Assembly: GCF_000377645.1 (NCBI RefSeq)
Contig: NZ_KB898485.1
Coordinates: forward strand, 1 to 64,000
From: Thiomonas sp. FB-6
GTDB taxonomy: Bacteria; Pseudomonadota; Gammaproteobacteria; Burkholderiales; Burkholderiaceae_C
Length of the DNA stretch: 64,000 nucleotides
Reading direction: 5' to 3'
The translations under genes were made by a program, and so were the position numbers. Below the pieces are notes generated by a model that saw nothing but the letters and a program-made list of their open reading frames with translations, did not search any database and was not told the origin of the DNA. Positions 1-64,000 of the stretch are shown piece after piece. Every line of letters begins with the position of its first letter. The first letter of the stretch is position 1.

Positions 1-92
1 GGCCGTGCACGGCGCTCACTGGACTGCCCTCCTCGCTACGCTCGACTCCCCGAGGGAGTGGAGCGCCGCTTCGGAGCGGCCGTGCACGGCGC

Positions 93-95
<3 letters not shown>
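1..95. repeat. Direct repeat flanking a GC-rich element at the end of the FAD oxidase gene
   Basis: An 18-bp word (GGCCGTGCACGGCGCTCA) occurs at 1-18 and again at 78-95, 77 bp apart. The second copy contains the stop codon of the FAD-linked oxidase gene (TGA on the minus strand, 93-95). The DNA between the copies holds short palindromes such as CTCCCCGAGGGAG. The window starts inside or at the edge of this structure, so its left limit is unknown. Confidence 0.7.
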
Positions 96-2155
<2,060 letters not shown>

Positions 2156-2157
2156 CT

Positions 2158-3381
2158 ATGCGCGAGTGGACCGCCCGACCTGAAATGCTGCGCCTGCTGC
2201 GGGTGCTGAACGCGCTGCGCGAGCGCTTCGAGCAGTGCCGGCTGGCGCAGACGGCCGCCAGCCTGACCTTCACCACGCTGATCTCGCTGGTGCCCCTGCT
2301 GGCGGTGGGCCTGTCGCTGTTCACGGCCTTTCCCGCCTTTCACCAGATGCAGCAGCACCTGCAGCAGCGCCTGGCCAGCACCATGCTGCCGCCGCGCATC
2401 GCCGCCACCGTGCTGGGCTACCTGAACGCCTTCGCCGCACGCGCCGCCGGACTCGGCATCGCGGGGGTGGCCGGGCTGGCGCTGAGCGCCACCTCGCTGA
2501 TGCTCACGGTGGACCGCGCCCTCAACGGCATCTGGTTCACCGCGCGCCCGCGCCCGCTGGGCCAGCGCGTGCTGCTGTACTGGGCGGCGCTGACCCTGGG
2601 GCCGCTGGCCATGGGCTCCACGCTGGCCGTGTCCTGGGCGGCGCTGGCCTCGCGCCACGGGCTGCTGCACCACATGCCGGGCGCGGCCGGCGCCTTCCTG
2701 ACCGCGCTGTCGTGGCTGTTCGTGGCGCTGGCGCTGGGCGCGCTGTACCGCTTCTCCCCCAACGCCGACGTGCGCTGGCCGGACGCGCTGGGCGGGGCCG
2801 CGCTGGCCGCCGTGGGCTTCGGACTGGCCGGACGCGTGTTCACCTGGTACGTGGGCAGCGCGGCGAATTTCACCGCGGTGTACGGCACCTTCGCGGCGCT
2901 GCCCATGTTCCTGCTGTGGATCTACACCAGCTGGATGGTCGTGCTGCTCGGCGCGATGGTCGCCGCCCATCTGCCGCTGCTGCGCCTGCACGCGCAGCCG
3001 CACGCGCGCGGGGCCGGAGCCGAGTTCCTGCTGGCGCTGCGCCTGCTGCGCCTGCTCGAACAGGCGCGCGGCGCGGGCGACGCCGGGCGCGACATCCTCG
3101 CGCTGGGCTCCAGCCTGCGCTGCGACCCGCTGCACCTGCGTCCGCTGCTGGATCTGCTGGAGCGCCTGGGCTGGGTGGGCCGCGTGGCGCCCGTCCCCCG
3201 CCACCGCTGGGTGCGCTGGGCCCTGCTCGTCGATCCGCGCCAGGCGCCGGCCCAGACCCTGCTGGACCAGCTGGTGCTGGATCACCGCGCGGCCGCCAGC
3301 GGCTCGGCGCGCCTGGCGCAGGCCCTGGAGCCGCTGCAGGCCCTCACCCTGCACGACCTGCTGCAACGCGAACCATCCTGA
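2158..3381 (+). CDS. YihY/BrkB-family inner-membrane protein
   Basis: 407 residues. The N-terminus has the family pattern QTAASLTFTTLISLVPLL, followed by about six hydrophobic segments up to residue ~275, with the conserved TAVYGTFAALPMFLLWIYTSW stretch region near 240-260. A soluble winged-helix-like tail of about 120 residues follows. YihY/BrkB proteins are inner-membrane proteins of uncertain function, although BrkB was first linked to serum resistance and YihY was once misnamed RNase BN. ATG 2158 is used; an in-frame ATG at 2185 is possible. The gene is divergent from wrbA. Confidence 0.85.
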   Translation: MREWTARPEMLRLLRVLNALRERFEQCRLAQTAASLTFTTLISLVPLLAVGLSLFTAFPAFHQMQQHLQQRLASTMLPPRIAATVLGYLNAFAARAAGLGIAGVAGLALSATSLMLTVDRALNGIWFTARPRPLGQRVLLYWAALTLGPLAMGSTLAVSWAALASRHGLLHHMPGAAGAFLTALSWLFVALALGALYRFSPNADVRWPDALGGAALAAVGFGLAGRVFTWYVGSAANFTAVYGTFAALPMFLLWIYTSWMVVLLGAMVAAHLPLLRLHAQPHARGAGAEFLLALRLLRLLEQARGAGDAGRDILALGSSLRCDPLHLRPLLDLLERLGWVGRVAPVPRHRWVRWALLVDPRQAPAQTLLDQLVLDHRAAASGSARLAQALEPLQALTLHDLLQREPS

Positions 3382-3386
3382 CGCGG

Positions 3387-3400
3387 GCGGGCCGGCCCGC
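3387..3400. terminator. Perfect 14-bp palindrome behind the yihY-like stop codon
   Basis: GCGGGCCGGCCCGC lies 5 bp after the stop of the YihY-like gene. It could fold as a short hairpin and stop transcription, but there is no T-run, so this is a weak call. Confidence 0.3.
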
Positions 3401-3551
3401 GGCCTATAACCCTGCCGGCGCACGGGTTCTGGCTGGCGCGTGGACGCCGGGGCGGTGCACAATGGGCTCACGCCCGGGTTCCCTCCCCGCGGGAGGCCGG
3501 TCATGCCGCGCGAACTCGCGGGGCGCCCTATTGCCGACTCGAGGCGCGAAC

Positions 3552-3977
3552 ATGCAGATCACGGTCCATCGGGGTCCCGAGCTCTGGCGCGAGCCCCGCA
3601 GCCTGGCCGCGGCCACCTACAACCTGGCGCGCACGCTGCAGATGCGCAGCGCCAACGGCGTGGCCTTCGTCCCCATCCGCAGCCTGCAGGTGCTGGCCAT
3701 CGTCGACCGCGAGGAATTCGTGTTCGTGGACAGCCAGCAGCGCGCGCTCGCCCTGCTGGCCTGGGAGCGCCTGCGCCCCGACCACCGCAGCGGCCTGGAC
3801 CAGCCGGTGGAGTTCGAGGCCGTGGGCTACGGCGAGCCCGCGCGCGACGCCATGCTGCGCCTGCCACGCGAGTTCCACGAGGCCTTGCGCACCCTGGCGC
3901 TGCGGCGGCGCAACGAGCAGCCCGCCACGCTGCTGCACCTGCCCACGCGAGGCGGGCAGCCGCGGCGCGGCGCCTGA
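3552..3977 (+). CDS. Conserved hypothetical protein, 141 aa
   Basis: I do not recognise a named domain. The protein is soluble, has no signal peptide and starts MQITVHRGPELWREPRSLAA. Its middle (VAFVPIRSLQVLAIVDREEF, then VFVDSQ) alternates hydrophobic and charged residues like a small beta-rich fold. The tail is rich in Arg and Gly. Codon use is strongly GC3-biased like neighbouring genes, which supports real coding. ATG 3552 is the first methionine of the plausible protein; the long open frame upstream is an overlap shadow of yihY. The 170 bp before it hold only the palindrome and possible -10-like TATAAC/CACAAT words. Confidence 0.6.
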   Translation: MQITVHRGPELWREPRSLAAATYNLARTLQMRSANGVAFVPIRSLQVLAIVDREEFVFVDSQQRALALLAWERLRPDHRSGLDQPVEFEAVGYGEPARDAMLRLPREFHEALRTLALRRRNEQPATLLHLPTRGGQPRRGA

Positions 3978-3985
3978 GCGCGCGC

Positions 3986-4291
3986 CTACTCGTCGTCGCC
4001 GAGTTCCGGGTCCCAGCCGCGCTCGCGCGCCTGCTCGACGGCCCGCTCGTAGATGGCGCGGTGGCGCGCCAGCAGATCGGCGGGCAGGCGGCTCGGCAGG
4101 CCGCCATGGCGGTCCCAGGCCTGGTCGACGCGCTGTGCGAGTTCCTGCATGCGGCCCAGGGTCCAGCCGGCGCAGTCCTCGGTGTCGGCAATCAAGCCGA
4201 ACACCCGCGCGTCCAGCACGATGCGCCCGAGCTGGGTCAGGCCGTGGCGGTCGGCGTCGAGGCCGGGGTAGACGGATGCGGATGAATTCAT
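3986..4291 (-). CDS. Small conserved hypothetical protein coupled to carbonic anhydrase, 101 aa
   Basis: 101 residues, MNSSASVYPGLDADRHGLTQ onward, mostly helical and acidic at the C-terminus (ELGDDE). No motif I can name. The start ATG (4289-4291) overlaps the stop of the carbonic anhydrase gene as ATGA, so it is very probably co-translated with it. The conserved-looking patch 'IADTEDCAGWTLGRMQEL' could be a binding surface. The role is unknown; coupling to can suggests an accessory job in CO2/bicarbonate handling, but this is context only. Confidence 0.65.
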   Translation of the reverse strand: MNSSASVYPGLDADRHGLTQLGRIVLDARVFGLIADTEDCAGWTLGRMQELAQRVDQAWDRHGGLPSRLPADLLARHRAIYERAVEQARERGWDPELGDDE

Positions 4292-4968
4292 CGGATGGCT
4301 CCTCGGGCCCCGTGGTCGACGAATGCCAAGGCCGAGACGAAACGCTCGGCCAGCGCCTGTCCCCCGCGCACGGCCAGGCCCAGGTCGCGCAGCAGGCCGT
4401 CCTTCAGGCCGTAGCAGCAGGCGTGCACTTCCACGTGCTGACCCCTGGCCCAGGCGTCCTGCAGCACGGTGGTGCGGCACACGTTGTGCGCCTGCTCGAG
4501 GGCATTGAGTTCGCACAGGCGGTCCCAGCGCTGCTCCGCGGGCAGCGCGGCCAGGCGCGCCGCGTGGCGCTCGATGACGTCGCCGACGTGGCCCAGCCAG
4601 TTGTCCACCAGCCCCACCCGCGCGCCGTCCAGCGCCGCCTTCACGCCGCCGCAGCCGTAGTGCCCGACGACCAGGATGTGCTGGACCCTCAGCACGTCGA
4701 CCGCGAACTGCAGCGTGGACAGGGAGTTCATGTCCGAGTGCGGCATCACGTTGGCCACGTTGCGATGCACGAACACCTCGCCCGGCGCGAGGTCGATGAC
4801 CTCGTTGGCGGGAACCCGGGAATCCGCGCAGCCGATCCAGAAATACTTCGGCGCCTGCTGGCGCGCCAGGGTCGGAAAAAAATCCGGGCGGGTCTCGTTG
4901 ACACGGCGTACCCAGCGCCGGTTGTTGTCGAACAGCGCGGCGTAGTCGGGATCGAATTCCTGGTGCAT
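4288..4968 (-). CDS. can: Beta-class carbonic anhydrase
   Basis: 226 residues, typical of E. coli Can-type enzymes. Zinc ligands are visible as C47-x-D49-x-R51 (CADSR) and H103-x-x-C106 (GHYGCGG). The conserved HRNVAN segment lies at 68-73. The enzyme interconverts CO2 and bicarbonate in the cytoplasm, supplying bicarbonate for carboxylases. The stop overlaps the start of the small downstream gene by 4 bp. The 134 bp separating it from the porin stop hold a strong inverted repeat (5055-5089) but no other gene. Confidence 0.95.
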   Translation of the reverse strand: MHQEFDPDYAALFDNNRRWVRRVNETRPDFFPTLARQQAPKYFWIGCADSRVPANEVIDLAPGEVFVHRNVANVMPHSDMNSLSTLQFAVDVLRVQHILVVGHYGCGGVKAALDGARVGLVDNWLGHVGDVIERHAARLAALPAEQRWDRLCELNALEQAHNVCRTTVLQDAWARGQHVEVHACCYGLKDGLLRDLGLAVRGGQALAERFVSALAFVDHGARGAIR

Positions 4969-5054
4969 GAAGGTCCTGTTGCTGGTTTCGAGCGCAATGC
5001 TAGTGCACTACCTCATGCCGGCCTCGTGAGCAAGCAACGACCCCTCGGCGCATG

Positions 5055-5089
5055 GGCGCATGGCCCGTGGGGATTGTGGGCCATGCGCC
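5055..5089. terminator. 12-bp perfect inverted repeat between can and the porin gene
   Basis: GGCGCATGGCCC (5055-5066) and GGGCCATGCGCC (5078-5089) are exact inverted copies with an 11-nt loop. This is a very stable hairpin lying behind the porin stop and upstream of can. It lacks a T-tract. It may terminate porin transcription. The surrounding words (CCCCTCGGCGC... CCCGTGGGGATT) recur near 21615-21660. Confidence 0.55.
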
Positions 5090-5102
5090 ACGGGGCAGGG
5101 AT

Positions 5103-6293
5103 TCAGAAACTGTGCGAAAGGCCCAGCGCGACGCCGTTGGAATTGTGCCCGATGATGCCGTGCACGACGTCGCCGGCGGCCCCCACCGCCAGGTCGGTGC
5201 CCAGGCGCGCCGGTGTCGCGCCCTCGTTCACGATGTGCGCCGCCGACAGGTACAGCTGGGTGCGCGGCGACAGCGCATGGCTGTAGCCCAGTGCGTACTG
5301 GGTGGCATGCGAGGTCTGCAGCCGCGTGGGCCTGGGAGCCATGGAATCGGCGTAGCGTCCGACCGAGGCCATCAGCTTGCCCTGGCCCAGCGGCAGGCGC
5401 AGGCCCAGGTTGAGCACGCTCTGGTCGCCGTTGGCGCCGTCGGCGCTTCCCTGCTCGCCGTGCAGGAACAGGTCCAGCGCCCCGAGGCTCAGGCCGGCAT
5501 GGGCCGTCCACAGCTGGTAGGTGTCGCCGAGCGAGGGCCCCGACACCGCGCGGGCGTGCTGCCAGCGGGCCCAGTCGGCACCCAGCCGCCACGCGCCGAC
5601 GCGGTACTGCGCGCCGACCAGCAGGGCGGCGGGATCGCGCGCATCGTCGGGATCGTTCCAGGCCCGCGCGCCGCGCGCGTGGGGCGAGTACTGCGCCTGC
5701 AGGCCGAATCCGCCGGCCTCGGGGGAGATCCAGCTCAGCGCCTGGCTGGCGCGCCCCATGTCCGCGCCGATGCGGTTGTTGCCGACCAGCGAGAGGTTGC
5801 CCACCTGGCCCAGGTAGGCATTGTCGAAGGCATCGCCCTGGCCCAGATGCTGGTTGACCAGCGTGACCTGGCGACCCATGCGCAAACTGCCCAGGCTTCC
5901 GGAAAGGCCGAGCCAGGACTCGCGCTGCATGAAACCCCCGCCGGAACAGTAGGGATCGCCGCCGGAGTCGAGCTGGTTCAGCCCCACGCCGCAAAAGCCC
6001 GTTTCCGCCTTGAAATCCAGCCTCAGGCCGGGCAGCAGCGCGCTGCTGCCGCGCAGCCCCAGGCGCGAACCGGTCACCCCGCCGGCCCCCATGCCGGTCA
6101 GGGAGGTGGCGACGGGGGGCGCGTCGGGGTCGCGGGAATGCTGGCGCACGCCGCTGAAGCGCGCGACGCTGACGTCGATGGAGCCGTAGAGTTGGAGCGT
6201 GGAGTCTTCCTGCGCCTGGGCGCTGGCGCAGCAGAGGCAGCCGGCGCAGCAGGCGGCGGCGCCACCGTGGACAAGCCATCGGATGGGTTTCAT
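5103..6293 (-). CDS. Gram-negative porin (general bacterial porin, Burkholderiales type)
   Basis: 396 residues. A signal peptide is clear (MKPIRWLVHGG...SAQAQ), followed by QEDSTLQLYGSIDVSVARFSG, the typical first strand of a Neisseria/Bordetella-type trimeric porin. The protein ends with a terminal Phe (LSHSF), the outer-membrane beta-barrel sorting signal. The middle contains repeated amphipathic strands and the family RLGLRGS motif. It would form a diffusion pore for small hydrophilic solutes. ATG 6293 is chosen over upstream frame extensions because it starts the signal peptide. The 5' region contains TGGTC-GA-GACCA (6306-6317) and a small hairpin at 6369-6384. Confidence 0.9.
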   Translation of the reverse strand: MKPIRWLVHGGAAACCAGCLCCASAQAQEDSTLQLYGSIDVSVARFSGVRQHSRDPDAPPVATSLTGMGAGGVTGSRLGLRGSSALLPGLRLDFKAETGFCGVGLNQLDSGGDPYCSGGGFMQRESWLGLSGSLGSLRMGRQVTLVNQHLGQGDAFDNAYLGQVGNLSLVGNNRIGADMGRASQALSWISPEAGGFGLQAQYSPHARGARAWNDPDDARDPAALLVGAQYRVGAWRLGADWARWQHARAVSGPSLGDTYQLWTAHAGLSLGALDLFLHGEQGSADGANGDQSVLNLGLRLPLGQGKLMASVGRYADSMAPRPTRLQTSHATQYALGYSHALSPRTQLYLSAAHIVNEGATPARLGTDLAVGAAGDVVHGIIGHNSNGVALGLSHSF

Positions 6294-6368
6294 GGTCGTT
6301 TCGCGTGGTCGAGACCAAGGGTCTTCGTTCACGCCGCGACCAGGGTCTGCGGCATGCTCCTCCGCGCG

Positions 6369-6384
6369 CCCTCGATTGCGAGGG
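6369..6384. other. Short hairpin (CCCTCG-ATTG-CGAGGG) upstream of the porin gene
   Basis: A 6-bp stem with an ATTG tetraloop lies about 76 bp upstream of the porin start codon. It could sit in the porin 5' leader. Apart from this and TGGTCGAGACCA at 6306-6317, I see no recognisable control site in 6294-6523. Confidence 0.3.
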
Positions 6385-6523
6385 GGAGGAGCAGCTTGTA
6401 GGACCGGCGAGGCCCGCGCACGGGCCACGCCCCCGCGCCCCGACGGGCTTAGGGGTCAACGGGTCATGCTGTATCCGCGCAACAGGGGCCCGGGCAGGCG
6501 CCCGGCCGGCCCGGCCCCTGGGC

Positions 6524-7483
6524 TCAGGCCCCGCACAGGCGCGCGCGCGCCGCCTGGTACTCGGCCTGCAGGCGCTGCACCAGGGCGCGCGCCGGCAGCA
6601 CCTCGCGCACCGCGCCGATGCCTTGCCCGCAGCCCCAGATGTCCTTCCAGGCCTTGGCGCCGCCGATGGCGGCGGCGAAGTCCATCTGGCTGGGATCGCC
6701 CGCCGGCAGGTGCTCGGGGTCCAGCCCGGCCGCCACGATGGAGCCGCGCAGGTAGTTGCCCAGCACCCCGGTGAACAGGCTGGAATAGACGATGTCGCGC
6801 GCGCTGGAATCGACCACCATCTGCTTGTAGGCGCTCATCGCGCGCGCTTCCTCGGTGGCGATGAAGGCGCTGCCCATGTAGGCCAGGTCGGCGCCCATCG
6901 CCTGGGCGGCGAGAATGGATTCGCCGCGCGCGATGGCGCCCGACAGCACCAGGGGTCCGTCGAACCAGGCGCGGATTTCCTGCACCAGCGCGAAGGGCGA
7001 CAGCGTGCCGGCATGCCCTCCCGCGCCGGCCGCCACCGCGATGAGCCCGTCGGCCCCCTTCTCGACGGCCTTGTGCGCGAAACGGTCGTCGATCACGTCG
7101 TGCAGCACGATGCCGCCCCAGGAGTGCACCGCCTGGTTCACTTCCGGGCGCGCGCCCAGCGAGGTGATGACCAGCGGCACGCGGTAGCGCGCGCACAGCT
7201 CCATGTCGTGCTCGAGACGCTCGTTGCTGCGGTGCACGATCTGGTTCACCGCGAAGGGCGCCGCCGGCTGCTCGGGGTGCTCACGGTCCCAGGCGGCCAG
7301 CGCCTCGGTGACCTGCGCCAGCCACTCGTCGAGCTGGGAGGCCGGACGGGCGTTGAGCGCCGGGAAGCTGCCGACGATGCCCGCGGTGCATTGCGCGATC
7401 ACCAGTTCCGGGTTGGAGATGATGAACAGCGGCGAGCCGATCACCGGCAGGCGCAGGCGGGACAGGACGGTGGGCAGGGACAT
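6524..7483 (-). CDS. Nitronate monooxygenase (2-nitropropane dioxygenase family)
   Basis: 319 residues with a TIM-barrel FMN fold. Visible family features are LPVIGSPLFIISNPELVIA at the N-terminus, the GADGLIAVAAGAGGHAG phosphate-binding segment (about 165-180) and the ADLAYMGSAFIATEEA segment. It oxidises alkyl nitronates to carbonyl compounds and nitrite. The start ATG 7483 (MSLPTVLSRL) lies 2 bp behind the acyl-CoA dehydrogenase stop, so it is the last gene of the etfBA block. Such genes often accompany fatty-acid operons, though whether nitronates are the true substrate here is unknown. Confidence 0.88.
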   Translation of the reverse strand: MSLPTVLSRLRLPVIGSPLFIISNPELVIAQCTAGIVGSFPALNARPASQLDEWLAQVTEALAAWDREHPEQPAAPFAVNQIVHRSNERLEHDMELCARYRVPLVITSLGARPEVNQAVHSWGGIVLHDVIDDRFAHKAVEKGADGLIAVAAGAGGHAGTLSPFALVQEIRAWFDGPLVLSGAIARGESILAAQAMGADLAYMGSAFIATEEARAMSAYKQMVVDSSARDIVYSSLFTGVLGNYLRGSIVAAGLDPEHLPAGDPSQMDFAAAIGGAKAWKDIWGCGQGIGAVREVLPARALVQRLQAEYQAARARLCGA

Positions 7484-7485
7484 GC

Positions 7486-9273
7486 TCAGAAGGCCTCGGC
7501 GGGAAGCGCCATCACGCTGTCGGCGCCGTCGACGACGGCGTCGCGCAACGCCGCGCAGCGCGGCAGCAGGTGCACGCAGAAGAACTCCGCGGTGGTCTGC
7601 TTGGCGCGGGCGAAATCGCCCTCCTCGGCCGGCAGCGCCTCGGCGGCCAGCCAGGCGCGCGCCATCTGCCAGGCGGCGAACAGATAGCCGCACAGCATCA
7701 GGTAGGGCACGCTGCCGGCGTAGGCGCTGGCGGGCTGTTCGGCGCCGTGGGCCACCAGGAACTCGACCACTTCGTCGTAGGCGCGCAGCGCATCGTCCAG
7801 GCGGGCCCCCATCGTGCGCGCGGCGGGCTGCGGGCGGGCCGCAAGTTCCTGCCGGGTGGCGCGCACGTGCTCGCCGAAGACGCGGGCCAGCGCACCGGCG
7901 TCACGCAGGGTCTTGCGTCCGACCAGGTCGTTGGCCTGGATGGCCGTGGTGCCTTCGTAGATGGGCAGGATGCGCGCGTCGCGGTAATGCTGCGCGGCGC
8001 CCGTCTCCTCGATGAAACCCATGCCCCCGTGCACCTGCACGCCCAGCGAGGTGACCTCGAGGCTGATCTCTGTGCTGAAGCCCTTGACCACCGGCACCAG
8101 GAACTCGTAGGCGGCGGTGTGGGCGGCGCGGCGCGAGGCGTCGGACTCGCCGATGCCCAGGTCGTGAAGCCCGGCGGCCACCAGGGCCAGCGCGCGCGAG
8201 CCCTCGGCGAGCGCGCGCATGGTCATGAGCATGCGCCGCACGTCCGGGTGGTGCACGATGGTCGTGGACTCACGCGCGCCCGGCGGGCGCGACTGCACGC
8301 GCAGGCGCGCGTAGGCCGCCGCCTGCTGGTAGGCGCGCTCGGCCAGGCCCACACCCTGCATGCCCACCGCGTAGCGCGCGGCGTTCATCATGATGAACAT
8401 GAACTCCAGGCCGCGCCCGGGCTCGCCCACCATCTCGGCGATGGCGCCGGGGCCGACCTCGCCCTTGTCGTCGCCGTACAGCAGCACCGCGGTCGGGCTG
8501 GCCTTGATGCCCAGCTTGTGCTCCAGCGACGCGCACCAGACGTCGTTGCGTCGCCCGTCCTCGAGCACCTTCGGCGCGATGAACAGCGAAATGCCCTTGA
8601 CCCCCGCGGGGGCGTCCGGCAGCCGCGCCAGCACCAGGTGGACGATGTTGTCCGCCATGTCGTGCTCGCCGTAGGTGATGAAGATCTTCTGCCCGAACAG
8701 CCGGTAGCTTCCGTCCTCCTGCGGCACCGCGCGGGTGCGCACCAGCGCGAGGTCGGAGCCGGCCTGCGGCTCGGTCAGGTTCATCGTTCCGGTCCACTCG
8801 CCCGACACCAGGCGCGGCAGGTAGCGCGCCTGCTGCGCCGGCGAGCCGGCGGTGAGCAGCGCCTCGATGGCGCCGTCGGTGAGCAGCGGGCACAGCGCGA
8901 AACTGAGATTGGCGCTGTTGAGCATCTCGTTGCAGGCCGCGCCGATCAGCTTGGGCAGGCCCTGGCCGCCGTGCTCCTGCGGGTGCTGCAGGCCCTGCCA
9001 GCCGCCCTGGATGAAGCTGGCGTAGGCCTCGCGGAATCCGGGCGAGGTGCTCACCACGCCGTCCTTCCAGTTCGAGGGCTGGGTGTCGCCGGACCGATTC
9101 AGCGGAGCCACGACCTCGCGCGTGAAACGCGCGCATTCCTCGAGCACCGCCGCCGCCGTCTCGGCGTCGGCGCCGGCTTCGCGGTAGGCGGGCGTGGCCG
9201 CCACGTCGTCGAGCCCGGCGAGCTTGCCGAGCACGAACATCATGTCCCTCACCGGGGCGTTGTAGTCACTCAT
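7486..9273 (-). CDS. Acyl-CoA dehydrogenase, long (~600 aa, DmdC/FadE-like) form
   Basis: 595 residues, longer than classical 380-residue acyl-CoA dehydrogenases, with the extra C-terminal domain of the DmdC-like group. Family signatures include GTMNLTEPQAGSDLALVRTRA (FAD and substrate loop), KIFITYGEHDM, and a C-terminal GGMGFIEETGAAQHYRDARI with YEGTTAIQANDLVGRK, where the second Glu region is the usual catalytic base. It oxidises an acyl-CoA to the 2-enoyl-CoA and passes electrons to ETF, encoded just upstream by etfBA. Chain-length preference cannot be read. The spacing to etfA (58 bp) fits one operon. Confidence 0.9.
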   Translation of the reverse strand: MSDYNAPVRDMMFVLGKLAGLDDVAATPAYREAGADAETAAAVLEECARFTREVVAPLNRSGDTQPSNWKDGVVSTSPGFREAYASFIQGGWQGLQHPQEHGGQGLPKLIGAACNEMLNSANLSFALCPLLTDGAIEALLTAGSPAQQARYLPRLVSGEWTGTMNLTEPQAGSDLALVRTRAVPQEDGSYRLFGQKIFITYGEHDMADNIVHLVLARLPDAPAGVKGISLFIAPKVLEDGRRNDVWCASLEHKLGIKASPTAVLLYGDDKGEVGPGAIAEMVGEPGRGLEFMFIMMNAARYAVGMQGVGLAERAYQQAAAYARLRVQSRPPGARESTTIVHHPDVRRMLMTMRALAEGSRALALVAAGLHDLGIGESDASRRAAHTAAYEFLVPVVKGFSTEISLEVTSLGVQVHGGMGFIEETGAAQHYRDARILPIYEGTTAIQANDLVGRKTLRDAGALARVFGEHVRATRQELAARPQPAARTMGARLDDALRAYDEVVEFLVAHGAEQPASAYAGSVPYLMLCGYLFAAWQMARAWLAAEALPAEEGDFARAKQTTAEFFCVHLLPRCAALRDAVVDGADSVMALPAEAF

Positions 9274-9331
9274 CGGGGCATCCAGCAGGAAGATCCGGCC
9301 GGGGACCGCCCCGGCCCGGGGAAATCGGAGA

Positions 9332-10264
9332 TCAGAGCGCGCCCACCATCTCGGGCACCGCGGTGAACAGGTCGGCCACCAGTCCGTAGTCGGCCACGCC
9401 GAAGATCGGCGCCTCCTCGTCCTTGTTGATGGCCACGATCACCTTGGAGTCCTTCATGCCGGCCAGGTGCTGGATGGCCCCGGAGATGCCCACGGCCACG
9501 TACAGCTGCGGCGCGACGATCTTGCCCGTCTGCCCCACCTGCCAGTCGTTGGGCGCGTAGCCCGCGTCCACCGCGGCGCGGCTGGCGCCCAGCGCCGCTC
9601 CCAGCTTGTCGGCCAGCGGGGTCATCACGGCCTCGAAGTTCTCCTTCGAGCCCAGCCCGCGCCCGCCCGAGACCACGATCTTCGCGCCGCCGAGTTCCGG
9701 GCGCTCGCTCTTGGTCTGCTCGCGCCCGACCAGGCGGCTCTTGCCGCTGTCGGCCGCCGCTTGCACGTTCTCCACGGCGGCGCTGCCGCCTTCGGCGGCC
9801 ACCGGGTCGAAGCCGGTGGTGCGCACCGTGATCACCTTGACCTTGTCGGCGCTCTGCACGGTGGCGATGGCGTTGCCGGCGTAGATCGGGCGGTCGAAGG
9901 TGTCGGGGGCCAGCACGTGGATGATGTCGGAGACCTGCATCACGTCCAGCAGCGCGGCCACGCGCGGCATCACGTTCTTGCCCGAGGCCGTGGCCGGAGC
10001 CAGGATGTGGCTGTACGCGGGGGCCAGCGCCACGATCTGCGCCGCCAGGTTCTCCGCCAGCGCGTCGGCAAGCGCAGGCGCGTCGACGCACAGCACCTTG
10101 CTCACCCCGGCGATGCGCGCGGCCGCCTGCGCCGCGCCGGCGCAGCCGTGGCCTGCCACCAGCACGTGCACCTCGCCGCCGCAGGCGGCGGCCGCGGCCA
10201 CCGTGTTGAGGGTCGCCGCCTTGACGGCCTGGTTGTCGTGTTCGGCAATGACGAGTGCACTCAT
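9332..10264 (-). CDS. etfA: Electron transfer flavoprotein alpha subunit
   Basis: 310 residues, the normal EtfA length. The N-terminus ([20 protein letters not shown]) and the FAD-binding C-terminal domain ([41 protein letters not shown]) are textbook. With EtfB it accepts electrons from acyl-CoA dehydrogenases and delivers them to ETF:quinone oxidoreductase. The start lies one base behind the etfB stop, so translation is almost certainly coupled. Confidence 0.96.
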
Positions 10265-10265
10265 C

Positions 10266-11015
10266 TCAGATCACCTTGGCTTCGTTCTTGAGCTTGGCCA
10301 CCAGCGTGGCCACGTCGGGCACCTTCACGCCGGCGCCGCGCTTCGGGGGCTCGGCCACCTTGAGCGTCTTCAGGCGCGGCGCCACGTCCACTCCCAGATC
10401 CTCGGGGCTGAGGGTGTCCAGGGGCTTTTTCTTCGCCTTCATGATGTTGGGCAGCGTCACGTAGCGCGGCTCGTTCAGGCGCAGGTCGGTGCTGACCACC
10501 AGCGGCAGCGCCAGCTCCAGCGTCTCCAGCCCGCCGTCCACCTCGCGCGTCACGCGCGCCTTGTCGCCGTCGAGCTCCACCCTGGAGGCGAAGGTGGCCT
10601 GGCCCCAGCCCAGCAGCGCCGCCAGCATCTGCGCGGTCTGGTTGCTGTCGTCGTCGATGGCCTGCTTGCCCAGGATCACCAGCCCAGGCTGCTCCTTGTC
10701 CACCAGCGCCTTGAGCAGCTTGGCCACCGCCAGCGGCTGCAGCTCGGCCTCGGTGCTCACCAGCACGCCGCGGTCGGCCCCGATGGCCAGCGCCGTGCGC
10801 AGCGTCTCCTGGCAGGCCGCCACCCCGGCGCTGAAGGCCACGATCTCGGTGGCCGCGCCCTTTTCCTTCAGGCGCACCGCCTCCTCCACCGCGATCTCGT
10901 CGAAGGGGTTCATGCTCATCTTCACCCCGGCGGTGTCCACTCCACTGCCGTCGGACTTCACGCGGACCTTCACGTTGTAGTCCACGACCCGCTTGACGGC
11001 GACCAGAACCTTCAT
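10266..11015 (-). CDS. etfB: Electron transfer flavoprotein beta subunit
   Basis: 249 residues, typical. The start [20 protein letters not shown] and the AMP-binding/ETF signature region around [10 protein letters not shown] and [20 protein letters not shown] are clear. It is the AMP-binding partner of EtfA. It is first in the etfB-etfA-acyl-CoA dehydrogenase-nitronate monooxygenase block and has its own promoter region (11080-11131) with a GAACGATCGTTC palindrome. The ribosome site is GAGGAGTCTGAGGC before ATG. Confidence 0.96.
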
Positions 11016-11079
11016 GCCTCAGACTCCTCAGGAGATGACGGCCGCGCGGCGCCGCGAGCAGCGGCTGGCAGCCAAAAAC

Positions 11080-11091
11080 GAACGATCGTTC
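11080..11091. promoter_or_regulatory. Palindromic operator-like site GAACGATCGTTC upstream of etfB
   Basis: A perfect 12-bp palindrome in an A/T-rich patch (AAAAACGAACGATCGTTCTT) in otherwise GC-rich DNA. It sits 65-76 bp upstream of the etfB start and just downstream of the predicted -10, where a bound repressor would block initiation. The form resembles operators of TetR-family fatty-acid regulators of betaproteobacteria (FadP type, from memory), which is inference. Confidence 0.6.
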
Positions 11092-11101
11092 TTTTTTACG
11101 C

Positions 11102-11131
11102 AGTGTATCGGCAAGCCCGGTGGCGAATCAA
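11102..11131 (-). promoter_or_regulatory. Sigma-70-like promoter for the etfBA operon
   Basis: Minus strand: -35 TTGATT (11126-11131) and -10 TACACT (11102-11107) with an 18-bp spacer. Transcription would start near 11095, immediately before the palindrome at 11080-11091, and run into etfB. The -35 overlaps the 3' end of the MscS-type gene. Confidence 0.5.
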
Positions 11132-12423
11132 GCCCCCGAAGCGGGTTGCGCGCCGGCAGCCGCCGGCGGGGCGCCCGCGGGCCAGTGCAGCACCCGCTGC
11201 GGGAAGGGGATCTCGACGCCCGCCTCGCGCAGCGCGCGCCACAGGGCGAGGTTGACGGCGCCCCGCACGTTGAGAGTACCGTTTTCGGGATCGGCGATCC
11301 AGAAACCCACGGTGATCTCCAGCCCGTCGGCCCCGAAATTGCTGAGTACCGCCGAAGGCCCCGGCTGCGCGACCACGCGCTGCACCGTGCCGGCGGCGCG
11401 CGCCAGCAGCGCCAGCACCTGCTCGAGGTCGCTGGCGTAGGACACCGATACCACGGTGGAGAACCACACGTTGGGATCGGTGTAGGACAGGTTCTCGATG
11501 CGGCTGGAGATCAGCATCTCGTTGGGCACGATGGACTCGGTGCCGCCCGCGCTGCGCACCACGGTGTAGCGGGTCTTGATGTCCTGGATGCGTCCCTGGA
11601 AGGTGTCCAGGCGCACGTTGTCGCCCACGCGCACGCTGCGTTCGAGCAGGATCACGAAACCCGACACGTAGTTGGCGGCGATGCGCTGCAGGCCCAGGCC
11701 CAGGCCGACGCCCAGGGCGCCGCCGAACACGCCCAGCACGGTGAGGTCGATGCCCACCATCTGCAGGGCCGTCAGCAGCGCCACCGTGAACACCGCGGCG
11801 CGCACCAGGCGCGAGACCACCAGGCGCAGGTTGATGTCCAGCGGCGAGGCCAGCAGGCGGGCCTCGATGAGGGAGGACAGCCACAGTGCCAGCAGCAGGG
11901 TCACGGCCACCGAGACCACCCCGCGCAGCAGGGTCCAGGCGGTCAGGCGCTGGGGGCCGATGTGCACCGACACGGCGTCCAGCGCCTCGATGATCTCCGG
12001 CAGCGCGCCCGTGAGGTACAGCAGCAGGCCCAGCCCCGCGCAGATGCGCACACCCCAGGTCAGCCAGCGCGCGCTGTGCGGGTCGGCCAGCACCCGCTGC
12101 GCGGCGCGCGCGGCCACGCGTGCCAGCAGCCACACGGCCAGCACCGGCAGCATGACCTTGAGCAACTCGGCGCGCTGCAGGTCGCGCGAGGCGTGGCGGG
12201 TCAGCTGCAGCGCCAGCAGCGCCACCAGCGGAAGGCCCACGCCGTGGTGCAGCGCGGCGCCGAGCGCGCCCTTCCAGTTGGAGGCGGTGAAACGCCGCTC
12301 CACCACGGCTCCGGCGAGCAGGCCCAGCAGCAGCGCGGCGCCGAGAAGCAGCCACTGGTTGTGCAGCGGTTCGCCCCAGCCGGGATGCGCGATGGCCTGC
12401 AGCAGGGGCGAGCCCTCGCGCAT
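11128..12423 (-). CDS. MscS-family mechanosensitive ion channel
   Basis: 431 residues. Several hydrophobic segments in residues 25-230 are followed by the MscS core: a glycine/alanine-rich pore helix (TVLGVFGGALGVGLGLGLQ), then SGFVILLERSVRVGDNVRLD and the beta domain (QDIKTRYTVVRSAGGTESIVPNE, where the last residues are the N-E-like hinge of the family). It would open under membrane tension to release solutes. ATG 12423 is used; the open frame extends upstream only through the hydratase gene. The start lies 14 bp behind the enoyl-CoA hydratase stop, on the same strand. Confidence 0.9.
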   Translation of the reverse strand: MREGSPLLQAIAHPGWGEPLHNQWLLLGAALLLGLLAGAVVERRFTASNWKGALGAALHHGVGLPLVALLALQLTRHASRDLQRAELLKVMLPVLAVWLLARVAARAAQRVLADPHSARWLTWGVRICAGLGLLLYLTGALPEIIEALDAVSVHIGPQRLTAWTLLRGVVSVAVTLLLALWLSSLIEARLLASPLDINLRLVVSRLVRAAVFTVALLTALQMVGIDLTVLGVFGGALGVGLGLGLQRIAANYVSGFVILLERSVRVGDNVRLDTFQGRIQDIKTRYTVVRSAGGTESIVPNEMLISSRIENLSYTDPNVWFSTVVSVSYASDLEQVLALLARAAGTVQRVVAQPGPSAVLSNFGADGLEITVGFWIADPENGTLNVRGAVNLALWRALREAGVEIPFPQRVLHWPAGAPPAAAGAQPASGA

Positions 12424-12437
12424 GGGCAAAGCCCGGC

Positions 12438-13259
12438 TCACAGCGGTTGTTTCCAGGACGGCGGGCGTTTTTCCAGGAAGGCCTGCACGCCTTCCAGGGT
12501 GTCCGGTTCGTGGAAATTGCACACCATGGTCTGCGAGGCCAGCTGATAGGCGCCCGCCAGGCCCATTTCCATCTGCCGGTAGAACTGCGACTTGCCCAGC
12601 GCGACCGCCTGCGCCGGCTTGCCCAGGATCGAGGCCACCAGGGTCTCGAGCTCCGCCTCGAGTTGCTCGGCGGGTACCGCGCGGTTGATCAGGCCCCAGT
12701 CGGCGGCGGTGGCCGCGTCGATGAACTCGCCGGTGAGCAGCATTTCCATCGCACGCTTGCGGGGCACGTTGCGCCCGAGGGGCACGCTGGGCGTGGAGCA
12801 GAACAGGCCCAGGTTCACCCCGGAGGTGGCGAAGCGCGCATCCAGGCTGGCCACCGCCAGATCGGCCTGGGCGACCATCTGGCAACCCGCGGCGGTGGCC
12901 ATGCCGTGCACGCAGGCGATGACCGGCTGCGGCAAGGCCACCAGGTCCTGCATGAATCGTCCGCACAGGTCGAACAACTCGTGGATGCCGTCGCTGCCCG
13001 CCTGGGGGCGCATTTCCCGCAGGTCGTGCCCGGCGCAGAAGGCCTTGCCGGCGCCGCGCAGCACGACCACGCGCGCCTGCGCGTCGTCCCGCAAGGGGGC
13101 CAGGGCCTCGCGCAGGGCCTGCAGCAGGCCGCGCGACAGGGCGTTGAAGGCCTGCGGACGGTTCAGGGTCAGCGTGACCACGCCGCGCGCATCGCGCTCG
13201 ACCAGCAGCGGGATCGGGGTGGCCGCGGCGGACGCGGCGGGATCATGGACGGCGGACAT
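12438..13259 (-). CDS. Enoyl-CoA hydratase/isomerase family protein
   Basis: 273 residues of crotonase fold. Signatures are VVTLTLNRPQAFNALSRGLL near the N-terminus, KAFCAGHDLREM for the CoA/oxyanion loop, and VIACVHGMATAAGCQMVAQADLAVAS with the second oxyanion-hole Gly. The glutamates of classical hydratases are not evident (LFCSTPSVPLGRNV instead of the E-x-x-x-G...E pattern), so it may be a hydratase, isomerase or other crotonase. The start at 13259 (MSAVHDPAAS) removes the long antisense extension. It lies upstream of the mscS-like gene on the same strand. Confidence 0.85.
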   Translation of the reverse strand: MSAVHDPAASAAATPIPLLVERDARGVVTLTLNRPQAFNALSRGLLQALREALAPLRDDAQARVVVLRGAGKAFCAGHDLREMRPQAGSDGIHELFDLCGRFMQDLVALPQPVIACVHGMATAAGCQMVAQADLAVASLDARFATSGVNLGLFCSTPSVPLGRNVPRKRAMEMLLTGEFIDAATAADWGLINRAVPAEQLEAELETLVASILGKPAQAVALGKSQFYRQMEMGLAGAYQLASQTMVCNFHEPDTLEGVQAFLEKRPPSWKQPL

Positions 13260-13345
13260 CGGATCTCTCCAGTCGGGAACGGGCCGCGCCCGGCCACGCC
13301 GGGCGCCATGATGAAGCGTAGCCCAGAACTCTCCCGATGCCCCGG

Positions 13346-13405
13346 GGCCGCCCCAAGATTCCTTGACCCCCCAGGGGGGCGGGCCGGGCGCAGCCCGGAC
13401 CTGGC
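13346..13405. repeat. GC-rich dispersed repeat behind the HDAC-like stop codon
   Basis: GGCCGCCCCAAG... CCCCCCAGGGGGGCGGG... GGGCGCAGCCCGG is found here. The same series of words occurs in inverted orientation at 18945-19004. The block contains a CCCCCCAGGGGGG palindrome. It lies directly downstream of the HDAC-like gene (stop 13414-13416) and upstream of the hydratase gene. Confidence 0.6.
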
Positions 13406-13413
13406 GGTTGTCA

Positions 13414-14346
13414 TCACCCCTCGACGCCGGCCAGCACGCGCAGGTGCTCGACCACGCTGCGCCCCAGCGCGCTGAGGTTGTAGCCGCCTTCCAGGCAGGA
13501 CACGATGCGCCCCTGGCAGACCTCGTCGGCGAGCTCGCGGATGGCGCGCGTGATCCACGCGTAGTCGGACTCCACCAGGCCCATCTGGCCCATGTCGTCC
13601 TCGCGGTGCGCATCGAATCCGGCGGAGATGAAGATCATCTGCGGCGCGAACTCGCGCAGGCGCGGCAGCCAGTGGTGCGCGACCACCTCGCGCACCTGCG
13701 CCCCCGCCGCGTAGGCGGGCAAGGGCACGTTGACCATGTTGGAGGCCGGCTGCTCGGTGCCGCTGTAGGGGTAGAAGGGGTGCTGGAAAAAGCTGACCAT
13801 CAAGGCCCGCGAGTCGCCGGCCAGGATGTCCTCGGTGCCGTTGCCGTGGTGCACGTCGAAATCGACCACCGCCACGCGCTCCAGGCCCCGCACGTCCAGC
13901 GCGTGGCGCGCGGCCACGGCCACGTTGTTGATGAAGCAAAAGCCCATGGCCCGGTCGTGGGTCGCGTGATGCCCGGGGGGGCGCACCGCGCAGAAGGCAT
14001 TGTCCAGCCTGCCGTCGAGCACGGCGTCGGTCGCGGCCACGGCGGCGCCGGCCGCGCGCAGCGCGGCACGCAGCGTGTGGGGGTTCATCCGCGTGTCCGG
14101 GTCGATCCAGGCGTAGCCCTCGTCGAGGCCGCCGCGGTCGCGCAGTTCGGCCAGGTACAACGCACTGTGCGCCCGCTCCAGCTGCGGTTCCTGCGCCAGC
14201 GGCACCTGCGGGCGCTCGAGCACCCAGTCCAGCCCGGCGCTGATCAGGCGGTCCTCGATGGCCGCCAGCCGGGCGGGGCACTCGGGATGGTCCTCGCCCA
14301 TCTCGTGGCGGACACAGTCGGGATGGGTGTAGTACCCGGTGCGCAT
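13414..14346 (-). CDS. Histone-deacetylase-family hydrolase (AcuC/acetylpolyamine amidohydrolase-like)
   Basis: 310 residues. The zinc/charge-relay motifs of the arginase/deacetylase fold are intact: RPPGHHATHDRAMGFC with H126-H127, VDFDVHHGNGTED with D162, D164 and H166, and FISAGFDAHREDD with the third zinc Asp. Bacterial members remove acetyl groups from proteins, polyamines or small molecules; the substrate is not known here. It is divergent from the MoxR operon across 104 bp. Confidence 0.92.
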   Translation of the reverse strand: MRTGYYTHPDCVRHEMGEDHPECPARLAAIEDRLISAGLDWVLERPQVPLAQEPQLERAHSALYLAELRDRGGLDEGYAWIDPDTRMNPHTLRAALRAAGAAVAATDAVLDGRLDNAFCAVRPPGHHATHDRAMGFCFINNVAVAARHALDVRGLERVAVVDFDVHHGNGTEDILAGDSRALMVSFFQHPFYPYSGTEQPASNMVNVPLPAYAAGAQVREVVAHHWLPRLREFAPQMIFISAGFDAHREDDMGQMGLVESDYAWITRAIRELADEVCQGRIVSCLEGGYNLSALGRSVVEHLRVLAGVEG

Positions 14347-14450
14347 GTCGTCTCCTGGGTTGGCGCGGGTCGGTGCCGGCGGGCAGGCACGGGCACGATT
14401 ACCATTCTCGATCCTGGATTGTGCTCCCGCCCGGAGGGCTGCGGCTTGCG

Positions 14451-15371
14451 ATGAATCACGAACTCGGCGAACTGGTGGCGCAACTCGACGGCGTGCTCGT
14501 GGGCAAGCACGCGCAACTGGAACTGGCGGTGTGCTGCCTGGTGGCCGGAGGGCACCTGCTGATCGAGGACCTGCCCGGTGTGGGCAAGACCACCATGGCC
14601 CAGGCGCTGGCGCATGGCTTCGGCCTGGGCTTCACGCGGGTGCAGTTCACCGCCGACCTGCTGCCCGCCGACCTGCTGGGCGTGAGCATGCCCGAGCGCG
14701 AGACGGGGGCCTTCCGCTTCCACCCGGGGCCGGTGTTCACGCAGGTTCTGCTGGCCGACGAGATCAACCGCGCGCCGCCGAAGACCCAGAGCGCGCTGCT
14801 GGAGGCGATGGAGGAGCGCCAGGTCAGCGTGGACGGCCGCACGCATGGGCTGCCGGAGCCGTTCTTCGTGATCGCCACGCAGAACCCGCACGACCAGCGC
14901 GGAACCTACCCGTTGCCCGAATCCCAGCTCGACCGCTTTCTCATGTGCCTGTCGCTGGGCTACCCGGACGCGGCCTCCGAGCGCGCGCTGCTGCTGGGCG
15001 AGGACCGGCGCGAGCTGCTGCGCCGCCTGCCGGCGCGGCTGGATCGCGACGCGCTGCTGCGCCTGCAACTGCAGGCGCAGCGCGTGCACGCGGCCCCGGC
15101 GCTGGCCGATTACGTGCAACGCCTGCTCGCCGCCAGCCGCGAGGCCCGCGGCCTGGCGGCCGGGCTGAGCCCGCGCGCCGGCCTGGCGCTGCTGCGCGCG
15201 GCGCGCGCGCATGCCCTGATGCAAGGGCGAGACTATTGCGCGCCGCAGGACGTGCAGCAGGTGCTGCACGCCGTGGCAGCCCACAGGCTGGTGGCGGTGG
15301 GCGAGCAGGCAGGGGGCGGCGCGCAGGTGCGCGCGCAGCTGCAGGACATGCTGCAGCGCGTGTCCCTCTAG
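14451..15371 (+). CDS. MoxR-family AAA+ ATPase
   Basis: 306 residues. Walker A is EDLPGVGKTTMAQALA, Walker B is VLLADEINRAPPKTQ, sensor 1 is FFVIATQNP, and the arginine-finger region is PLPESQLDRFLM. MoxR ATPases act as chaperones that mature partner proteins, usually VWA or DUF58 proteins encoded next door; here a DUF58 gene follows after 9 bp. I choose ATG 14451 (MNHELGELVAQLDGVLVGKH), the normal family N-terminus, over an upstream ORF start at 14373. Confidence 0.92.
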   Translation: MNHELGELVAQLDGVLVGKHAQLELAVCCLVAGGHLLIEDLPGVGKTTMAQALAHGFGLGFTRVQFTADLLPADLLGVSMPERETGAFRFHPGPVFTQVLLADEINRAPPKTQSALLEAMEERQVSVDGRTHGLPEPFFVIATQNPHDQRGTYPLPESQLDRFLMCLSLGYPDAASERALLLGEDRRELLRRLPARLDRDALLRLQLQAQRVHAAPALADYVQRLLAASREARGLAAGLSPRAGLALLRAARAHALMQGRDYCAPQDVQQVLHAVAAHRLVAVGEQAGGGAQVRAQLQDMLQRVSL

Positions 15372-15380
15372 CCGGGCGCC

Positions 15381-16382
15381 ATGGCCGCGCCCGGCTCTTC
15401 CATCGCGCGCCGCTCGCCGCGCGAGCGCTTCGCGCGCTGGGCCATGGCGCGCCATGCGCCGGGGCCCAGCACCCTGCTGGGCCAGCGCAACGTCTACATC
15501 CTGCCCACGCCGGCGGGCTGGATGTTCGCGCTGACCGTGCTGGTGCTACTGCTGGGCTCGATCAACTACCAGCTCAACCTCGGCTATCTGTTCACCTTCG
15601 CGCTGGCGGGCAGCGCGCTGATGTCGATGCACGTCACCCACGCCAACCTGCGCGGCGTGCGCGTATCGGTGGCGCCGGCGCAGGAACCGGAACTCTACGC
15701 CGGGCGGCCGGCGTCGCTGGCGCTGCGCCTGCATGCCGAACGCGGCGCGCGCTGGGGCCTGCTGGCCAGGCTGGACACGGGCGCGGCGCAAGTGGTGGAC
15801 CTGCAGCCCGGCGTGGCCGCGGAGTTCGCGCTGGCGTGGACGCCGCCGCGGCGCGGGCGCACGCGCTGGCCCGCGCTGCGCCTGGAGACACGCTTTCCGC
15901 TGGGCCTGTGGCGCGCCTGGAGCGTGTGGCGCCCGCCCGGGCGCCTGTGGGTGTACCCGGCCCCCGAGCAGCCCTGCCCGCCGCTGCCGCCGACGCAGGC
16001 GCAGGCCGGCGACGGCGCGGCCACGCGCAGCGGCGCGGGCGACGAGCCCGACGAACTCCGCGCCTGGCGCGACGGCGACGAACTGCGCCGCGTGGTGTGG
16101 CGCAAGACCCGCGGCGAACAGCGGGTCGTGCGCGCCGCGGGCGCCTCGGCCGCGCGCACGAGGCTGTGGCTGGACTGGGACGCGGCGGCCGGCGCGCAGG
16201 ACTCCGAGGCGCGCCTGCGGCGCCTGAGCGCCTGGGTGCTGGCCGCGCGTGCGCGCGAGCTCGACTACGGCCTGCGCATGCCCGGCAGGGCCCTGCCGCC
16301 GGCCGCGGGCGACGAGCACGCGCGCGCATGCCTGCGCCTGCTCGCCGCCTGGGGCCTGCCGGAGGAGGCGGACCATGACTGA
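15381..16382 (+). CDS. DUF58 domain membrane protein (MoxR partner)
   Basis: 333 residues. Two transmembrane segments lie at about 45-90 (ALTVLVLLLGSINYQLNLGY, LFTFALAGSALMSM). The DUF58 motif DELRAWRDGDELRRVVWRKT is present near 225. DUF58 proteins resemble VWA proteins and are found between MoxR and transglutaminase genes. The reading frame overlaps the next gene by 8 bp (start 16375), a sign of coupled translation. Confidence 0.87.
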   Translation: MAAPGSSIARRSPRERFARWAMARHAPGPSTLLGQRNVYILPTPAGWMFALTVLVLLLGSINYQLNLGYLFTFALAGSALMSMHVTHANLRGVRVSVAPAQEPELYAGRPASLALRLHAERGARWGLLARLDTGAAQVVDLQPGVAAEFALAWTPPRRGRTRWPALRLETRFPLGLWRAWSVWRPPGRLWVYPAPEQPCPPLPPTQAQAGDGAATRSGAGDEPDELRAWRDGDELRRVVWRKTRGEQRVVRAAGASAARTRLWLDWDAAAGAQDSEARLRRLSAWVLAARARELDYGLRMPGRALPPAAGDEHARACLRLLAAWGLPEEADHD

Positions 16383-18444
16383 GCCCTCCCGCGCGTGGCG
16401 CGGCGCGGCGGCCGCGCGCCTGCGCGCGCTGCCGCCGCAGGCGCAGGACACCCTGTGGATCCTCGGCGTGGCGGTGATGAGCCTGGCCCCGCTGCTGCCG
16501 CGCCTGCCCGCATGGGCCGGCGCCTTCAGCCTGGCCCTGCTGGCCTGGCGGGCCCTGCTCGCCTGGCGCTCGCGCCCCCTGCCCTCGCGCACGCTGCTGG
16601 CCTTGTTGCTGGCGGCCGCCGTGGGCGCGGTGCTGCTGCGCTTTCACAGCCTGCTCGGGCGCGACCCGGGCGTGAGCCTGGTGTGCATGCTGCTGGCGCT
16701 CAAGCTGCTGGAGGTGCGCCGCAGGCGCGACGCCTACGTGGTGTTCTACCTCGGGCTGTTCTGCGTATTCGCGCAATTCCTGTACCTGCAGTCCGCGCTG
16801 GCCGCCGCCTGGATGCTGGCCTGCACCCTGGGTTGGCTGACCGCCCTGCTGGATGCGAACCTGCCGGGGCGGCGCCCGCCGCTGGCGCGGCGCCTCGGGC
16901 TGGGCCTGCGCCTGATCGGCCTGGGCCTGCCGGTGATGGCCGCGCTGTTCCTGCTGTTCCCGCGCCTGAGCGGGCCGCTGTGGAGCCTGCCGGACGACGC
17001 GCGGGCACGCACCGGCCTGGCCTCGTCGATGGACCCGGGCGCGATCGCGCGCCTGGCCCTGGACGACAGCGTGGCCTTCAACGTGCGCTTCCAGGGCAGG
17101 CCTCCGCCGCAACGCACGCTGTACTGGCGCGGTCCGGTGCTGGGCGTCTTCGACGGCCGGCGCTGGAGCGCGCTGCCAGCGGCCGCGGCGCCCACGCCCG
17201 GGCCCGCGCTGCGCGACCTGGGCGAGCCGGTGCGCTACACCGTGACATTGCAGCCCACGCAACGCGATTTCGCCTTCGCGCTGGAGGCGCCGGCCAGCGC
17301 TCCGGCCCTGCACGGCCAGCCCGGCACCAGCCTGCGCCTGCTGCCGGACCTGGAACTGCGCGCCGACCATGCGCTGAACCAGGTCACGCGCTACACGGTC
17401 ACTTCCTGGCTGCGCCGCGCCTGGGTGGCGCCCGAGGCACCCGCGCGCCTGCGCGCCTACACGCGCCTGCCCGCGGGCCAGGATCCACGCACCGTGGCGC
17501 TGGGGCGCGAGCTGGCCCGCCGCGAGGCCGTCGGCGGCGCGACGGCGGTGGCCTCGGCGGCGCTGCGCATGTTCCGCGAGCAGCCCTTTCGCTACAGCCT
17601 GCACCCGGGCAGCTACGCGGGCCCGGACGCCATCGACCAGTTCCTGTTCCAGCGCCGCGTGGGCTTTTGCGAGCACTACGCCGAGGCCTTCGTGGTCCTG
17701 ATGCGCGCCGCCGGCATTCCGGCCCGGGTGGTCACCGGTTACCAGGGAGGTTCGGAGAACCCGGTGGACGGCCTGTGGGTGGTGCGCCAGAGCGATGCCC
17801 ACGCCTGGGCCGAATACTGGGTAGCGGGCCGCGGCTGGCTGCGCGCCGACCCCACGGCGATGGTCGATCCGGCGCGCGTCGAGCGCAGCGGACGCACGCT
17901 GGACAACACCGAGCCGCTGCTCGGGCTGGCCCTGCTCGGCCCCCGCGACACCACCGCGCTGCGCTGGGTGCGCAACCTGGGCGACGCGCTGGACCAGACC
18001 TGGAACGACTGGGTGCTCGATTACGGCCAGACCCGCCAACGCCGCCTGCTGCGCCAACTCGGCCTGGACTCCACCGACCCCGCGCGCCTGGGCGGAGATG
18101 CCGCGCTCAGCCTGGGGCTGCTGCTGGCGCTGGGCGGCACCTGGCTGCTGTGGCGCGGCCGGCCGCGCCGCGACCCCTGGCAGCGCGCCTACGCGCTGCT
18201 GTGCGCGCGCCTGCGCCGGGCCGGCAGGGACGCAGGGCCAGCGCAGTCTCCGGCCGCGCTGGCGCGCGCGCTGGGACGCGATCCGCGTCTGCAGGAACTG
18301 CGTGCCTTGCTGATGGATCTGGAGCGCGCGCGCTACGCCCGCGACGCGGCCGACGCCCGCACGCTGCGCCGCCTGTGGTGGCGCGCGGCGCGCGTGCCGG
18401 TCGGCCGTCGCGCAGACCACGCCGCGGCACGGCACTCGTCGTAA
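16375..18444 (+). CDS. TgpA-like membrane transglutaminase (DUF3488 plus transglutaminase-like domain)
   Basis: 689 residues. The first ~200 residues hold about six membrane segments (DUF3488). A periplasmic transglutaminase-like domain follows with catalytic C432 (VGFCEHYAEAFVVLMR), H476 (SDAHAWAEYW) and D492 (RADPTAMVDP). A further membrane helix (~580-600) and a cytoplasmic DUF4129-like tail end the protein. The Pseudomonas homologue TgpA is essential, with unknown substrate. ATG 16375 has GGAGGAGG upstream. It completes a MoxR-DUF58-TgpA operon. Confidence 0.92.
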   Translation: MTEPSRAWRGAAAARLRALPPQAQDTLWILGVAVMSLAPLLPRLPAWAGAFSLALLAWRALLAWRSRPLPSRTLLALLLAAAVGAVLLRFHSLLGRDPGVSLVCMLLALKLLEVRRRRDAYVVFYLGLFCVFAQFLYLQSALAAAWMLACTLGWLTALLDANLPGRRPPLARRLGLGLRLIGLGLPVMAALFLLFPRLSGPLWSLPDDARARTGLASSMDPGAIARLALDDSVAFNVRFQGRPPPQRTLYWRGPVLGVFDGRRWSALPAAAAPTPGPALRDLGEPVRYTVTLQPTQRDFAFALEAPASAPALHGQPGTSLRLLPDLELRADHALNQVTRYTVTSWLRRAWVAPEAPARLRAYTRLPAGQDPRTVALGRELARREAVGGATAVASAALRMFREQPFRYSLHPGSYAGPDAIDQFLFQRRVGFCEHYAEAFVVLMRAAGIPARVVTGYQGGSENPVDGLWVVRQSDAHAWAEYWVAGRGWLRADPTAMVDPARVERSGRTLDNTEPLLGLALLGPRDTTALRWVRNLGDALDQTWNDWVLDYGQTRQRRLLRQLGLDSTDPARLGGDAALSLGLLLALGGTWLLWRGRPRRDPWQRAYALLCARLRRAGRDAGPAQSPAALARALGRDPRLQELRALLMDLERARYARDAADARTLRRLWWRAARVPVGRRADHAAARHSS

Positions 18445-18554
18445 ACTTTCCGGCGCGACAGCCCCCGCGGCCGGGCCGTGCCCGCCAGCGGGTGGAGCCC
18501 ATCCGCGGCGGCCTCGCACCCCTGCCGGTCCGCCCCTATCCGAGGAGATCCACG

Positions 18555-18932
18555 ATGCAAACCCGACGCCTGTCCAGCCAACTCGTGGCCGCGCTGCTCA
18601 GCGCCGGCATGCTCGCGCTGCCCCCGGTGGCCAAGGCCGACCTGATCGGCACCCAGCAGATCGCCAGCCAGGCCAGCGGCCACGGCGCGGCCGACATCGC
18701 GCACGACCGCGCCATGGTCGAGCAGTTCCTCGCCCGCTCCGACGTGCGCCACCGCATGGAGCAGATGGGCGTGAGCGCGGGGCTGACCCAGCAGCGCGTG
18801 GCCGCGCTCAGCGACTCCGAGGTGGCCAGCCTGGCCACGCGCATCCAGTCGATGCCCGCCGCCGGCACGCTGGGCTTCCAGGAGACCGTGATCATCCTGC
18901 TGGTGGCCATTCTCGTGGTCATCGCCATTTGA
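18555..18932 (+). CDS. PA2779-family small membrane/secreted protein
   Basis: 125 residues. A signal-like N-terminus (MQTRRLSSQLVAALLSAGML...AKAD) is followed by a helical, soluble middle (HDRAMVEQFLARSDVRHRME, LTQQRVAALSDSEVASLATR) and a single C-terminal membrane helix (VIILLVAILVVIAI). This is the architecture of the PA2779 family, which is regularly paired with a PA2778-type cysteine peptidase, as here. A good ribosome site (GAGGAGATCCACG) precedes the ATG. The stop overlaps the next start (TGATG). Function unknown. Confidence 0.87.
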   Translation: MQTRRLSSQLVAALLSAGMLALPPVAKADLIGTQQIASQASGHGAADIAHDRAMVEQFLARSDVRHRMEQMGVSAGLTQQRVAALSDSEVASLATRIQSMPAAGTLGFQETVIILLVAILVVIAI

Positions 18933-19954
18933 TGGCAGCCCCCAGGGCCGGGCTGCGCCCGACCCGCCTCCCGAGGGGGGCGAGAAGCCCCGGGGCGGCC
19001 TTGCGCACGGCCGCCGCGCTCGCGCTGGCCGCCGCGCTGGGTGGCTGCGCCTTGCCGATTTCCTCCGGCCCGCCGCAGGTCCGCGACGGCCAGCTGCTGC
19101 AACGCCCGGCCGGCCTGCCCGATCAGGCCCGGGTGAGCGGGGTGCCCTTCTACCCGGACGACACCAACGCTTGCGGCCCCGCCTCGCTGGCGGAGGTGCT
19201 GCGCTTCGCCGGCGTCGACACCGACGCCGATCGCCTGAAACCGCAGCTCCTCACCCCGGCGCTGGACGGCACGCTGCAATACGACATGCTCGGCGCGACC
19301 CGCCGCGCCGGACGCGTGGCCTACGTGATCCGCCCCGAGCTGGGCGAACTGTTCGAGAACGTGGCGCAGGGGCGCCCGGTGGTGGTGCTGCAGCGCCTGG
19401 GAATTCCCGGCAACATCTGGCATTTCGCGGTGGTCGTGGGCTATGACCTGCGCCATGACAGCGTCACGCTGCGGTCGAGCACCGCGCGCGCGCTGGTCCT
19501 GTCCGTCGGCCAGTTCGACGCCACCTGGGCCGGCGGCGGCCGCTGGGCCTTCGTGGCGCTGCGCCCCGGCGAATTCCCCGCCCAGGTGCAGCCGCTGCGC
19601 TATCTGCAGGCGGTGGCGCCGATGGAAGGCGTGGCGCCCGAGGCGGCGCGCCGGGCCTACCGCGACGCGCTGGCCCGCTGGCCCGATTCCTGGGTGGCGA
19701 TGATGGGCCTGGGCAACCTGGCCTACGCGCGCAAGGACTATGCGCAGGCCGCGGCGCGCTTCGCGCAGGCGGCAAGCGCCCATCCGAACGACGGGGATCC
19801 GCTGAACAATCTGGCCCAGGCCTTGCTGGCAGCAGGCGACCTGCAGGGCGCTCGCAGCGCGGTGGAGCGGGCGGTCGCCGTCGGCAAGCCCAACCCGCGG
19901 GTCTACGCGAAAACCCGCGAGCAGATCCTGTCCGCCGCATCCTCCGCGCACTGA
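18932..19954 (+). CDS. PA2778-family cysteine peptidase lipoprotein with TPR tail
   Basis: 340 residues from ATG 18932. A lipobox-like LGG|C39 ends a hydrophobic stretch. A C39-like papain fold follows with Cys81 in DTNACGPASLAEVL and a later NIWHFAVVVGYD segment holding the His. The C-terminal ~120 residues form TPR-like helices (GNLAYARKDYAQAAARFAQA, DPLNNLAQALLAAGDLQGA). The first 23 codons coincide with a dispersed GC-rich repeat (18945-19004). An in-frame TTG at 19001 would give a cleaner lipoprotein signal (MRTAAALALAAALGGC), so the start is uncertain. It is paired with the PA2779-type gene. Confidence 0.85.
   Translation: MAAPRAGLRPTRLPRGARSPGAALRTAAALALAAALGGCALPISSGPPQVRDGQLLQRPAGLPDQARVSGVPFYPDDTNACGPASLAEVLRFAGVDTDADRLKPQLLTPALDGTLQYDMLGATRRAGRVAYVIRPELGELFENVAQGRPVVVLQRLGIPGNIWHFAVVVGYDLRHDSVTLRSSTARALVLSVGQFDATWAGGGRWAFVALRPGEFPAQVQPLRYLQAVAPMEGVAPEAARRAYRDALARWPDSWVAMMGLGNLAYARKDYAQAAARFAQAASAHPNDGDPLNNLAQALLAAGDLQGARSAVERAVAVGKPNPRVYAKTREQILSAASSAH
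18945..19004. repeat. Inverted copy of the 13346-13405 repeat, overlapping the PA2778-like gene start
   Basis: The reverse complement reads GGCCGCCCCGGGG... GGGCGCAGCCCGGCCCTGG, matching the element at 13346-13405 over most of its length. It begins 13 bp after the PA2779-like stop codon and codes for the Arg/Pro/Gly-rich residues 5-24 of the annotated peptidase. Confidence 0.6.
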
Positions 19955-20005
19955 TCGCTCGCCCGCGCCCGGCCCGCGGGGGCCCGTGCGCCAGCGTGCG
20001 GGGCT

Positions 20006-20470
20006 TCAGCCCAGGCGGCGGGCGCGTTCGGTGGGGCTGACGATGTCGGTGAGCCGGATGCCGAACTTGTCGTTGACCAGCACCACCTCGCCGCGCGCGA
20101 TCAGGAAACCGTTGACCAGCACGTCCATCGGTTCGCCGGCCAGGCGGTCGAGATCGACCACCGAGCCTTGCGCCAGTTGCAGCAGTTCGCGGATCTGGAT
20201 CTTGGTGCGCCCGAGTTCCACCGATAGCGTGACCGGGATGTCCATCACCAGATCCAGCTGCTCGGGCACGGCCCCGCCCGGCGCGGCGTCGGGCTGCAAT
20301 TGCGCAAAGCTGGCCCGCTGCGCCTGCGGCGCCGCGGGCGCCGGCGGGGCCTCGGCCTCGGCCGGCTCCTGTTCGGCCAGCGCGGCCTCCCAGTCGTCGG
20401 CCATCGCGGCGTCCGATGCCGGGATGTCGCTCAGCTCGGGCGCTGCGCCGGTGGGGTCGGAATCGGCCAT
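20006..20470 (-). CDS. fliN: Flagellar motor switch protein FliN
   Basis: 154 residues. A variable acidic N-terminal ~70 residues are followed by the SpoA/FliN domain: LDLVMDIPVTLSVELGRTKI, LLQLAQGSVVDLDRLAGEPM, DVLVNGFLIARGEVVLVNDK. It forms the bottom of the cytoplasmic C-ring and binds the export apparatus. It is the last flagellar gene of this leftward operon; fliO, fliP, fliQ and fliR, which usually follow, are absent, and the next gene is convergent. Confidence 0.95.
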   Translation of the reverse strand: MADSDPTGAAPELSDIPASDAAMADDWEAALAEQEPAEAEAPPAPAAPQAQRASFAQLQPDAAPGGAVPEQLDLVMDIPVTLSVELGRTKIQIRELLQLAQGSVVDLDRLAGEPMDVLVNGFLIARGEVVLVNDKFGIRLTDIVSPTERARRLG

Positions 20471-20530
20471 GATCGTCGTGCGGATGAGGGATGGGTTGCA
20501 GAGCCTGCGCGCGCGGTGCTCGGCCGGCGC

Positions 20531-21538
20531 TCAGCGCAGGTGGGCCTTCGGGGACTGGCCCAGCCCGGCCTCCGCGAGCAGGCGCTGGCGAACCTTGATG
20601 GCCATGTTTTCGTCACGCTGTCCGTATTCTGCGACCAGCACCGGGATTCCGTCGACCCGAGCCACCACGGTCTCGGGCATCTCGACGGGAATCACGTCGC
20701 CCACGCGCATGCTCAGGAGCTCGCGCACCAGCACCTTGCGCTGCAACAACTCGACGCGCAACTCGACCTCGGCCTCGCGCATCTCGCTTTGCAGGGCCTG
20801 CATCCAGCGCTGATCCACCTCGTTGCGGTCGGTGGTCATGCCGGTGGTCATCTGATCGCGGATCGGCTCGATCATGCTGTAGGGAATGCAGATGTGCAGC
20901 GAGCCGCCTCCGCCCTCGATCTCCACGTCGAAGGTGGAGGTGATGACCACCTCGGTCGGCGTGGCGATGTTGACGAACTGCGGATTGACCTCCGAGCGCA
21001 GCACCTCGATGTCCAGGCCCAGCACGGGGCTCCAGGCGCTGCGGTATTCCTTGAACACCATGTCCAGCATGCGCCCGATGATGCGCTGCTCAAGGTTGGT
21101 GAAGTCGCGCCCCTCGATGCGCGCATGGAAGCGCCCGTCGCCGCCGAAGAAGTTGTCGACCACGCTGAACACCAGGCGCGGATCGAAGATGAACAGCGCC
21201 GTGCCGCGCAGGGGCTTGAGTTGCACGAGGTTGAGGTTGCTGGGGACCACCAGCGTGCGGATGAATTCGCTGTACTTGAGCAGGCGCACCGAGGACACCG
21301 AGATCTCGCTCGAGCGCCGCAGGAAGTTGAACAGGCCGACGCGCCACAGGCGTGCAAAACGTTCGTTGATCACTTCCAGCGTGGGCATGCGCCCACGCAC
21401 GATGCGGTCCTGGCTGGCCAGGTCGTAGGGGCGCACCCCGCCCTCGTCGACCTCCTCGAGCTCGGGTTCGGTGTCCTCGCCGGTGATGCCCTGCAGCAGG
21501 GCATCGACCTCGTCCTGGGATAAGACGTCCTTGACCAT
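20531..21538 (-). CDS. fliM: Flagellar motor switch protein FliM
   Basis: 335 residues. The N-terminus has the CheY-P-binding motif (LSQDEVDALLQGITGE). The middle CheC-like domain carries FARLWRVGLFNFLRRSSEIS and LFIFDPRLVFSVVDNFFGG. The C-terminal SpoA domain ends it (RVGDVIPVEMPETVVARVDG). It couples CheY-P binding to switching. fliL, normally directly upstream, is missing; 169 bp of repeat-like DNA separate it from fliK. Confidence 0.96.
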   Translation of the reverse strand: MVKDVLSQDEVDALLQGITGEDTEPELEEVDEGGVRPYDLASQDRIVRGRMPTLEVINERFARLWRVGLFNFLRRSSEISVSSVRLLKYSEFIRTLVVPSNLNLVQLKPLRGTALFIFDPRLVFSVVDNFFGGDGRFHARIEGRDFTNLEQRIIGRMLDMVFKEYRSAWSPVLGLDIEVLRSEVNPQFVNIATPTEVVITSTFDVEIEGGGGSLHICIPYSMIEPIRDQMTTGMTTDRNEVDQRWMQALQSEMREAEVELRVELLQRKVLVRELLSMRVGDVIPVEMPETVVARVDGIPVLVAEYGQRDENMAIKVRQRLLAEAGLGQSPKAHLR

Positions 21539-21572
21539 GGGTGCGCCGCGCGGGCGGTGAATTACGCGTTCG

Positions 21573-21662
21573 GGGGATTCAGCGCGAGCAACCGGCCCGC
21601 CCCGGATGCTTCGGCCCCTCGGCGCGGCGGTCCGGACGCGGCCCGGCCCCGTGGGGATTCAG
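21573..21662. repeat. Repeat-like spacer between fliK and fliM (two GGGGATTCAG copies)
   Basis: GGGGATTCAG occurs at 21573-21582 and 21653-21662, 80 bp apart. The DNA between includes CCCCTCGGCGC and CCCGTGGGGATT, which also occur behind the porin stop (5041-5075). The 169-bp gap 21539-21707 holds no gene; fliL would be expected here. Confidence 0.5.
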
Positions 21663-21707
21663 TACTGTAAACGACACGCGGGCCGGCAAGTTGAATGCGC
21701 GCCGCGC

Positions 21708-23162
21708 TCACACATAGGTGTTGACCAGGCCGCGCAGCCATGCCGCCGAGGGCTGGGGCGCCAGCCCGGCGCCCACCGCGTCCAGCGCGTCCCGGCCGGC
21801 GCGCGATGCCGTGCGCGGGCGCGCGCCGCCGCTGCCGCCGTCGCGCGGGCTGCCGGTACCGACGGAGGCCTGTCCCAGGTTGATGCCGGCCCCGGCGAAC
21901 ATGTCGTGCAATTGCGGCAACGCGCTCTCCACCGCCTGGCGGACCGACTGGTGCGGCGAGGCGAACTGGGCGTTGACCTGCCCGCCCTGCATCTGCAACT
22001 GCACTTCCAGCGGGCCGAGCTGGGGCGGGTTCAGATGCAGGGTCGCGGTCTGCAGCTTGCCGTCCACGGCCATCAGCATCTGCTGGCCCAGTTCCTGGCC
22101 CCAGGGGGCGCTGCCCACCGGAGAGGGCAACGCGGCGCTATAGGTGGCGGCGGCCTCGACTCCGGAGACCGGGGCCTGCATCGCGGTGCCGAACTGCCCC
22201 GCGGCATTGAGCGCGGCCAGCGCGGCCGCCGGCACCTGCGCCGCATCGCCGCGCGGACTGCCGCCGGCGGCTGCAGTCGCCTGGGCGTCGCCGCCCGCCG
22301 GGCCCAGGCCGGGCAGGGCCGCCGCGGAGGGCGCGGCGGCACGCGCCGCCGCGGCCACGGCCTCGGTGGCGACCTGCGCGAATTTAGCCGGAGCGGCCGT
22401 TGCGTCGGCCTTCACCGCCGCCTGGGCGGCCCGGGCATCGGCTTGCAGTGCCTGTGCGCCGAGGTCGGGCGCGGCCTTGGCCAGCGCCTGGCCCTCCGGC
22501 AGCACCTGGGCGGCCGTCGCCGCGCGGCCGCCGGGCGGCAAGGTCTTGCCGCCGGACGCCAGTTCGGCCTTGCCGCCGCCGCCCGCGGCACCGCCCTGCC
22601 CGGCCAGCGCCGCCCACTGCGCGAGGATCGCCTGGGCGGCTGCCTGCGCCGCCGCGCCGCCCTGCGCCGCAGCGGCATCGGCGGCCGCGCGCTTGGGGTC
22701 GCCCGCGGCGGCGGAGCCGCCGGAAGCCTGCGCCGAGCCCTTGTCGGAAGCCTTGCCGGCCGCTGCCTGGGGCGCCGCGGCGGCGCCCTGGGCCGAGGCA
22801 TCCGCGGTCTGGGAGGATGCGGAGCCGTCGTGGGCAGAGGCGGAGCCCGCCGAGCCGCCCTGGGCCCCGGCGTCGCCGGACTGCGCGGACGAGCCCGCCG
22901 AGCCCTGGGCCCGCGAGTCGCCGTTCGCCGCCGAAGCCGCGCCCTGCGACGCGGCCGCCGGCTGCGCCTGAGCCTGGCTCTGCGGCTGCGGGGACGGACT
23001 CGCCGAGGGCGTGGCCGGTGCCGGCTGGGGCGCCTGCGCGCCGGTCTGCGCCACCGACAGCACGCTGGCGAAATTCGCCCCGTCGGAGGCCGCGGAAGAC
23101 GCGGCCTGCAGGTTGGCGCCCGGGCTGCCGAGCAGGGAGGAAATCGATGCGATCTGGGTCAT
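21708..23162 (-). CDS. fliK: Flagellar hook-length control protein FliK
   Basis: 484 residues from ATG 23162 (MTQIASISSLLGSPGANLQA). About 340 residues are low-complexity Ala/Gln/Gly/Ser-rich, as expected for the ruler part. The conserved C-terminal Flg_hook domain follows: WGQELGQQMLMAVDGKLQTA, TLHLNPPQLGPLEVQLQMQG, QVNAQFASPHQSVRQAVESA. FliK is exported, measures hook length and switches export specificity through FlhB. It lies after fliJ and before fliM. Confidence 0.93.
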   Translation of the reverse strand: MTQIASISSLLGSPGANLQAASSAASDGANFASVLSVAQTGAQAPQPAPATPSASPSPQPQSQAQAQPAAASQGAASAANGDSRAQGSAGSSAQSGDAGAQGGSAGSASAHDGSASSQTADASAQGAAAAPQAAAGKASDKGSAQASGGSAAAGDPKRAAADAAAAQGGAAAQAAAQAILAQWAALAGQGGAAGGGGKAELASGGKTLPPGGRAATAAQVLPEGQALAKAAPDLGAQALQADARAAQAAVKADATAAPAKFAQVATEAVAAAARAAAPSAAALPGLGPAGGDAQATAAAGGSPRGDAAQVPAAALAALNAAGQFGTAMQAPVSGVEAAATYSAALPSPVGSAPWGQELGQQMLMAVDGKLQTATLHLNPPQLGPLEVQLQMQGGQVNAQFASPHQSVRQAVESALPQLHDMFAGAGINLGQASVGTGSPRDGGSGGARPRTASRAGRDALDAVGAGLAPQPSAAWLRGLVNTYV

Positions 23163-23283
23163 GGGAACAGCGCGGGCGGCAAGGGTGCCCTGGGCGCAGC
23201 CCACCGCATGCAAGAGTCGCGCCAGCTTGCAGCTCGTGACTCCCGGCCCGGCGCGCCGGGCGCGCGACGGAATTCCGTCGCCG

Positions 23284-23349
23284 GCGTCCCCGAAGCGTCC
23301 CCGAAGCGTCCCCGAAGCGTCCCCGAAGCGTCCCCGAAGCGCCCCCGGA
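23284..23349. repeat. Five tandem 11-bp repeats plus one degenerate unit behind fliJ
   Basis: The unit GCGTCCCCGAA is repeated exactly five times (23284-23338) and followed by a degenerate sixth copy (GCGCCCCCGGA, 23339-23349). The array ends 5 bp from the fliJ stop codon and lies in the 192-bp fliJ-fliK gap, about 120 bp upstream of the fliK start. Copy number is likely to vary between strains. Confidence 0.9.
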
Positions 23350-23354
23350 GCGCC

Positions 23355-23873
23355 TCAGCGGCGCCGGGTCCCGGTATCGCCGAAGCGCGAGTTCTGGCTG
23401 TCCGTGAAACTGTCGGCGAAGGCGTCGCGGCGGTTCAGCGCCCATTCCTGCAGATCGGCGTGCTGGCGCTTGCGCTGCTGGGTCAGCAGCAGCCCCTGCT
23501 CCTGCGCCAGCAGGACCTCGAAGGCCTTCTCTTTCTGGCGTATCGCGGTCCAGGCGCGCAGCTGCTCGGCGCAGCGTTCGCTCGCGCGGTCGATTTCCCC
23601 GCGCTGGGCCGCCTGCGCCGCGCCGATGCGCTCCAGGAAGCTGCGCATGTCGCGCACCGCGCTCCACGCGCCGCCGCTGCGCTCGATGTCGGCGAGCTGG
23701 CGCCGGTATTGCTCGGCGAACTGCTGCAGTTGCCCGAGCTTGGCCTGCGCCTGCGCCTGCTCCGCCTGCGCCCGCTTGAGCAGTACCGCGATCCGGTTTC
23801 CCTCCTGCTGGGCCTGCTCGTGCAGATTGCGCAGGGTCTGCGCGCGTTGGGAACTGGCTTGGTTTTGCGTCAT
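23355..23873 (-). CDS. fliJ: Flagellar export chaperone FliJ
   Basis: 172 residues, almost entirely coiled coil (QTLRNLHEQAQQEGNRIAVL, KRAQAEQAQAQAKLGQLQQF, AEQLRAWTAIRQKEKAFEVL), the normal FliJ design. It sits in the centre of the FliI ring and escorts export chaperones. It follows fliI, though separated by an unusual 229-bp gap that carries a 79-bp tandem duplication. Confidence 0.88.
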   Translation of the reverse strand: MTQNQASSQRAQTLRNLHEQAQQEGNRIAVLLKRAQAEQAQAQAKLGQLQQFAEQYRRQLADIERSGGAWSAVRDMRSFLERIGAAQAAQRGEIDRASERCAEQLRAWTAIRQKEKAFEVLLAQEQGLLLTQQRKRQHADLQEWALNRRDAFADSFTDSQNSRFGDTGTRRR

Positions 23874-23931
23874 GGACCGTGTTCAACGGCCGACCATCGT
23901 CGACCTGACACGAGTGTAGGCCCTGTCGTGG

Positions 23932-24113
23932 TCAAACGACAGACGCAGTCGGCGCAGGGCCGCCCCAAGACGACTGCGCCCCCTCGGGGGGCAGCGAGCG
24001 CTAGCGAGCGTGGGGGCTGTCCCGCAGTCGGCGCAGGGCCGCCCCAAGCCGACTGCGCCCCCTCGGGGGGCAGCGAGCGCTAGCGAGCGTGGGGGCTGTC
24101 CATCAAACGACAG
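23932..24113. repeat. 79-bp tandem duplication flanked by 11-bp direct repeats at the fliI stop
   Basis: Two 79-bp units (23944-24022 and 24023-24101) differ at one position. They are flanked by TCAAACGACAG at 23932-23942 and 24103-24113; the latter contains the last codons and stop of fliI. Each unit includes GGGCCGCCCCAAG, CCCCCTCGGGGGG and AGCGAGCGCTAGCGAGCG palindromic words. The layout looks like an insertion with target duplication, followed by tandem copying. Confidence 0.85.
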
Positions 24114-25470
24114 CGAGATAGGGTGCCATGAGTTGTTCGAGCATCACGCGGCTCGTGGCCAGGTCGACCGCCTCGTGCATGCCCTGGCGCAGGAAGGCGC
24201 CGATGGCCGTGTGCGCATGCACGGCCTGGTCCAGCACCGGGTCCGAGCCCGGCGTGTAGGCACCGACGGCGATCAGGTCCTGCTGCGCGGCGTAGCGCGC
24301 CTCGAGTTCCTTGAGACGATACACCCGGCGCAGTTGCTCGTTGTCGGCCAGCGCCGGCATCACGCGGCTGATCGAGGCCTGCAGGTCGATGGCGGGGAAA
24401 TGCCCCTGCTCGGCCATGCGCCGGTTGAGCACCACGTGCCCGTCGAGGATGGCACGCGTGTTGTCGGCCACCGGATCCTGCTGGTCGTCGCCTTCCATCA
24501 GGATGGTGTAGAAGGCCGTCACGCTGCCGCCGCCGTCGCGCCCGTTGCCGGCGCGCTCGACCAGTGCCGGCAGGCGCGCGAACACCGAGGGCGGGAAGCC
24601 CCGCGCGGCCGGCGGCTCGCCGGCGGCCAGCGCCACCTCGCGCAGCGCCAGCGCATAGCGGGTCAGCGAGTCCATCAGCAGCAGCACGTGCAGGCCCTGG
24701 TCGCGGTAGTACTCGGCCAGCGCGGTGGCCAGGCGCGCGCCGCGAATGCGCGACAGCGCGGGCGCGTCGGCCGGCACGGCCACCACCACGGCGCGGCGCA
24801 GTCCCTGCGGGCCCAGGATGTCCTCGATGAATTCCTTGACTTCGCGTCCGCGCTCGCCGATCAGGCCGACCACGATGACATCCGCCGTGGTGTTGCGCGC
24901 CATCATGCCCAGCAGCACGCTCTTGCCCACGCCGCTGCCGGCGAACAGGCCCATGCGCGCCCCGCGCCCGACGGTGAACAGGGCGTTGATGGCGCGCACG
25001 CCGACGTCCAGCGGCTGGCGCACCAGCGCGCGCTCCAGCGGGTTGATGGGCGGCGTGCTCAGGCTGGTGAAGTCCCCGGCGAGCAGCGGCCCGTGGCGGT
25101 CCAGCGGGCGCGCATCGGCGTCGAGCACGCGCCCGCACAGTTCCATGCCGGCGGGCACGCGCAGGTCGCCCGGAACCGGCATCACGCGGGCGCCCGGCGC
25201 CAGGCCCTGCATGTCGCCGCTGGCCATCAGCTGCACGTTGTCGCCGTGGAAGCCCACCACCTCGGCGCTGATGCGGCGATTTCCGTCGGTGCGGATCAGG
25301 CAGCGCGCGCCCAGGCTGAGGTCCAGGCCCTGCGCCTCGAGGATCAGGCCGCGCACGCGCACCAGGCTGCCGCTGGGCACCAGCGGCAGGTCGCCGGCCG
25401 CGCGCAGGCGCCGGTACAGCGTGCCCAGGCGGGCCAGGGCCTGCGGCGAACCCACGGTGGGCGCGCTCAC
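24103..25470 (-). CDS. fliI: Flagellum-specific export ATPase FliI
   Basis: 455 residues. Walker A is AGSGVGKS (177-184), Walker B region is GLHVLLLMDSLTRYALALRE, and the alpha/beta-type ATPase signature is PPSVFARLPALVERAG. It energises type III export at the motor base. The start is GTG 25470 (V-SAPTVGSPQAL), overlapping the fliH stop as GTGA; no nearby ATG makes sense, so fliH and fliI are translationally coupled. The last codons lie inside an 11-bp direct repeat. Confidence 0.95.
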   Translation of the reverse strand: MSAPTVGSPQALARLGTLYRRLRAAGDLPLVPSGSLVRVRGLILEAQGLDLSLGARCLIRTDGNRRISAEVVGFHGDNVQLMASGDMQGLAPGARVMPVPGDLRVPAGMELCGRVLDADARPLDRHGPLLAGDFTSLSTPPINPLERALVRQPLDVGVRAINALFTVGRGARMGLFAGSGVGKSVLLGMMARNTTADVIVVGLIGERGREVKEFIEDILGPQGLRRAVVVAVPADAPALSRIRGARLATALAEYYRDQGLHVLLLMDSLTRYALALREVALAAGEPPAARGFPPSVFARLPALVERAGNGRDGGGSVTAFYTILMEGDDQQDPVADNTRAILDGHVVLNRRMAEQGHFPAIDLQASISRVMPALADNEQLRRVYRLKELEARYAAQQDLIAVGAYTPGSDPVLDQAVHAHTAIGAFLRQGMHEAVDLATSRVMLEQLMAPYLAVV

Positions 25471-26186
25471 AGCGAACCCTCCTCGAACAGGCGCGCCATG
25501 ACCTGGCGCCAGCGCTCTTCCAGGCGCAGGTCGAGCTCGGCCTGCGCGTCGCGCACGCGCCAGCGGCGCTCCGGATGCGCGCGCGAGCCCTCCGGCCCGG
25601 CGCCCAGCACGAGGTCGCCGCGCTGCAGCGTGGGGTCGGCCACCAGGCCCATGCCGCTTTCCTCGAGTTCGGGCGCGAGTTCGCCCAGCAGCGCGGCATC
25701 GTCCGGATGCAGCCGCACCCAGGGCACCCCGGCGCGCGCGGGGAAGGCCGCCAGCGCCCTTTGCAGCACGTCCAGCACCTGCTGGGGCTGCGTGCGCAAT
25801 TCGTGCACGATCACCTGGCGCGCCAGCTCCATGGCCAGCGCGACCAGCGAAGCCTCCAGCTCGGCGTCCAGCGCGGCCGCCGCCGTGCCCAGACGCTGCA
25901 GCAGCGCCCGCACCGACTCGAGCTCGGCCTGCGCCTGCTGGCGCCCGGCCTGCAGCCCGCCGGCGCGCCCCTCCTGGTAGCCCTGTTCGAAGCCCTCGCG
26001 GCGGCCCTGCTCGCGCGCGGCCTCGAACACCGCCTCGAGGTCGCGCGCGGTGGGCAGCGGCGGCCCGCCCGGCGTGCCCGGCACACCCGCCGAGGCCCCG
26101 CGGCCCGCTTCGCGCGGGGCGCCGCTGCCCAGCTCGGGCGCCGCCCAGGCGCGCGCCTTGCCGGCCGATTCCTTGGGGATGATCAT
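25467..26186 (-). CDS. fliH: Flagellar export ATPase regulator FliH
   Basis: 239 residues. A short disordered N-terminus is followed by GxxxG-like repeats (REQGRREGFEQGYQEGRAGG) and a C-terminal V-ATPase E-like domain (ALAMELARQVIVHELRTQPQ, WVRLHPDDAALLGELAPELE). FliH dimers bind FliI and dock it to the C-ring via FliN. It is in the fliE-N operon with a 45-bp gap from fliG and a GTGA overlap with fliI. Confidence 0.92.
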   Translation of the reverse strand: MIIPKESAGKARAWAAPELGSGAPREAGRGASAGVPGTPGGPPLPTARDLEAVFEAAREQGRREGFEQGYQEGRAGGLQAGRQQAQAELESVRALLQRLGTAAAALDAELEASLVALAMELARQVIVHELRTQPQQVLDVLQRALAAFPARAGVPWVRLHPDDAALLGELAPELEESGMGLVADPTLQRGDLVLGAGPEGSRAHPERRWRVRDAQAELDLRLEERWRQVMARLFEEGSL

Positions 26187-26231
26187 CGGCGCGCTCCGCG
26201 CGCGAAAGCTGGTCTCGCGTGCATGACCGGA

Positions 26232-27248
26232 TCAGCCCACCATCGCCTCGGCGCCGCCGCCGCCGAGCTGGATCTGCCCGGCCGACTCCAGGCGCGTGGC
26301 CACCTGCAGGATCTCCTTCTGCGCCGCCTCGACCTCGCTCAGGCGCACGGGGCCCTTGGCCTCCATGTCGTCGCGCAGCATCTCGGCCGCGCGCTTGGAC
26401 ATGTTGCCCAGAAACTTCTCGCGCAGCGGCGCGTTGGCGCCCTTGAGCGCCACGATCAGCGACTCGGAGGAGATCTCGCGCAGCATGGTCTGCATGCTTC
26501 GGTCGTCGACGTTGATCAGGTCGTCGAACACGAACATCTGTTCCTGCACCTTGCCGGCCAGGCCCTCGTCCTGCGAACGCATGTGGTCCATGATCGTGTT
26601 CGACAGCGTGGTGTCCAGGCGGTTGAGCACCTCGGCGGCGATCTTGGGCCCGCCCATCGCGCTGACCTGCACGCTTTGCGAGTCGCCCGACAGCAGTTCG
26701 TCCAGCGCGTCGTTGAGCTCGCGCAGCGCGCTGGGCTGCAGGCCGTCGAGGTTGGCCAGGCGCAGCATCGCCTCGCTGGCCAGGCGATCGGTGAGGAAAT
26801 GCAACACCTCGGCGGCCTGGTCGGGGTCGATGTAGGACAGCACCAGCGCGACCACCTGCGGGTGCTCCAGCTTGATCAGCTCGGCCACCGCGCGAGGCTC
26901 GAGCCATTTCAGGTTTTCCAGCCCGGTGGACTCACCCCCGTGCAGGATGCGCTCGATCAGCGAATTCGCCCGATCGCCTCCAAGCGCCTTGGTCAGCGCG
27001 GAGCGCAGGAACTGGTCCGCCCCGAGGCCCAGCGAGGTCTGGCGCTCGAGCTTGTCGCGGAACTCGCGCATCACCGAATGGGCCTGGTCGGTGCTCACGC
27101 GCCCCAGGCGCGACATGGCCACGCCCAGGCGCTGCACCTCGCGCGGCGCCAGGTGTTTCATCACCTCCGCGGCCTGGTCCTCGCCCAGGCTGAGCAACAG
27201 CACGGCGGCGCGGTCCAGCCCCTTGAGGTCTTGCTCCTCACTGGCCAT
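26232..27248 (-). CDS. fliG: Flagellar motor switch protein FliG
   Basis: 338 residues from ATG 27248 (MASEEQDLKGLDRAAVLLLS). The middle-domain EHPQ motif is present (LEHPQVVALVLSYIDPDQAA). The C-terminal torque helix region (LFVFDDLINVDDRSMQTMLR-like, LKGANAPLREKFLGNMSKRA) is conserved. FliG binds FliF and interacts with MotA-type stators. The ORF can also open at TTG 27254; AAGGAG is 10 nt before the ATG. It overlaps the fliF stop by 11 bp. Confidence 0.96.
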   Translation of the reverse strand: MASEEQDLKGLDRAAVLLLSLGEDQAAEVMKHLAPREVQRLGVAMSRLGRVSTDQAHSVMREFRDKLERQTSLGLGADQFLRSALTKALGGDRANSLIERILHGGESTGLENLKWLEPRAVAELIKLEHPQVVALVLSYIDPDQAAEVLHFLTDRLASEAMLRLANLDGLQPSALRELNDALDELLSGDSQSVQVSAMGGPKIAAEVLNRLDTTLSNTIMDHMRSQDEGLAGKVQEQMFVFDDLINVDDRSMQTMLREISSESLIVALKGANAPLREKFLGNMSKRAAEMLRDDMEAKGPVRLSEVEAAQKEILQVATRLESAGQIQLGGGGAEAMVG

Positions 27249-28902
27249 CGGCAAGCCACTCCTTGACCACCTGCGCGGCGCGGCGCGGGTCCTGCTTGGC
27301 GAGTTCGCGCGAGACGGCGGCGTCGTTCTCGAAGGTGTTGCTCAGGTGCACCACCTCCGGCGCGAGCTCGCCCGCGCCCGCCCCGCCCCGGCCTGCTTCG
27401 GCGCGTTCCTCGGCCTCCTCTTCCTCCTCGCCACGCTCGGCCGGCGTCGCCAGCCGGCGCACGGCGCGGTAGATCAGCAGGCCCAGGATCAGCGCCAGCA
27501 GGTACGGTACCGCCTCGCGCACCGAATCCCAGATCGCGGGCGAGCGCCACAGCGGCAGGGCCGCCTGTTGCGCCTCGGTGCTGCCGCCGAAGGGCATGCT
27601 GACCACCGAGACCTGGTCGCCGCGCTTGGCGTCGAAGCCGATGGCATCCTGCACCAGTTGACGCAGCTGCGCAAGCTGCTGCGCGCTCATCGGCTGGGGC
27701 TTGGCGCTGGCGCCCTTGCCGGCCGCGGGCCGGTCGTTGACCAGCACCGCCACGCTGATGCGCCGCACCGAGCCCACCGGCTGCTGCGTGTGGCTGATGG
27801 TCTTGTCGACGTCATAGTTGGTGGTGGCCGAACTGCTGGCGGCGGTGGGTGCCAGGCTGCGCAGCGCGGGGGCCAACTGGGTGAACTGCTGCGGGGTCAG
27901 CGGTTCGGAGGCCGAACCGACAGCGAACGGAGCGGCCACCCCGCCGGGCGGCTGGTTGCTCAGGGCTCCCGGCACGCCGGCCGGCAGGCTGGCGTTGCCC
28001 GTGCTGTTCTGGGTCTGCGCCTGGCGGCTGAGCAGGTGACCCTGGCCGTAGATCACCGAGCTGGTCTCGGTCTTGCCGAAATCCAGGTCCGCCGACACGG
28101 CCACGCGCACCCCGTTGCTGCCCACCAGCGGGCTGAGGATGCTCTCGATCTGCTTGCGGTACTGCTGCTCGACGGCGTTGCGGTAGGCGAGCTGACTGGG
28201 CTCGATGCCGCTGTCCGACGGCCCGGCGGCCGTCAGCAGGTTGCCGTCCTGGTCGACCACGTTGACCGCCTTGTCGCTCATGCCGGCCACGCCCGAGGCC
28301 ACCAGGTGCACGATGCCGGCGACCTGCGCGGAGTTGAGCACGCGCCCCGGGTAGAGCTTGAGCAGCACCGAGGCCGAGGGCTTCTGCTCCTGGTCGAGGA
28401 ACACCGAGGGCTTGGGAATGGCCAGGTGCACGGTGGCCGCCTGCACCGCCGACATGGAGTCGATGGTGCGCGCCAGCGAACCTTCCAGCGCGCGCTGGTA
28501 GTTCACGCGTTCGACGAACTGGCTGGTTCCCATCGGCTCGTTGTCGAGCAATTCGAAACCCACCCCGGCGCCCTTGGGCAGGCCCTGCGCGGCCAGCTTC
28601 ATGCGCGTGGCGTAGACCTGGTCGGAGGGCACCTGGATGACGTTGCCCGCGTCGGTGATGCGATAGGGCACGCCCAGTTTCTGCAACTCGGCGATCACCG
28701 TGCCCCCGTCCGCCTGGGACAGGTTGGTGTACAGCACCTGGTAGCCCTGCACCCGTCCCCACATCAGGCTGACCACGAGCAGCGCCACCAGCGCCGCCAG
28801 GCCGACGATCAGGCCCATGCGCTGGTTGACGCTCAGGCGCCGCCACAGCGCCAGGGGAGCTTGGAGCGCCTGCGGCGCGGCGTTGTCGGTGACGGTGGCC
28901 AT
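27238..28902 (-). CDS. fliF: Flagellar MS-ring protein FliF
   Basis: 554 residues. The first membrane helix is at about 30-48 (MGLIVGLAALVALLVVSLMW), the second at about 455-475 (AVPYLLALILGLLIYRAVRR). Between them lie the YscJ-like ring-building motifs (GYQVLYTNLSQADGGTVIAE, GVGFELLDNEPMGTSQFVER, LVASGVAGMSDKAVNVVDQDG region). The C-terminal tail (VKEWLADG) binds FliG. It builds the basal MS ring in the inner membrane. Follows fliE with a 64-bp gap. Confidence 0.96.
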   Translation of the reverse strand: MATVTDNAAPQALQAPLALWRRLSVNQRMGLIVGLAALVALLVVSLMWGRVQGYQVLYTNLSQADGGTVIAELQKLGVPYRITDAGNVIQVPSDQVYATRMKLAAQGLPKGAGVGFELLDNEPMGTSQFVERVNYQRALEGSLARTIDSMSAVQAATVHLAIPKPSVFLDQEQKPSASVLLKLYPGRVLNSAQVAGIVHLVASGVAGMSDKAVNVVDQDGNLLTAAGPSDSGIEPSQLAYRNAVEQQYRKQIESILSPLVGSNGVRVAVSADLDFGKTETSSVIYGQGHLLSRQAQTQNSTGNASLPAGVPGALSNQPPGGVAAPFAVGSASEPLTPQQFTQLAPALRSLAPTAASSSATTNYDVDKTISHTQQPVGSVRRISVAVLVNDRPAAGKGASAKPQPMSAQQLAQLRQLVQDAIGFDAKRGDQVSVVSMPFGGSTEAQQAALPLWRSPAIWDSVREAVPYLLALILGLLIYRAVRRLATPAERGEEEEEAEERAEAGRGGAGAGELAPEVVHLSNTFENDAAVSRELAKQDPRRAAQVVKEWLADGQ

Positions 28903-28966
28903 CGGTGGTTCGTGGGTGCCGGTCGGAGCATGCGCATCGAGGCCTCAAGGCGCCTCGCGCGCGGAC

Positions 28967-29305
28967 TCAGGCCTGGATGTTCATGATGTCCTGGTACGCG
29001 CTGACCAGCTTGTTGCGCACCTGCAGCGCCGCCTGGAAGGACAGCGAGGCCTTCTGTGTGGCCAGCATCACGTCGCTCAGGCTGACGTTGCTGGTTCCGG
29101 TGGAGAACTGCGTCTGCAACTGGTCGGCCTGCTGCATCTGCGCGTTGACCCCGGCGAGCGCCGATCGCAGGGTGCCGGCGAAATCCCCCTCGGTGCCGGC
29201 GGCGCCCGCGGGCGCCCGGGCGCCGTCCAGCCGGGGCGATGCCGCCGCCTCGGCGGCCAGCGCGCGCATCTGCTGCACCAGTTCCTGCATGCGATCGACG
29301 TTCAT
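28967..29305 (-). CDS. fliE: Flagellar hook-basal body protein FliE
   Basis: 112 residues. The C-terminal half is diagnostic (SDVMLATQKASLSFQAALQV, RNKLVSAYQDIMNIQ). FliE links the MS ring to the proximal rod. It is the first gene of the fliEFGHIJKMN operon and is preceded by a clear sigma-54 promoter (29363-29378) and an inverted repeat in the leader (29332-29351). Confidence 0.95.
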   Translation of the reverse strand: MNVDRMQELVQQMRALAAEAAASPRLDGARAPAGAAGTEGDFAGTLRSALAGVNAQMQQADQLQTQFSTGTSNVSLSDVMLATQKASLSFQAALQVRNKLVSAYQDIMNIQA

Positions 29306-29331
29306 CGGACGGATCTCCCCAAAGGCCAGGC

Positions 29332-29351
29332 GGCGTCAAGACCCTGACGCC
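29332..29351. promoter_or_regulatory. FleQ-box-like inverted repeat in the fliE leader
   Basis: GGCGTCA-AGACCC-TGACGCC: 7-bp arms with a 6-bp centre. It lies between the sigma-54 promoter and the fliE start, around +1 to +20. The core GTCA-N6-TGAC fits the outer positions of the Pseudomonas FleQ consensus GTCAATNNATTGAC, and FleQ is known to bind leader DNA of several sigma-54 flagellar promoters. It could also act as an RNA hairpin. Confidence 0.55.
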
Positions 29352-29362
29352 AACCAGGGTGA

Positions 29363-29378
29363 AGCAAGACGCGTTCCA
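29363..29378 (-). promoter_or_regulatory. Sigma-54 promoter for fliE
   Basis: Minus strand TGGAACGCGTCTTGCT matches the consensus TGGCACG-N4-TTGCW with a single mismatch, and GG/GC spacing is exact. Transcription would start near 29352, giving a leader of about 47 nt to fliE. Two sigma-54 activator genes lie directly upstream. Confidence 0.85.
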
Positions 29379-29404
29379 GACCTGCCTGCCCCGCCGCCCG
29401 GCGA

Positions 29405-30529
<1,125 letters not shown>

Positions 30530-30622
30530 CGGGCTGGAAAGGAATCGGCACGCGCAAGCAGGCGGGCCCACGACGACATCCTACGCAATCCGCGGGCGCC
30601 GGCGCCGGGCCGCGCCTCCGGT

Positions 30623-30636
30623 GTCAAAGTCTTGAC
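30623..30636. promoter_or_regulatory. FleQ-box-like site GTCAAAGTCTTGAC upstream of the FlrC-like gene
   Basis: GTCAA-N4-TTGAC matches 10 of 12 defined bases of the Pseudomonas FleQ consensus (GTCAATNNATTGAC). It lies 94-107 bp upstream of the FlrC-like start codon and just behind the FleQ-like gene stop. I saw no convincing sigma-54 promoter in the 141-bp gap. Confidence 0.5.
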
Positions 30637-30670
30637 GTCGCGCGCAGGCGGCGCCGCGGGAGCCCGCCGC

Positions 30671-31747
<1,077 letters not shown>

Positions 31748-31768
31748 GGCGTGATGACGCGCATTCTC

Positions 31769-31788
31769 GCACCGCGCGCGCGCGGTGC
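31769..31788. terminator. Hairpin GCACCGCG-CGCG-CGCGGTGC between the SPOR gene and the FleQ-like gene
   Basis: Perfect 8-bp stem in the 95-bp gap upstream of the FleQ-like gene and downstream of the SPOR gene. It may end the fliD-to-SPOR transcript. There is no T-run. Confidence 0.3.
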
Positions 31789-31842
31789 CGGAAAACCGCG
31801 CCGCGCGTCGCCCACGCGCAACGCCTGCGCGCCCCGCGCGGG

Positions 31843-32634
31843 CTACTTGGAGCCGAGATGGCGCAGGTAGCTCGCCTTGCGCAGCGGCTCCTTCAGATGC
31901 GAGCGCAGGCGTTGCGCCTCGGCACGGGTGGCGTAGGGACCCACCAGCAGCACGTGCAGGCCGTGGGGGCTGTGGGCGCCCCGGCAGTTCGGCAGGTGGA
32001 AGCGCTCCAGCCGGGCGCGCAGCTGTTCGTAGCTCTTGAGCTCGGCGAAGGCGCCGACCTGCACGTACCAGCCGGCACGGCTGCACACCGCGCTGGCGGC
32101 GCCGTGCGCGCGCGGGTGCGCACGCTGCGCGGCATGGTGCTCGGGCCGGCGCGCCGCGCGCGCGTGCGGCGCGGGCAGCGCAGCTGGGACGCCGGGCACG
32201 GCCGCGGCGGAAGCCCCCGGGGCGGCGCTGGCGGAGCCCTGCGGGGCCACGCCCGGTTGCACCTGCGGCAGCGCGAGGGCGGCGCCGCTGGCCGCGGCCT
32301 GCGCGCTGCGCGCGGCCTGCGCCAGCTGGCTGCCAGCGGCGGGCTGCGAGGCGCCCGACGCGGCCCGCGCGGGCGCCGCCGAGGCGGCGGCCGCGGGTGC
32401 CGACGCGAGCTTCGCCGCCGCGCTGGCGGCGAGCCCGGGCACCGAAGCGGCGGGCGCCGGGTGCAGTGCGGCCGAGGCGCCGGAGGCGGCCGGGGCCGGC
32501 GTCGGCGCCGTGCCCCCGCGCATGCGATGCACGGCGAACACGATGAGCGCGACGACGATGACCGCGGCGCCGACGATCAGGCCGCGGTTGATCCAGCCGA
32601 GGCGCTTCTGAATGTTGTCCAGGGGGTCTGTCAC
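31843..32634 (-). CDS. SPOR-domain membrane protein
   Basis: 263 residues. A short cytoplasmic start ([18 protein letters not shown]) precedes one membrane helix (18-39), then a long Ala/Pro/Ser linker (~45-180) and a C-terminal SPOR domain ([40 protein letters not shown]). SPOR domains bind denuded peptidoglycan. The start overlaps the motD stop by 4 bp (ATGA), so a flagellar or stator-related role at the cell wall is suggested by context, for example anchoring the MotD stator. Not a known core flagellar gene. Confidence 0.85.
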
Positions 32635-33482
32635 GATGGAGGGCTGTCGGGAGCGGGAACCGGGGCCGCGGCGGAGGCGGGCGCGCCGGGGGGCGCGACC
32701 ACCACGCCACGATCGGCGCCCGTGGGTTGGTCGGGAGAAACGATGACGATGCTGACCCGCCGGTTGGCCGCACGGCCTTGCGGGGTGGCATTGCTCTGCA
32801 CCGGATGATATTGGCCATAGCCGGCGGCCACGAGTTGCTGCGGAGCAACCCCCTGCCCGACCAGCATGTTCAGCACCGAAAGCGCGCGCATGGTCGAGAG
32901 TTCCCAGTTCGACGCGAACTCGGCGTTGTGGATCGGCTGGTCGTCGGTGTAGCCGTTGACCTGGAACTGATACGGCAGCCGGGCCAGGATGCGCGAGACC
33001 TGGGCCAGCAGGTCCTGCGCGCCGCCGCCCAGCTGCGCGCTGCCGGAGGCGAACAGCACGTTGTCGTGGATGTCGATGACCACGCCGAGGGGGCTCAGGC
33101 GCACCTGCACCTGGCCCTGGCGGATCTGCGGGGCCAGCCCGGCCGCCAGCGACTGCGCGATCTGCGCCAGGCGCCGGCGCAGCGCCTGGCGGGCGCGCTC
33201 TCCGCCGCCCGACTGCGTGCCCGCGGTGGGCAGCGGAGGCAGCTGGACCAGCCGCGCCCGGCCGCCGGCGCCGTCGGCTGCCTCCAGCGGCAGCGGCCGC
33301 GTGGGCTGGCCGGTGAAGGCCGCGACCAGGGTCTTGGACAGGACCTTGTACTTGCCCTCGTTGACCGAGGAGATCGAGTACATGACCACGAAGAACGCGA
33401 ACAGCAGGGTGATGAAGTCGGCGTAGGACACGAGCCAGCGTTCGTGGTTCTCGTGTTCGTGCTGCGCCTTGCGGCGTCCCAT
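32631..33482 (-). CDS. motD: Flagellar stator protein MotD (MotB family)
   Basis: 283 residues. The N-terminus is nearly that of Pseudomonas Mot[21 protein letters not shown] with the proton-channel Asp22, and [16 protein letters not shown]. The OmpA/MotB peptidoglycan-binding domain spans about 140-255 ([53 protein letters not shown]). MotD pairs with MotC to form a stator; motC, normally immediately upstream, is not here, and the gene upstream is PilZ-like. It shares an ATGA overlap with the downstream SPOR gene. Confidence 0.92.
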
Positions 33483-33548
33483 GGCGTGGCTCCGGGCTCC
33501 GGGCTGGGGGCTCAGTCGCGGGCGCGAGCCGTGATCGGGCCCGGCCGC

Positions 33549-33573
33549 ATGCGCGGGCTCATGCGCGGGCTCA
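33549..33573. repeat. 12-bp tandem duplication across the PilZ-like stop codon
   Basis: ATGCGCGGGCTC is repeated back to back (33549-33560, 33561-33572); the second copy runs into the stop codon of the PilZ-like gene (33571-33573). Part of a pattern of repeats placed at stop codons in this window. Confidence 0.6.
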
Positions 33574-34164
33574 CAGCCCGGCGCGCTGGCGCGCGATCTG
33601 GCGGCGATGATGGCGGAACACGAAGCGTTCCAGGTCGTTCTGCAGTGCCGGCTCCAGGGTTTCGATGTCCAGCCTGTGCCACAGCAGCTCGCCTTCCACT
33701 TCCTCCTCGACGATCTGGCCCGGAAGCATCAGCGGCAAGGCGATGCGGTGGCGCAGCCAGATGCGCACCCACAGCCGCCGCCCGACGCCGATCGAGCCCT
33801 CGCTGGCCCAGTACAGGCGCCGCGCCGACAACACGCAGGAGCGCTCGCGCGGCAAGGCCTGCATGCCGCGCAGCGCGGTGCTGGCCATCAGCAGCAGCAG
33901 GTCCAGGCGGCGCTCCAGATGGGAGTTCGCGTCGGCGCGCGCGGGGTCGACGGACGCCGCAGGCTCGTCGAGCATCAGCAAGGCGCGCAGCAGCGTGAGG
34001 TTGTCGGCCATGACGTCGGCCAGCGCCGACTCGGGGGTGATGGTGTCCACCCAGTCCATCGGCAGGCGCGCGTGCAGGCTCACGGCCTCGCCGCGCACGG
34101 GCGCGGCGGCGGCATCGTCCAGCTCGGGCGGAAGGGTCGACGGCGGTGGCGGTGGCTGGATCAT
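33571..34164 (-). CDS. PilZ-like domain protein in the fliS-motD operon
   Basis: 197 residues, soluble, Pro-rich N-terminus then LHARLPMDWVDTITPESALA and a long helix (SHLERRLDLLLLMASTALRG). The C-terminal ~90 residues look like a PilZ beta-barrel (CVLSARRLYWASEGSIGVGR, RLWVRIWLRHRIALPLMLPG), but the canonical RxxxR and D/NxSxxG c-di-GMP motifs are not intact. Position behind fliS fits a flagellar brake or an atypical PilZ adaptor. The assignment rests on pattern and context and could be wrong; FliT is an alternative by position but not by sequence. Confidence 0.55.
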   Translation of the reverse strand: MIQPPPPPSTLPPELDDAAAAPVRGEAVSLHARLPMDWVDTITPESALADVMADNLTLLRALLMLDEPAASVDPARADANSHLERRLDLLLLMASTALRGMQALPRERSCVLSARRLYWASEGSIGVGRRLWVRIWLRHRIALPLMLPGQIVEEEVEGELLWHRLDIETLEPALQNDLERFVFRHHRRQIARQRAGL

Positions 34165-34221
34165 GGCGGCGCGTGCCCCGGGACGAAGGCTCAGGCCCCA
34201 GCATACCGCCTCCAGGCGTGA

Positions 34222-34605
34222 TCAGGCCCGGCGCAGGCCTTCGATCCAGGCGTCGCGCAGGGTCGTGACCACCGCGGCACAGTCGTCCAGGGCCTGCGTG
34301 TCGTCGAAGATGTTGGCCTGCCCCATGCGCTCGAGCAGGTAGCGGTAGACGCCGGCCAGGCGCTGGCTGAGCTCTCCGGATTCGCTGGAGGCCGGATCGG
34401 GCAGCGCCACCAGCAGGTGCTCGACGATCTGGTAGGCGCGGCCCATGGCCTGCGCCTTGCGGTCGAGCGCCCGCTCCTGGATGGCGCCGCGCGCACGGCG
34501 CAGGTATTCCAGGATGCCGTCCAGGCCGAGCACCAGCAGGCGTTCCTCCTGGACCCCCTGCTGGCCGACCTGGCGATAGGCGTTCAACGCCGTCATTGCA
34601 TTCAT
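34222..34605 (-). CDS. fliS: Flagellin export chaperone FliS
   Basis: 127 residues, helical. Family features are the N-terminal ALNAYRQVGQQGVQEE, the DGILEYLRRARGAI segment (helix with LxDGAxxxL pattern), and KAQAMGRAYQIVEHLLVALP. FliS binds the C-terminus of flagellin before export. It lies 25 bp behind fliD, the usual order. Confidence 0.93.
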   Translation of the reverse strand: MNAMTALNAYRQVGQQGVQEERLLVLGLDGILEYLRRARGAIQERALDRKAQAMGRAYQIVEHLLVALPDPASSESGELSQRLAGVYRYLLERMGQANIFDDTQALDDCAAVVTTLRDAWIEGLRRA

Positions 34606-34630
34606 GGTTCAAGCCTCCTTGCTTGACGAT

Positions 34631-36577
34631 TCATCCGACCGAGGAGCCGGAGCTGGTGTTGTAGAACGCGCTGAGATACTGGCCCACCGATTGCAGCTGG
34701 GCCACCTGCACCTGCATGGCCGCGAACTGCTGCTCGAGCAGGGCCGTCTGGGCGCTGGCGCTGCTCTGCAATTGGGTGATCTGCTGGTTGATGCCGGTGA
34801 TCGTGTTGTTGAGCCCGCTGGTGGCCGCCGCGACGAAGCCGGTGGTGGTGTTGAGCGCCTGGGTCAGCACCGCATTCATCTGCTGGTACACGCCCTGGCT
34901 GACGGTCACGCTGCCCAGGCTGCCGGTGGCCTGCCCGGACACGTTGACCTTCAGCCCCAGCGCCGCGCCGGGGCCGGTGACGGTGAGGGTCTGGCCCGAA
35001 CCGCTGGCGATCTGGCCGTTGACACTGCCCACCACGTCGGTGCCTGCCGCGCTGAGCCGGGTGGTGCCGATGCCCGTGCCGCCCGAAGTGGCCGCCTGGT
35101 CCGACACCACGCTGAAGGCTTCGGCGCTGCCGTAGGCGCTTGTCTGCAGTTCCAGGATGCCGTTGTTGTTCAGCGCGGTGATCGCGCTCAGCCCCTTCTG
35201 GCTCAGCGTGGCGTTGATGGTGGCGACGACGGCGTCGATGGTCGAGCCCGAGGCCAGGCTGACCGTCACGCTGGTGGAGCCGGAGCTGATGGTCAGGTTC
35301 TCGGCGCTGCTCAGGCCGCCGCTGGGCACCGCGCTGGCCGCCGTCAGCGAGGCCTGCGTGGCATCCGAGACGATGTTCACCGCGTAGGTGCCGGGCTGGG
35401 TGTCGGTGGTGGTCGAGACGAAGCCCACGCTGGCGTTGCTGGGCGTGCCCACCTGTCCGAACAGCCCGGTGACCTGCTGGTAATTGTCCGACAGCGCCGA
35501 CGACAGCAGGTTGGTGTCGAGCTGCAGCGTGCCGTCCGTCGCCAGGTTCAGGCCCACGCTGCCCAGCGAGGTGTAGGCGCTGCCCGACACGGTGCCCTGC
35601 GCCTGCCCGCTGATCAGGCTCATCAGCTGCGTGCGCAGCCCCTGGATGGCGGCGTTGCCGATCAGCGGCCCGCTGCCCCCCGAGGCGCCGCTGCTGGCGC
35701 TGCCGCCGTAGGCGCTGACCGCGTTGAGGGCGCTCATCGCCGTGTTGTAGGCGCTGGCGAAGGCCTGCACCGAGGTGACGAAGGTGGCCGAGTCGTTGCC
35801 CACCTGCAGGGTGCTGGAACCGCTGGCCTGCAGCAGGTTCAGCGTGACCCCCGGAATGGCGCCGCTGACGGTGTTGCTGGCGCTGGTGATGGGCAGGCCG
35901 TTGATGGTGACCTGCGCGTTGCTGGCGCCCTGGCTCTCGGTCAGGCCGCTGGCGCCGGTGCCGGAGCTGTAGGCCAGCGAGGCCAGCGAGCCGGTGGCGC
36001 CGCTGACCCCGACGGTGAAGGCGTTGGCCGCCCCGGTGTTGCTGCCGGTGAGGGTCAGGCGGTAGCCGGTGCCGTCGTACACCACCGCCGCGCTGACCCC
36101 TGCCTTGGCGTTGTTGATGGCCGCGGCGATGCCGTTGAGGGTGTTGTTGCTGTTGTCGATGGTCACCGCGGTGGCGGTGCCCGAACCCACCTGGATCTGC
36201 AGGGTTCCGGTGCCCACCGTGCTGTTGGTCGCCGAGGCGAAGTCCTGCGAATACAGGTTTTCCGACTGCGCCAGCACGATGTTGCTCAGCGAGTAGCTGG
36301 CCAGCGGCGCGTCGGAGGCCACGCTGGCCGAGACCGCCGCCGAATTGCTCAGCGTAACCGTGCGATTGTTGACCTGGGTGACCGCCTGCAGGCTGGACAC
36401 CGCCGTCTGCAGGGTCGACAGCGCGCTTTGCACCGTGCCCCAGGCCGACAGGGTGGTCTGGTAGGACTGCTCCTGGTTCTGCAGCAGAGTGATCGGCCTC
36501 TGGTAGGCGGCGCTGAGCTGCGTGACCAGCGACTGGACGTCGATGCCGCTGACCAGGCCTGAGAGGGAAACCGACAT
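34631..36577 (-). CDS. fliD: Flagellar filament cap protein FliD (HAP2)
   Basis: 648 residues. The N-terminal FliD domain starts MSVSLSGLVSGIDVQSLVTQ with LSAAYQRPITLLQNQEQSYQ; the C-terminal domain contains coiled coil (NNTITGINQQITQLQSSASA, LLEQQFAAMQVQVAQLQSVG). The Ser/Thr/Gly-rich middle is longer than in many FliD proteins. It caps the filament and folds exported flagellin. It follows flaG and precedes fliS. In the 78-bp upstream gap I see no clear promoter. Confidence 0.93.
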   Translation of the reverse strand: MSVSLSGLVSGIDVQSLVTQLSAAYQRPITLLQNQEQSYQTTLSAWGTVQSALSTLQTAVSSLQAVTQVNNRTVTLSNSAAVSASVASDAPLASYSLSNIVLAQSENLYSQDFASATNSTVGTGTLQIQVGSGTATAVTIDNSNNTLNGIAAAINNAKAGVSAAVVYDGTGYRLTLTGSNTGAANAFTVGVSGATGSLASLAYSSGTGASGLTESQGASNAQVTINGLPITSASNTVSGAIPGVTLNLLQASGSSTLQVGNDSATFVTSVQAFASAYNTAMSALNAVSAYGGSASSGASGGSGPLIGNAAIQGLRTQLMSLISGQAQGTVSGSAYTSLGSVGLNLATDGTLQLDTNLLSSALSDNYQQVTGLFGQVGTPSNASVGFVSTTTDTQPGTYAVNIVSDATQASLTAASAVPSGGLSSAENLTISSGSTSVTVSLASGSTIDAVVATINATLSQKGLSAITALNNNGILELQTSAYGSAEAFSVVSDQAATSGGTGIGTTRLSAAGTDVVGSVNGQIASGSGQTLTVTGPGAALGLKVNVSGQATGSLGSVTVSQGVYQQMNAVLTQALNTTTGFVAAATSGLNNTITGINQQITQLQSSASAQTALLEQQFAAMQVQVAQLQSVGQYLSAFYNTSSGSSVG

Positions 36578-36655
36578 GCTGTACTCCAGGGAATGCTTCG
36601 GACTTGCGTTGGGCTGGCGTTCGGCGCGAAGACTACGGCATGGCGCGCATGGGCC

Positions 36656-37111
36656 TCAGGCCTTGGCGTTGATCAACGCACCCGCCGAGCCACCACCCGG
36701 GTTCTGCGACGCCTGCACGACCTGCTGCGCCGGCACGTAGTACTTGAAGAAGGTCTGCCGGGTCGACTTGTCCGACAACTCGACCAGCACCTGCCCGGGG
36801 TGTTCCCCGCTGGTGTCGAGCCCCGCGCTGAGGGTGACGCCGCTGGACTGTTCGAGTTGCTGGTTGATTTTCTGCACTGCCTTGTGCAGGCTTTCGGCGC
36901 TCACCTGCGCCGCGGCCTGCGACGATGCCCCGCCCTGCGCCTGCGCCTGCGCGGTGCCGGAGCCCGAGGCGGGCGCCGCGCCGGCCCCCGCCGAGCCGGA
37001 CGCCGGCGCGTTCGCGCCGGAGGCGGACGAGCCGACGCCGCCCACGGGGGCGGCGCCGGAAACCGCCGGGACGCCGGGGTCGACGGTGGTACGAAGATTC
37101 GAGATGTCCAT
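36656..37111 (-). CDS. flaG: FlaG family flagellar protein
   Basis: 151 residues from ATG 37111 (MDISNLRTTVDPGVPAVSGA). The first ~85 residues are Gly/Ala/Ser-rich and variable. The C-terminal FlaG domain is clear (LHKAVQKINQQLEQSSGVTL, QVLVELSDKSTRQTFFKYYV, PAQQVVQ). FlaG affects filament length in other bacteria. It lies between fliC and fliD, the common order. Confidence 0.88.
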   Translation of the reverse strand: MDISNLRTTVDPGVPAVSGAAPVGGVGSSASGANAPASGSAGAGAAPASGSGTAQAQAQGGASSQAAAQVSAESLHKAVQKINQQLEQSSGVTLSAGLDTSGEHPGQVLVELSDKSTRQTFFKYYVPAQQVVQASQNPGGGSAGALINAKA

Positions 37112-37137
37112 GACGGAGCTCGTCTCCAGGATCCTGG

Positions 37138-37168
37138 CCACGGGGAACCCGCGTGGGGCCCCCCGTGG
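37138..37168. terminator. Inverted repeat behind fliC (possible partial terminator)
   Basis: CCACGGGG (37138-37145) and CCCCGTGG (37161-37168) can pair across a 15-nt loop in the 80-bp gap between fliC and flaG. It may reduce read-through from the strongly expressed flagellin gene. No T-run. Confidence 0.4.
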
Positions 37169-37191
37169 TCCGAGACCTCAGTCGCCTGCGA

Positions 37192-38799
37192 TCAGGGCAG
37201 GAGCTTGAGGTAGCTTTGCTGCAGCGCGTTCGCCTGCGCCAGGGTCGAGATGCCGGCCTGTTGCAGGATCTGGAACTTCGACAGCTGGGTGGTGGCGGAA
37301 GCGATGTTCGCGTCCTGCACCACCGACTGTGCCGACTGCAGGTTGGTCGCCGCGGTCTGCGCGTTGCTGACCGAGGCCTGCACCCGCTGCTGCACCGCAC
37401 CCAGCGCGCCGCCCTGCGCGTTCAGCGAATTGATGGCCTGGTCCAGGATCGCGATGGCATGGTTGGCGCCGGCCACCGTGCTGACGTCCACGCTGGCCAC
37501 CTGCGAGCCGCCCGAACCGGACGACAGCGTCGCCGCGGCGCTGCTGAAGCCGATGCCGGAAGCGTTGCCGATCGCGTACGAGTTGTTCGACTCGAACTGC
37601 ACCACGCCCTGCACCAGCAGGCTGCCGGTGCCGCTGGTCAGCGCGCCGCCCACGGACGTCTCCGACTGGCTGCCGTCGGTGTTGACCGTGTTGGCCACGA
37701 CGTTCAGCGAAGCCGTCGAACCCGAGGCCAGGCCCGAGGCCGCGCTACCGCTGCTGGCCTGGATGACGATGTTCTGTCCCTGGCTCTGGGTCAGCACGAT
37801 CTCCTGCGTGCCGCCGACCACCTGGGTGTCCGCGGACACTCCGGTGGTGGCGGCCTGGTTGTTGATCGCCGAGACCAGCGAGCTCAGGTCGTAGTTGCCC
37901 GAGGTGCCGGTGACGGTCGCGGAGATGTTCACCGCGTTGGTCTGCGTGCCCGAGGTGCCGTTGCTCAGCGAGAAACTGATGCTGCCCGAGGCGGCGACCG
38001 TGAAGGCCACGCTGGTGTAGGCCTGCGCGGTCACGCCGGTCTGCGAGGACACCGCGTTGACGCTGCTGGCGATCGTGGCGGCGGACTCGTCCTTGCTGGA
38101 GATGGACACCGCGGCGTTGCCGACGGAGCCGGAAACCCCCAGGGTGCCGATGCTGAAGTTGCCCGCGCCGCCTGCGCCCGCGGAGCCGGAGGTGATCGTG
38201 AAGGCGCCGCCGCCCAGGTAGCCGTCCACCGAGTAGGCACCCGAGGTCGTGTACACGGCGCCCGAGGTGGTGGTCGTGTAGTTGCCCAGCGCGCTGGTCT
38301 GCGCGTTGCCCACCGACACGTTGATGATCTGGTTGGAGTTCGCGCCGACCTGGAACTGCGAGCCGGCGAAGGTGCCGTCCAGCAGGTTCTGGCCGTTGAA
38401 CTGGGTCTGCGTGGCGATGGTCTGCACCTGCGCCAGCAGCTGGGTGACCACGCTTTGCAGGGACTGACGATCCTGCGTGGTGTTGGAGCCGTTGGCCGAC
38501 TGCACCGCGATGGTGCGGATCTGTTGCAGCAGGTTGGTTTCGTTTTGCAGCGCGCCGGTGGCGGTCTGCACCAGGGACACCGCCTGGTTGCCGTTGGAGA
38601 CGGCCTGGTTCAGACCGTTGATCTGGGTCTGGAAGCGTTGCGCGATCGAGTAGCCGGCGGGGTTGTCGGCGGGGCCGTTGATCTGCTTGCCCGTGGACAG
38701 CTGCTGGATGTAGGTGCTGAGACTGCTGGTGGTGTTGCCCAACGCGTTCAGCGTGTTGAGCGCATTGACGTTGGTGTTGATGATGCCGGAAATGGCCAT
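37192..38799 (-). CDS. fliC: Flagellin
   Basis: 535 residues. The N-terminal D0/D1 part (MAISGIINTNVNALNTLNAL, YIQQLSTGKQINGPADNPAG) and C-terminal D1/D0 part (AATNLQSAQSVVQDANIASA, ...LQQSYLKLLP) are conserved. The middle ~300 residues are Ser/Thr/Gly-rich and variable, with many possible O-glycosylation sites. In the TLR5-contact segment the usual LQRIRELAVQ reads LLQQIRTIAVQ. It is preceded by a sigma-28-like promoter and a leader with two hairpins. Ribosome site CAGGAG, 7 nt before ATG. Confidence 0.95.
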   Translation of the reverse strand: MAISGIINTNVNALNTLNALGNTTSSLSTYIQQLSTGKQINGPADNPAGYSIAQRFQTQINGLNQAVSNGNQAVSLVQTATGALQNETNLLQQIRTIAVQSANGSNTTQDRQSLQSVVTQLLAQVQTIATQTQFNGQNLLDGTFAGSQFQVGANSNQIINVSVGNAQTSALGNYTTTTSGAVYTTSGAYSVDGYLGGGAFTITSGSAGAGGAGNFSIGTLGVSGSVGNAAVSISSKDESAATIASSVNAVSSQTGVTAQAYTSVAFTVAASGSISFSLSNGTSGTQTNAVNISATVTGTSGNYDLSSLVSAINNQAATTGVSADTQVVGGTQEIVLTQSQGQNIVIQASSGSAASGLASGSTASLNVVANTVNTDGSQSETSVGGALTSGTGSLLVQGVVQFESNNSYAIGNASGIGFSSAAATLSSGSGGSQVASVDVSTVAGANHAIAILDQAINSLNAQGGALGAVQQRVQASVSNAQTAATNLQSAQSVVQDANIASATTQLSKFQILQQAGISTLAQANALQQSYLKLLP

Positions 38800-38823
38800 G
38801 ACGAAGCTCCTGGGAGAGACAGG

Positions 38824-38861
38824 GTCCGGCTTCCCTGCCGGACGCGGACAAAGCTGTCCGC
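38824..38861 (-). promoter_or_regulatory. Two consecutive hairpins in the fliC 5' leader
   Basis: On the transcript, GCGGACA-GCTT-TGTCCGC (38861 to 38844) starts almost exactly at the predicted +1, followed directly by GTCCGGC-AGGGAA-GCCGGAC (38843 to 38824). The ribosome site CAGGAG comes ~15 nt later. The second loop and the ribosome site both contain AGG(G)A words of the kind bound by CsrA/RsmA. They may stabilise the mRNA or control translation. Confidence 0.65.
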
Positions 38862-38868
38862 AGCAGGC

Positions 38869-38895
38869 TCAACGTCACAAGCGCGGCGGACTTTA
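38869..38895 (-). promoter_or_regulatory. Sigma-28 (FliA)-like promoter for fliC
   Basis: Minus strand TAAAGTCC (38888-38895), 11-bp spacer, GACGTTGA (38869-38876). Compared with TAAAGTTT-N11-GCCGATAA, 6/8 and 5/8 positions match with exact spacing. Transcription would begin near 38862, giving a ~63-nt leader. Confidence 0.6.
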
Positions 38896-38947
38896 GGCCT
38901 CCGCCGCGCGCGCCCAGGCTCGGGCTCGCCTCGGCGGGCCCGCTGGG

Positions 38948-38985
38948 AATTCTTGTTTTATTGGAATATTTCGTTCCGTTATTAA
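38948..38985. other. A/T-rich block upstream of the fliC promoter
   Basis: About 38 bp with very low GC (GAATTCTTGTTTTATTGGAA, then TATTTCGTTCCGTTATTAAA) inside very GC-rich DNA. It includes the inverted repeat GGAA-N7-TTCC and ends at the stop codon of the MCP-like gene. It lies ~55-95 bp upstream of the fliC -35, where an UP-like or bending-protein site could act. Confidence 0.5.
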
Positions 38986-39995
38986 AGCTCCAGCAGCGCC
39001 TGCTCCACCACCGCGCGCAGATCCCGCGAGGCCGCCGCCTGGGCCTCGCCCAGCAGGGGCTCCAGCGCGGCGCGCCCCTGCACCAGGGCCTCGCGCACCT
39101 GGGCCACCTCCCTGGGCAACTGGCGCAGCGCCTGCTCCACCGGCTGCAGCAGGTCCGCGGCCCGGGTGCCGGCCGCATCCGGCGACGGCAGCGCCTCCAG
39201 CAGCGCGGTGGCCTGCACGCACAGCGGCTCCAGATCCTGCACCACCGTGTCCAGCGCATCCCCGTGCACGCCGGGAATGAGCTCCAGGCGCTCCAGGGTC
39301 AGGCGGAAGTTCAGGCTCAGCAACTGCAGGGATTCGGCCAGGCGCCGCGCGCGCTGCAGGAATTCCCGCTCGACCTCGCCGCCCAGCGCCCCCAGCGCCT
39401 CGTGCACCTGGCCCAGGCAGGCCTGCACCTGCTCCACCCCGTTTTCGAGCCGGCGGGCCTGTTCGCCGGCGCCCTCCAGCGCCTGGGCGGACTGGCGCAA
39501 GGCCTGCAGCCGCGCCTGTCCGTCGCGCGCGGACGGCAGCGTGGGCACCAGGCGCCTCCACTCCTGTTGCACCTGCTGCAGCGAGTCCTGGGCGCTGCGC
39601 GCCGCCTGCAGCGAGCGCTCGCCCTGCTCGCGCAGGCCATCCTCGGCCTGCTGCGCGCGCAGCGCCAGGCGCTCGCGCTCCAGGCCGGCCCGGCGCATGG
39701 CCAGGCGCAGGTCGTCGAGCAGGCCGCGCCACTCCGGCGCAGCGTCGGCCACCGCCTCGCCACGCAGCACCGCGCGCACCGCCACGCGCAGCCGGGCCTG
39801 CTCGATGCGCAGGCTCAGGCTCAGGAACAGCGCGGCCAGCAGCAGCAGCACGCCGCCTCCGAGCACGGCGGGAGCCGTGGGCAAGGCGCCGCCCGCATGC
39901 GGCGCCAGCAGGCCCTGCAGCCACCAGATGCCGGGCAGCCACGCGCAGCACAGCAGGCACATCGCGACGATGGCTCGGGTCGGTGTGATTCTCAC
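38982..39995 (-). CDS. Membrane coiled-coil protein with a degenerate chemoreceptor (MCP) tip
   Basis: 337 residues. Two membrane helices (about 9-28 and 43-62) flank only ~14 periplasmic residues, so there is no sensor domain. A long cytoplasmic coiled coil follows. Residues ~219-262 (AESLQLLSLNFRLTLERLEL, then IPGVHGDALDTVVQDLEPLC) keep the spacing of the MCP hairpin tip (Q-NLLALNAAIEAAR...GFAVVA-EVR-LA) although many contact residues differ. This suggests an eroded or specialised chemoreceptor that could still bind the CheW-like partners encoded upstream. GTG start 39995 overlaps the preceding CheW-like stop (GTGA). No assignment to a known family by eye; MCP relation is inference. Confidence 0.65.
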   Translation of the reverse strand: MRITPTRAIVAMCLLCCAWLPGIWWLQGLLAPHAGGALPTAPAVLGGGVLLLLAALFLSLSLRIEQARLRVAVRAVLRGEAVADAAPEWRGLLDDLRLAMRRAGLERERLALRAQQAEDGLREQGERSLQAARSAQDSLQQVQQEWRRLVPTLPSARDGQARLQALRQSAQALEGAGEQARRLENGVEQVQACLGQVHEALGALGGEVEREFLQRARRLAESLQLLSLNFRLTLERLELIPGVHGDALDTVVQDLEPLCVQATALLEALPSPDAAGTRAADLLQPVEQALRQLPREVAQVREALVQGRAALEPLLGEAQAAASRDLRAVVEQALLEL

Positions 39996-40651
39996 GCTCG
40001 GAACTCCGGTGGCTCGGCGTCTGCGGAGCGCGCGCCGTCGGGCGCTTCCAGACAGCCCTTGCACAAGGTGGGCACATGCAGCACGGGACAGACTTCCCCG
40101 CCGGACTCCGCGGGCAGGGGCAACAGCGCCCGCACCGCGTTCCACGGCGCGGGCAGGCCGGGCTGCACCTCGATCAGGCGTTCGGGCTGCTCCTGGTGGA
40201 CCCCGCGCACCTGATCCACCAGCAAGGCCCACAGACGCGCGTCATCCTGGACCAGCAGCACGCGCGCGCCCTCGCGGCCCAGGCTCGGGCGCCGCCCCAT
40301 CGCGGCACCGCAGTCCAGCACCGGCAGCACGCGCTGCTGCCAGGCGATGACCCCGGGCCACACGCGGTGCCGCCGCCCGGGCAGCTGCGCCAGGCTGGCG
40401 GCCAGCGCGACCTGGCGCAGCTGCCGGCTGTCCACCGCGCAGGCCTGGCCGTCGACCTCGAACAACATCCAGCTGCCGGCCAGCGCCGGGCCGAAGCCCA
40501 TGGGCGGCAGCGCCTGCCCGCCGGGGCCTGCAGGCTGCGCACGCCCCGCCGGAGCAGCTGCGCGCACGGCCTGCCAGGAGGCGGGCGCCTCCAGCGGCGC
40601 GGCCTCCGACGGAATCTTGACGCTTTGGTCGCGCTGCATGGGGTCTTTCAT
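39992..40651 (-). CDS. CheW-like protein
   Basis: 219 residues. After ~55 variable residues, a CheW fold is recognisable: GSWMLFEVDGQACAVDSRQL, PGVIAWQQRVLPVLDCGAAM, then ARVLLVQDDARLWALLVDQV with RGVH, and PWNAVRALLPL...CPVLHVPTL. CheW couples receptors to CheA in chemosensory arrays. A Cys-rich end (CPVLHVPTLCKGC) is unusual. It is coupled by ATGA to the HPt/CheW fusion upstream and by GTGA to the MCP-like gene downstream. No CheA with a kinase domain is in the window. Confidence 0.78.
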   Translation of the reverse strand: MKDPMQRDQSVKIPSEAAPLEAPASWQAVRAAAPAGRAQPAGPGGQALPPMGFGPALAGSWMLFEVDGQACAVDSRQLRQVALAASLAQLPGRRHRVWPGVIAWQQRVLPVLDCGAAMGRRPSLGREGARVLLVQDDARLWALLVDQVRGVHQEQPERLIEVQPGLPAPWNAVRALLPLPAESGGEVCPVLHVPTLCKGCLEAPDGARSADAEPPEFRA

Positions 40652-42342
40652 GATCCCCCCTGTTCCGGCGCAGCGCATGCATCGGGCTCGCGCGTGGCCT
40701 GAGCGCGCGCATGCACCCAGGCGACAAAGCCCGGGTCGAGCAGCAGCGCCAGCTCGCAAGCCCCGGGCTGCAGCCCGGGGACCTGGGCCGGCTCGCTCGA
40801 CACCGCCGCGGCGGCCACGCCCAGCGGCCCGCCGAGCACGGCGGGAAGTCCCCAGAAATGCAGCGCCTGCTGCTGCAGCACCTGCTGCACGCGCAGCGCG
40901 TAGCAGACCTGCGCGTCGCGCAGCAGCAGGTATTCGTCGGGGGCCTCCGGCTCCTGCACACCCCAGCATGCCTCCAGGGCCACCTCGGGCAGCGCGCCAT
41001 GCTCGGTCAGCACCAGCGTGTCGCCCCGCGGCAGGTGCAACAGACGCGCCGGCGCCTGGACCTGGCCGATCACCTGGTCGGCCGGCAGCGCCAGGGTCCA
41101 GGACCCCAGCCGTGCCAGGCGCACCTGCAGCACGCCGTGCCAGTTCGACGCCGCGGCCGCGGACGGCGTGTCCTCCAGCGCAATCGGCGCCTGCGCGCCT
41201 GACGCCCGGCCGGCGGCCGCGAACGCGGCGGCCTGTCTGGCAAGAGCCTGCGCGCTTTGCTCCCGCTCTTCGCGCAGCGCCTGCGCGACCTGGGAGGCCG
41301 TCTCCGCTGCCGCCTCCGAGACCGCCTCCGAGACCGCCTGGGACACCGCCTGGGACACCGCCTGGGAGGCGGCCTGGGAGGCCGCCTCCGAAGCCGCCTC
41401 CGAAGCTGCCTGCGACGCCGCTCCCCATGCCGCTCGGGAGGCCGCCTCGCAAGCCGCCTGGGACGCCAGCGAGCGCGCCTGCTCGGAGGCCGCGGCCAGC
41501 GCCTGGGACAGGGTGTCGCGCAAGCCCTCCCAGCCATGCGCCTGGCCGCGCAACAGCTCGTTGGTCTGCGCCAGGCTCTCCCGCAAGGGCTCCACGGCCT
41601 GCCGCAGGCACTGCGCCACCTCCTGCGCGTCCCAGGCCGGCGCGAGCCCGAGCGCCCGAGCTTCGAGCGGCGGCTGCGCTTCGGGCAACGGTTCCGCTTC
41701 GAACAACGACTCCGGCTCCGCCTCGGGTACCGGGCCCGCCTCGGACAACGGCCCTGCTTCGGAGAACGCCTCCGCCTCGGGCACCGGCTCCGCCTCGGGC
41801 ACCGGCTCCGCCCCGGGCTCCAGCTCCGCCAAGGGCACGGGCTGCGCGTCGACGACCCCCTGCGTGCCTCCCGGGGGCTCGGTCGTCTGCACGGCCGCGG
41901 GCCCGGCCTCGCCTGGACCTGCCTGCTCCGGTGCCGGTGCCGCTGCCGGTGCCGCCACCAGGTTCAGGCGCGAACGGGCGGCGCTGACGCCGATGCCCCG
42001 CGCGGGGGGCGCCTCGCGCAGGAAATCCTCCAGCACCTCGTGCAGCCCACGGACCAGGCGTTGCACGCGGCCGCACTCGGAGCCGGCCTGCGCGCCCAGG
42101 CGGGGCAATTGCACCAGCAACTCGCCCTCGAGTTCGCGGCAGGCGCTGGACAGGGGGTCCAGGCCGAGGAACTCGGCTCCGATGCGAATGCCCCGCAGGG
42201 CCTCGGCGGCGGCTCCCAGCGCCTGCTGATCGCGCCGGTCGCAGGCTTCCCGCACCGCGTCGTCGAACAGCGCCAGGAACTCGCGCGCATCGAGCCCGAA
42301 GGCCGCGCGCAGTTCACTGGGACTGGCTTGGGCGAGGTTCAT
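40648..42342 (-). CDS. HPt-like / low-complexity / CheW-like fusion protein without kinase core
   Basis: 564 residues with an architecture I do not know from a named family. Residues ~10-110 are a helical HPt-like domain; the phospho-His motif (H-x-L-K-G) reads E47-A-L-R-G, so the acceptor His is replaced by Glu. Residues ~170-228 are Pro/Glu/Ala repeats (EAEPVPEAE type). Residues ~285-355 are Ala-rich tetrapeptide repeats (AASQ, AVSQ, AASE) followed by charged helix. Residues ~400-560 resemble CheW (NWHGVLQVRLARLGSWTLAL, PADQVIGQVQAPARLLHLPR, ...YALRVQQVLQQQALHFWGLP, LALLLDPGFV). It looks like CheA reduced to P1-like and P5-like ends, with the dimerisation and ATPase domains absent. Coupled to the CheW-like gene by ATGA; 36 bp behind the GGDEF gene. 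Confidence 0.75.
   Translation of the reverse strand: MNLAQASPSELRAAFGLDAREFLALFDDAVREACDRRDQQALGAAAEALRGIRIGAEFLGLDPLSSACRELEGELLVQLPRLGAQAGSECGRVQRLVRGLHEVLEDFLREAPPARGIGVSAARSRLNLVAAPAAAPAPEQAGPGEAGPAAVQTTEPPGGTQGVVDAQPVPLAELEPGAEPVPEAEPVPEAEAFSEAGPLSEAGPVPEAEPESLFEAEPLPEAQPPLEARALGLAPAWDAQEVAQCLRQAVEPLRESLAQTNELLRGQAHGWEGLRDTLSQALAAASEQARSLASQAACEAASRAAWGAASQAASEAASEAASQAASQAVSQAVSQAVSEAVSEAAAETASQVAQALREEREQSAQALARQAAAFAAAGRASGAQAPIALEDTPSAAAASNWHGVLQVRLARLGSWTLALPADQVIGQVQAPARLLHLPRGDTLVLTEHGALPEVALEACWGVQEPEAPDEYLLLRDAQVCYALRVQQVLQQQALHFWGLPAVLGGPLGVAAAAVSSEPAQVPGLQPGACELALLLDPGFVAWVHARAQATREPDACAAPEQGGS
41293..41448. repeat. 12-bp-period coding repeat in the HPt/CheW fusion
   Basis: About a dozen imperfect 12-bp units (GCCTCCGAGACC / GCCTGGGACACC types) encode Ala-x-Ser-x tetrapeptides at residues ~299-350. 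Neighbouring units are identical or nearly so, suggesting recent expansion. A second repeat block (~41668-41817) encodes Pro-Glu-Ala-rich units. Confidence 0.8.
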
Positions 42343-42378
42343 GCCAGGAGTTCCGGACGGGCGAGGATCCCCACGGCC

Positions 42379-43296
42379 TCAGACGGCGACGGGCCGGCAG
42401 GCGCCCGCGCGCTTGGCGGCGTACAGGCGCGAGTCGGCCTCGCCCAGGGTCTGGCCCAGGGATTTGTGCGCATCCAGCGCTGCCACGCCCGCCGAGAAGG
42501 CCGCGAACAGGTCCCGCCCGCCGGCCTGAACCAGCGGCTTCTCGGCGATGCCGAGGCGCAGGCGCTCGATCACGCCGCGCGCCTCCTGCTCGCTGGCCTG
42601 CGGCAGGCACAGCACGAATTCGTCGCCACCGTAGCGAAACGCTGCGTCGTAGCTGCGCAGACGCGCGCTCAGCGCGCCGGCGAAGGCCGCCAGATAGCGG
42701 TCACCGACCAGATGCCCGAACTCGTCGTTGACCGGCTTGAACTGGTCCAGGTCGAGCAGCACGACGCAGCAGTGATCGCCCTGGCGGCGCAGGCGGCTGA
42801 GTTCGGCCTGCAGGCGCTGCAGCAAGGCACGCCGGCCCGGCAGGCCGGTCAAGGGGTCCAGCCAGGCCTGCTGCGCCGCCCAGTCGGATTCCAGGTCCGC
42901 CACGCGCATGAGCAGGCCCAGGCCTTCGCGCACCAGCGTGCGCGCCGGGATCGCCCCCGCGCTCATGCGCTGCAGGGCGTGCGCCTGTTGCAGCGCGTCG
43001 GCCAGCGCGGGCTGCAGCGACGAGTCGTGGCCGGCCGCCTGCAGCGCCTGGTCCAGCCCCTGCGGGACCTGCGCGGGCAAGGCCGCCGGCCGGGCCATCG
43101 CGTTCGCCTCCAGCACGCCTTCGAGCCAGTGCGACAGGCCGCGGCGCACGTGGCGCAACACGCCCGAAGGCAGTTGCAGCTCGGGCGCGCGATCCGCCGG
43201 GCCGGCCGGCCGCGCCTGCGCCGCCACCCGGCCCGGCGTCCCGGAACCGCCCACCGGGCCCGTGCCCTGAATCTCGTCGAATGCCCACGCCCCCAT
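42379..43296 (-). CDS. Diguanylate cyclase (GGDEF) at the head of the CheW-like operon
   Basis: 305 residues from ATG 43296. A helical N-terminal ~145 residues of unknown type (VLRHVRRGLSHWLEGVLEAN) precede an intact GGDEF domain: DPLTGLPGRRALLQRL, LLDLDQFKPVNDEFGH with the metal Asp, and RYGGDEFVLC (GGDEF 223-227). An inhibitory I-site is present (R214-S-Y-D217, five residues before GGDEF). The enzyme should make c-di-GMP from two GTP. The wording LTGLPGRR is reminiscent of E. coli DgcZ. A TTG start at 43356 is excluded because it lies upstream of the sigma-54 promoter at 43330-43345. GGAGGG precedes the ATG. Confidence 0.9.
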   Translation of the reverse strand: MGAWAFDEIQGTGPVGGSGTPGRVAAQARPAGPADRAPELQLPSGVLRHVRRGLSHWLEGVLEANAMARPAALPAQVPQGLDQALQAAGHDSSLQPALADALQQAHALQRMSAGAIPARTLVREGLGLLMRVADLESDWAAQQAWLDPLTGLPGRRALLQRLQAELSRLRRQGDHCCVVLLDLDQFKPVNDEFGHLVGDRYLAAFAGALSARLRSYDAAFRYGGDEFVLCLPQASEQEARGVIERLRLGIAEKPLVQAGGRDLFAAFSAGVAALDAHKSLGQTLGEADSRLYAAKRAGACRPVAV

Positions 43297-43329
43297 GGCG
43301 TCGCCCTCCCTGTGCTTGTACTGGCCCTT

Positions 43330-43345
43330 AGCAAGCCTGATGCCA
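43330..43345 (-). promoter_or_regulatory. Sigma-54 promoter for the diguanylate cyclase / CheW-like operon
   Basis: Minus strand TGGCATCAGGCTTGCT matches TGGCACG-N4-TTGCW at 10 of 12 defined bases with exact GG/GC spacing. Start near 43319 gives a ~22-nt leader. A weaker overlapping candidate lies at 43352-43367. Confidence 0.8.
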
Positions 43346-43454
43346 GCACGGGGCAAGGCGAGGGCCGAACTGGCGTCTTCAGAGGGGAAAAGCCGGCGTG
43401 CCGGGGCCGGGCGAGCGGCCGGACTTCGAGCTGCGCGGCGCGCCGGCCCCGCGA

Positions 43455-43472
43455 GCGTCAGGGTTTTGACGC
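43455..43472. promoter_or_regulatory. FleQ-box-like inverted repeat upstream of the diguanylate cyclase operon
   Basis: GCGTCA-GGGTTT-TGACGC, 6-bp arms. It has the same GCGTCA...TGACGC arms as the fliE leader site and lies ~110-125 bp upstream of the sigma-54 promoter at 43330-43345, a normal enhancer distance, just behind flgA. Confidence 0.55.
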
Positions 43473-43485
43473 GAGATTCGAAGCC

Positions 43486-44220
43486 TCAGCGCAACAGCGC
43501 CGCGACCACGTCGCCCCGCGCGTCGACCACGCCGCTGACCACCTTGCCCGACTGGGCGTTGCGCACCAGCACGGTCTGCCCCTGGCTGCCGTCCTGCAGC
43601 GCGATGCCCAGGGCCACCAGGCGCACTCCGTCGCCTTCGGCGATCAGGGACACCGCCTGGCCGTAATGGATCAGCCGCGGCCCGGAGAGCATGGATTCGG
43701 TGAGGCTCTGGCCCGCGGCCACGCCGAAGCGCAGCACCCGGCCCTCGGCCTGCGACTCGTCCTGCAGCGCCCCCGGCGGCAAGCCGGCGCGGTCGCGCTG
43801 CAGCAGCTGCAGGTCCGCGGGCCCCAGGGTGTGCCCGGGGGAGATCGCATGCGCGGCTACCACCACCTGCTGCGGCCAGTCCACGTCGACCTGCAGGTAC
43901 ACGGACCAGCTGTGCGGCGCCTCGCAGCGCAGCTGCACGGTCTGCGGCCCGTAGGGGCTGGAGTTGCCGAAGGGCAGCGTCAGCAGATGCTGCGGCGCGC
44001 AAGCCGGGAAGCGCGCGGCCACCTCGCCGGCGTGCACGCGCACGTGCTGTGCCGCCGCCCCGGCGGGCAGATGGGCGCGCACGAACTGCTCGGCCGCATC
44101 GCTCATCGTCCGCGGGGATTCCCAGCGCGCCGCGGCGGGCGCGGCTGACGCTGCGGCGCCCGCCACGACGGCGAGCATCACGAGGGCACCGCCGGCCCTG
44201 CGAACCACGCTCGATCCCAT
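43486..44220 (-). CDS. flgA: Flagellar P-ring assembly chaperone FlgA
   Basis: 244 residues from ATG 44220. Signal peptide (MGSSVVRRAGGALVMLAVVA...ASAAPA), then a variable N-terminal domain and the SAF/ChapFlgA domain (VVVAAHAISPGHTLGPADLQ, RVLRFGVAAGQSLTESMLSG, QTVLVRNAQSGKVVSGVVDA). FlgA works in the periplasm to help FlgI form the P ring. It is divergent from flgBCDEFGHIJ and has its own sigma-54 promoter. Confidence 0.93.
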   Translation of the reverse strand: MGSSVVRRAGGALVMLAVVAGAAASAAPAAARWESPRTMSDAAEQFVRAHLPAGAAAQHVRVHAGEVAARFPACAPQHLLTLPFGNSSPYGPQTVQLRCEAPHSWSVYLQVDVDWPQQVVVAAHAISPGHTLGPADLQLLQRDRAGLPPGALQDESQAEGRVLRFGVAAGQSLTESMLSGPRLIHYGQAVSLIAEGDGVRLVALGIALQDGSQGQTVLVRNAQSGKVVSGVVDARGDVVAALLR

Positions 44221-44291
44221 CACCCTGCTCCGCCTCCCTGTTCATCGCTCCGTTCGGGGAGCGCGAGCGCCGCGCTCCTGACCGCGAGCCA

Positions 44292-44307
44292 TGCAAGCTC
44301 CGTACCA
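44292..44307 (-). promoter_or_regulatory. Sigma-54 promoter for flgA
   Basis: Minus strand TGGTACGGAGCTTGCA matches TGGCACG-N4-TTGCW with one mismatch and exact spacing. Leader of about 61 nt. Confidence 0.85.
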
Positions 44308-44375
44308 CCCGCGGGCGCGGACCTGCCTCTCCGGGCCGGGCCCGCCATGCCGCCCGCGCCCGGCACGGCGGCCGA

Positions 44376-44438
44376 GCGGCAAGGCCTTGCCGCCCGCGGC
44401 CGGGCGGCAAGGCGGGTGAAGCGACGCGATGCGCGTCG
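44376..44438. promoter_or_regulatory. Cluster of three palindromes in the flgA/flgB divergent region
   Basis: GCGGCAAGGCCTTGCCGC (44376-44393, perfect), an overlapping 10-bp stem TTGCCGCCCG-CGGC-CGGGCGGCAA (44387-44410), and CGACGCG-ATG-CGCGTCG (44422-44438). They sit between the two sigma-54 promoters, 70-150 bp upstream of each, where enhancer-binding proteins act. The rest of the 353-bp gap 44221-44573 shows no gene. Confidence 0.6.
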
Positions 44439-44516
44439 CGTCGCGGGGCCCGCGGCACCCGCCCTCCGAGGCAAAGCAGCTCCGCGGCGCCGGGCGGACG
44501 GGCCGGGCGATGCCCA

Positions 44517-44532
44517 TGGCACGGTTTCTGCT
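44517..44532 (+). promoter_or_regulatory. Sigma-54 promoter for the flgB operon
   Basis: TGGCACGGTTTCTGCT matches TGGCACG-N4-TTGCW with one mismatch and exact GG/GC spacing. It lies 42 bp before the flgB start. Confidence 0.88.
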
Positions 44533-44573
44533 TCCCCTGGGACACACGAGAGCTTCTTGCCGCCCTGCCGCCC

Positions 44574-44984
44574 ATGTCCCCGCCTTCCATCCTCGACCGC
44601 GCCTTCGCGCCGCTGCAAGATGCGCTGGACCTGCGTGCCTCGCGCCAGCAGTTGCTGGCCGCGAACATCGTCAACGCGGATACGCCGGGCTACAAGGCCG
44701 TCGACATGGATTTCGCCAAGGCGCTGCAAGGCGCGGTGTCCGGACAGAGCCCGGATCTCGCGTTGAAGACCGACCAGGCGGGACAACTGCAGACGGCCGG
44801 ATCCGGCCAGCCGGGCGCCGGCTTCGTCGGCTACCAGCAGGGCAACACCGAAAGCCTGAACGGCAACACGGTGGACATGAACCGCGAGCAATCGGAATTC
44901 GCGAAGAACTCGATCCAGTACGAATCGGACCTGAGCTTCCTGACCGAACGCATCAAGACCCTCAACTCGGCGATCACCGGCTGA
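44574..44984 (+). CDS. flgB: Proximal rod protein FlgB
   Basis: 136 residues from ATG 44574 ([20 protein letters not shown]). The rod motif [20 protein letters not shown] is intact, and the C-terminal helix ends [17 protein letters not shown]. It forms the proximal rod with FlgC, FlgF and FliE. First gene of the flg operon. Confidence 0.94.
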
Positions 44985-45006
44985 GTTCCGTCCCAGGAGT
45001 CCCTCC

Positions 45007-45423
45007 ATGTCCCTGTTCAACGCCCTGGACGTCGCCAGCACCGGCCTGAACGCGCAGAGTTACCGGCTCAACGTGGTGGCCAGCAACCTGGCCAACGCCG
45101 ATTCGGCCACCAGTTCCAACGGCCGGCCCTACCGCGCCCGCGAGGTGGTATTCGCCGCGCAGCCCCTGAGCGCCGGCGGCGCCGCCGCCGGCGTGGACGG
45201 CGTGCAGGTGGCCGGCGTGGTGGAAAAGCCCGGGCCGATGCGCATGGTGTACCAGCCGGGCAATCCCCTGGCCGACAAGCAGGGCTACGTCGCCTACCCC
45301 AACGTCAACCCGGTGGACGAAATGGTCAACATGATCTCCGCGTCGCGCTCCTACCAGGCCGACGTGAACGTCGCCGACACCGCCAAGAACCTGTTGCTCA
45401 AGACCCTCACGCTGGGCCAGTGA
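45007..45423 (+). CDS. flgC: Proximal rod protein FlgC
   Basis: 138 residues, normal length. The N-terminal rod motif [20 protein letters not shown] and the C-terminal motif [20 protein letters not shown] are diagnostic. Ribosome site AGGAG before ATG. Follows flgB with a 22-bp gap. Confidence 0.96.
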
Positions 45424-45442
45424 ACCCCCGAGGAATTCCGTC

Positions 45443-46135
45443 ATGTCCACCTCCCCGATCGGCAGCAACCCCTTTCTCTCCTCGCTGGAATCGGCGGGCA
45501 GCTCCAGCACCTCCGGCGCCAGCGGCATGTCGGCGCTGGGCAACGCGAACACCTTCTACAACCTGCTGGTCACGCAACTGACCAACCAGGACCCGCTCAA
45601 CCCGATGAGCAACACCGACCTGTCGGCGCAACTGGCCCAGTTCAGCACCGCCAGTGGAGTGCAGGCCATGCAGCAATCCATGGCGGCGCTGACCTCGCAA
45701 CTGGCGCAGAGCCAGAGCCTGCAGGCCGCCTCGCTGGTCGGGCGCAACGTGGTGTTCGACGACAACTCGCTGAGCCTGGGCGCCAGCGGCGGCAGCGCGG
45801 GCGGCTTCACGCTGGCCAGCGGCGCGCAGGACGTGCAGGTGCAGATCAGCAACGCGGCCGGCCAGATCGTCAACACCCTGGACCTGGGCTCGATGGCCGC
45901 GGGGGTGCAGTCCTTCAACTGGAACGGCACCGACGCCTCCGGCGCGGCGGCCGCCCCGGGCAACTACAGCTTCGCGGTGCAGGCCGCCGACGCCAATGGA
46001 GCCAGCGTGGGCGCCGCCCCCTTCGGCAGCGGCCAGGTGGTGTCGGTGATGCTCAACGCGGGCTCCTCGCCGACCCTGCAGATCCAGGGCCAGAGCGGCT
46101 CGATTCCCTTGTCCGGCGTCGTCGGGGTCATGTAA
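45443..46135 (+). CDS. flgD: Hook-capping scaffold protein FlgD
   Basis: 230 residues. The N-terminal FlgD motif FYNLLVTQLTNQDPLNPMSN and LSAQLAQFSTASGVQAMQQS are clear. The C-terminal half holds a FLGD Ig-like (FnIII) domain (QVQISNAAGQIVNTLDLGSM, SFNWNGTDASGAAAAPGNYS). It caps the growing hook during assembly. Follows flgC by 19 bp. Confidence 0.95.
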   Translation: MSTSPIGSNPFLSSLESAGSSSTSGASGMSALGNANTFYNLLVTQLTNQDPLNPMSNTDLSAQLAQFSTASGVQAMQQSMAALTSQLAQSQSLQAASLVGRNVVFDDNSLSLGASGGSAGGFTLASGAQDVQVQISNAAGQIVNTLDLGSMAAGVQSFNWNGTDASGAAAAPGNYSFAVQAADANGASVGAAPFGSGQVVSVMLNAGSSPTLQIQGQSGSIPLSGVVGVM

Positions 46136-46181
46136 GACCCCCGCCCGCGCCCCTCCACCTCCACGTCCCCCACGCCGCGCC

Positions 46182-47417
46182 ATGAGCACGTTCCAGACCG
46201 CGATCTCCGGCCTGCAGGCCGCCTCCACCGACCTGCAGGTGCTGGGCAACAACATTTCCAACGCCAACACCGTCGGCTTCAAGCAGTCGAACGCCGAGTT
46301 CGCCGACGCCTACGCCGCGGCCGTCGCCGGCAACGCGCCGACCAACGGGCAGATCGGCATCGGCACCTCGGTGGACACGGTGGCGCAGCAGTTCTCCCAG
46401 GGCAACATCCAGAGCACCAGCAATCCGCTGGACGTGGCGATCAACGGCAACGGTTTTTTCCGGTTCGACTACAACGGCTCGACCGTGTACGGACGCAACG
46501 GCCAGTTCCAGCTGGACTCCAACGGCTACGTCATCGACTCCAACGGCGGCAAGCTGATCGGCGTCCCCGCGGTCAACGGCGTGCTCACCGGCGGCTCCGG
46601 GCCGCTGCAGATCACCGAGGGCATGCTGGCGCCGCAGGCCACCTCGGGCCTGGTGTTCTCGATGAACCTGAACTCGGCCGCCACCCCGGTGGCCAGCGGC
46701 ACCGCCTTTTCCACCAGCGATCCGTCGAGCTACACCTACTCCACCAGCACCACGGTCTACGACAGCCTGGGTTCGCCCCACCTGCTGACCAGCTACTACC
46801 AGCTGGTGTCGGGGGCCGGCACCAACTGGAACGTCTACTACTCGGTCAACGGCACCACCGGGACCAGCGGCATGACCTCCGGAGCGCTGGGCACCCTGCC
46901 CTTCACCTCCACCGGGACGGTCAGCGGCACGGTCTCGATGTCCACCGGGGCACTGACCTGGACCGACGGCGCCAACTCCAGCACCCTCAGCGTGGGCTTC
47001 TCGGGTTCGACCAACTACGCCACCGCCTCGGCGGTCAACAGCATCGGCAACAACGGCTACGCGGCCGGCGGCCTGACCAACCTGGCGATCAACCCGGACG
47101 GCACGGTCTACGGGCAGTACAGCAACGGCCAGTCTTCGATCCTCGGCCAGGTCACGCTGACCAACTTCGCGGCGCCGCAGTTCCTGCAGCGCGCCGGCAA
47201 CAACTACTTCCTCGAGACCTTCCAGTCGGGGCCTCCGCTGACGGGCTCACCGAGTTCGGGCTCGCTGGGCACGCTGCAGTCCAGCGCGGTCGAGGGTTCC
47301 AACGTGGACCTGTCGACCCAGCTGGTGAACCTGATCGTGGCCCAGCAGTCCTACCAGGCCAACGCGCAGACCATCAAGACCCAGAACCAGGTGCTGCAGA
47401 CCCTGCTGGCACTCTGA
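46182..47417 (+). CDS. flgE: Flagellar hook protein FlgE
   Basis: 411 residues. N-terminal MSTFQTAISGLQAASTDLQV followed by LGNNISNANTVGFKQSNAEF, the FlgE insertion [20 protein letters not shown], and C-terminal EGSNVDLSTQLVNLIVAQQS. The middle D2 region is Ser/Thr-rich. It polymerises into the hook. Follows flgD by 46 bp. Confidence 0.96.
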   Translation: MSTFQTAISGLQAASTDLQVLGNNISNANTVGFKQSNAEFADAYAAAVAGNAPTNGQIGIGTSVDTVAQQFSQGNIQSTSNPLDVAINGNGFFRFDYNGSTVYGRNGQFQLDSNGYVIDSNGGKLIGVPAVNGVLTGGSGPLQITEGMLAPQATSGLVFSMNLNSAATPVASGTAFSTSDPSSYTYSTSTTVYDSLGSPHLLTSYYQLVSGAGTNWNVYYSVNGTTGTSGMTSGALGTLPFTSTGTVSGTVSMSTGALTWTDGANSSTLSVGFSGSTNYATASAVNSIGNNGYAAGGLTNLAINPDGTVYGQYSNGQSSILGQVTLTNFAAPQFLQRAGNNYFLETFQSGPPLTGSPSSGSLGTLQSSAVEGSNVDLSTQLVNLIVAQQSYQANAQTIKTQNQVLQTLLAL

Positions 47418-47450
47418 GCCGGACACGCGGGCTGAACGAGGAATCGGACG

Positions 47451-48188
47451 ATGGACTCCCTGTGGATCGCCGCCACCGGCGCGCGCGCCGTGCTGCAACG
47501 CCAGGACGTGGTCACCAACAACCTGGCCAACGCCAGCACCACCGGCTACCGCGGCGCCACGCCGCAATTCCGCGCGCTGCCGGTGTACGGTGAGCCGCTG
47601 CCCAGCAACGCCTACGTGGCCACGCAAAGCGAGGGCACCGACTACCAGCAGGGGCCGATGGTCCACACCGGGCGCAACCTGGACGTGGCGGTGCAGGGCT
47701 CCGGCTGGATCGCCGTGCAGGCGGCCGACGGCAGCACCGCCTACACCCGCAACGGGGACCTGCGCATTTCCCCCAGTGGCGTGCTGACGACCAGCGACGG
47801 GCATGCGGTGCTGGGCCAGTCCGGCTCGCCCATCTCGCTGCCCCAGCTCACCTCGATCCAGGTCGGGGTGGACGGCACGATCTCCGGCGTTCCGGCCGGC
47901 TCCTCGCCCAGCACCCCGGTGGTGCTGGGCACCATCCAGCTGGTCAACCCGCCCGCCACGCAATTGCAGCGCGGCAACGACGGCCTGTTCCGCGACACCC
48001 AGGGCCCCGCGCAGCCGGATCCGACGGTGCAACTGGCCAGCGGCGTGCTCGAGGGCAGCAACGTCAACCCCGTGCGGGCGATGGTGCAGATGCTCGAGAA
48101 CACCCGCGCTTTCGAGATGCAGACCAAGCTGATGCAGAACATCGACCAGAACCATCAGGCGGCGCAGCAGCTGCTCAACGTCACCTGA
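47451..48188 (+). CDS. flgF: Proximal rod protein FlgF
   Basis: 245 residues. N-terminal [20 protein letters not shown] with [20 protein letters not shown], then [20 protein letters not shown] and C-terminal [20 protein letters not shown]. It completes the proximal rod. Follows flgE by 33 bp. Confidence 0.96.
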
Positions 48189-48207
48189 GCCCCGGGGCGC
48201 AGCCATC

Positions 48208-48993
48208 ATGATCCGATCCCTGTACGTCGCCGCCACCGGTCTGGAAGCCCAGCAGACCAACATGGACGTGATTTCGAACAACCTGGCCAACGTCAACACG
48301 ACCGGGTTCAAGAGCGCGCGCACCGTGTTCCAGGACCTGCTGTACCAGAACCTGACCCAGCCGGGCGCGCAATCGTCGCAGACCACCATGTACCCCTCGG
48401 GCCTGCAGCTGGGCACCGGGGTCACGCCCATCGCGACCGAGCGCCTGTTCACCGAGGGCAACCTGACGCAGACCGGCAACCCGCTGGACGTGGCCATCAA
48501 CGGCGCCGGCTTTTTCCAGGTCCTGCAGCCCAACGGAACCATCGCCTACACGCGCGACGGCACCTTCCAGCTCAACAACCAGGGCCAGCTCACGACGGCC
48601 AGCGGCTACCTCGTGCAGCCGACCATCACCATTCCCTCCAGCGCGCAGACCATCACCATCGGCGAGGACGGCACGGTCTCGGTCACCCTGCCCGGGCAGG
48701 CGGCTGCGCAGCAGGTGGGCACGATCCAGCTGGCGAGCTTCATCAACCCGGCCGGGCTGCAGAGCATCGGCGGCAACCTGTACCTGCAGACCGGCTCCTC
48801 GGGCAGCCCGAACACGGGCCAGCCCACGCTCAACGGCCTTGGCGCGGTGCAGCAGAACTACCTCGAATCGTCCAACGTCAACGTGGTCTCGGCGCTGGTG
48901 GACATGATCTCCACCCAGCGCGCCTACGAGATCAACAGCAAGGCCGTGCAGACCTCCGACCAGATGCTGCAGTACGTGGAGCAGAACATCTGA
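48208..48993 (+). CDS. flgG: Distal rod protein FlgG
   Basis: 261 residues, exactly the usual size. N-terminal [40 protein letters not shown], the FlgG-specific [13 protein letters not shown] region, [20 protein letters not shown], and C-terminal [20 protein letters not shown]. It forms the distal rod. Its last base overlaps the flgH start. Confidence 0.97.
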
Positions 48994-49700
48994 TGAGCAC
49001 CCCGGCACTGCTCCTGCGCAGAGCCTGCGCGCCGCTGCTGGCGGCGGCTGCCCTGCTGCTCGCCGGCTGCGCGGCCTCGCCCAGCGACAAGATGGCGCTG
49101 CAGCCGCTGGAGCCGCTGCCCATTCCGGCGCAGCCGCAGGCGATGAACGCGCACCCGTCCAACGGTGCCATCTGGCAGGACGGCACCAACGTGGCGCTGT
49201 TCGAGGACTCGCGCGCGCACCGCGTGGGCGACCTGATCACCATCCTGATCGCCGAGAACGCCAACGCCAGCAAGTCCACCAACACCACCATCGCCAAGTC
49301 CGACACGGTCAGCGCCGGCCTGTCCAGCCTGTTCGGCGTGCAGCCCTCGCTGGGGGCCTACACGCCCAGCCTGGGCGCGACCTCGGCACAGAAATTCGGC
49401 GGCAACGGAGCCACCACGCAGAGCAACACCTTCACCACCACGCTGCAGGCCACCATCGTGCAGGTCATGAGCAACGGCAACCTGGAGTTGTCCGGCCAGA
49501 AGGAAGTGCTGCTCAACGGCGGCCACGAATTCATCCGCGTCGTCGGCGTGGTGCGCGCCGCCGACGTCACGCCGCAGAACACCGTGACGAGCACGCAGAT
49601 CGCCGACGCACGGGTCGAATACAGCGGCAACGGCAGCGTGTACGACGCCGCGAAGGTGCCGTGGCTGACCAAGTTCTTCCTCTCCCTGTGGCCTTTCTGA
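48993..49700 (+). CDS. flgH: Flagellar L-ring lipoprotein FlgH
   Basis: 235 residues. Lipobox LLAG|C26 follows a signal sequence. Family motifs: GAIWQDGTNVALFEDSRAHR, VGDLITILIAENANASKSTN, NGNLELSGQKEVLLNGGHEF, and GVVRAADVTPQNTVTSTQIA. It forms the outer-membrane L ring. The ATG overlaps the flgG stop (ATGA-type). Confidence 0.97.
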   Translation: MSTPALLLRRACAPLLAAAALLLAGCAASPSDKMALQPLEPLPIPAQPQAMNAHPSNGAIWQDGTNVALFEDSRAHRVGDLITILIAENANASKSTNTTIAKSDTVSAGLSSLFGVQPSLGAYTPSLGATSAQKFGGNGATTQSNTFTTTLQATIVQVMSNGNLELSGQKEVLLNGGHEFIRVVGVVRAADVTPQNTVTSTQIADARVEYSGNGSVYDAAKVPWLTKFFLSLWPF

Positions 49701-49744
49701 GCCCGCCGCCGCCCAGGCCTGCCCGCATGTTCTCCCGAGCTTCC

Positions 49745-50878
49745 ATGTCCGCGCTCCGAACTCCACGCCTGCCCGCACTGCTGCTGGCCGCCCTGCTGGC
49801 GGGACTGGCCGCCTGGGCCGCGCCGGCACGCGCGATGGCCATCCGCGACCTCGTCAGCATCGAGGGCGTGCGCAGCAACCAGCTGGTGGGCTACGGCCTG
49901 GTGGTGGGCCTGTCGGGCACCGGGGACCAGGCCACGCAGGTGCCCTACACCACCCAGTCGCTGCTCAACATGTTCCAGCGCCTGGGCATCAACCTGCCGG
50001 CCAGCGTGGCGCAGAACCTGCAGCCGAAGGACCTGGCGGCCGTGATGGTCACGGCCGACCTGCCCGCCTTCTCGCTGCCGGGGCAGAAGATCAACGTCAC
50101 CGTGTCGGCGGTCGGCAACTCCTCCAGCCTGGCCGGCGGCACGCTGCTGATGACCCCGCTCAAAGGCGCCGACGGCCAGACCTACGCGGTGGCCCAGGGC
50201 AGCATCGTGGTCAGCGGCTACGGCGCCTCCTCCGGCGGCACCAGCACCCAGGTCAATTTCCTCACCGCGGGCACCGTGGCCAACGGCGCCACGGTGGAGC
50301 GCAAGGTGCCCGACGCCTTCGACCAGGGCCCCACGCTGACCCTGGCGCTGGACACGCCGAGCTTCGGCACGGCCTCGCGCATCGCCGAGCGCATCAACGA
50401 ATCCTTCGGCGCCAACACCGCGGTGGCGCTCAACGCCGGCAACATCCAGGTGCAGGCGCCCGGTTCCCCCGGCGCGCGCACCGCCTTCCTCGGCCGCATG
50501 CAGGCGCTGGACGTGAGCCCCTCCGAGCCGCCGGCCAAGGTGGTGATCGACGCGCGCAGCGGCACCGTGGTGCTGGGCCAGAACGTGACCCTCGGTGCCT
50601 GCGCGGTGGCGCACGGCAACCTCTCGGTGAGCATCAACACCCAGTACGAGGTCAGCCAGCCCAACCCGCTGGGCGCGGGCCAGACCACGGTGGTGCCGAA
50701 GACCTCGGTGAAGGCCAAGTCCGGCAAGGCCGATCTGCTGATGTTCCGCCCGGGCGTGACCCTGGACGCCGTGGTGCGCGCGCTCAACGCCGTGGGCGCG
50801 TCCCCGCAGGATCTGATCGCCATCGTGCAGGCGATGAAACAGGCGGGCGCGCTGCACGCGCAGCTCGACGTGATCTGA
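49745..50878 (+). CDS. flgI: Flagellar P-ring protein FlgI
   Basis: 377 residues from ATG 49745, whose signal peptide is clean (MSALRTPRLPALLLAALLAG...PARA-MA). An in-frame ATG at 49727 would add six residues and is equally possible. Mature part: IRDLVSIEGVRSNQLVGYGL, VVGLSGTGDQATQ, and the C-terminal VTLDAVVRALNAVGASPQDL-IAIVQAMKQAGAL. It forms the periplasmic P ring, assisted by FlgA. 44 bp after flgH. Confidence 0.95.
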   Translation: MSALRTPRLPALLLAALLAGLAAWAAPARAMAIRDLVSIEGVRSNQLVGYGLVVGLSGTGDQATQVPYTTQSLLNMFQRLGINLPASVAQNLQPKDLAAVMVTADLPAFSLPGQKINVTVSAVGNSSSLAGGTLLMTPLKGADGQTYAVAQGSIVVSGYGASSGGTSTQVNFLTAGTVANGATVERKVPDAFDQGPTLTLALDTPSFGTASRIAERINESFGANTAVALNAGNIQVQAPGSPGARTAFLGRMQALDVSPSEPPAKVVIDARSGTVVLGQNVTLGACAVAHGNLSVSINTQYEVSQPNPLGAGQTTVVPKTSVKAKSGKADLLMFRPGVTLDAVVRALNAVGASPQDLIAIVQAMKQAGALHAQLDVI

Positions 50879-50928
50879 GTCACCGTGCGCGAAACCACCC
50901 TGTCCGCTCGACTGCTCCAGGCCCGCCG

Positions 50929-51984
50929 ATGAGCTCGCCTCTGAACCCCGCCGCCGCGCAGGCCACCGACAGCCTGTCCTTCCAGGGCCTGAACCAGTTG
51001 CAGGCGCTGGCGCAATCCAACCCGCACGACCCGGCGACCATCCGCGCGGTGAGCCGCCAGTTCGAGGCCCTGCTGGTGCAGGAGCTGATGAAAAGCGCCA
51101 ACGCCACCAAGCTGGGCCCGGACCTGCTCGGCGACAGCGGCGGCCCGCTGTTCGAATCCCTGTTCACCCAGCAGGTGGCCGACGTGGTCAGCCAGGGCTC
51201 GGGCATCGGCCTGGGCAGCTTCCTGGCCCGTGAACTGGCCGCGCGCTACGGCGCCGCCGGAAAAGCCGGGGACGGCGTGGCCGGCAGCGCTTCGGCGCCC
51301 GCCTCCGGCACGCCCGCGGCATCCGCGCAGGCGCTGCCCGCGCGCGGCCGCGCGGACCCGGCGCAGGGGCCGGGCGCGGCCGCCGTGCCGAACACGGGCC
51401 CGGCCTGGCATGCGGCCGCCGCCGGCGCCCACGCGGGCACCGACGCCGCGGACTCCGCGGATGCGGCCGACGCGGCCGACTCCCAGGCCCTGCAGCGCCA
51501 CGCGCGCGCCTTCATCGCCGCCATCGCGCCCAGCGCGCGCGCGGCGGCCCAGGCGCTGGGAGTCAGCCCCGTGGGCATCCTGGCGCAGGCCGCGCTGGAG
51601 ACCGGCTGGGGGCGCCATGCGCCCGGCAACAACCTGTTCGGCATCAAGGCGGGAACGCACTGGCAGGGCGCGAGCCTGCGCACGCTCAGTTCCGAGGTGT
51701 CCGACGGCGTGCGCAGCCTGGGGGAAGCGGCCTTTCGCGCCTACCGCAGCGTGGCCGCCAGCGTGCACGACTACGCGTCCCTGCTGGAATCGCCGCGCTA
51801 TGCCGCGGTGCGAGGCCACGGGGAGGACCTCGGCGCCTTCGCCCGCGGCCTTCAGCAGGCCGGCTACGCCACCGACCCCGGCTATGCGCGCAAGCTGCTG
51901 CAGGTGGCCGACAGCCCGACCATGCGCGACGCGCTCGCGGCCTCGGGATTGGGCGTGGCGGGCTCAAGTCTGGCGCTGCCGTGA
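50929..51984 (+). CDS. flgJ: Rod cap and muramidase FlgJ
   Basis: 351 residues. The N-terminal rod-capping domain (AVSRQFEALLVQELMKSANA, LFESLFTQQVADVVSQGSGI) is joined by an Ala/Asp-rich linker to a C-terminal glucosaminidase-type domain with ILAQAALETGWGRHAPGNNL-FGIKAGTHWQG; the Glu in LETGWG is the expected catalytic acid. It caps the rod and opens peptidoglycan. The dual-domain form is typical of beta- and gammaproteobacteria. Confidence 0.95.
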   Translation: MSSPLNPAAAQATDSLSFQGLNQLQALAQSNPHDPATIRAVSRQFEALLVQELMKSANATKLGPDLLGDSGGPLFESLFTQQVADVVSQGSGIGLGSFLARELAARYGAAGKAGDGVAGSASAPASGTPAASAQALPARGRADPAQGPGAAAVPNTGPAWHAAAAGAHAGTDAADSADAADAADSQALQRHARAFIAAIAPSARAAAQALGVSPVGILAQAALETGWGRHAPGNNLFGIKAGTHWQGASLRTLSSEVSDGVRSLGEAAFRAYRSVAASVHDYASLLESPRYAAVRGHGEDLGAFARGLQQAGYATDPGYARKLLQVADSPTMRDALAASGLGVAGSSLALP

Positions 51985-52021
51985 CGTTGAACACTCATCC
52001 TTGCGTTGAACTCCCACCCCG

Positions 52022-52423
52022 ATGTCCACGCGCGCGAACCCTTCTTCCCTGAGCCGGCCGGACCCCGACGGCGAGGAGCTCGCCGTGCTCGGCGCGCTGG
52101 AGGCCATGCTGCGCGACAAGCGGCGCGCGCTGATGGAGGGGGAGGTGTCGGCGCAGGCCATGCTGCCGCTGTGGCAACCCCTGCTGGACCGGCTGGCGCC
52201 CTTCGCGGCGCGGCGCGCCGATGGCCGCGCCGGCGAGCCCGGCGCCCAGCTGCGCGCGCAGGCCGACGCCTTGCGCCAGGAGTACGACGGCCTGCGGCAC
52301 ACGCTGCAGCTGTGGAGCGACGCGCTACGCGTGGCGCGCGACAAGTCGGCCCACCGGGCCACCGAGCCCGTCTACGGACAGGCGCTGGCGAGCCGCGCGC
52401 GCGGCAGCCTGGGAAGGGGTTGA
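52022..52423 (+). CDS. Small helical protein between flgJ and flgK, FlgN-like by position
   Basis: 133 residues, helical, no membrane segment (LAVLGALEAMLRDKRRALME, LRQEYDGLRHTLQLWSDALR). It lies 37 bp after flgJ and 3 bp before flgK, the substrate of the FlgN chaperone, and no other flgN is seen by flgA. The size and helix content fit FlgN-family chaperones, but sequence motifs are too weak to be sure. Its frame continues the local GC3 codon bias, so it is likely real. Confidence 0.6.
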   Translation: MSTRANPSSLSRPDPDGEELAVLGALEAMLRDKRRALMEGEVSAQAMLPLWQPLLDRLAPFAARRADGRAGEPGAQLRAQADALRQEYDGLRHTLQLWSDALRVARDKSAHRATEPVYGQALASRARGSLGRG

Positions 52424-52426
52424 GCG

Positions 52427-54430
52427 ATGTCGGGAGTCAGCGGTCTGGTCAGCAACGCCCTCACCGGGCTGGAAGCGGCGCTCAACGCCCTGCAGGTGAC
52501 GGGCAACAACATTTCCAACGTCAACACCCCCGGCTACAGCCGCGAGCAGGTGGTGCAGAGCACGCAGCCGGCCAGCGCCTACGGCGGCCTGTACCTGGGC
52601 AACGGCACCGACCTGACCACGGTCACGCGCAGCTACAGCAACTTCGTGCAGACCCAGGTGTGGAGCACCACGTCCAGCGTCAGCGGCGCGAACACCCTGA
52701 ACAGCGAACTGCAATCCCTGGTGAACCTGGTCAGCGGCAACCAGTCGGGCCTGAGTACGTCGATCAACCAGTTCTTCGCCAGCGGCGTGGCCCAGGTCGC
52801 CGCCAACCCCTCCGACATTCCCTCGCGCCAGGCCATGGTCAGCCAGGCGCAGACCCTGGCGCAGACCCTGGGCAACGCGGGCGCCCAGCTGCAAAGCGAG
52901 TCCAGCGGGGTGAACCAGCAGATCGGACAGAGCATCACCAGCATCAACTCGCTGACCCGGCAGATCGCACAGCTCAACGTGCAGATCAACTCGATGACCA
53001 CGAGCACGAACAACCCGAACACCCTGCTCGACCAGCGCGACCAGCTGATCACCCAGCTGTCCGGGCAACTCGGCGTCAGCGTGCTGCAGCAGGGCAACTC
53101 GCTGAACGTGTTCACCAACAGCGGGCAGGTGCTGGTGGCCGGCAGCCAGTCCTATGCGCTGACCACCGCCAACAACCCCTACGATCCCTCGCAGACCGAG
53201 GTCGCCTACGCCAGCAACGGCGCCATCCTGTCGCCCAGCCTGCAGGGCGGCACGCTGGGGGGCCTGCTGCAGTTCCGCAGCCAGGTGCTGCAACCGGCGC
53301 AGGACAGCCTCGGGCGCATCGCCGACGCGCTGGCGCAGTCGATGAACCAGCAGCAGGCGCAGGGCCTGGACATGAACGGCAACCTGGGCGGCCCGATGTT
53401 CGCGTCCGGGCCGGTGCTGGTGCTGGCCAACAGCGCCAACACCAGCGGGGCCACCATCAGCGGCTCCATCGTCGACGCCAACCAGCTCAGCGGCGACAAC
53501 TACCGGCTCAAGTTCGACGGCACCAACTGGAGCGCCACGGACCTCAACACCGGCCAGGCCACCAGCCTGACCCAGACCAGCTCGGGAGGCGTCACCACGC
53601 TGAGTTTCGGCGGTGTGCAGATCAACGTCAGCGGCGCCTCGGCGGGCAACAACTTCGAGGTGCTGCCCACGCGCCTGGGCGCGGTGAACTTCCGCTCGGT
53701 GCTCACCGACCCCAAGGCCATCGCCGCGGCCTCGCCCTACGTGAGCAGCAGCGGCCAGATGGTCTCGGGCAGCCTGCAGAACTCCAACCTGGGCAATCTC
53801 GCGCTGTCCAGCGGGCAGTACGCATCGGGCAGCGCCGGCGCCATCGTGGTCGGCGGAGTCAGCGTGCCCACGGCGCTGCAGGTCACGCTGACCAGCGGCG
53901 GCACCAGCGGCTCCAGCGTCGGCTTCATCGTCACCCAGCCCGGCTCGAGCACGGTGCTGGCCAGCGGCAGCGTGTCGCTGGGCGGCAGCGGCACGACCCT
54001 GGACATCGCCTACGGCTCGACCCCGCCGGGCGGCTACTGGAGCGTGAACCTGAGCGGCAACCTCGCCGTGTCGGGGGATGCCTTCAGCCTCAGCCCCGGA
54101 GGGCCGGGCAACGGCGGCAATGCCCAGGGCATGGCGGCGCTGCAGAGCGCCGACACGCTGAGCAACGGCACACTGTCGCTGCAGGGCGCCTACACGCAGA
54201 TGGTGGGCCAGGTGGCCTCGCAGGGCAACCAGGCGCAGAGCGCGCTCAGCGCGGCCACCGCGGTGGCCCAGCAGGCCACCGCCGCGCAGCAATCGGTCTC
54301 GGGAGTGAACCTCGACCAGGAAGCCGCGCGCCTGATGCAATACCAGCAGGCCTACCAGGCCGCGGCCACGGCGATCCAGATCGGCGGCAGCCTGTTCCAA
54401 TCCCTGATCACGGCGGTGCAGTCCGCCTGA
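52427..54430 (+). CDS. flgK: Hook-filament junction protein FlgK (HAP1)
   Basis: 667 residues. N-terminal NALTGLEAALNALQVTGNNI with SNVNTPGYSREQVVQSTQPA, a coiled section (INSLTRQIAQLNVQINSMTT, LLDQRDQLITQLSGQLGVSV), and C-terminal SVSGVNLDQEAARLMQYQQA. It joins hook to filament. Ser/Thr/Gly-rich middle. Follows the FlgN-like gene by 3 bp. Confidence 0.96.
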   Translation: MSGVSGLVSNALTGLEAALNALQVTGNNISNVNTPGYSREQVVQSTQPASAYGGLYLGNGTDLTTVTRSYSNFVQTQVWSTTSSVSGANTLNSELQSLVNLVSGNQSGLSTSINQFFASGVAQVAANPSDIPSRQAMVSQAQTLAQTLGNAGAQLQSESSGVNQQIGQSITSINSLTRQIAQLNVQINSMTTSTNNPNTLLDQRDQLITQLSGQLGVSVLQQGNSLNVFTNSGQVLVAGSQSYALTTANNPYDPSQTEVAYASNGAILSPSLQGGTLGGLLQFRSQVLQPAQDSLGRIADALAQSMNQQQAQGLDMNGNLGGPMFASGPVLVLANSANTSGATISGSIVDANQLSGDNYRLKFDGTNWSATDLNTGQATSLTQTSSGGVTTLSFGGVQINVSGASAGNNFEVLPTRLGAVNFRSVLTDPKAIAAASPYVSSSGQMVSGSLQNSNLGNLALSSGQYASGSAGAIVVGGVSVPTALQVTLTSGGTSGSSVGFIVTQPGSSTVLASGSVSLGGSGTTLDIAYGSTPPGGYWSVNLSGNLAVSGDAFSLSPGGPGNGGNAQGMAALQSADTLSNGTLSLQGAYTQMVGQVASQGNQAQSALSAATAVAQQATAAQQSVSGVNLDQEAARLMQYQQAYQAAATAIQIGGSLFQSLITAVQSA

Positions 54431-54452
54431 GCGGCGCGCACGGGAGCCTTCG

Positions 54453-55718
54453 ATGCAAATCATCAGCAGCAGCCAGTTCTACGGCGCCAGCCTCAGCGGC
54501 ATCCTGCAGCAGCAGAACCTGCTGAACACCCTGAGCCAGCAGTTGTCCACGGGCAACGCCCTGGTCAATCCCTCGGCCCAGCCCGTGGCGGTGGCGCAGA
54601 ACATTTCCCTGACGGCGCAGATCGGACAACTGGCCGGGTTCAGCCAGAACGGCAGCAACGCGCAGCAGTCGCTGCAGCTGGAGAGCTCCACGCTGCAAAG
54701 CGTGGGCACGCTGGTGCAGCAGGTGCGCCAACTGGCGCTGCAGATGAACAACGGCACCGTCGATGCTCAGCAGTTGCACAACGCCGCGACGACCATGCAG
54801 GGCTATCTGCAGCAACTGGTGCAGTACGGCAACACCCAGGACGGCCAGGGCAACTACGTGTTCGCCGGCAGCCAGTCCCAGACCCAGCCCTTCGTGCTGC
54901 AATCGGGCGGCCAGGTGCTCTACCAGGGCGACGGCGCCCAGAACCAGCTGGCCCTGGGCCCCAGCCTGAGCACGGCGACCGGGGATCCGGGCAGCGCCGT
55001 GTTCATGGACATTCCCGGCGGCAACGGCAGCTTCAGCGTGTCGGCCAGCGGCTCCAACACGGGCGGCGCCACCGCCGGCCCGGGCACCGTGAACAACAGC
55101 TCGCTGGCCCAGCAGTTGCTGACCGTCGGCGGTACCGAATACCAGATCAGCTTCAGCGCGGCCCCCAGCGGCAGCGGGCTGGTCTACACGGTGAGCAGCG
55201 GCAGCGGCGCCTCCTTCGGCGCCTCGGGCGTGGTCTCCAGCGGCAGCTTCAGCTCCGGCATGAGCATCGGGCTGCCGCCCGGAGCCAGTCCGGCCATCGA
55301 GGTGCCGATCCTCGGCGCGCCGGCCGCGGGCGACAGCTTCACCATCGCCGGCTCCAGGCCGCAGAGCCTGTTCGCGACCTTCCTGGACCTGCAGCAGGCC
55401 TTCAGCGGCAGCGGACCCGCCAGCGGGTCCGGCGCGCGCCGCGCGCAGGCCATCTCCGACGCGGTGGCCAGCCTGGACCAGGCGCAGACGGTGCTGCTGG
55501 GCACGCAGTCGGCGATCGGCAGCCGGCTGCAGCAGGTGCAGGCCGTGCAGACGCAGAATTCCAGCGTGACCCTGCAATTGCAGACCCAGCAGACCACCAT
55601 CGCCAGCATCAACTATCCGCAGACCATCTCCCAGTACGAACAGAGCCTGACCGCGCTTCAGGCCTCGGAGAGCGCGTTCTCGCAGTTGCAGGGCCTGAGT
55701 CTGTTCAAATATCTTTGA
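54453..55718 (+). CDS. flgL: Hook-filament junction protein FlgL (HAP3)
   Basis: 421 residues. Flagellin-like N-terminus (MQIISSSQFYGASLSGILQQ, QNLLNTLSQQLSTGNALVNP), QLALQMNNGTVDAQQLHNAA, GNYVFAGSQSQTQPF, and C-terminal ASINYPQTISQYEQSLTALQ. It is the last flagellar gene of the flg operon, 22 bp behind flgK, and ends in a hairpin at 55717-55735. Confidence 0.95.
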   Translation: MQIISSSQFYGASLSGILQQQNLLNTLSQQLSTGNALVNPSAQPVAVAQNISLTAQIGQLAGFSQNGSNAQQSLQLESSTLQSVGTLVQQVRQLALQMNNGTVDAQQLHNAATTMQGYLQQLVQYGNTQDGQGNYVFAGSQSQTQPFVLQSGGQVLYQGDGAQNQLALGPSLSTATGDPGSAVFMDIPGGNGSFSVSASGSNTGGATAGPGTVNNSSLAQQLLTVGGTEYQISFSAAPSGSGLVYTVSSGSGASFGASGVVSSGSFSSGMSIGLPPGASPAIEVPILGAPAAGDSFTIAGSRPQSLFATFLDLQQAFSGSGPASGSGARRAQAISDAVASLDQAQTVLLGTQSAIGSRLQQVQAVQTQNSSVTLQLQTQQTTIASINYPQTISQYEQSLTALQASESAFSQLQGLSLFKYL

Positions 55719-55735
55719 TCGCCCGCGCGGCGATC
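55717..55735 (+). terminator. Hairpin overlapping the flgL stop codon
   Basis: GATCGCC-CGCGC-GGCGATC, 7-bp stem and 5-nt loop, beginning in the flgL stop codon. It probably marks the end of the flg operon; no T-run. The rest of the 111-bp gap to the sugar operon shows no clear promoter. Confidence 0.45.
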
Positions 55736-55829
55736 GCCTTGCCCCCGGGGCCCGCACGCGGCGCCGGCGCGCGAAGGTGGCGCGCAGCGCGGCCCTGTTC
55801 ATCCGGCGCACCCATTCCACGACACCCTC

Positions 55830-56876
55830 ATGCCCGCCAACGCCGCACTCGCCGCCATGCCACATGAGCCCCGGTCCGTGCTGATCACGGGCGGCACGGG
55901 AAGTTTCGGCAAGGCCTTCGCACGCTTCCTGCTCGAGAACACCGGTGTCGAGCGCCTGATCATCCTGTCGCGCGACGAACTCAAGCAATTCGAGATGCAG
56001 TCCTCGCCCGAGTTCGCCGCGCAGGCGCCGCGCATGCGCTATTTCCTCGGCGACGTGCGCGACCCGGACCGGCTCAAGCACGCCTTCAACTCGGTCGACC
56101 TGGTGGTGCACGCGGCCGCGCTCAAGCAGGTGGTGGCGGCCGAGTACAACCCCATCGAGGCGATCAAGACCAACGTGTTCGGCGCGCAGAACGTGCTGGA
56201 GGCGGCGCTGCACTGCCGCGTGCCGAAGGTCATCGCGCTGAGCACCGACAAGGCGGCAGGTCCGGTCAACCTGTACGGCGCCACCAAGCTGTGCAGCGAC
56301 AAGCTGTTCGTGGCCGCCAACAATTTCGTCGGCGGCGATGCCACGCGCTTCTCGGTGGTGCGCTACGGCAACGTGTTCGGAAGCCGGGGCTCGATCGTCC
56401 CGGTGTTCCTGAACAACCACGCCAAGTGGGACGCCTTCCCGGTCACCGACGCCCAGATGACCCGCTTTTCCCTCACGCTGCGCCAGGGCGTCGAGTTCGT
56501 CTGGCAGTGCCACCGCCAGATGCGCGGCGGCGAGATCTTCGTGCCCCGGCTGCCCTCGTACAAGGTGGTCGACATCTGCGCGGCCATCGACCCCTCCAAG
56601 GACATCCGATTCATCGGCATCCGGCCCGGCGAGAAGGTGCACGAGATCATGATCACCTCCTCCGACATCGCCGCCACCTACGACTGGGAAGGCGGCTTCG
56701 CGATCCTCCCGCCGGACGGCATTCTCAACAAGTACGTACAACGGGACATCGAGGCGGCCGGCTACCTGAAGAACACCTCGCTGTCCACCGAGTACTGTTC
56801 GGGCACCAACACCGACTGGCTCGGACCCGAGCAGTTGCGCACGCTGATCCAGGCCTACGCCGCCGATCCGTCGTGA
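55830..56876 (+). CDS. pseB: UDP-N-acetylglucosamine 4,6-dehydratase (inverting), PseB-type
   Basis: 348 residues. Rossmann motif TGGTGSFG (20-27), catalytic D140-K141 (LSTDKAAGPVNLYGATK) and Y149-x3-K153, and FLGDVRDPDRL are those of PseB/FlaA1. PseB turns UDP-GlcNAc into a 4-keto-6-deoxy-L-altro sugar, the first step to pseudaminic acid, used to glycosylate flagellin in Campylobacter and Helicobacter. The ATG at 55857 (MPHEPRSVLITGG) is nearer the family N-terminus; neither has a good ribosome site. First gene of a tightly packed operon beginning 111 bp behind flgL. Confidence 0.85.
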   Translation: MPANAALAAMPHEPRSVLITGGTGSFGKAFARFLLENTGVERLIILSRDELKQFEMQSSPEFAAQAPRMRYFLGDVRDPDRLKHAFNSVDLVVHAAALKQVVAAEYNPIEAIKTNVFGAQNVLEAALHCRVPKVIALSTDKAAGPVNLYGATKLCSDKLFVAANNFVGGDATRFSVVRYGNVFGSRGSIVPVFLNNHAKWDAFPVTDAQMTRFSLTLRQGVEFVWQCHRQMRGGEIFVPRLPSYKVVDICAAIDPSKDIRFIGIRPGEKVHEIMITSSDIAATYDWEGGFAILPPDGILNKYVQRDIEAAGYLKNTSLSTEYCSGTNTDWLGPEQLRTLIQAYAADPS

Positions 56877-57739
56877 AGCTGCTGATGTTCGGCGCCCGAG
56901 GACGCCTGGGCACCCTCTGCCGCGAAGTGCTCGCGGGCCTGGATCCGGACGCCATCTGCCTGGAGCACCAGCGCGACGGGTCGTTCCTGCGCCGCGTGGG
57001 AGGCGGGCAGGCGATGTCCCGGGTGGAGCGGAGCGAACTCGCCGCGCAGGCGGACTCCGAGCCCTGGGTATTCGTGGACGCCTCGGTCGACCACCGCGGC
57101 ACCGAGGCCCTGCAGCGGCACGAGGCGGACAAGGCCGAGCTGTGCGAGCAACTGGACCGCGCCTCGCTGCTGGGGCGCGCCATCGGTTTCAGCTCCGGCA
57201 TCGCCCACCTGCCGGCGCAGCGCATCCGCGCCGAGCATCCGCACATGCTGGCCTACCGCGAGACCAAGCTGCGCCAGATGGAGCTGTACGAGCGCCTGCG
57301 CTGCCCGGGCTTCCTGCCCTCGATCTTCACCCTCGTGGGGCCGATCACCCACGCCCGGCAGGCCGCGGCCTGGGCGCGCATCCTGGCCGAACGCGTGCGG
57401 GCGCAGGAGCAGACCGTGATCCACGACCCCTTCAGCCGCCGCTTCTGGGTGGACGAGGCGACGGTAGCGCAAGCCCTGTCGGGCTTCCTGCGCGAGCCGC
57501 ACCCGGCCGCGGTGCGGGGCCCGCTGGTCGACGGCTGCTTCTGCCTGGACGACGTGGCGCGCCTGCCGCTGGCCGCGGGCCATCCCGCCCTGCGCTACCG
57601 CGTCGGCGTGTCCGACTCGTGGTGCGTGGGCGATTACGTCTGCGACCACGATTTCCTCCCCGGGCGCGAGCTCGCCGCCTCCCTCGACGCGGCGCTCGCC
57701 CCGCAGACCAGCCCCCCGCCCCATGCCCACCACCTCTGA
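56873..57739 (+). CDS. SDR-type NAD(P)-binding protein of the sugar operon
   Basis: 288 residues. GTG start (56873) overlaps the pseB stop as GTGA. N-terminal VKLLMFGARGRLGTLCREVL is a Rossmann loop (G-x-x-G-x-x-G) and AYRETKLRQMELYERLRCPG contains the YxxxK pattern of SDR enzymes. Between them VFVDASVDHRGTEALQRHEA is unusual. It is probably a sugar-nucleotide reductase or epimerase, but the exact reaction is not evident. Overlaps the next gene by 17 bp. Confidence 0.7.
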   Translation: MKLLMFGARGRLGTLCREVLAGLDPDAICLEHQRDGSFLRRVGGGQAMSRVERSELAAQADSEPWVFVDASVDHRGTEALQRHEADKAELCEQLDRASLLGRAIGFSSGIAHLPAQRIRAEHPHMLAYRETKLRQMELYERLRCPGFLPSIFTLVGPITHARQAAAWARILAERVRAQEQTVIHDPFSRRFWVDEATVAQALSGFLREPHPAAVRGPLVDGCFCLDDVARLPLAAGHPALRYRVGVSDSWCVGDYVCDHDFLPGRELAASLDAALAPQTSPPPHAHHL

Positions 57740-59540
57740 ATTGATCGTCGAACGCCTGGCCGACCTGGGCGTCACGCATTCCTTCGGCGTGGTCGGCGGG
57801 GCGATCATGTTCATCACCGACGCGCTGCGCAAGTGCACCCGCCTGCGCCACGTGTTCACGCATCACGAGCAGGCCGCCGCGATCGCCGCCGAAGCCTTCG
57901 GCAAGATGGAGAACCGGCCCGCGCTGGTGTTCGCCACCGCCGGGCCGGGGGTCACCAACCTCATCACCGGCCTGGCCGACGCCTACATGGATTCGGTGCC
58001 CATGGTGCTGCTGGTGGGCGACGTGCGCAGCACCATCCGCGCCGACTTCGGGCGCCAGCGCTACAGCGCTCCGCAGGAGGTCGACCAGGGCCGCCTGCTG
58101 TCGCCCCTGGTGAAGGAATACCTGTACGTCGAGCCCGGCATGTCCGCCGCGCAGATCATCGCCGCGGTGGACCGCCTGGTGCGCGTCGCCACGCAGGGAC
58201 GCCCGGGGCCCGTGTGCATCGCCCTGCCGCTGGACGCGCAGGGCGTGCAGCACGCGGCCGGGGACCTGCAGGCGCCCGCGCCGGCGAGCCCCGCGCCCGA
58301 GGGCCGTGACCTGGCACCGCGGCTGGCGCCCGTGCTGGAAGCGCTGCGCCGGGCGCGGCGTCCCCTGCTGGTGCTGGGCGCTGGCATCCGCCTGGGGGGC
58401 GCGCGCGAGGCCGTGCGCGAACTCGTGCGCACCGCCGGCCTGCCCTACTGCGTGACCATCGGCGCGGTGGACCTGCAGGACGCCTCCGATCCCCTGTCGG
58501 TGGGCTGCGTCGGCCCCACCTCGCAACGCGCGGCCAACCTGGCCATGCAGGCCGCCGATTGCATCGTCGTGCTGGGCTCCAGCGTCGACCAGAGCGTCAC
58601 CGGATTCAACGTCGAGGCCTGGACCCGGGGACGCGAGATCTACATGGTCAACGTGGATCCCGGCGAGTTCCTGCGCTTCCAGGCTTCCTCGCTGCACCCC
58701 GTCGAGGCCGACGCCCTGGGAGCCTGCCGCGCGCTGCTCGAGGGCCTGCGCGAAGCCCTGGACATCGAGGAGTGGCGCCGCGTGCTGCCGCGCCTGAAGG
58801 CCCTGCTCGGCCCGGATCACGAGCGCGGCCTGCGCACCACCGTGGGCGAAGGCTTCGCCTCGGCCTACGACATCACGCGGCGCCTGTCGCAGTGCCTGCC
58901 GCCGGCCAGCACCGTGGTGCTGGGCATCTCGCTGGACGCGCACTCCGTGTTCAATGCCTTCGAGGTGGGGCGCGACCAGCGCATCCTGGTCAGCCGCAAT
59001 CTCGGCCCCATGGGGTGGGACCTGCCGGCCGCGATCGGCGCCGCGCACGCGCGCGACCCCGCGGGCGGGCTGTACCTGCTCACCGGCGACGGCAGCCTGA
59101 TGCTGAACCTGCAGGAACTCGCGGTGGTGGCGGGCCAGAAGCTCCCGCTGTGCATCGTGGTGTTCAACAACGACGGTTACGTGTCCATCCGCACCACCCA
59201 GCGCAACTTCTTCGCCGAGTCGGTGTTCGGCTGCGACTCCGCCTCCGGGCTGCACATGCCGCAGTTGCACAAGGTCGCTCCGGCCTTCGGCCTGGACTAC
59301 CACCGCGTGGACCGCCCCGAACAGGTGGACGCCCTCGTCGATCTGCACCGGCGCTCGCCGGCGCCTCGCCTGGTGGAGTGCATGCTGGACCCGGGCCAGC
59401 TGCGCGAGCCCCGGCTGGTGTCGCGCGTGGAGAACGGGCGCTTCATCTCGCCCACGCTGGCCGACATGACGCCCAGGCTCGACGCCGCCACGCGCGCGCG
59501 CATCGTCGAGTGGCTGCCCTCGCTGGCCGAAAGTCTCTGA
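57723..59540 (+). CDS. ThDP-dependent acetolactate-synthase-like enzyme
   Basis: 605 residues with all three domains of the family. The ThDP-activating Glu49 is in FTHHEQAAAIAAEAFGK. AHAS-type ATAGPGVTNLITGLADAYMD follows. The ThDP/Mg motif is GDGSLMLNLQEL...FNNDGY (GDG ~455, NN 482-483). Housekeeping AHAS is an unlikely role because no small subunit is near and the operon is for sugars. YerE of Yersinia, an AHAS-related enzyme that adds a two-carbon branch from pyruvate to a CDP-keto-sugar, is a plausible analogue, especially as a CDP-glucose enzyme gene lies downstream. That function is inference. Confidence 0.8.
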   Translation: MPTTSELIVERLADLGVTHSFGVVGGAIMFITDALRKCTRLRHVFTHHEQAAAIAAEAFGKMENRPALVFATAGPGVTNLITGLADAYMDSVPMVLLVGDVRSTIRADFGRQRYSAPQEVDQGRLLSPLVKEYLYVEPGMSAAQIIAAVDRLVRVATQGRPGPVCIALPLDAQGVQHAAGDLQAPAPASPAPEGRDLAPRLAPVLEALRRARRPLLVLGAGIRLGGAREAVRELVRTAGLPYCVTIGAVDLQDASDPLSVGCVGPTSQRAANLAMQAADCIVVLGSSVDQSVTGFNVEAWTRGREIYMVNVDPGEFLRFQASSLHPVEADALGACRALLEGLREALDIEEWRRVLPRLKALLGPDHERGLRTTVGEGFASAYDITRRLSQCLPPASTVVLGISLDAHSVFNAFEVGRDQRILVSRNLGPMGWDLPAAIGAAHARDPAGGLYLLTGDGSLMLNLQELAVVAGQKLPLCIVVFNNDGYVSIRTTQRNFFAESVFGCDSASGLHMPQLHKVAPAFGLDYHRVDRPEQVDALVDLHRRSPAPRLVECMLDPGQLREPRLVSRVENGRFISPTLADMTPRLDAATRARIVEWLPSLAESL

Positions 59541-59549
59541 GCCGCCGTC

Positions 59550-60407
59550 ATGCGCATTCTCGTGTTCGGCGCCTCGGGACTGCTGGGCTCCTTCCTGCTT
59601 CCGCATCTCGCGCGCTCCGGCCACGAGGTGATCGCCTTTCGCCGCCAGCCCGGCGCGGCGGGCGACGCGCGCGGCCTGGAGGCCCAGTTCGCCCATGCCA
59701 TCGACGAGGCCAGGCCGCAGGGCGTGGTCAACCTCATCGCCTTGACGCAGGTGGACGCCTGCGAGGACGACCTGGCGCTGGCCAGCCTGCTCAACGCGCA
59801 GGTTCCCGAGATGCTCAGCCGCCTGCTCGGGCGCGTCCCCGGCAGCTTCCTGCTGCACGTTTCCACCGACCAGCTCTACGGCACCGCCGGCCCGCACCCG
59901 GAGGAGGATTTCCATCCCCTCAACGTGTACGCGCTGACCAAGTACCACGGCGAGTTTCCGGTGCTGGAGCGCGGCGGCTGCGTGCTGCGCACCAATTTCT
60001 TCGGGCGCAGCCCCACGCCGGCGCGCGCCAGCCTGTCCGACTGGATCCTGGGCGAGGTGGCCAAGGGCGCCACGGTGCCGGTGTTCGACGACGTGCTGTT
60101 CTCGCCCCTGGGCCTGCACACCCTGTCGCGCACCATCGAGGCGCTGCTGCTGCGGCGCGTGGCCGGGCTGTTCAACGCGGGCTCGGCGCAGCAAGGCCTG
60201 TCCAAGGCCGATTTCGCCGCGCTGCTGTGCCGGCACCTGGGCCTGAGCGGCGCGCGCCTGGAGCCGCGCAGCATCGAGCGGCTCGCGCTGCGCGCGCCGC
60301 GCCCCAGGGACATGCGCATGCGATCGGCGCGCCTGGCCGACGCCCTTGCCTGGCAGGTTCCCGACATCCACGAGGAGATCGAGCATGAATACCCCGCCGC
60401 CCATTGA
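59550..60407 (+). CDS. RmlD-like sugar-nucleotide reductase / NAD-dependent epimerase
   Basis: 285 residues. N-terminal MRILVFGASGLLGSFLLPHL is the NAD(P) loop. LNLIALTQVDACEDD-type and LHVSTDQLYGTAGPHPEEDF, LNVYALTKYHGE (YxxxK) follow the dTDP-4-dehydrorhamnose reductase pattern. It would reduce a 4-keto-6-deoxy sugar nucleotide. 9 bp after the ThDP enzyme gene; overlaps the next gene by 23 bp. Confidence 0.8.
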   Translation: MRILVFGASGLLGSFLLPHLARSGHEVIAFRRQPGAAGDARGLEAQFAHAIDEARPQGVVNLIALTQVDACEDDLALASLLNAQVPEMLSRLLGRVPGSFLLHVSTDQLYGTAGPHPEEDFHPLNVYALTKYHGEFPVLERGGCVLRTNFFGRSPTPARASLSDWILGEVAKGATVPVFDDVLFSPLGLHTLSRTIEALLLRRVAGLFNAGSAQQGLSKADFAALLCRHLGLSGARLEPRSIERLALRAPRPRDMRMRSARLADALAWQVPDIHEEIEHEYPAAH

Positions 60408-61479
60408 CTATCGGCGCAGTTTTCGCATCGGGTCCCGCGAGGTGGGGGAAGGCTCCCCCGTGTACTTCATCGCCGACATCGCGGCCAACCACGACGGCGA
60501 CCTGGAGCGCGCGAAGGACCTGATCCGGCTGGCCGCCGAGGCCGGCGCGGACGCCGCGAAGTTCCAGCATTTCGCGGCGTCCACGATCATCAGCGACTTC
60601 GAGTTCGCCGCCATGCGCTCCGGCCTGAGCCACCAGGCCACGTGGAAAAAGAGCGTGTACCAGGTGTACGAGGAAGCGTCGTTGAACCTGGAGTGGACGC
60701 GCGAGCTCAAGGCCGCCTGCGAGGCCTGCGGCATCGAGTTCATGACCAGCCCCTATGCCTTCGACCTGGTCGATGCCGTGGACGGCTTTCTCAACGCCTA
60801 CAAGATCGGCTCGGGCGACATCACCTGGACGGCCATGCTCGAGTACATCGCCGGCAAGCGCAAGCCGGTGTTCCTGGCCACCGGGGCGTCGACCCTGGAC
60901 GAGGTGGCCCAGGCGGTGGAGGCGATCGCGCGCATTCACCCGGAGGTGTGCGTGATGCAATGCAACACCAACTACACCGGCAGCATCGAGAACTTCGACC
61001 ATCTGCATCTGCGCGTGCTGGCCACGTACCGCGAGATGTTCCCCGGCGCGGTGCTCGGCCTGAGCGACCACACGCCGGGCCACGCCGCGGTGCTGGGCGC
61101 GGTGGCGCTGGGCGCCAAGGCCGTCGAGAAACACTTCACCGACGACAACGGGCGCGAGGGCCCCGACCATCGCTTCTCCATGACCCCGCGCGACTGGAGG
61201 GACATGGTCGAGCGCACGCGCGAACTGGAACGCGCGCTGGGCGCCGGCATCAAGCGCGTCGAGCCCAACGAACGCCAGACCGTGGTGATCCAGCGCCGCT
61301 CGCTGTGCGCGGCGCAGGCGCTGGAGCCGGGACACACCCTGCGCGAACAGGACCTGGTGGCCCTGCGCCCCTGCCCCGCCGACGCCTTCACGCCCGCGCA
61401 GGCGGCGCAGCTCGTGGGCCGCTTGGTGGCCCAGCCGGTGCAGGCCGGCGAAGCGCTGCGCCAGCGCCACCTGCGATGA
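60385..61479 (+). CDS. neuB: NeuB-family nonulosonate synthase (sialic/pseudaminic/legionaminic acid synthase)
   Basis: 364 residues from ATG 60385 (ribosome site GGAG). PVYFIADIAANHDGDLERAK, KIGSGDITWTAMLEYIAGKR, FLATGASTLDEVAQAV, and LGLSDHTPGHAAVLGAVALG-AKAVEKHFTDDNGREGPDH are typical of NeuB/PseI/LegI. A C-terminal SAF/antifreeze-like domain follows (RRSLCAAQALEPGHTLREQD). It condenses phosphoenolpyruvate with a six-carbon amino sugar. With PseB nearby, pseudaminic acid is possible, but PseC, PseF, PseG and PseH are not in the window. Confidence 0.9.
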   Translation: MNTPPPIDYRRSFRIGSREVGEGSPVYFIADIAANHDGDLERAKDLIRLAAEAGADAAKFQHFAASTIISDFEFAAMRSGLSHQATWKKSVYQVYEEASLNLEWTRELKAACEACGIEFMTSPYAFDLVDAVDGFLNAYKIGSGDITWTAMLEYIAGKRKPVFLATGASTLDEVAQAVEAIARIHPEVCVMQCNTNYTGSIENFDHLHLRVLATYREMFPGAVLGLSDHTPGHAAVLGAVALGAKAVEKHFTDDNGREGPDHRFSMTPRDWRDMVERTRELERALGAGIKRVEPNERQTVVIQRRSLCAAQALEPGHTLREQDLVALRPCPADAFTPAQAAQLVGRLVAQPVQAGEALRQRHLR

Positions 61480-62147
61480 GCCAGGCGCGGGCGCGGCCCG
61501 AGGTGGCCCTGGTGATTCCCGCATTCAACGAGGCCGCGACCATCGCCGAGGTGGTGGGCTGGGCGCGGGAATTCGGGCAGGTGATCGTGGTCGACGACGC
61601 CTCGAGCGACGCCACCGCGCAACGCGCCGAGCAGGCCGGCGCCCAGGTGCTGCGCGCACCGGCCAACCGCGGCTACGAGGCTTCGCTGAGCGCCGGGTTC
61701 GAGGCCGCACGGACGCTGGGGGCGCGCTATTGCGTGACCCTGGACGCCGACGGCCAGCATCCGCGCGAGGCGGTGGCCGCGGTCTGCGAAGGCCTGCTCG
61801 GGGGCGCCGACGTGGTGGTCGGCGTGCGCGACCGGCGCCAGCGCCTGGCCGAGCACGTCGCTGCGGTGTGCGGGCGCCTGCTCTGGGACATCTCCGACCC
61901 CTTCTCCGGGCTCAAGGGCTACCAGCTCGGCGCCTTCGATCCCAAACAACCCTTTGACAGCCACCGCATGGTCGGCTGCGAATTGCTGGCACGCTGCCTG
62001 CGGCGCCGCGGCCGCGTCGTCCAGGTTCCGATCCGCACACGCGAGCGTCTCGACGCCCCGCGCTTCGGCTCCTCGCTGCGCGCGAACCTGCGCCTGCTGC
62101 GCGCGCTGGCCTGGATGCTGCTGTTGTACGCTGGAATCCCCGCATGA
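61476..62147 (+). CDS. Glycosyltransferase family 2 (DPM1-like)
   Basis: 223 residues. [40 protein letters not shown], and [19 protein letters not shown] (the DxD-type DAD) are GT2 signatures. [20 protein letters not shown] resembles polyprenyl-phosphate sugar transferases. The C-terminus has one hydrophobic patch ([17 protein letters not shown]). ATG overlaps the neuB stop (ATGA). Confidence 0.87.
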
Positions 62148-62199
62148 CCCACGCGCGCCGCTGCCCGGCCGGCAAGGCCGCGACTCCAGGAGTTCCCCG

Positions 62200-62973
62200 A
62201 TGAAAGCAGTGATACTGGCCGGCGGCCTGGGCACCCGGCTGAGCGAGGAAACCCAGTTGCGCCCCAAGCCGATGGTGGAGATCGGGGGCAAGCCGATCCT
62301 CTGGCACATCATGAAGTCCTATTCCGCCCACGGCATCCACGACTTCGTGATCTGCTGCGGCTATAAGGGCTACGTGATCAAGGAATATTTCGCCAATTAT
62401 TTCCTGCACATGTCCGACGTTACGCTGGACATGCGCAGCAACTCCATGCACGTGCACAACCGGCGCGCCGAACCCTGGCGCGTCACCCTGCTCGACACGG
62501 GCGAGGACTCCATGACCGGCGGGCGCTTGCTGCGCGCGGCCGAGCACCTGGCGGACCAGTCCGACTTCTGTTTCACCTACGGCGACGGCCTCAGCGACGT
62601 GGACATCGGTGCCACCATCGCCTTCCACCGCGCGCACGGCAAGGCCGCCACGCTGACCGCCACCTACCCGCCCGGCCGCTTCGGCGCGCTGGAACTGGAG
62701 GGCCAGCGGGTGAGCAGTTTCACGGAAAAGCCCAAGGGCGACGGCGGCACCATCAACGGCGGCTTTTTCGTGCTCAGCCCGCGCGTGTTCGACTACATCG
62801 CCGGCGACGCCACGGCCTGGGAGCAGGAACCCCTGGCCGGGCTGGCGCGCGACGGCGAACTCATGGCGTACCGGCACGAAGGCTTCTGGCACCCGATGGA
62901 CACCCTGCGCGACAAGAACCTGCTGGAAGACCTGTGGCGCAGCGGCAAGGCTCCCTGGAAATCCTGGGACTGA
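62200..62973 (+). CDS. rfbF: Glucose-1-phosphate cytidylyltransferase
   Basis: 257 residues, the exact family size. [60 protein letters not shown], and later [20 protein letters not shown]-type ([20 protein letters not shown]) are diagnostic for RfbF/DdhA. It makes CDP-glucose, precursor of 3,6-dideoxyhexoses and of branched sugars such as yersiniose. Ribosome site AGGAG before ATG. The next step, CDP-glucose 4,6-dehydratase, is not in the window and may lie beyond the right edge. Confidence 0.94.
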
Positions 62974-63015
62974 CCCGAGGCGATGCCCTCCCCCTTTCAC
63001 GAACCGATTCCGTCC

Positions 63016-64000
63016 ATGACCTTCGACAGCATCGCGCTCGCACGACACCGCCATCCGTACTACGTCTTCGCGCCCGCCTATTCCCGCACCTCGGCGGGCA
63101 TCCGGGTCATGCACACCCTGTGCCATGCGCTCAACCGCATCGGCGAGCAGGCCTTCCTGGTGCTGCCCCCGCTGCCGCAGCCGGAGACCGGCGTGCACCC
63201 GGACCTGGTCACGCCGCTGCTGACGCGCTGGCGTCTCGAACAGGACTTCCGGGCCGGCCGCACCCCGGTGTTCGTGTACCCCGAGACCCTGCGCGGCAAC
63301 CCCTTCCAGGCACCCTTCGTCGCGCGCTACGTGCTCAACACTCCCGGCGCGCTGGGCGGCGATGCCAGCTTCCCGGCGAGCGAGTACTGCATGTCCTACA
63401 CCGCCGGCCTCGGCCGCATGGTGCCGGGCATTCGCCAGACCCTGTACCTGCCGGCCTCCGATCCCAACCTGTTCCAGCCTCCGGCGCGCGAGCAGCGCTC
63501 GGGCACCTGCTTGTACGCCGGCAAGTACCAGCACATCCACGGCGGCAAGCTGTTCGACATCAGCAAGGACAGCGTGGAGATCATCAGCAACCTGGGCGGC
63601 ATCCGCAATCCGGAAAAGCCGATGCAGACCCAGGCGGAACTGGTGGAGCTGTTCCAGCGCTCGGAATTGCTGTACTGCTACGAACCCTCGTCGCTGGCGC
63701 TGGAGGCCATGCTCTGCGGCTGCCCGGTGGTGTTCCTGCCCAACCCCCACTTCCAGCAATCCTTCCACTCGGATGAGCTGGGCGACGACGGCTGGGCCTG
63801 GGGTGCCGAGCCGGAGCTGATCGAGCGCGCGCGCCGCAGCGTGCACCGCGTGCGCGAGCGCTACCTGGACAATTTCGCCCGCTTCGAGGAGCAGCTGCGC
63901 GCCTTCGTCGACGCCACGCAGGCCGCCGTGCGCGAGCTGCCCTACCGCAGCGCCTGCAACGTCGCGCATCTGCCCCAGCTGGCGAGCGCCCAGCCCCCCC
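63016..64000 (+). CDS. Glycosyltransferase-like protein, truncated by the window edge
   Basis: Open from ATG 63016 (MTFDSIALARHRHPYYVFAP) to the last base with no stop, 328 codons seen. The GT-B-like C-terminal pattern is visible (CYEPSSLALEAMLCGCPVVF, LPNPHFQQSFHSDELGDDGW). The N-terminal half holds SAGIRVMHTLCHALNRIGEQ, a typical donor/acceptor domain start. It continues past the window, so length and exact family are unknown. 42 bp after rfbF, same operon. Confidence 0.72.
   Translation, partial: MTFDSIALARHRHPYYVFAPAYSRTSAGIRVMHTLCHALNRIGEQAFLVLPPLPQPETGVHPDLVTPLLTRWRLEQDFRAGRTPVFVYPETLRGNPFQAPFVARYVLNTPGALGGDASFPASEYCMSYTAGLGRMVPGIRQTLYLPASDPNLFQPPAREQRSGTCLYAGKYQHIHGGKLFDISKDSVEIISNLGGIRNPEKPMQTQAELVELFQRSELLYCYEPSSLALEAMLCGCPVVFLPNPHFQQSFHSDELGDDGWAWGAEPELIERARRSVHRVRERYLDNFARFEEQLRAFVDATQAAVRELPYRSACNVAHLPQLASAQPP

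Follow-up and report, generated by a model that had tools for sequence, protein, structure and literature searches.

We describe a four-gene operon of Thiomonas sp. FB-6 that encodes a diguanylate cyclase, a CheA-like protein stripped of its kinase, a diverged CheW and a membrane-anchored coiled-coil rod, and that is conserved in relatives together with a sigma-54 promoter motif. We read it, with a probability of roughly 0.44, as the core unit of a chemosensory system that has lost its kinase, is expressed with the flagellum from a sigma-54 promoter, and places or tunes c-di-GMP synthesis. The first-pass annotation had proposed a kinase-less chemosensory-like operon joined to a cyclase: the cyclase does share its operon with a scaffold of chemosensory type that lacks both CheA kinase and response regulator; the chemoreceptor tip proposed for the 337-aa protein is unproven. 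The papers searched contained no described system with this gene set.

Gene layout and genomic context

The features of the window (the whole 64,000-nt stretch analysed) are collected in Table 1. Open reading frames, coordinates and overlaps agree with the four coupled genes claimed at first pass: ATGA and GTGA overlaps link genes 2/3 and 3/4, and genes 1 and 2 are spaced by 36 nt. The four adjacent minus-strand reading frames are genuine genes rather than chance, since dN/dS shows purifying selection (0.12–0.34 against close relatives; 0.25–0.54 against the more distant G023, three pieces tested) and the gene order is conserved in relatives. The names of the two flanking genes are our assumption.

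Table 1. Positions of the operon, its parts and its neighbours in the window.
Feature	Position	Strand	Description or basis
Cyclase gene, 305 aa	42379..43296	-	Gene 1; unassigned ~140-aa N-terminus and GGDEF with I-site RSYD; without REC
Kinase-less CheA-like gene, 564 aa	40648..42342	-	Gene 2; P1/HPt, Pro/Glu-rich stretch and long helix, CheA-P5-like domain
Diverged CheW gene, 219 aa	39992..40651	-	Gene 3; Pfam CheW 4.9e-16
Membrane-anchored coiled-coil (rod) gene, 337 aa, GTG start	38982..39995	-	Gene 4; hydropathy, AF2 helices
Putative sigma-54 (-24/-12) promoter TGGCATCAGGCTTGCT	43330..43345	-	Motif match, upstream of operon
P1/HPt-like four-helix bundle, residues 1-112 of 564-aa protein	42007..42342	-	Pfam Hpt, PDB profile match
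CheA-P5-like SH3-type domain, residues 398-552 of 564-aa protein	40687..41151	-	PDB profile, Foldseek
Tip-like segment QLLSLNFRLTLER...DTVVQDLEPLC, residues 205-272 of 337-aa protein	39180..39383	-	Alignment
Presumed flgA-type gene, upstream neighbour of operon	43486..44223	-	Conserved neighbour in relatives
Presumed flagellin gene fliC, downstream neighbour of operon	37192..38799	-	Conserved neighbour in relatives
Sigma-54 activator gene, same cluster as fliF, fliG, fliM, motB	29405..30571	-	Pfam

Conservation and promoter

Of the 28 genomes of the genus, identified as Thiomonas by named matches, 20 have the operon, T. delicata among the carriers; outside the genus a single genome has it. In relatives, and in that other genus, the order is flgA-cyclase-CheA*-CheW-rod-fliC. 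The first-pass annotation had expected the genes to stay together in relatives, and they do so, in the same order. The remaining eight Thiomonas genomes lack the operon and likewise a strong flgA match. The idea that the operon tracks flagella was weakened by the distribution of fliF, found in 24/28 genomes versus 20/28 for the operon: in five fliF-positive genomes without the operon or a strong flgA match (one of them, G003, with a weak flgA match, E 5e-4) the contig stops near fliF, so that absence there is not separable from missing sequence. A family-level search gave a weak match in G125 (8.8e-5 over 69 positions); as the family and order searches scored the best 4 or up to 11 candidates per genome, distant relatives may be missed. 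The FlgA tree, poorly resolved and with one row (G027) apparently mis-framed, was left out of the conclusions.

Two variants are informative about the parts. One clade of four species (G005, G012, G023, G025) no longer has the cyclase but retains all three scaffold genes as well as the promoter. In the other genus, the P1-like part and CheW lie within one open frame, and in G020 a pair of contigs that share 110 identical nt where they overlap indicates the same; fused frames of this kind argue for physical contact between the two proteins.

The motif TGGCAY-N5-TTGCT occurs upstream of the operon in 19/19 upstream regions, starting 48–54 nt before the first reading frame where the cyclase is intact (74 nt in G021), and in the window this is its only exact match. 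A candidate partner is the sigma-54 activator encoded in the flagellar cluster, which matches Pfam Sigma54_activat (1.4e-66; AAA+) and HTH_8 (1.6e-11; Fis-type HTH) and gave no Pfam receiver match. Both this conserved putative promoter and the activator are new here. A crude sigma-28-type pattern, present in 1/16 upstream regions (G022), was dropped.

The kinase-stripped CheA and its CheW

The absence of a CheA ATPase core and response regulator, noted at first pass, was upheld: Pfam finds no kinase match in the four proteins and no REC match in any of the four reading frames, and the N-box of the CheA ATPase occurs in 0/13 aligned members of the 564-aa family versus 3/3 CheA/ChpA proteins of the genome. 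A CheA without its kinase describes the 564-aa protein best, with P1 (His to Arg), a variable linker and a P5-like domain as its parts. It had been labelled an HPt-like/CheW-like fusion; profile and fold searches do recover a P1-like HPt bundle and a P5/CheW-type fold, while the C-terminus lies nearer to CheA-P5, and the label was therefore replaced by CheA-P1/P5.

As a single sequence, this protein has no significant Pfam match. Pfam Hpt matches every one of the 16 aligned N-termini with E<=1, the lowest value being 9e-5; the sequence from the window, counted among them, reaches 0.0084 and 16.8 bits, short of the curated threshold of 24.6 bits. The N-terminal profile matches CheA P1 in the PDB, and AlphaFold2 models this region as a four-helix bundle; among natural structures, CheA P1 1tqg matches it best (TM 0.80 by target). 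In other genera, the P1-like profile matches the HPt of one ChpA-like protein (1.8e-6) and of one CheA-like protein (2.8e-6), with the His aligned to R50; this phospho-His position holds R in 15/16 members and G in 1/16. The C-terminal domain, judged by profile and predicted fold, is of CheW type and closer to CheA-P5 than to CheW. Its profile matched only two E. coli CheA entries in the PDB (E 0.002 and 0.004), and CheA chains fill the first eight Foldseek ranks. By hhalign, the family scored P 0.003 against the operon's own CheW (probability 10%, register plausible) and P 0.52 against the genome's CheW/CheV.

The 219-aa protein, CheW-like in the first-pass annotation, is a CheW, matching CheW in Pfam (Table 1) and, by profile, in the PDB. 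Its NLRG motif reads AWQQ, and NLRG is missing in 17/17 members, two of which retain RG; hydrophobic residues are kept at three of the four receptor-groove positions.

The cyclase and the rod

The 305-aa protein matches Pfam GGDEF (4e-40). GGDEF is kept in 14/15 cyclase members, G014 reading GGDEC, and the I-site RxxD in 15/15; dN/dS is 0.17–0.27. The first-pass view of c-di-GMP synthesis as the only catalytic output needs correcting: the cyclase keeps its motifs, but it is dispensable. Given its loss in one clade and the GGDEC of G014, the scaffold must have some use besides the cyclase.

The 337-aa protein has two hydrophobic segments by hydropathy, with no space for a periplasmic sensor domain, and its AF2 model consists of helices with a turn at 239-245. 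The membrane protein of the first-pass annotation is a membrane-anchored coiled coil; the eroded chemoreceptor tip also claimed there is suggestive only, the searches being split for and against. As a single sequence the protein has no significant Pfam match. Across 18 aligned members N229 and E235 are invariant and R236 nearly so, and basal members have LLAINARVALER and LQAINAQLALER at the tip. Searched against 177,635 PDB sequences, the whole profile has an MCP as its best match (E 4e-4, with strong composition bias). The first three places go to near-identical entries of a single T. maritima MCP, aligned with its tip in register; two further MCP entries have E 0.12 and 0.69. In five of six profile comparisons tip aligned on tip. 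The tip-only profile matched no MCP in the PDB. An HMM of 10 MCP tips scored highest over the tip in 1/18 members, and there below zero; in tests on eight members, between 21 and 354 out of 500 shuffles did as well; heptad-preserving permutations equalled the profile score in 17/150 and 8/150. MCPsignal was not among the Pfam families listed, 25 of 28, for the 18 members. Against the genome's MCPs hhalign gave P 0.17, and the rod profile had no credible match among the reading frames of four chemosensory stretches of the same genome. For the model, Foldseek found helical bundles of a generic kind (lowest E 0.011) and, among the 50 matches listed, a single MCP at rank 36, so that it says nothing here.

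Comparison with known systems

Measured against a canonical Che system, the operon has CheW and lacks the P4 ATPase, the P1 His and a response regulator. By analogy, its nearest precedents would be FimL, ParP and Rhodobacter sphaeroides CheA3. FimL is said to lack P5, a CheW of its own and a receptor-like rod, and its cyclase reportedly lies outside its operon; ParP reportedly has no HPt. The Wsp system is reportedly a chemosensory-type operon with c-di-GMP output, in which the kinase WspE phosphorylates the REC-GGDEF protein WspR, whereas the present operon has no kinase and its GGDEF protein no REC.

CheA3 has P1 and P5 with the kinase domain missing, as does the 564-aa protein, but it retains the His and a phosphatase region, and a partner kinase, CheA4, with CheY6 completes the pathway (PMC6829392). 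Here the His is Arg, and the operon has a GGDEF enzyme in place of kinase or regulator; no partner CheA lacking P1 was found, the three genome proteins with a P3 match each having HTxKG in the open frame. A further similarity is TlpC of R. sphaeroides, a protein whose receptor tip is without the usual glycine turn (PMC6829392). FimL of Pseudomonas aeruginosa, whose HPt-like domains are related to ChpA with the acceptor His replaced by Gln, is polar and needed for full output of the nucleotide cyclase CyaB (PMC3019171). It resembles the 564-aa protein in having an HPt-like domain related to ChpA/CheA without the His, and its promotion of nucleotide cyclase output parallels the role proposed for the present scaffold, but it has two such domains and cAMP as messenger (PMC3019171). 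In Vibrio ParP, a C-terminal domain closer to CheA-P5 than to CheW joins receptor tips and promotes array formation without CheA, whereas its N-terminus binds ParC and it acts inside ordinary arrays, with no cyclase described in that account (PMC5706961). The 564-aa protein has a P5-like fold that may be comparable, and its N-terminus is HPt-like instead. Myxococcus FrzB, a divergent CheW, acts on arrays even though it does not bind CheA, but it serves the Frz system, which has its own CheA, FrzE (PMC6952110). With the phosphodiesterase Pch, too, the chemotaxis machinery keeps a c-di-GMP enzyme at the flagellated pole, but Pch breaks c-di-GMP down and relies on CheA and its phosphorylation (PMC3861689).

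Alternative explanations

ParP, CheV and FrzB are the comparison cases for intercalation into CheA-driven arrays. The three scaffold proteins of the operon might similarly form no separate array and instead join ordinary ones, tethering them near the flagellum or adding a c-di-GMP branch. We regard this as possible but doubtful: the genome encodes numerous MCPs, further CheW domains and three complete CheA-type proteins, the CheW groove remains largely hydrophobic, the P5-like domain of ParP integrates into arrays (PMC5706961) and cyclase loss in one clade fits, whereas the replaced NLRG and a rod tip far from an ordinary MCP tip suggest a private partnership, and the operon encodes a receptor-like rod of its own. 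That the 337-aa protein is a plain membrane-anchored coiled-coil landmark, whose helix CheW and P5-like domains bind by analogy only, is unlikely; the failed tip-only search, the tip HMM with its high-scoring shuffles, the permutations and the unlisted MCPsignal favour it, against the first-ranked T. maritima MCP with its tip in register, the tip-on-tip comparisons and the tips of the basal members.

Still less probable is a flagellar-stage brake on chemotaxis, in which the pseudo-P1, with Arg for His, would compete for the P4 of a genuine CheA and damp autophosphorylation: the P1-like fold with Arg and the intact CheA kinases of the genome fit, but the rod, CheW and cyclase are left without explanation. 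Least credible of all is that the genes are the decaying remains of a chemosensory cluster and serve no role today; kinase, His and NLRG are lost, as is the cyclase in one clade, but dN/dS is <1 in every piece tested, the promoter motif is kept in 19/19 regions and the overlapping reading frames persist. For a kinase-lost core unit speak the domain identities, the missing P4 and His, the conserved order, fusions and overlaps, the sigma-54 motif with its activator, the cyclase motifs, purifying selection, FlhF encoded in the genome, and the FimL and ParP precedents; against it stand the clade keeping scaffold and promoter without cyclase, the GGDEC of G014, the weak receptor identity of the rod and a CheW family without NLRG.

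Proposed mechanism and significance

In the kinase-lost core unit, a membrane-anchored receptor-like rod would combine with CheW and a CheA reduced to P1 (without phospho-His) and the P5-like domain, and the sigma-54 promoter would have them expressed together with the flagellum. We infer the assembly of a patch, its place, its signal and its effect on the cyclase: CheW and P5 may join the rods in a small patch resembling an array, whose place would probably be the flagellated pole, as FlhF hints, and this patch may recruit the cyclase, probably via the cyclase's conserved N-terminus or the P1-like bundle. The pseudo-P1 would then be a docking module rather than a phosphodonor, and c-di-GMP synthesis would take place next to the motor or export gate, once the patch has formed or while it is in one of two states. 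A platform near motor or pole, as suggested at first pass, is plausible and is helped by the conserved promoter motif.

The usual explanation of chemosensory arrays is that they amplify CheA kinase activity. Here phosphorylation may have been discarded, leaving rod, CheW and stripped CheA as a self-assembling, flagellum-regulated platform for allosteric or positional control of c-di-GMP, with another target in the cyclase-less clade; this fuller version we hold tentatively, at somewhat short of an even chance. If true, the array lattice would be valuable by itself as scaffold or switch, without kinase, phospho-His or response regulator, and the operon would offer a small natural system for testing whether array assembly alone gates an enzyme. 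Judged from its genes, the operon may control a flagellum without phosphorylation. It would link sigma-54 flagellar gene control to c-di-GMP synthesis in Thiomonas, a genus described from arsenic-rich mine drainage (PMC5481541), where the switch between swimming and biofilm matters.

Operon organization and conservation

In the window, the operon is placed between a flgA-type gene and fliC, as we presume these flanking genes to be named, and the neighbouring Fli and Mot genes were verified by family scans. Its second and third genes are joined by an ATGA overlap and its third and fourth by a GTGA overlap. Pfam searches with single sequences identified a GGDEF domain in the 305-aa protein (4e-40) and CheW in the 219-aa protein (4.9e-16), with no significant match for the 564-aa and 337-aa proteins. 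Against close relatives, dN/dS was 0.17–0.27 for the cyclase, 0.12–0.15 for the CheW core, 0.16–0.26 for the 337-aa protein and 0.23–0.34 for the two domains of the 564-aa protein; against the more distant genome G023, three pieces gave 0.25–0.54.

Coordinates of the operon genes and of the sigma-54 activator gene in the window
Feature	Position	Strand	Remark
GGDEF protein, 305 aa	42379-43296	minus	ORF
564-aa protein	40648-42342	minus	ORF
CheW, 219 aa	39992-40651	minus	ORF
337-aa protein	38982-39995	minus	ORF
Sigma-54 activator gene	29405-30571		same flagellar cluster

A protein search of 100 related genomes found the operon's CheW or an ordinary CheW in 24. The 18 fetched stretches, where long enough, show the order flgA, cyclase, 564-aa gene, CheW, 337-aa gene, fliC, except in a clade without the cyclase and in fused frames of G052 (second genus) and G020. 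In the genus, the 337-aa profile matched 19 of 28 genomes, one only partly; G026 is a 20th operon genome, whose contig carries flgA and the cyclase and breaks off within the 564-aa gene, after its start. The other eight contain no flgA except for one weak match, and five of them carry fliF on contigs ending close to it, so absence of the operon is not established in these five. With the top candidates per genome scored, 8 of 399 genomes of the family sample matched the 337-aa profile (one weakly; 3 of 141 genera), and 3 of 399 of the order sample matched the P1-like profile of the 564-aa protein: the window's own genome, a ChpA-like and a CheA-like protein, labels that we assigned from open-frame length and motifs. 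The P1-like part was found in one of two genomes of the second genus.

The motif TGGCAY-N5-TTGCT, first recognised in the upstream regions and counted afterwards, occurs on the coding strand in all 19 of them (18 of the 20 operon genomes of the genus, plus G052). In genomes with an intact cyclase, it starts 48–54 nt ahead of the first ORF (74 nt in G021). The exact motif has a single match within the 64-kb window; allowing one mismatch gave 10 matches against 3.8 expected, a count equalled by 1 of 100 shuffles. We take it to be a predicted sigma-54 promoter of the operon. Adjoining the flagellar cluster, positions 57723-62973 of the window may form a glycan island for flagellin or the cell surface; they encode a TPP enzyme and a glucose-1-phosphate cytidylyltransferase (over cut-off) along with NeuB/PseI-like and RmlD-like matches under the curated cut-offs.

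The 564-aa protein and CheW

The 564-aa protein is a CheA stripped of its kinase. In all 16 aligned members, the region of residues 1-112 matches Pfam Hpt (best 9e-5; 0.0084 in the window, under the curated cut-off). Against 177,635 PDB sequences, the two best matches of the P1-like profile were entries sharing one CheA P1 sequence (0.009 and 0.022). Elsewhere in the order, the profile matched the HPt of the ChpA-like (1.8e-6) and CheA-like (2.8e-6) proteins, from two further genera; within the genome itself, it weakly matched the P1 of two CheA proteins. The phospho-accepting histidine aligns to residue 50 (51 in one alignment), where the family has Arg in 15 of 16 members and Gly in one; residue 51 is Gly in all 16. 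An AlphaFold2 model from a 13-row alignment (mean pLDDT 69.6; the two end domains mostly 75–95) predicts a four-helix bundle at the N-terminus and an SH3-type domain at the C-terminus, joined by a Pro/Glu-rich stretch of low confidence and a helix of 124 residues. With Foldseek, the bundle matched CheA P1 1tqg (TM 0.80 by target, E 0.005) and the SH3-type domain matched CheA and CheW (E 7e-10 to 1e-4; ranks 1–8 all CheA chains), while the C-terminal family profile retrieved only E. coli CheA from the PDB (two entries, 0.002 and 0.004). The ATPase N-box was found in none of 13 aligned members, versus 3 of 3 CheA/ChpA proteins of the genome. Family length ranges from 433 to 911 aa (13 members). 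The predicted long helix corresponds to Ala/Ser-rich repeats (window 41257-41628), which by eye are missing in Thiomonas delicata and the relatives closest to it.

PDB matches, too, identify the 219-aa protein as a CheW. Four ordinary CheW domains encoded elsewhere in the genome carry NLRG, NLRG, NIRG and DLRG at the motif, a pattern seen in none of 17 operon CheWs (AWQQ in the window); two basal members retain RG (FWRG, LWRG). At the groove positions of T. maritima CheW named in PMC5706961 (L14, V27, I30, V33), transferred by our own mapping through an alignment, the operon CheWs have M/L/V, S (L and T in two members), L/V and V/I.

In G052, a single open frame of 485 codons spans the P1-like part and CheW; in G020, CheW and the preceding sequence form one frame, on a contig overlapping by 110 identical nt the contig with the P1-like part. 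The intervening stretch in these fusions is, judged by eye, a P5-like domain. The shared frames argue that the operon parts work in contact.

The 337-aa protein

This protein has two hydrophobic segments followed by a coiled coil; since the loop between the segments is short, it would lack an extracellular sensor domain. The top PDB matches of the whole-length profile were three nearly identical entries for a single T. maritima MCP (E 4e-4 to 5e-4, with a domain bias of about 20 bits), aligning QLLSLNFRLTLER opposite NLLALNAAIEAAR; two more MCP entries scored 0.12 and 0.69. Other results speak against an MCP. A tip-only profile ranked designed coiled coils at the top and retrieved no MCP, and MCPsignal does not appear in the 25 Pfam families shown, out of 28, for 18 members. 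The best stretch of an HMM from 10 MCP tips falls on the tip in 1 of 18 members, at below zero bits, and its scores were matched by 21 to 354 of 500 shuffles (8 members). The profile-profile scores were equalled by 17/150 and 8/150 heptad-preserving permutations, and by 2/150 and 3/150 free ones. We regard the protein as putatively receptor-like.

The cyclase and its loss

Fourteen of 15 members keep the GGDEF motif, and all 15 have the I-site RxxD; the orthologue in G014 (L041:10153-11142) carries GGDEC and is possibly inactive. No receiver domain was matched. The N-terminus (window 42865-43296; about 140 aa), with a conserved R..R..L..WL motif, matched no Pfam family at E<=1.

The cyclase is present in 14 of the 20 operon genomes of the genus. 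It was not found in G008 and G017, where contigs end, and is missing from G005, G012, G023 and G025 though flgA and the 564-aa gene lie on one uninterrupted stretch; G023 has a weak match at another place (0.002). In a tree of 18 members of the 337-aa family (G008, G015 and G026 omitted), these four genomes group as a single clade (support 0.853) within the cyclase carriers. All four retain the sigma-54 motif upstream of the 564-aa orthologue (L035, L036, L039, L040) and have, at the place expected for the cyclase start, a very short ORF from an ATG 45–49 nt past it, which in three opens with MSAA or MSIS, resembling the cyclase starts MGAW or MSA. A single secondary loss is the simplest reading.

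Relation to known systems

Ordinary chemosensory systems coexist with the operon, since the genome encodes elsewhere 22 MCP-domain matches (21 over cut-off, some being pieces), eight CheW-domain matches (two within CheA-type proteins on contigs C20 and C1, one on C40) and three CheA-type proteins. FlhF is also encoded. Contig C40 holds a second chemosensory cluster (700-8000 and 18048-18980) with a 683-aa CheA, MCPs and, on the same contig, FlhF; it also includes a CheW protein whose tail resembles a receiver and which looks CheV-like by eye. The main rival explanation takes the operon as an adaptor set for such ordinary arrays. We favour a private platform that would place or gate c-di-GMP synthesis. 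Since one clade lost the cyclase, the scaffold must serve some purpose in its absence.

Each step is shown to be possible by precedents: FimL (PMC3019171), ParP (PMC5706961), CheA3/TlpC (PMC6829392), FrzB (PMC6952110) and Pch (PMC3861689). The Thiomonas 'che islet', as described in PMC5481541, comprises cheW, cheBDR, MCPs and a cyclase/phosphodiesterase and lies downstream of the flagellar locus; it differs from the operon in gene content and place. Among the papers listed from the open literature, a scope outside which most subscription journals fall, none concerns a system with such a gene set, as judged by title and abstract beginning.

Overall, we read the four genes as the core of a chemosensory system that lacks phosphorylation chemistry and would belong to the flagellar regulon.
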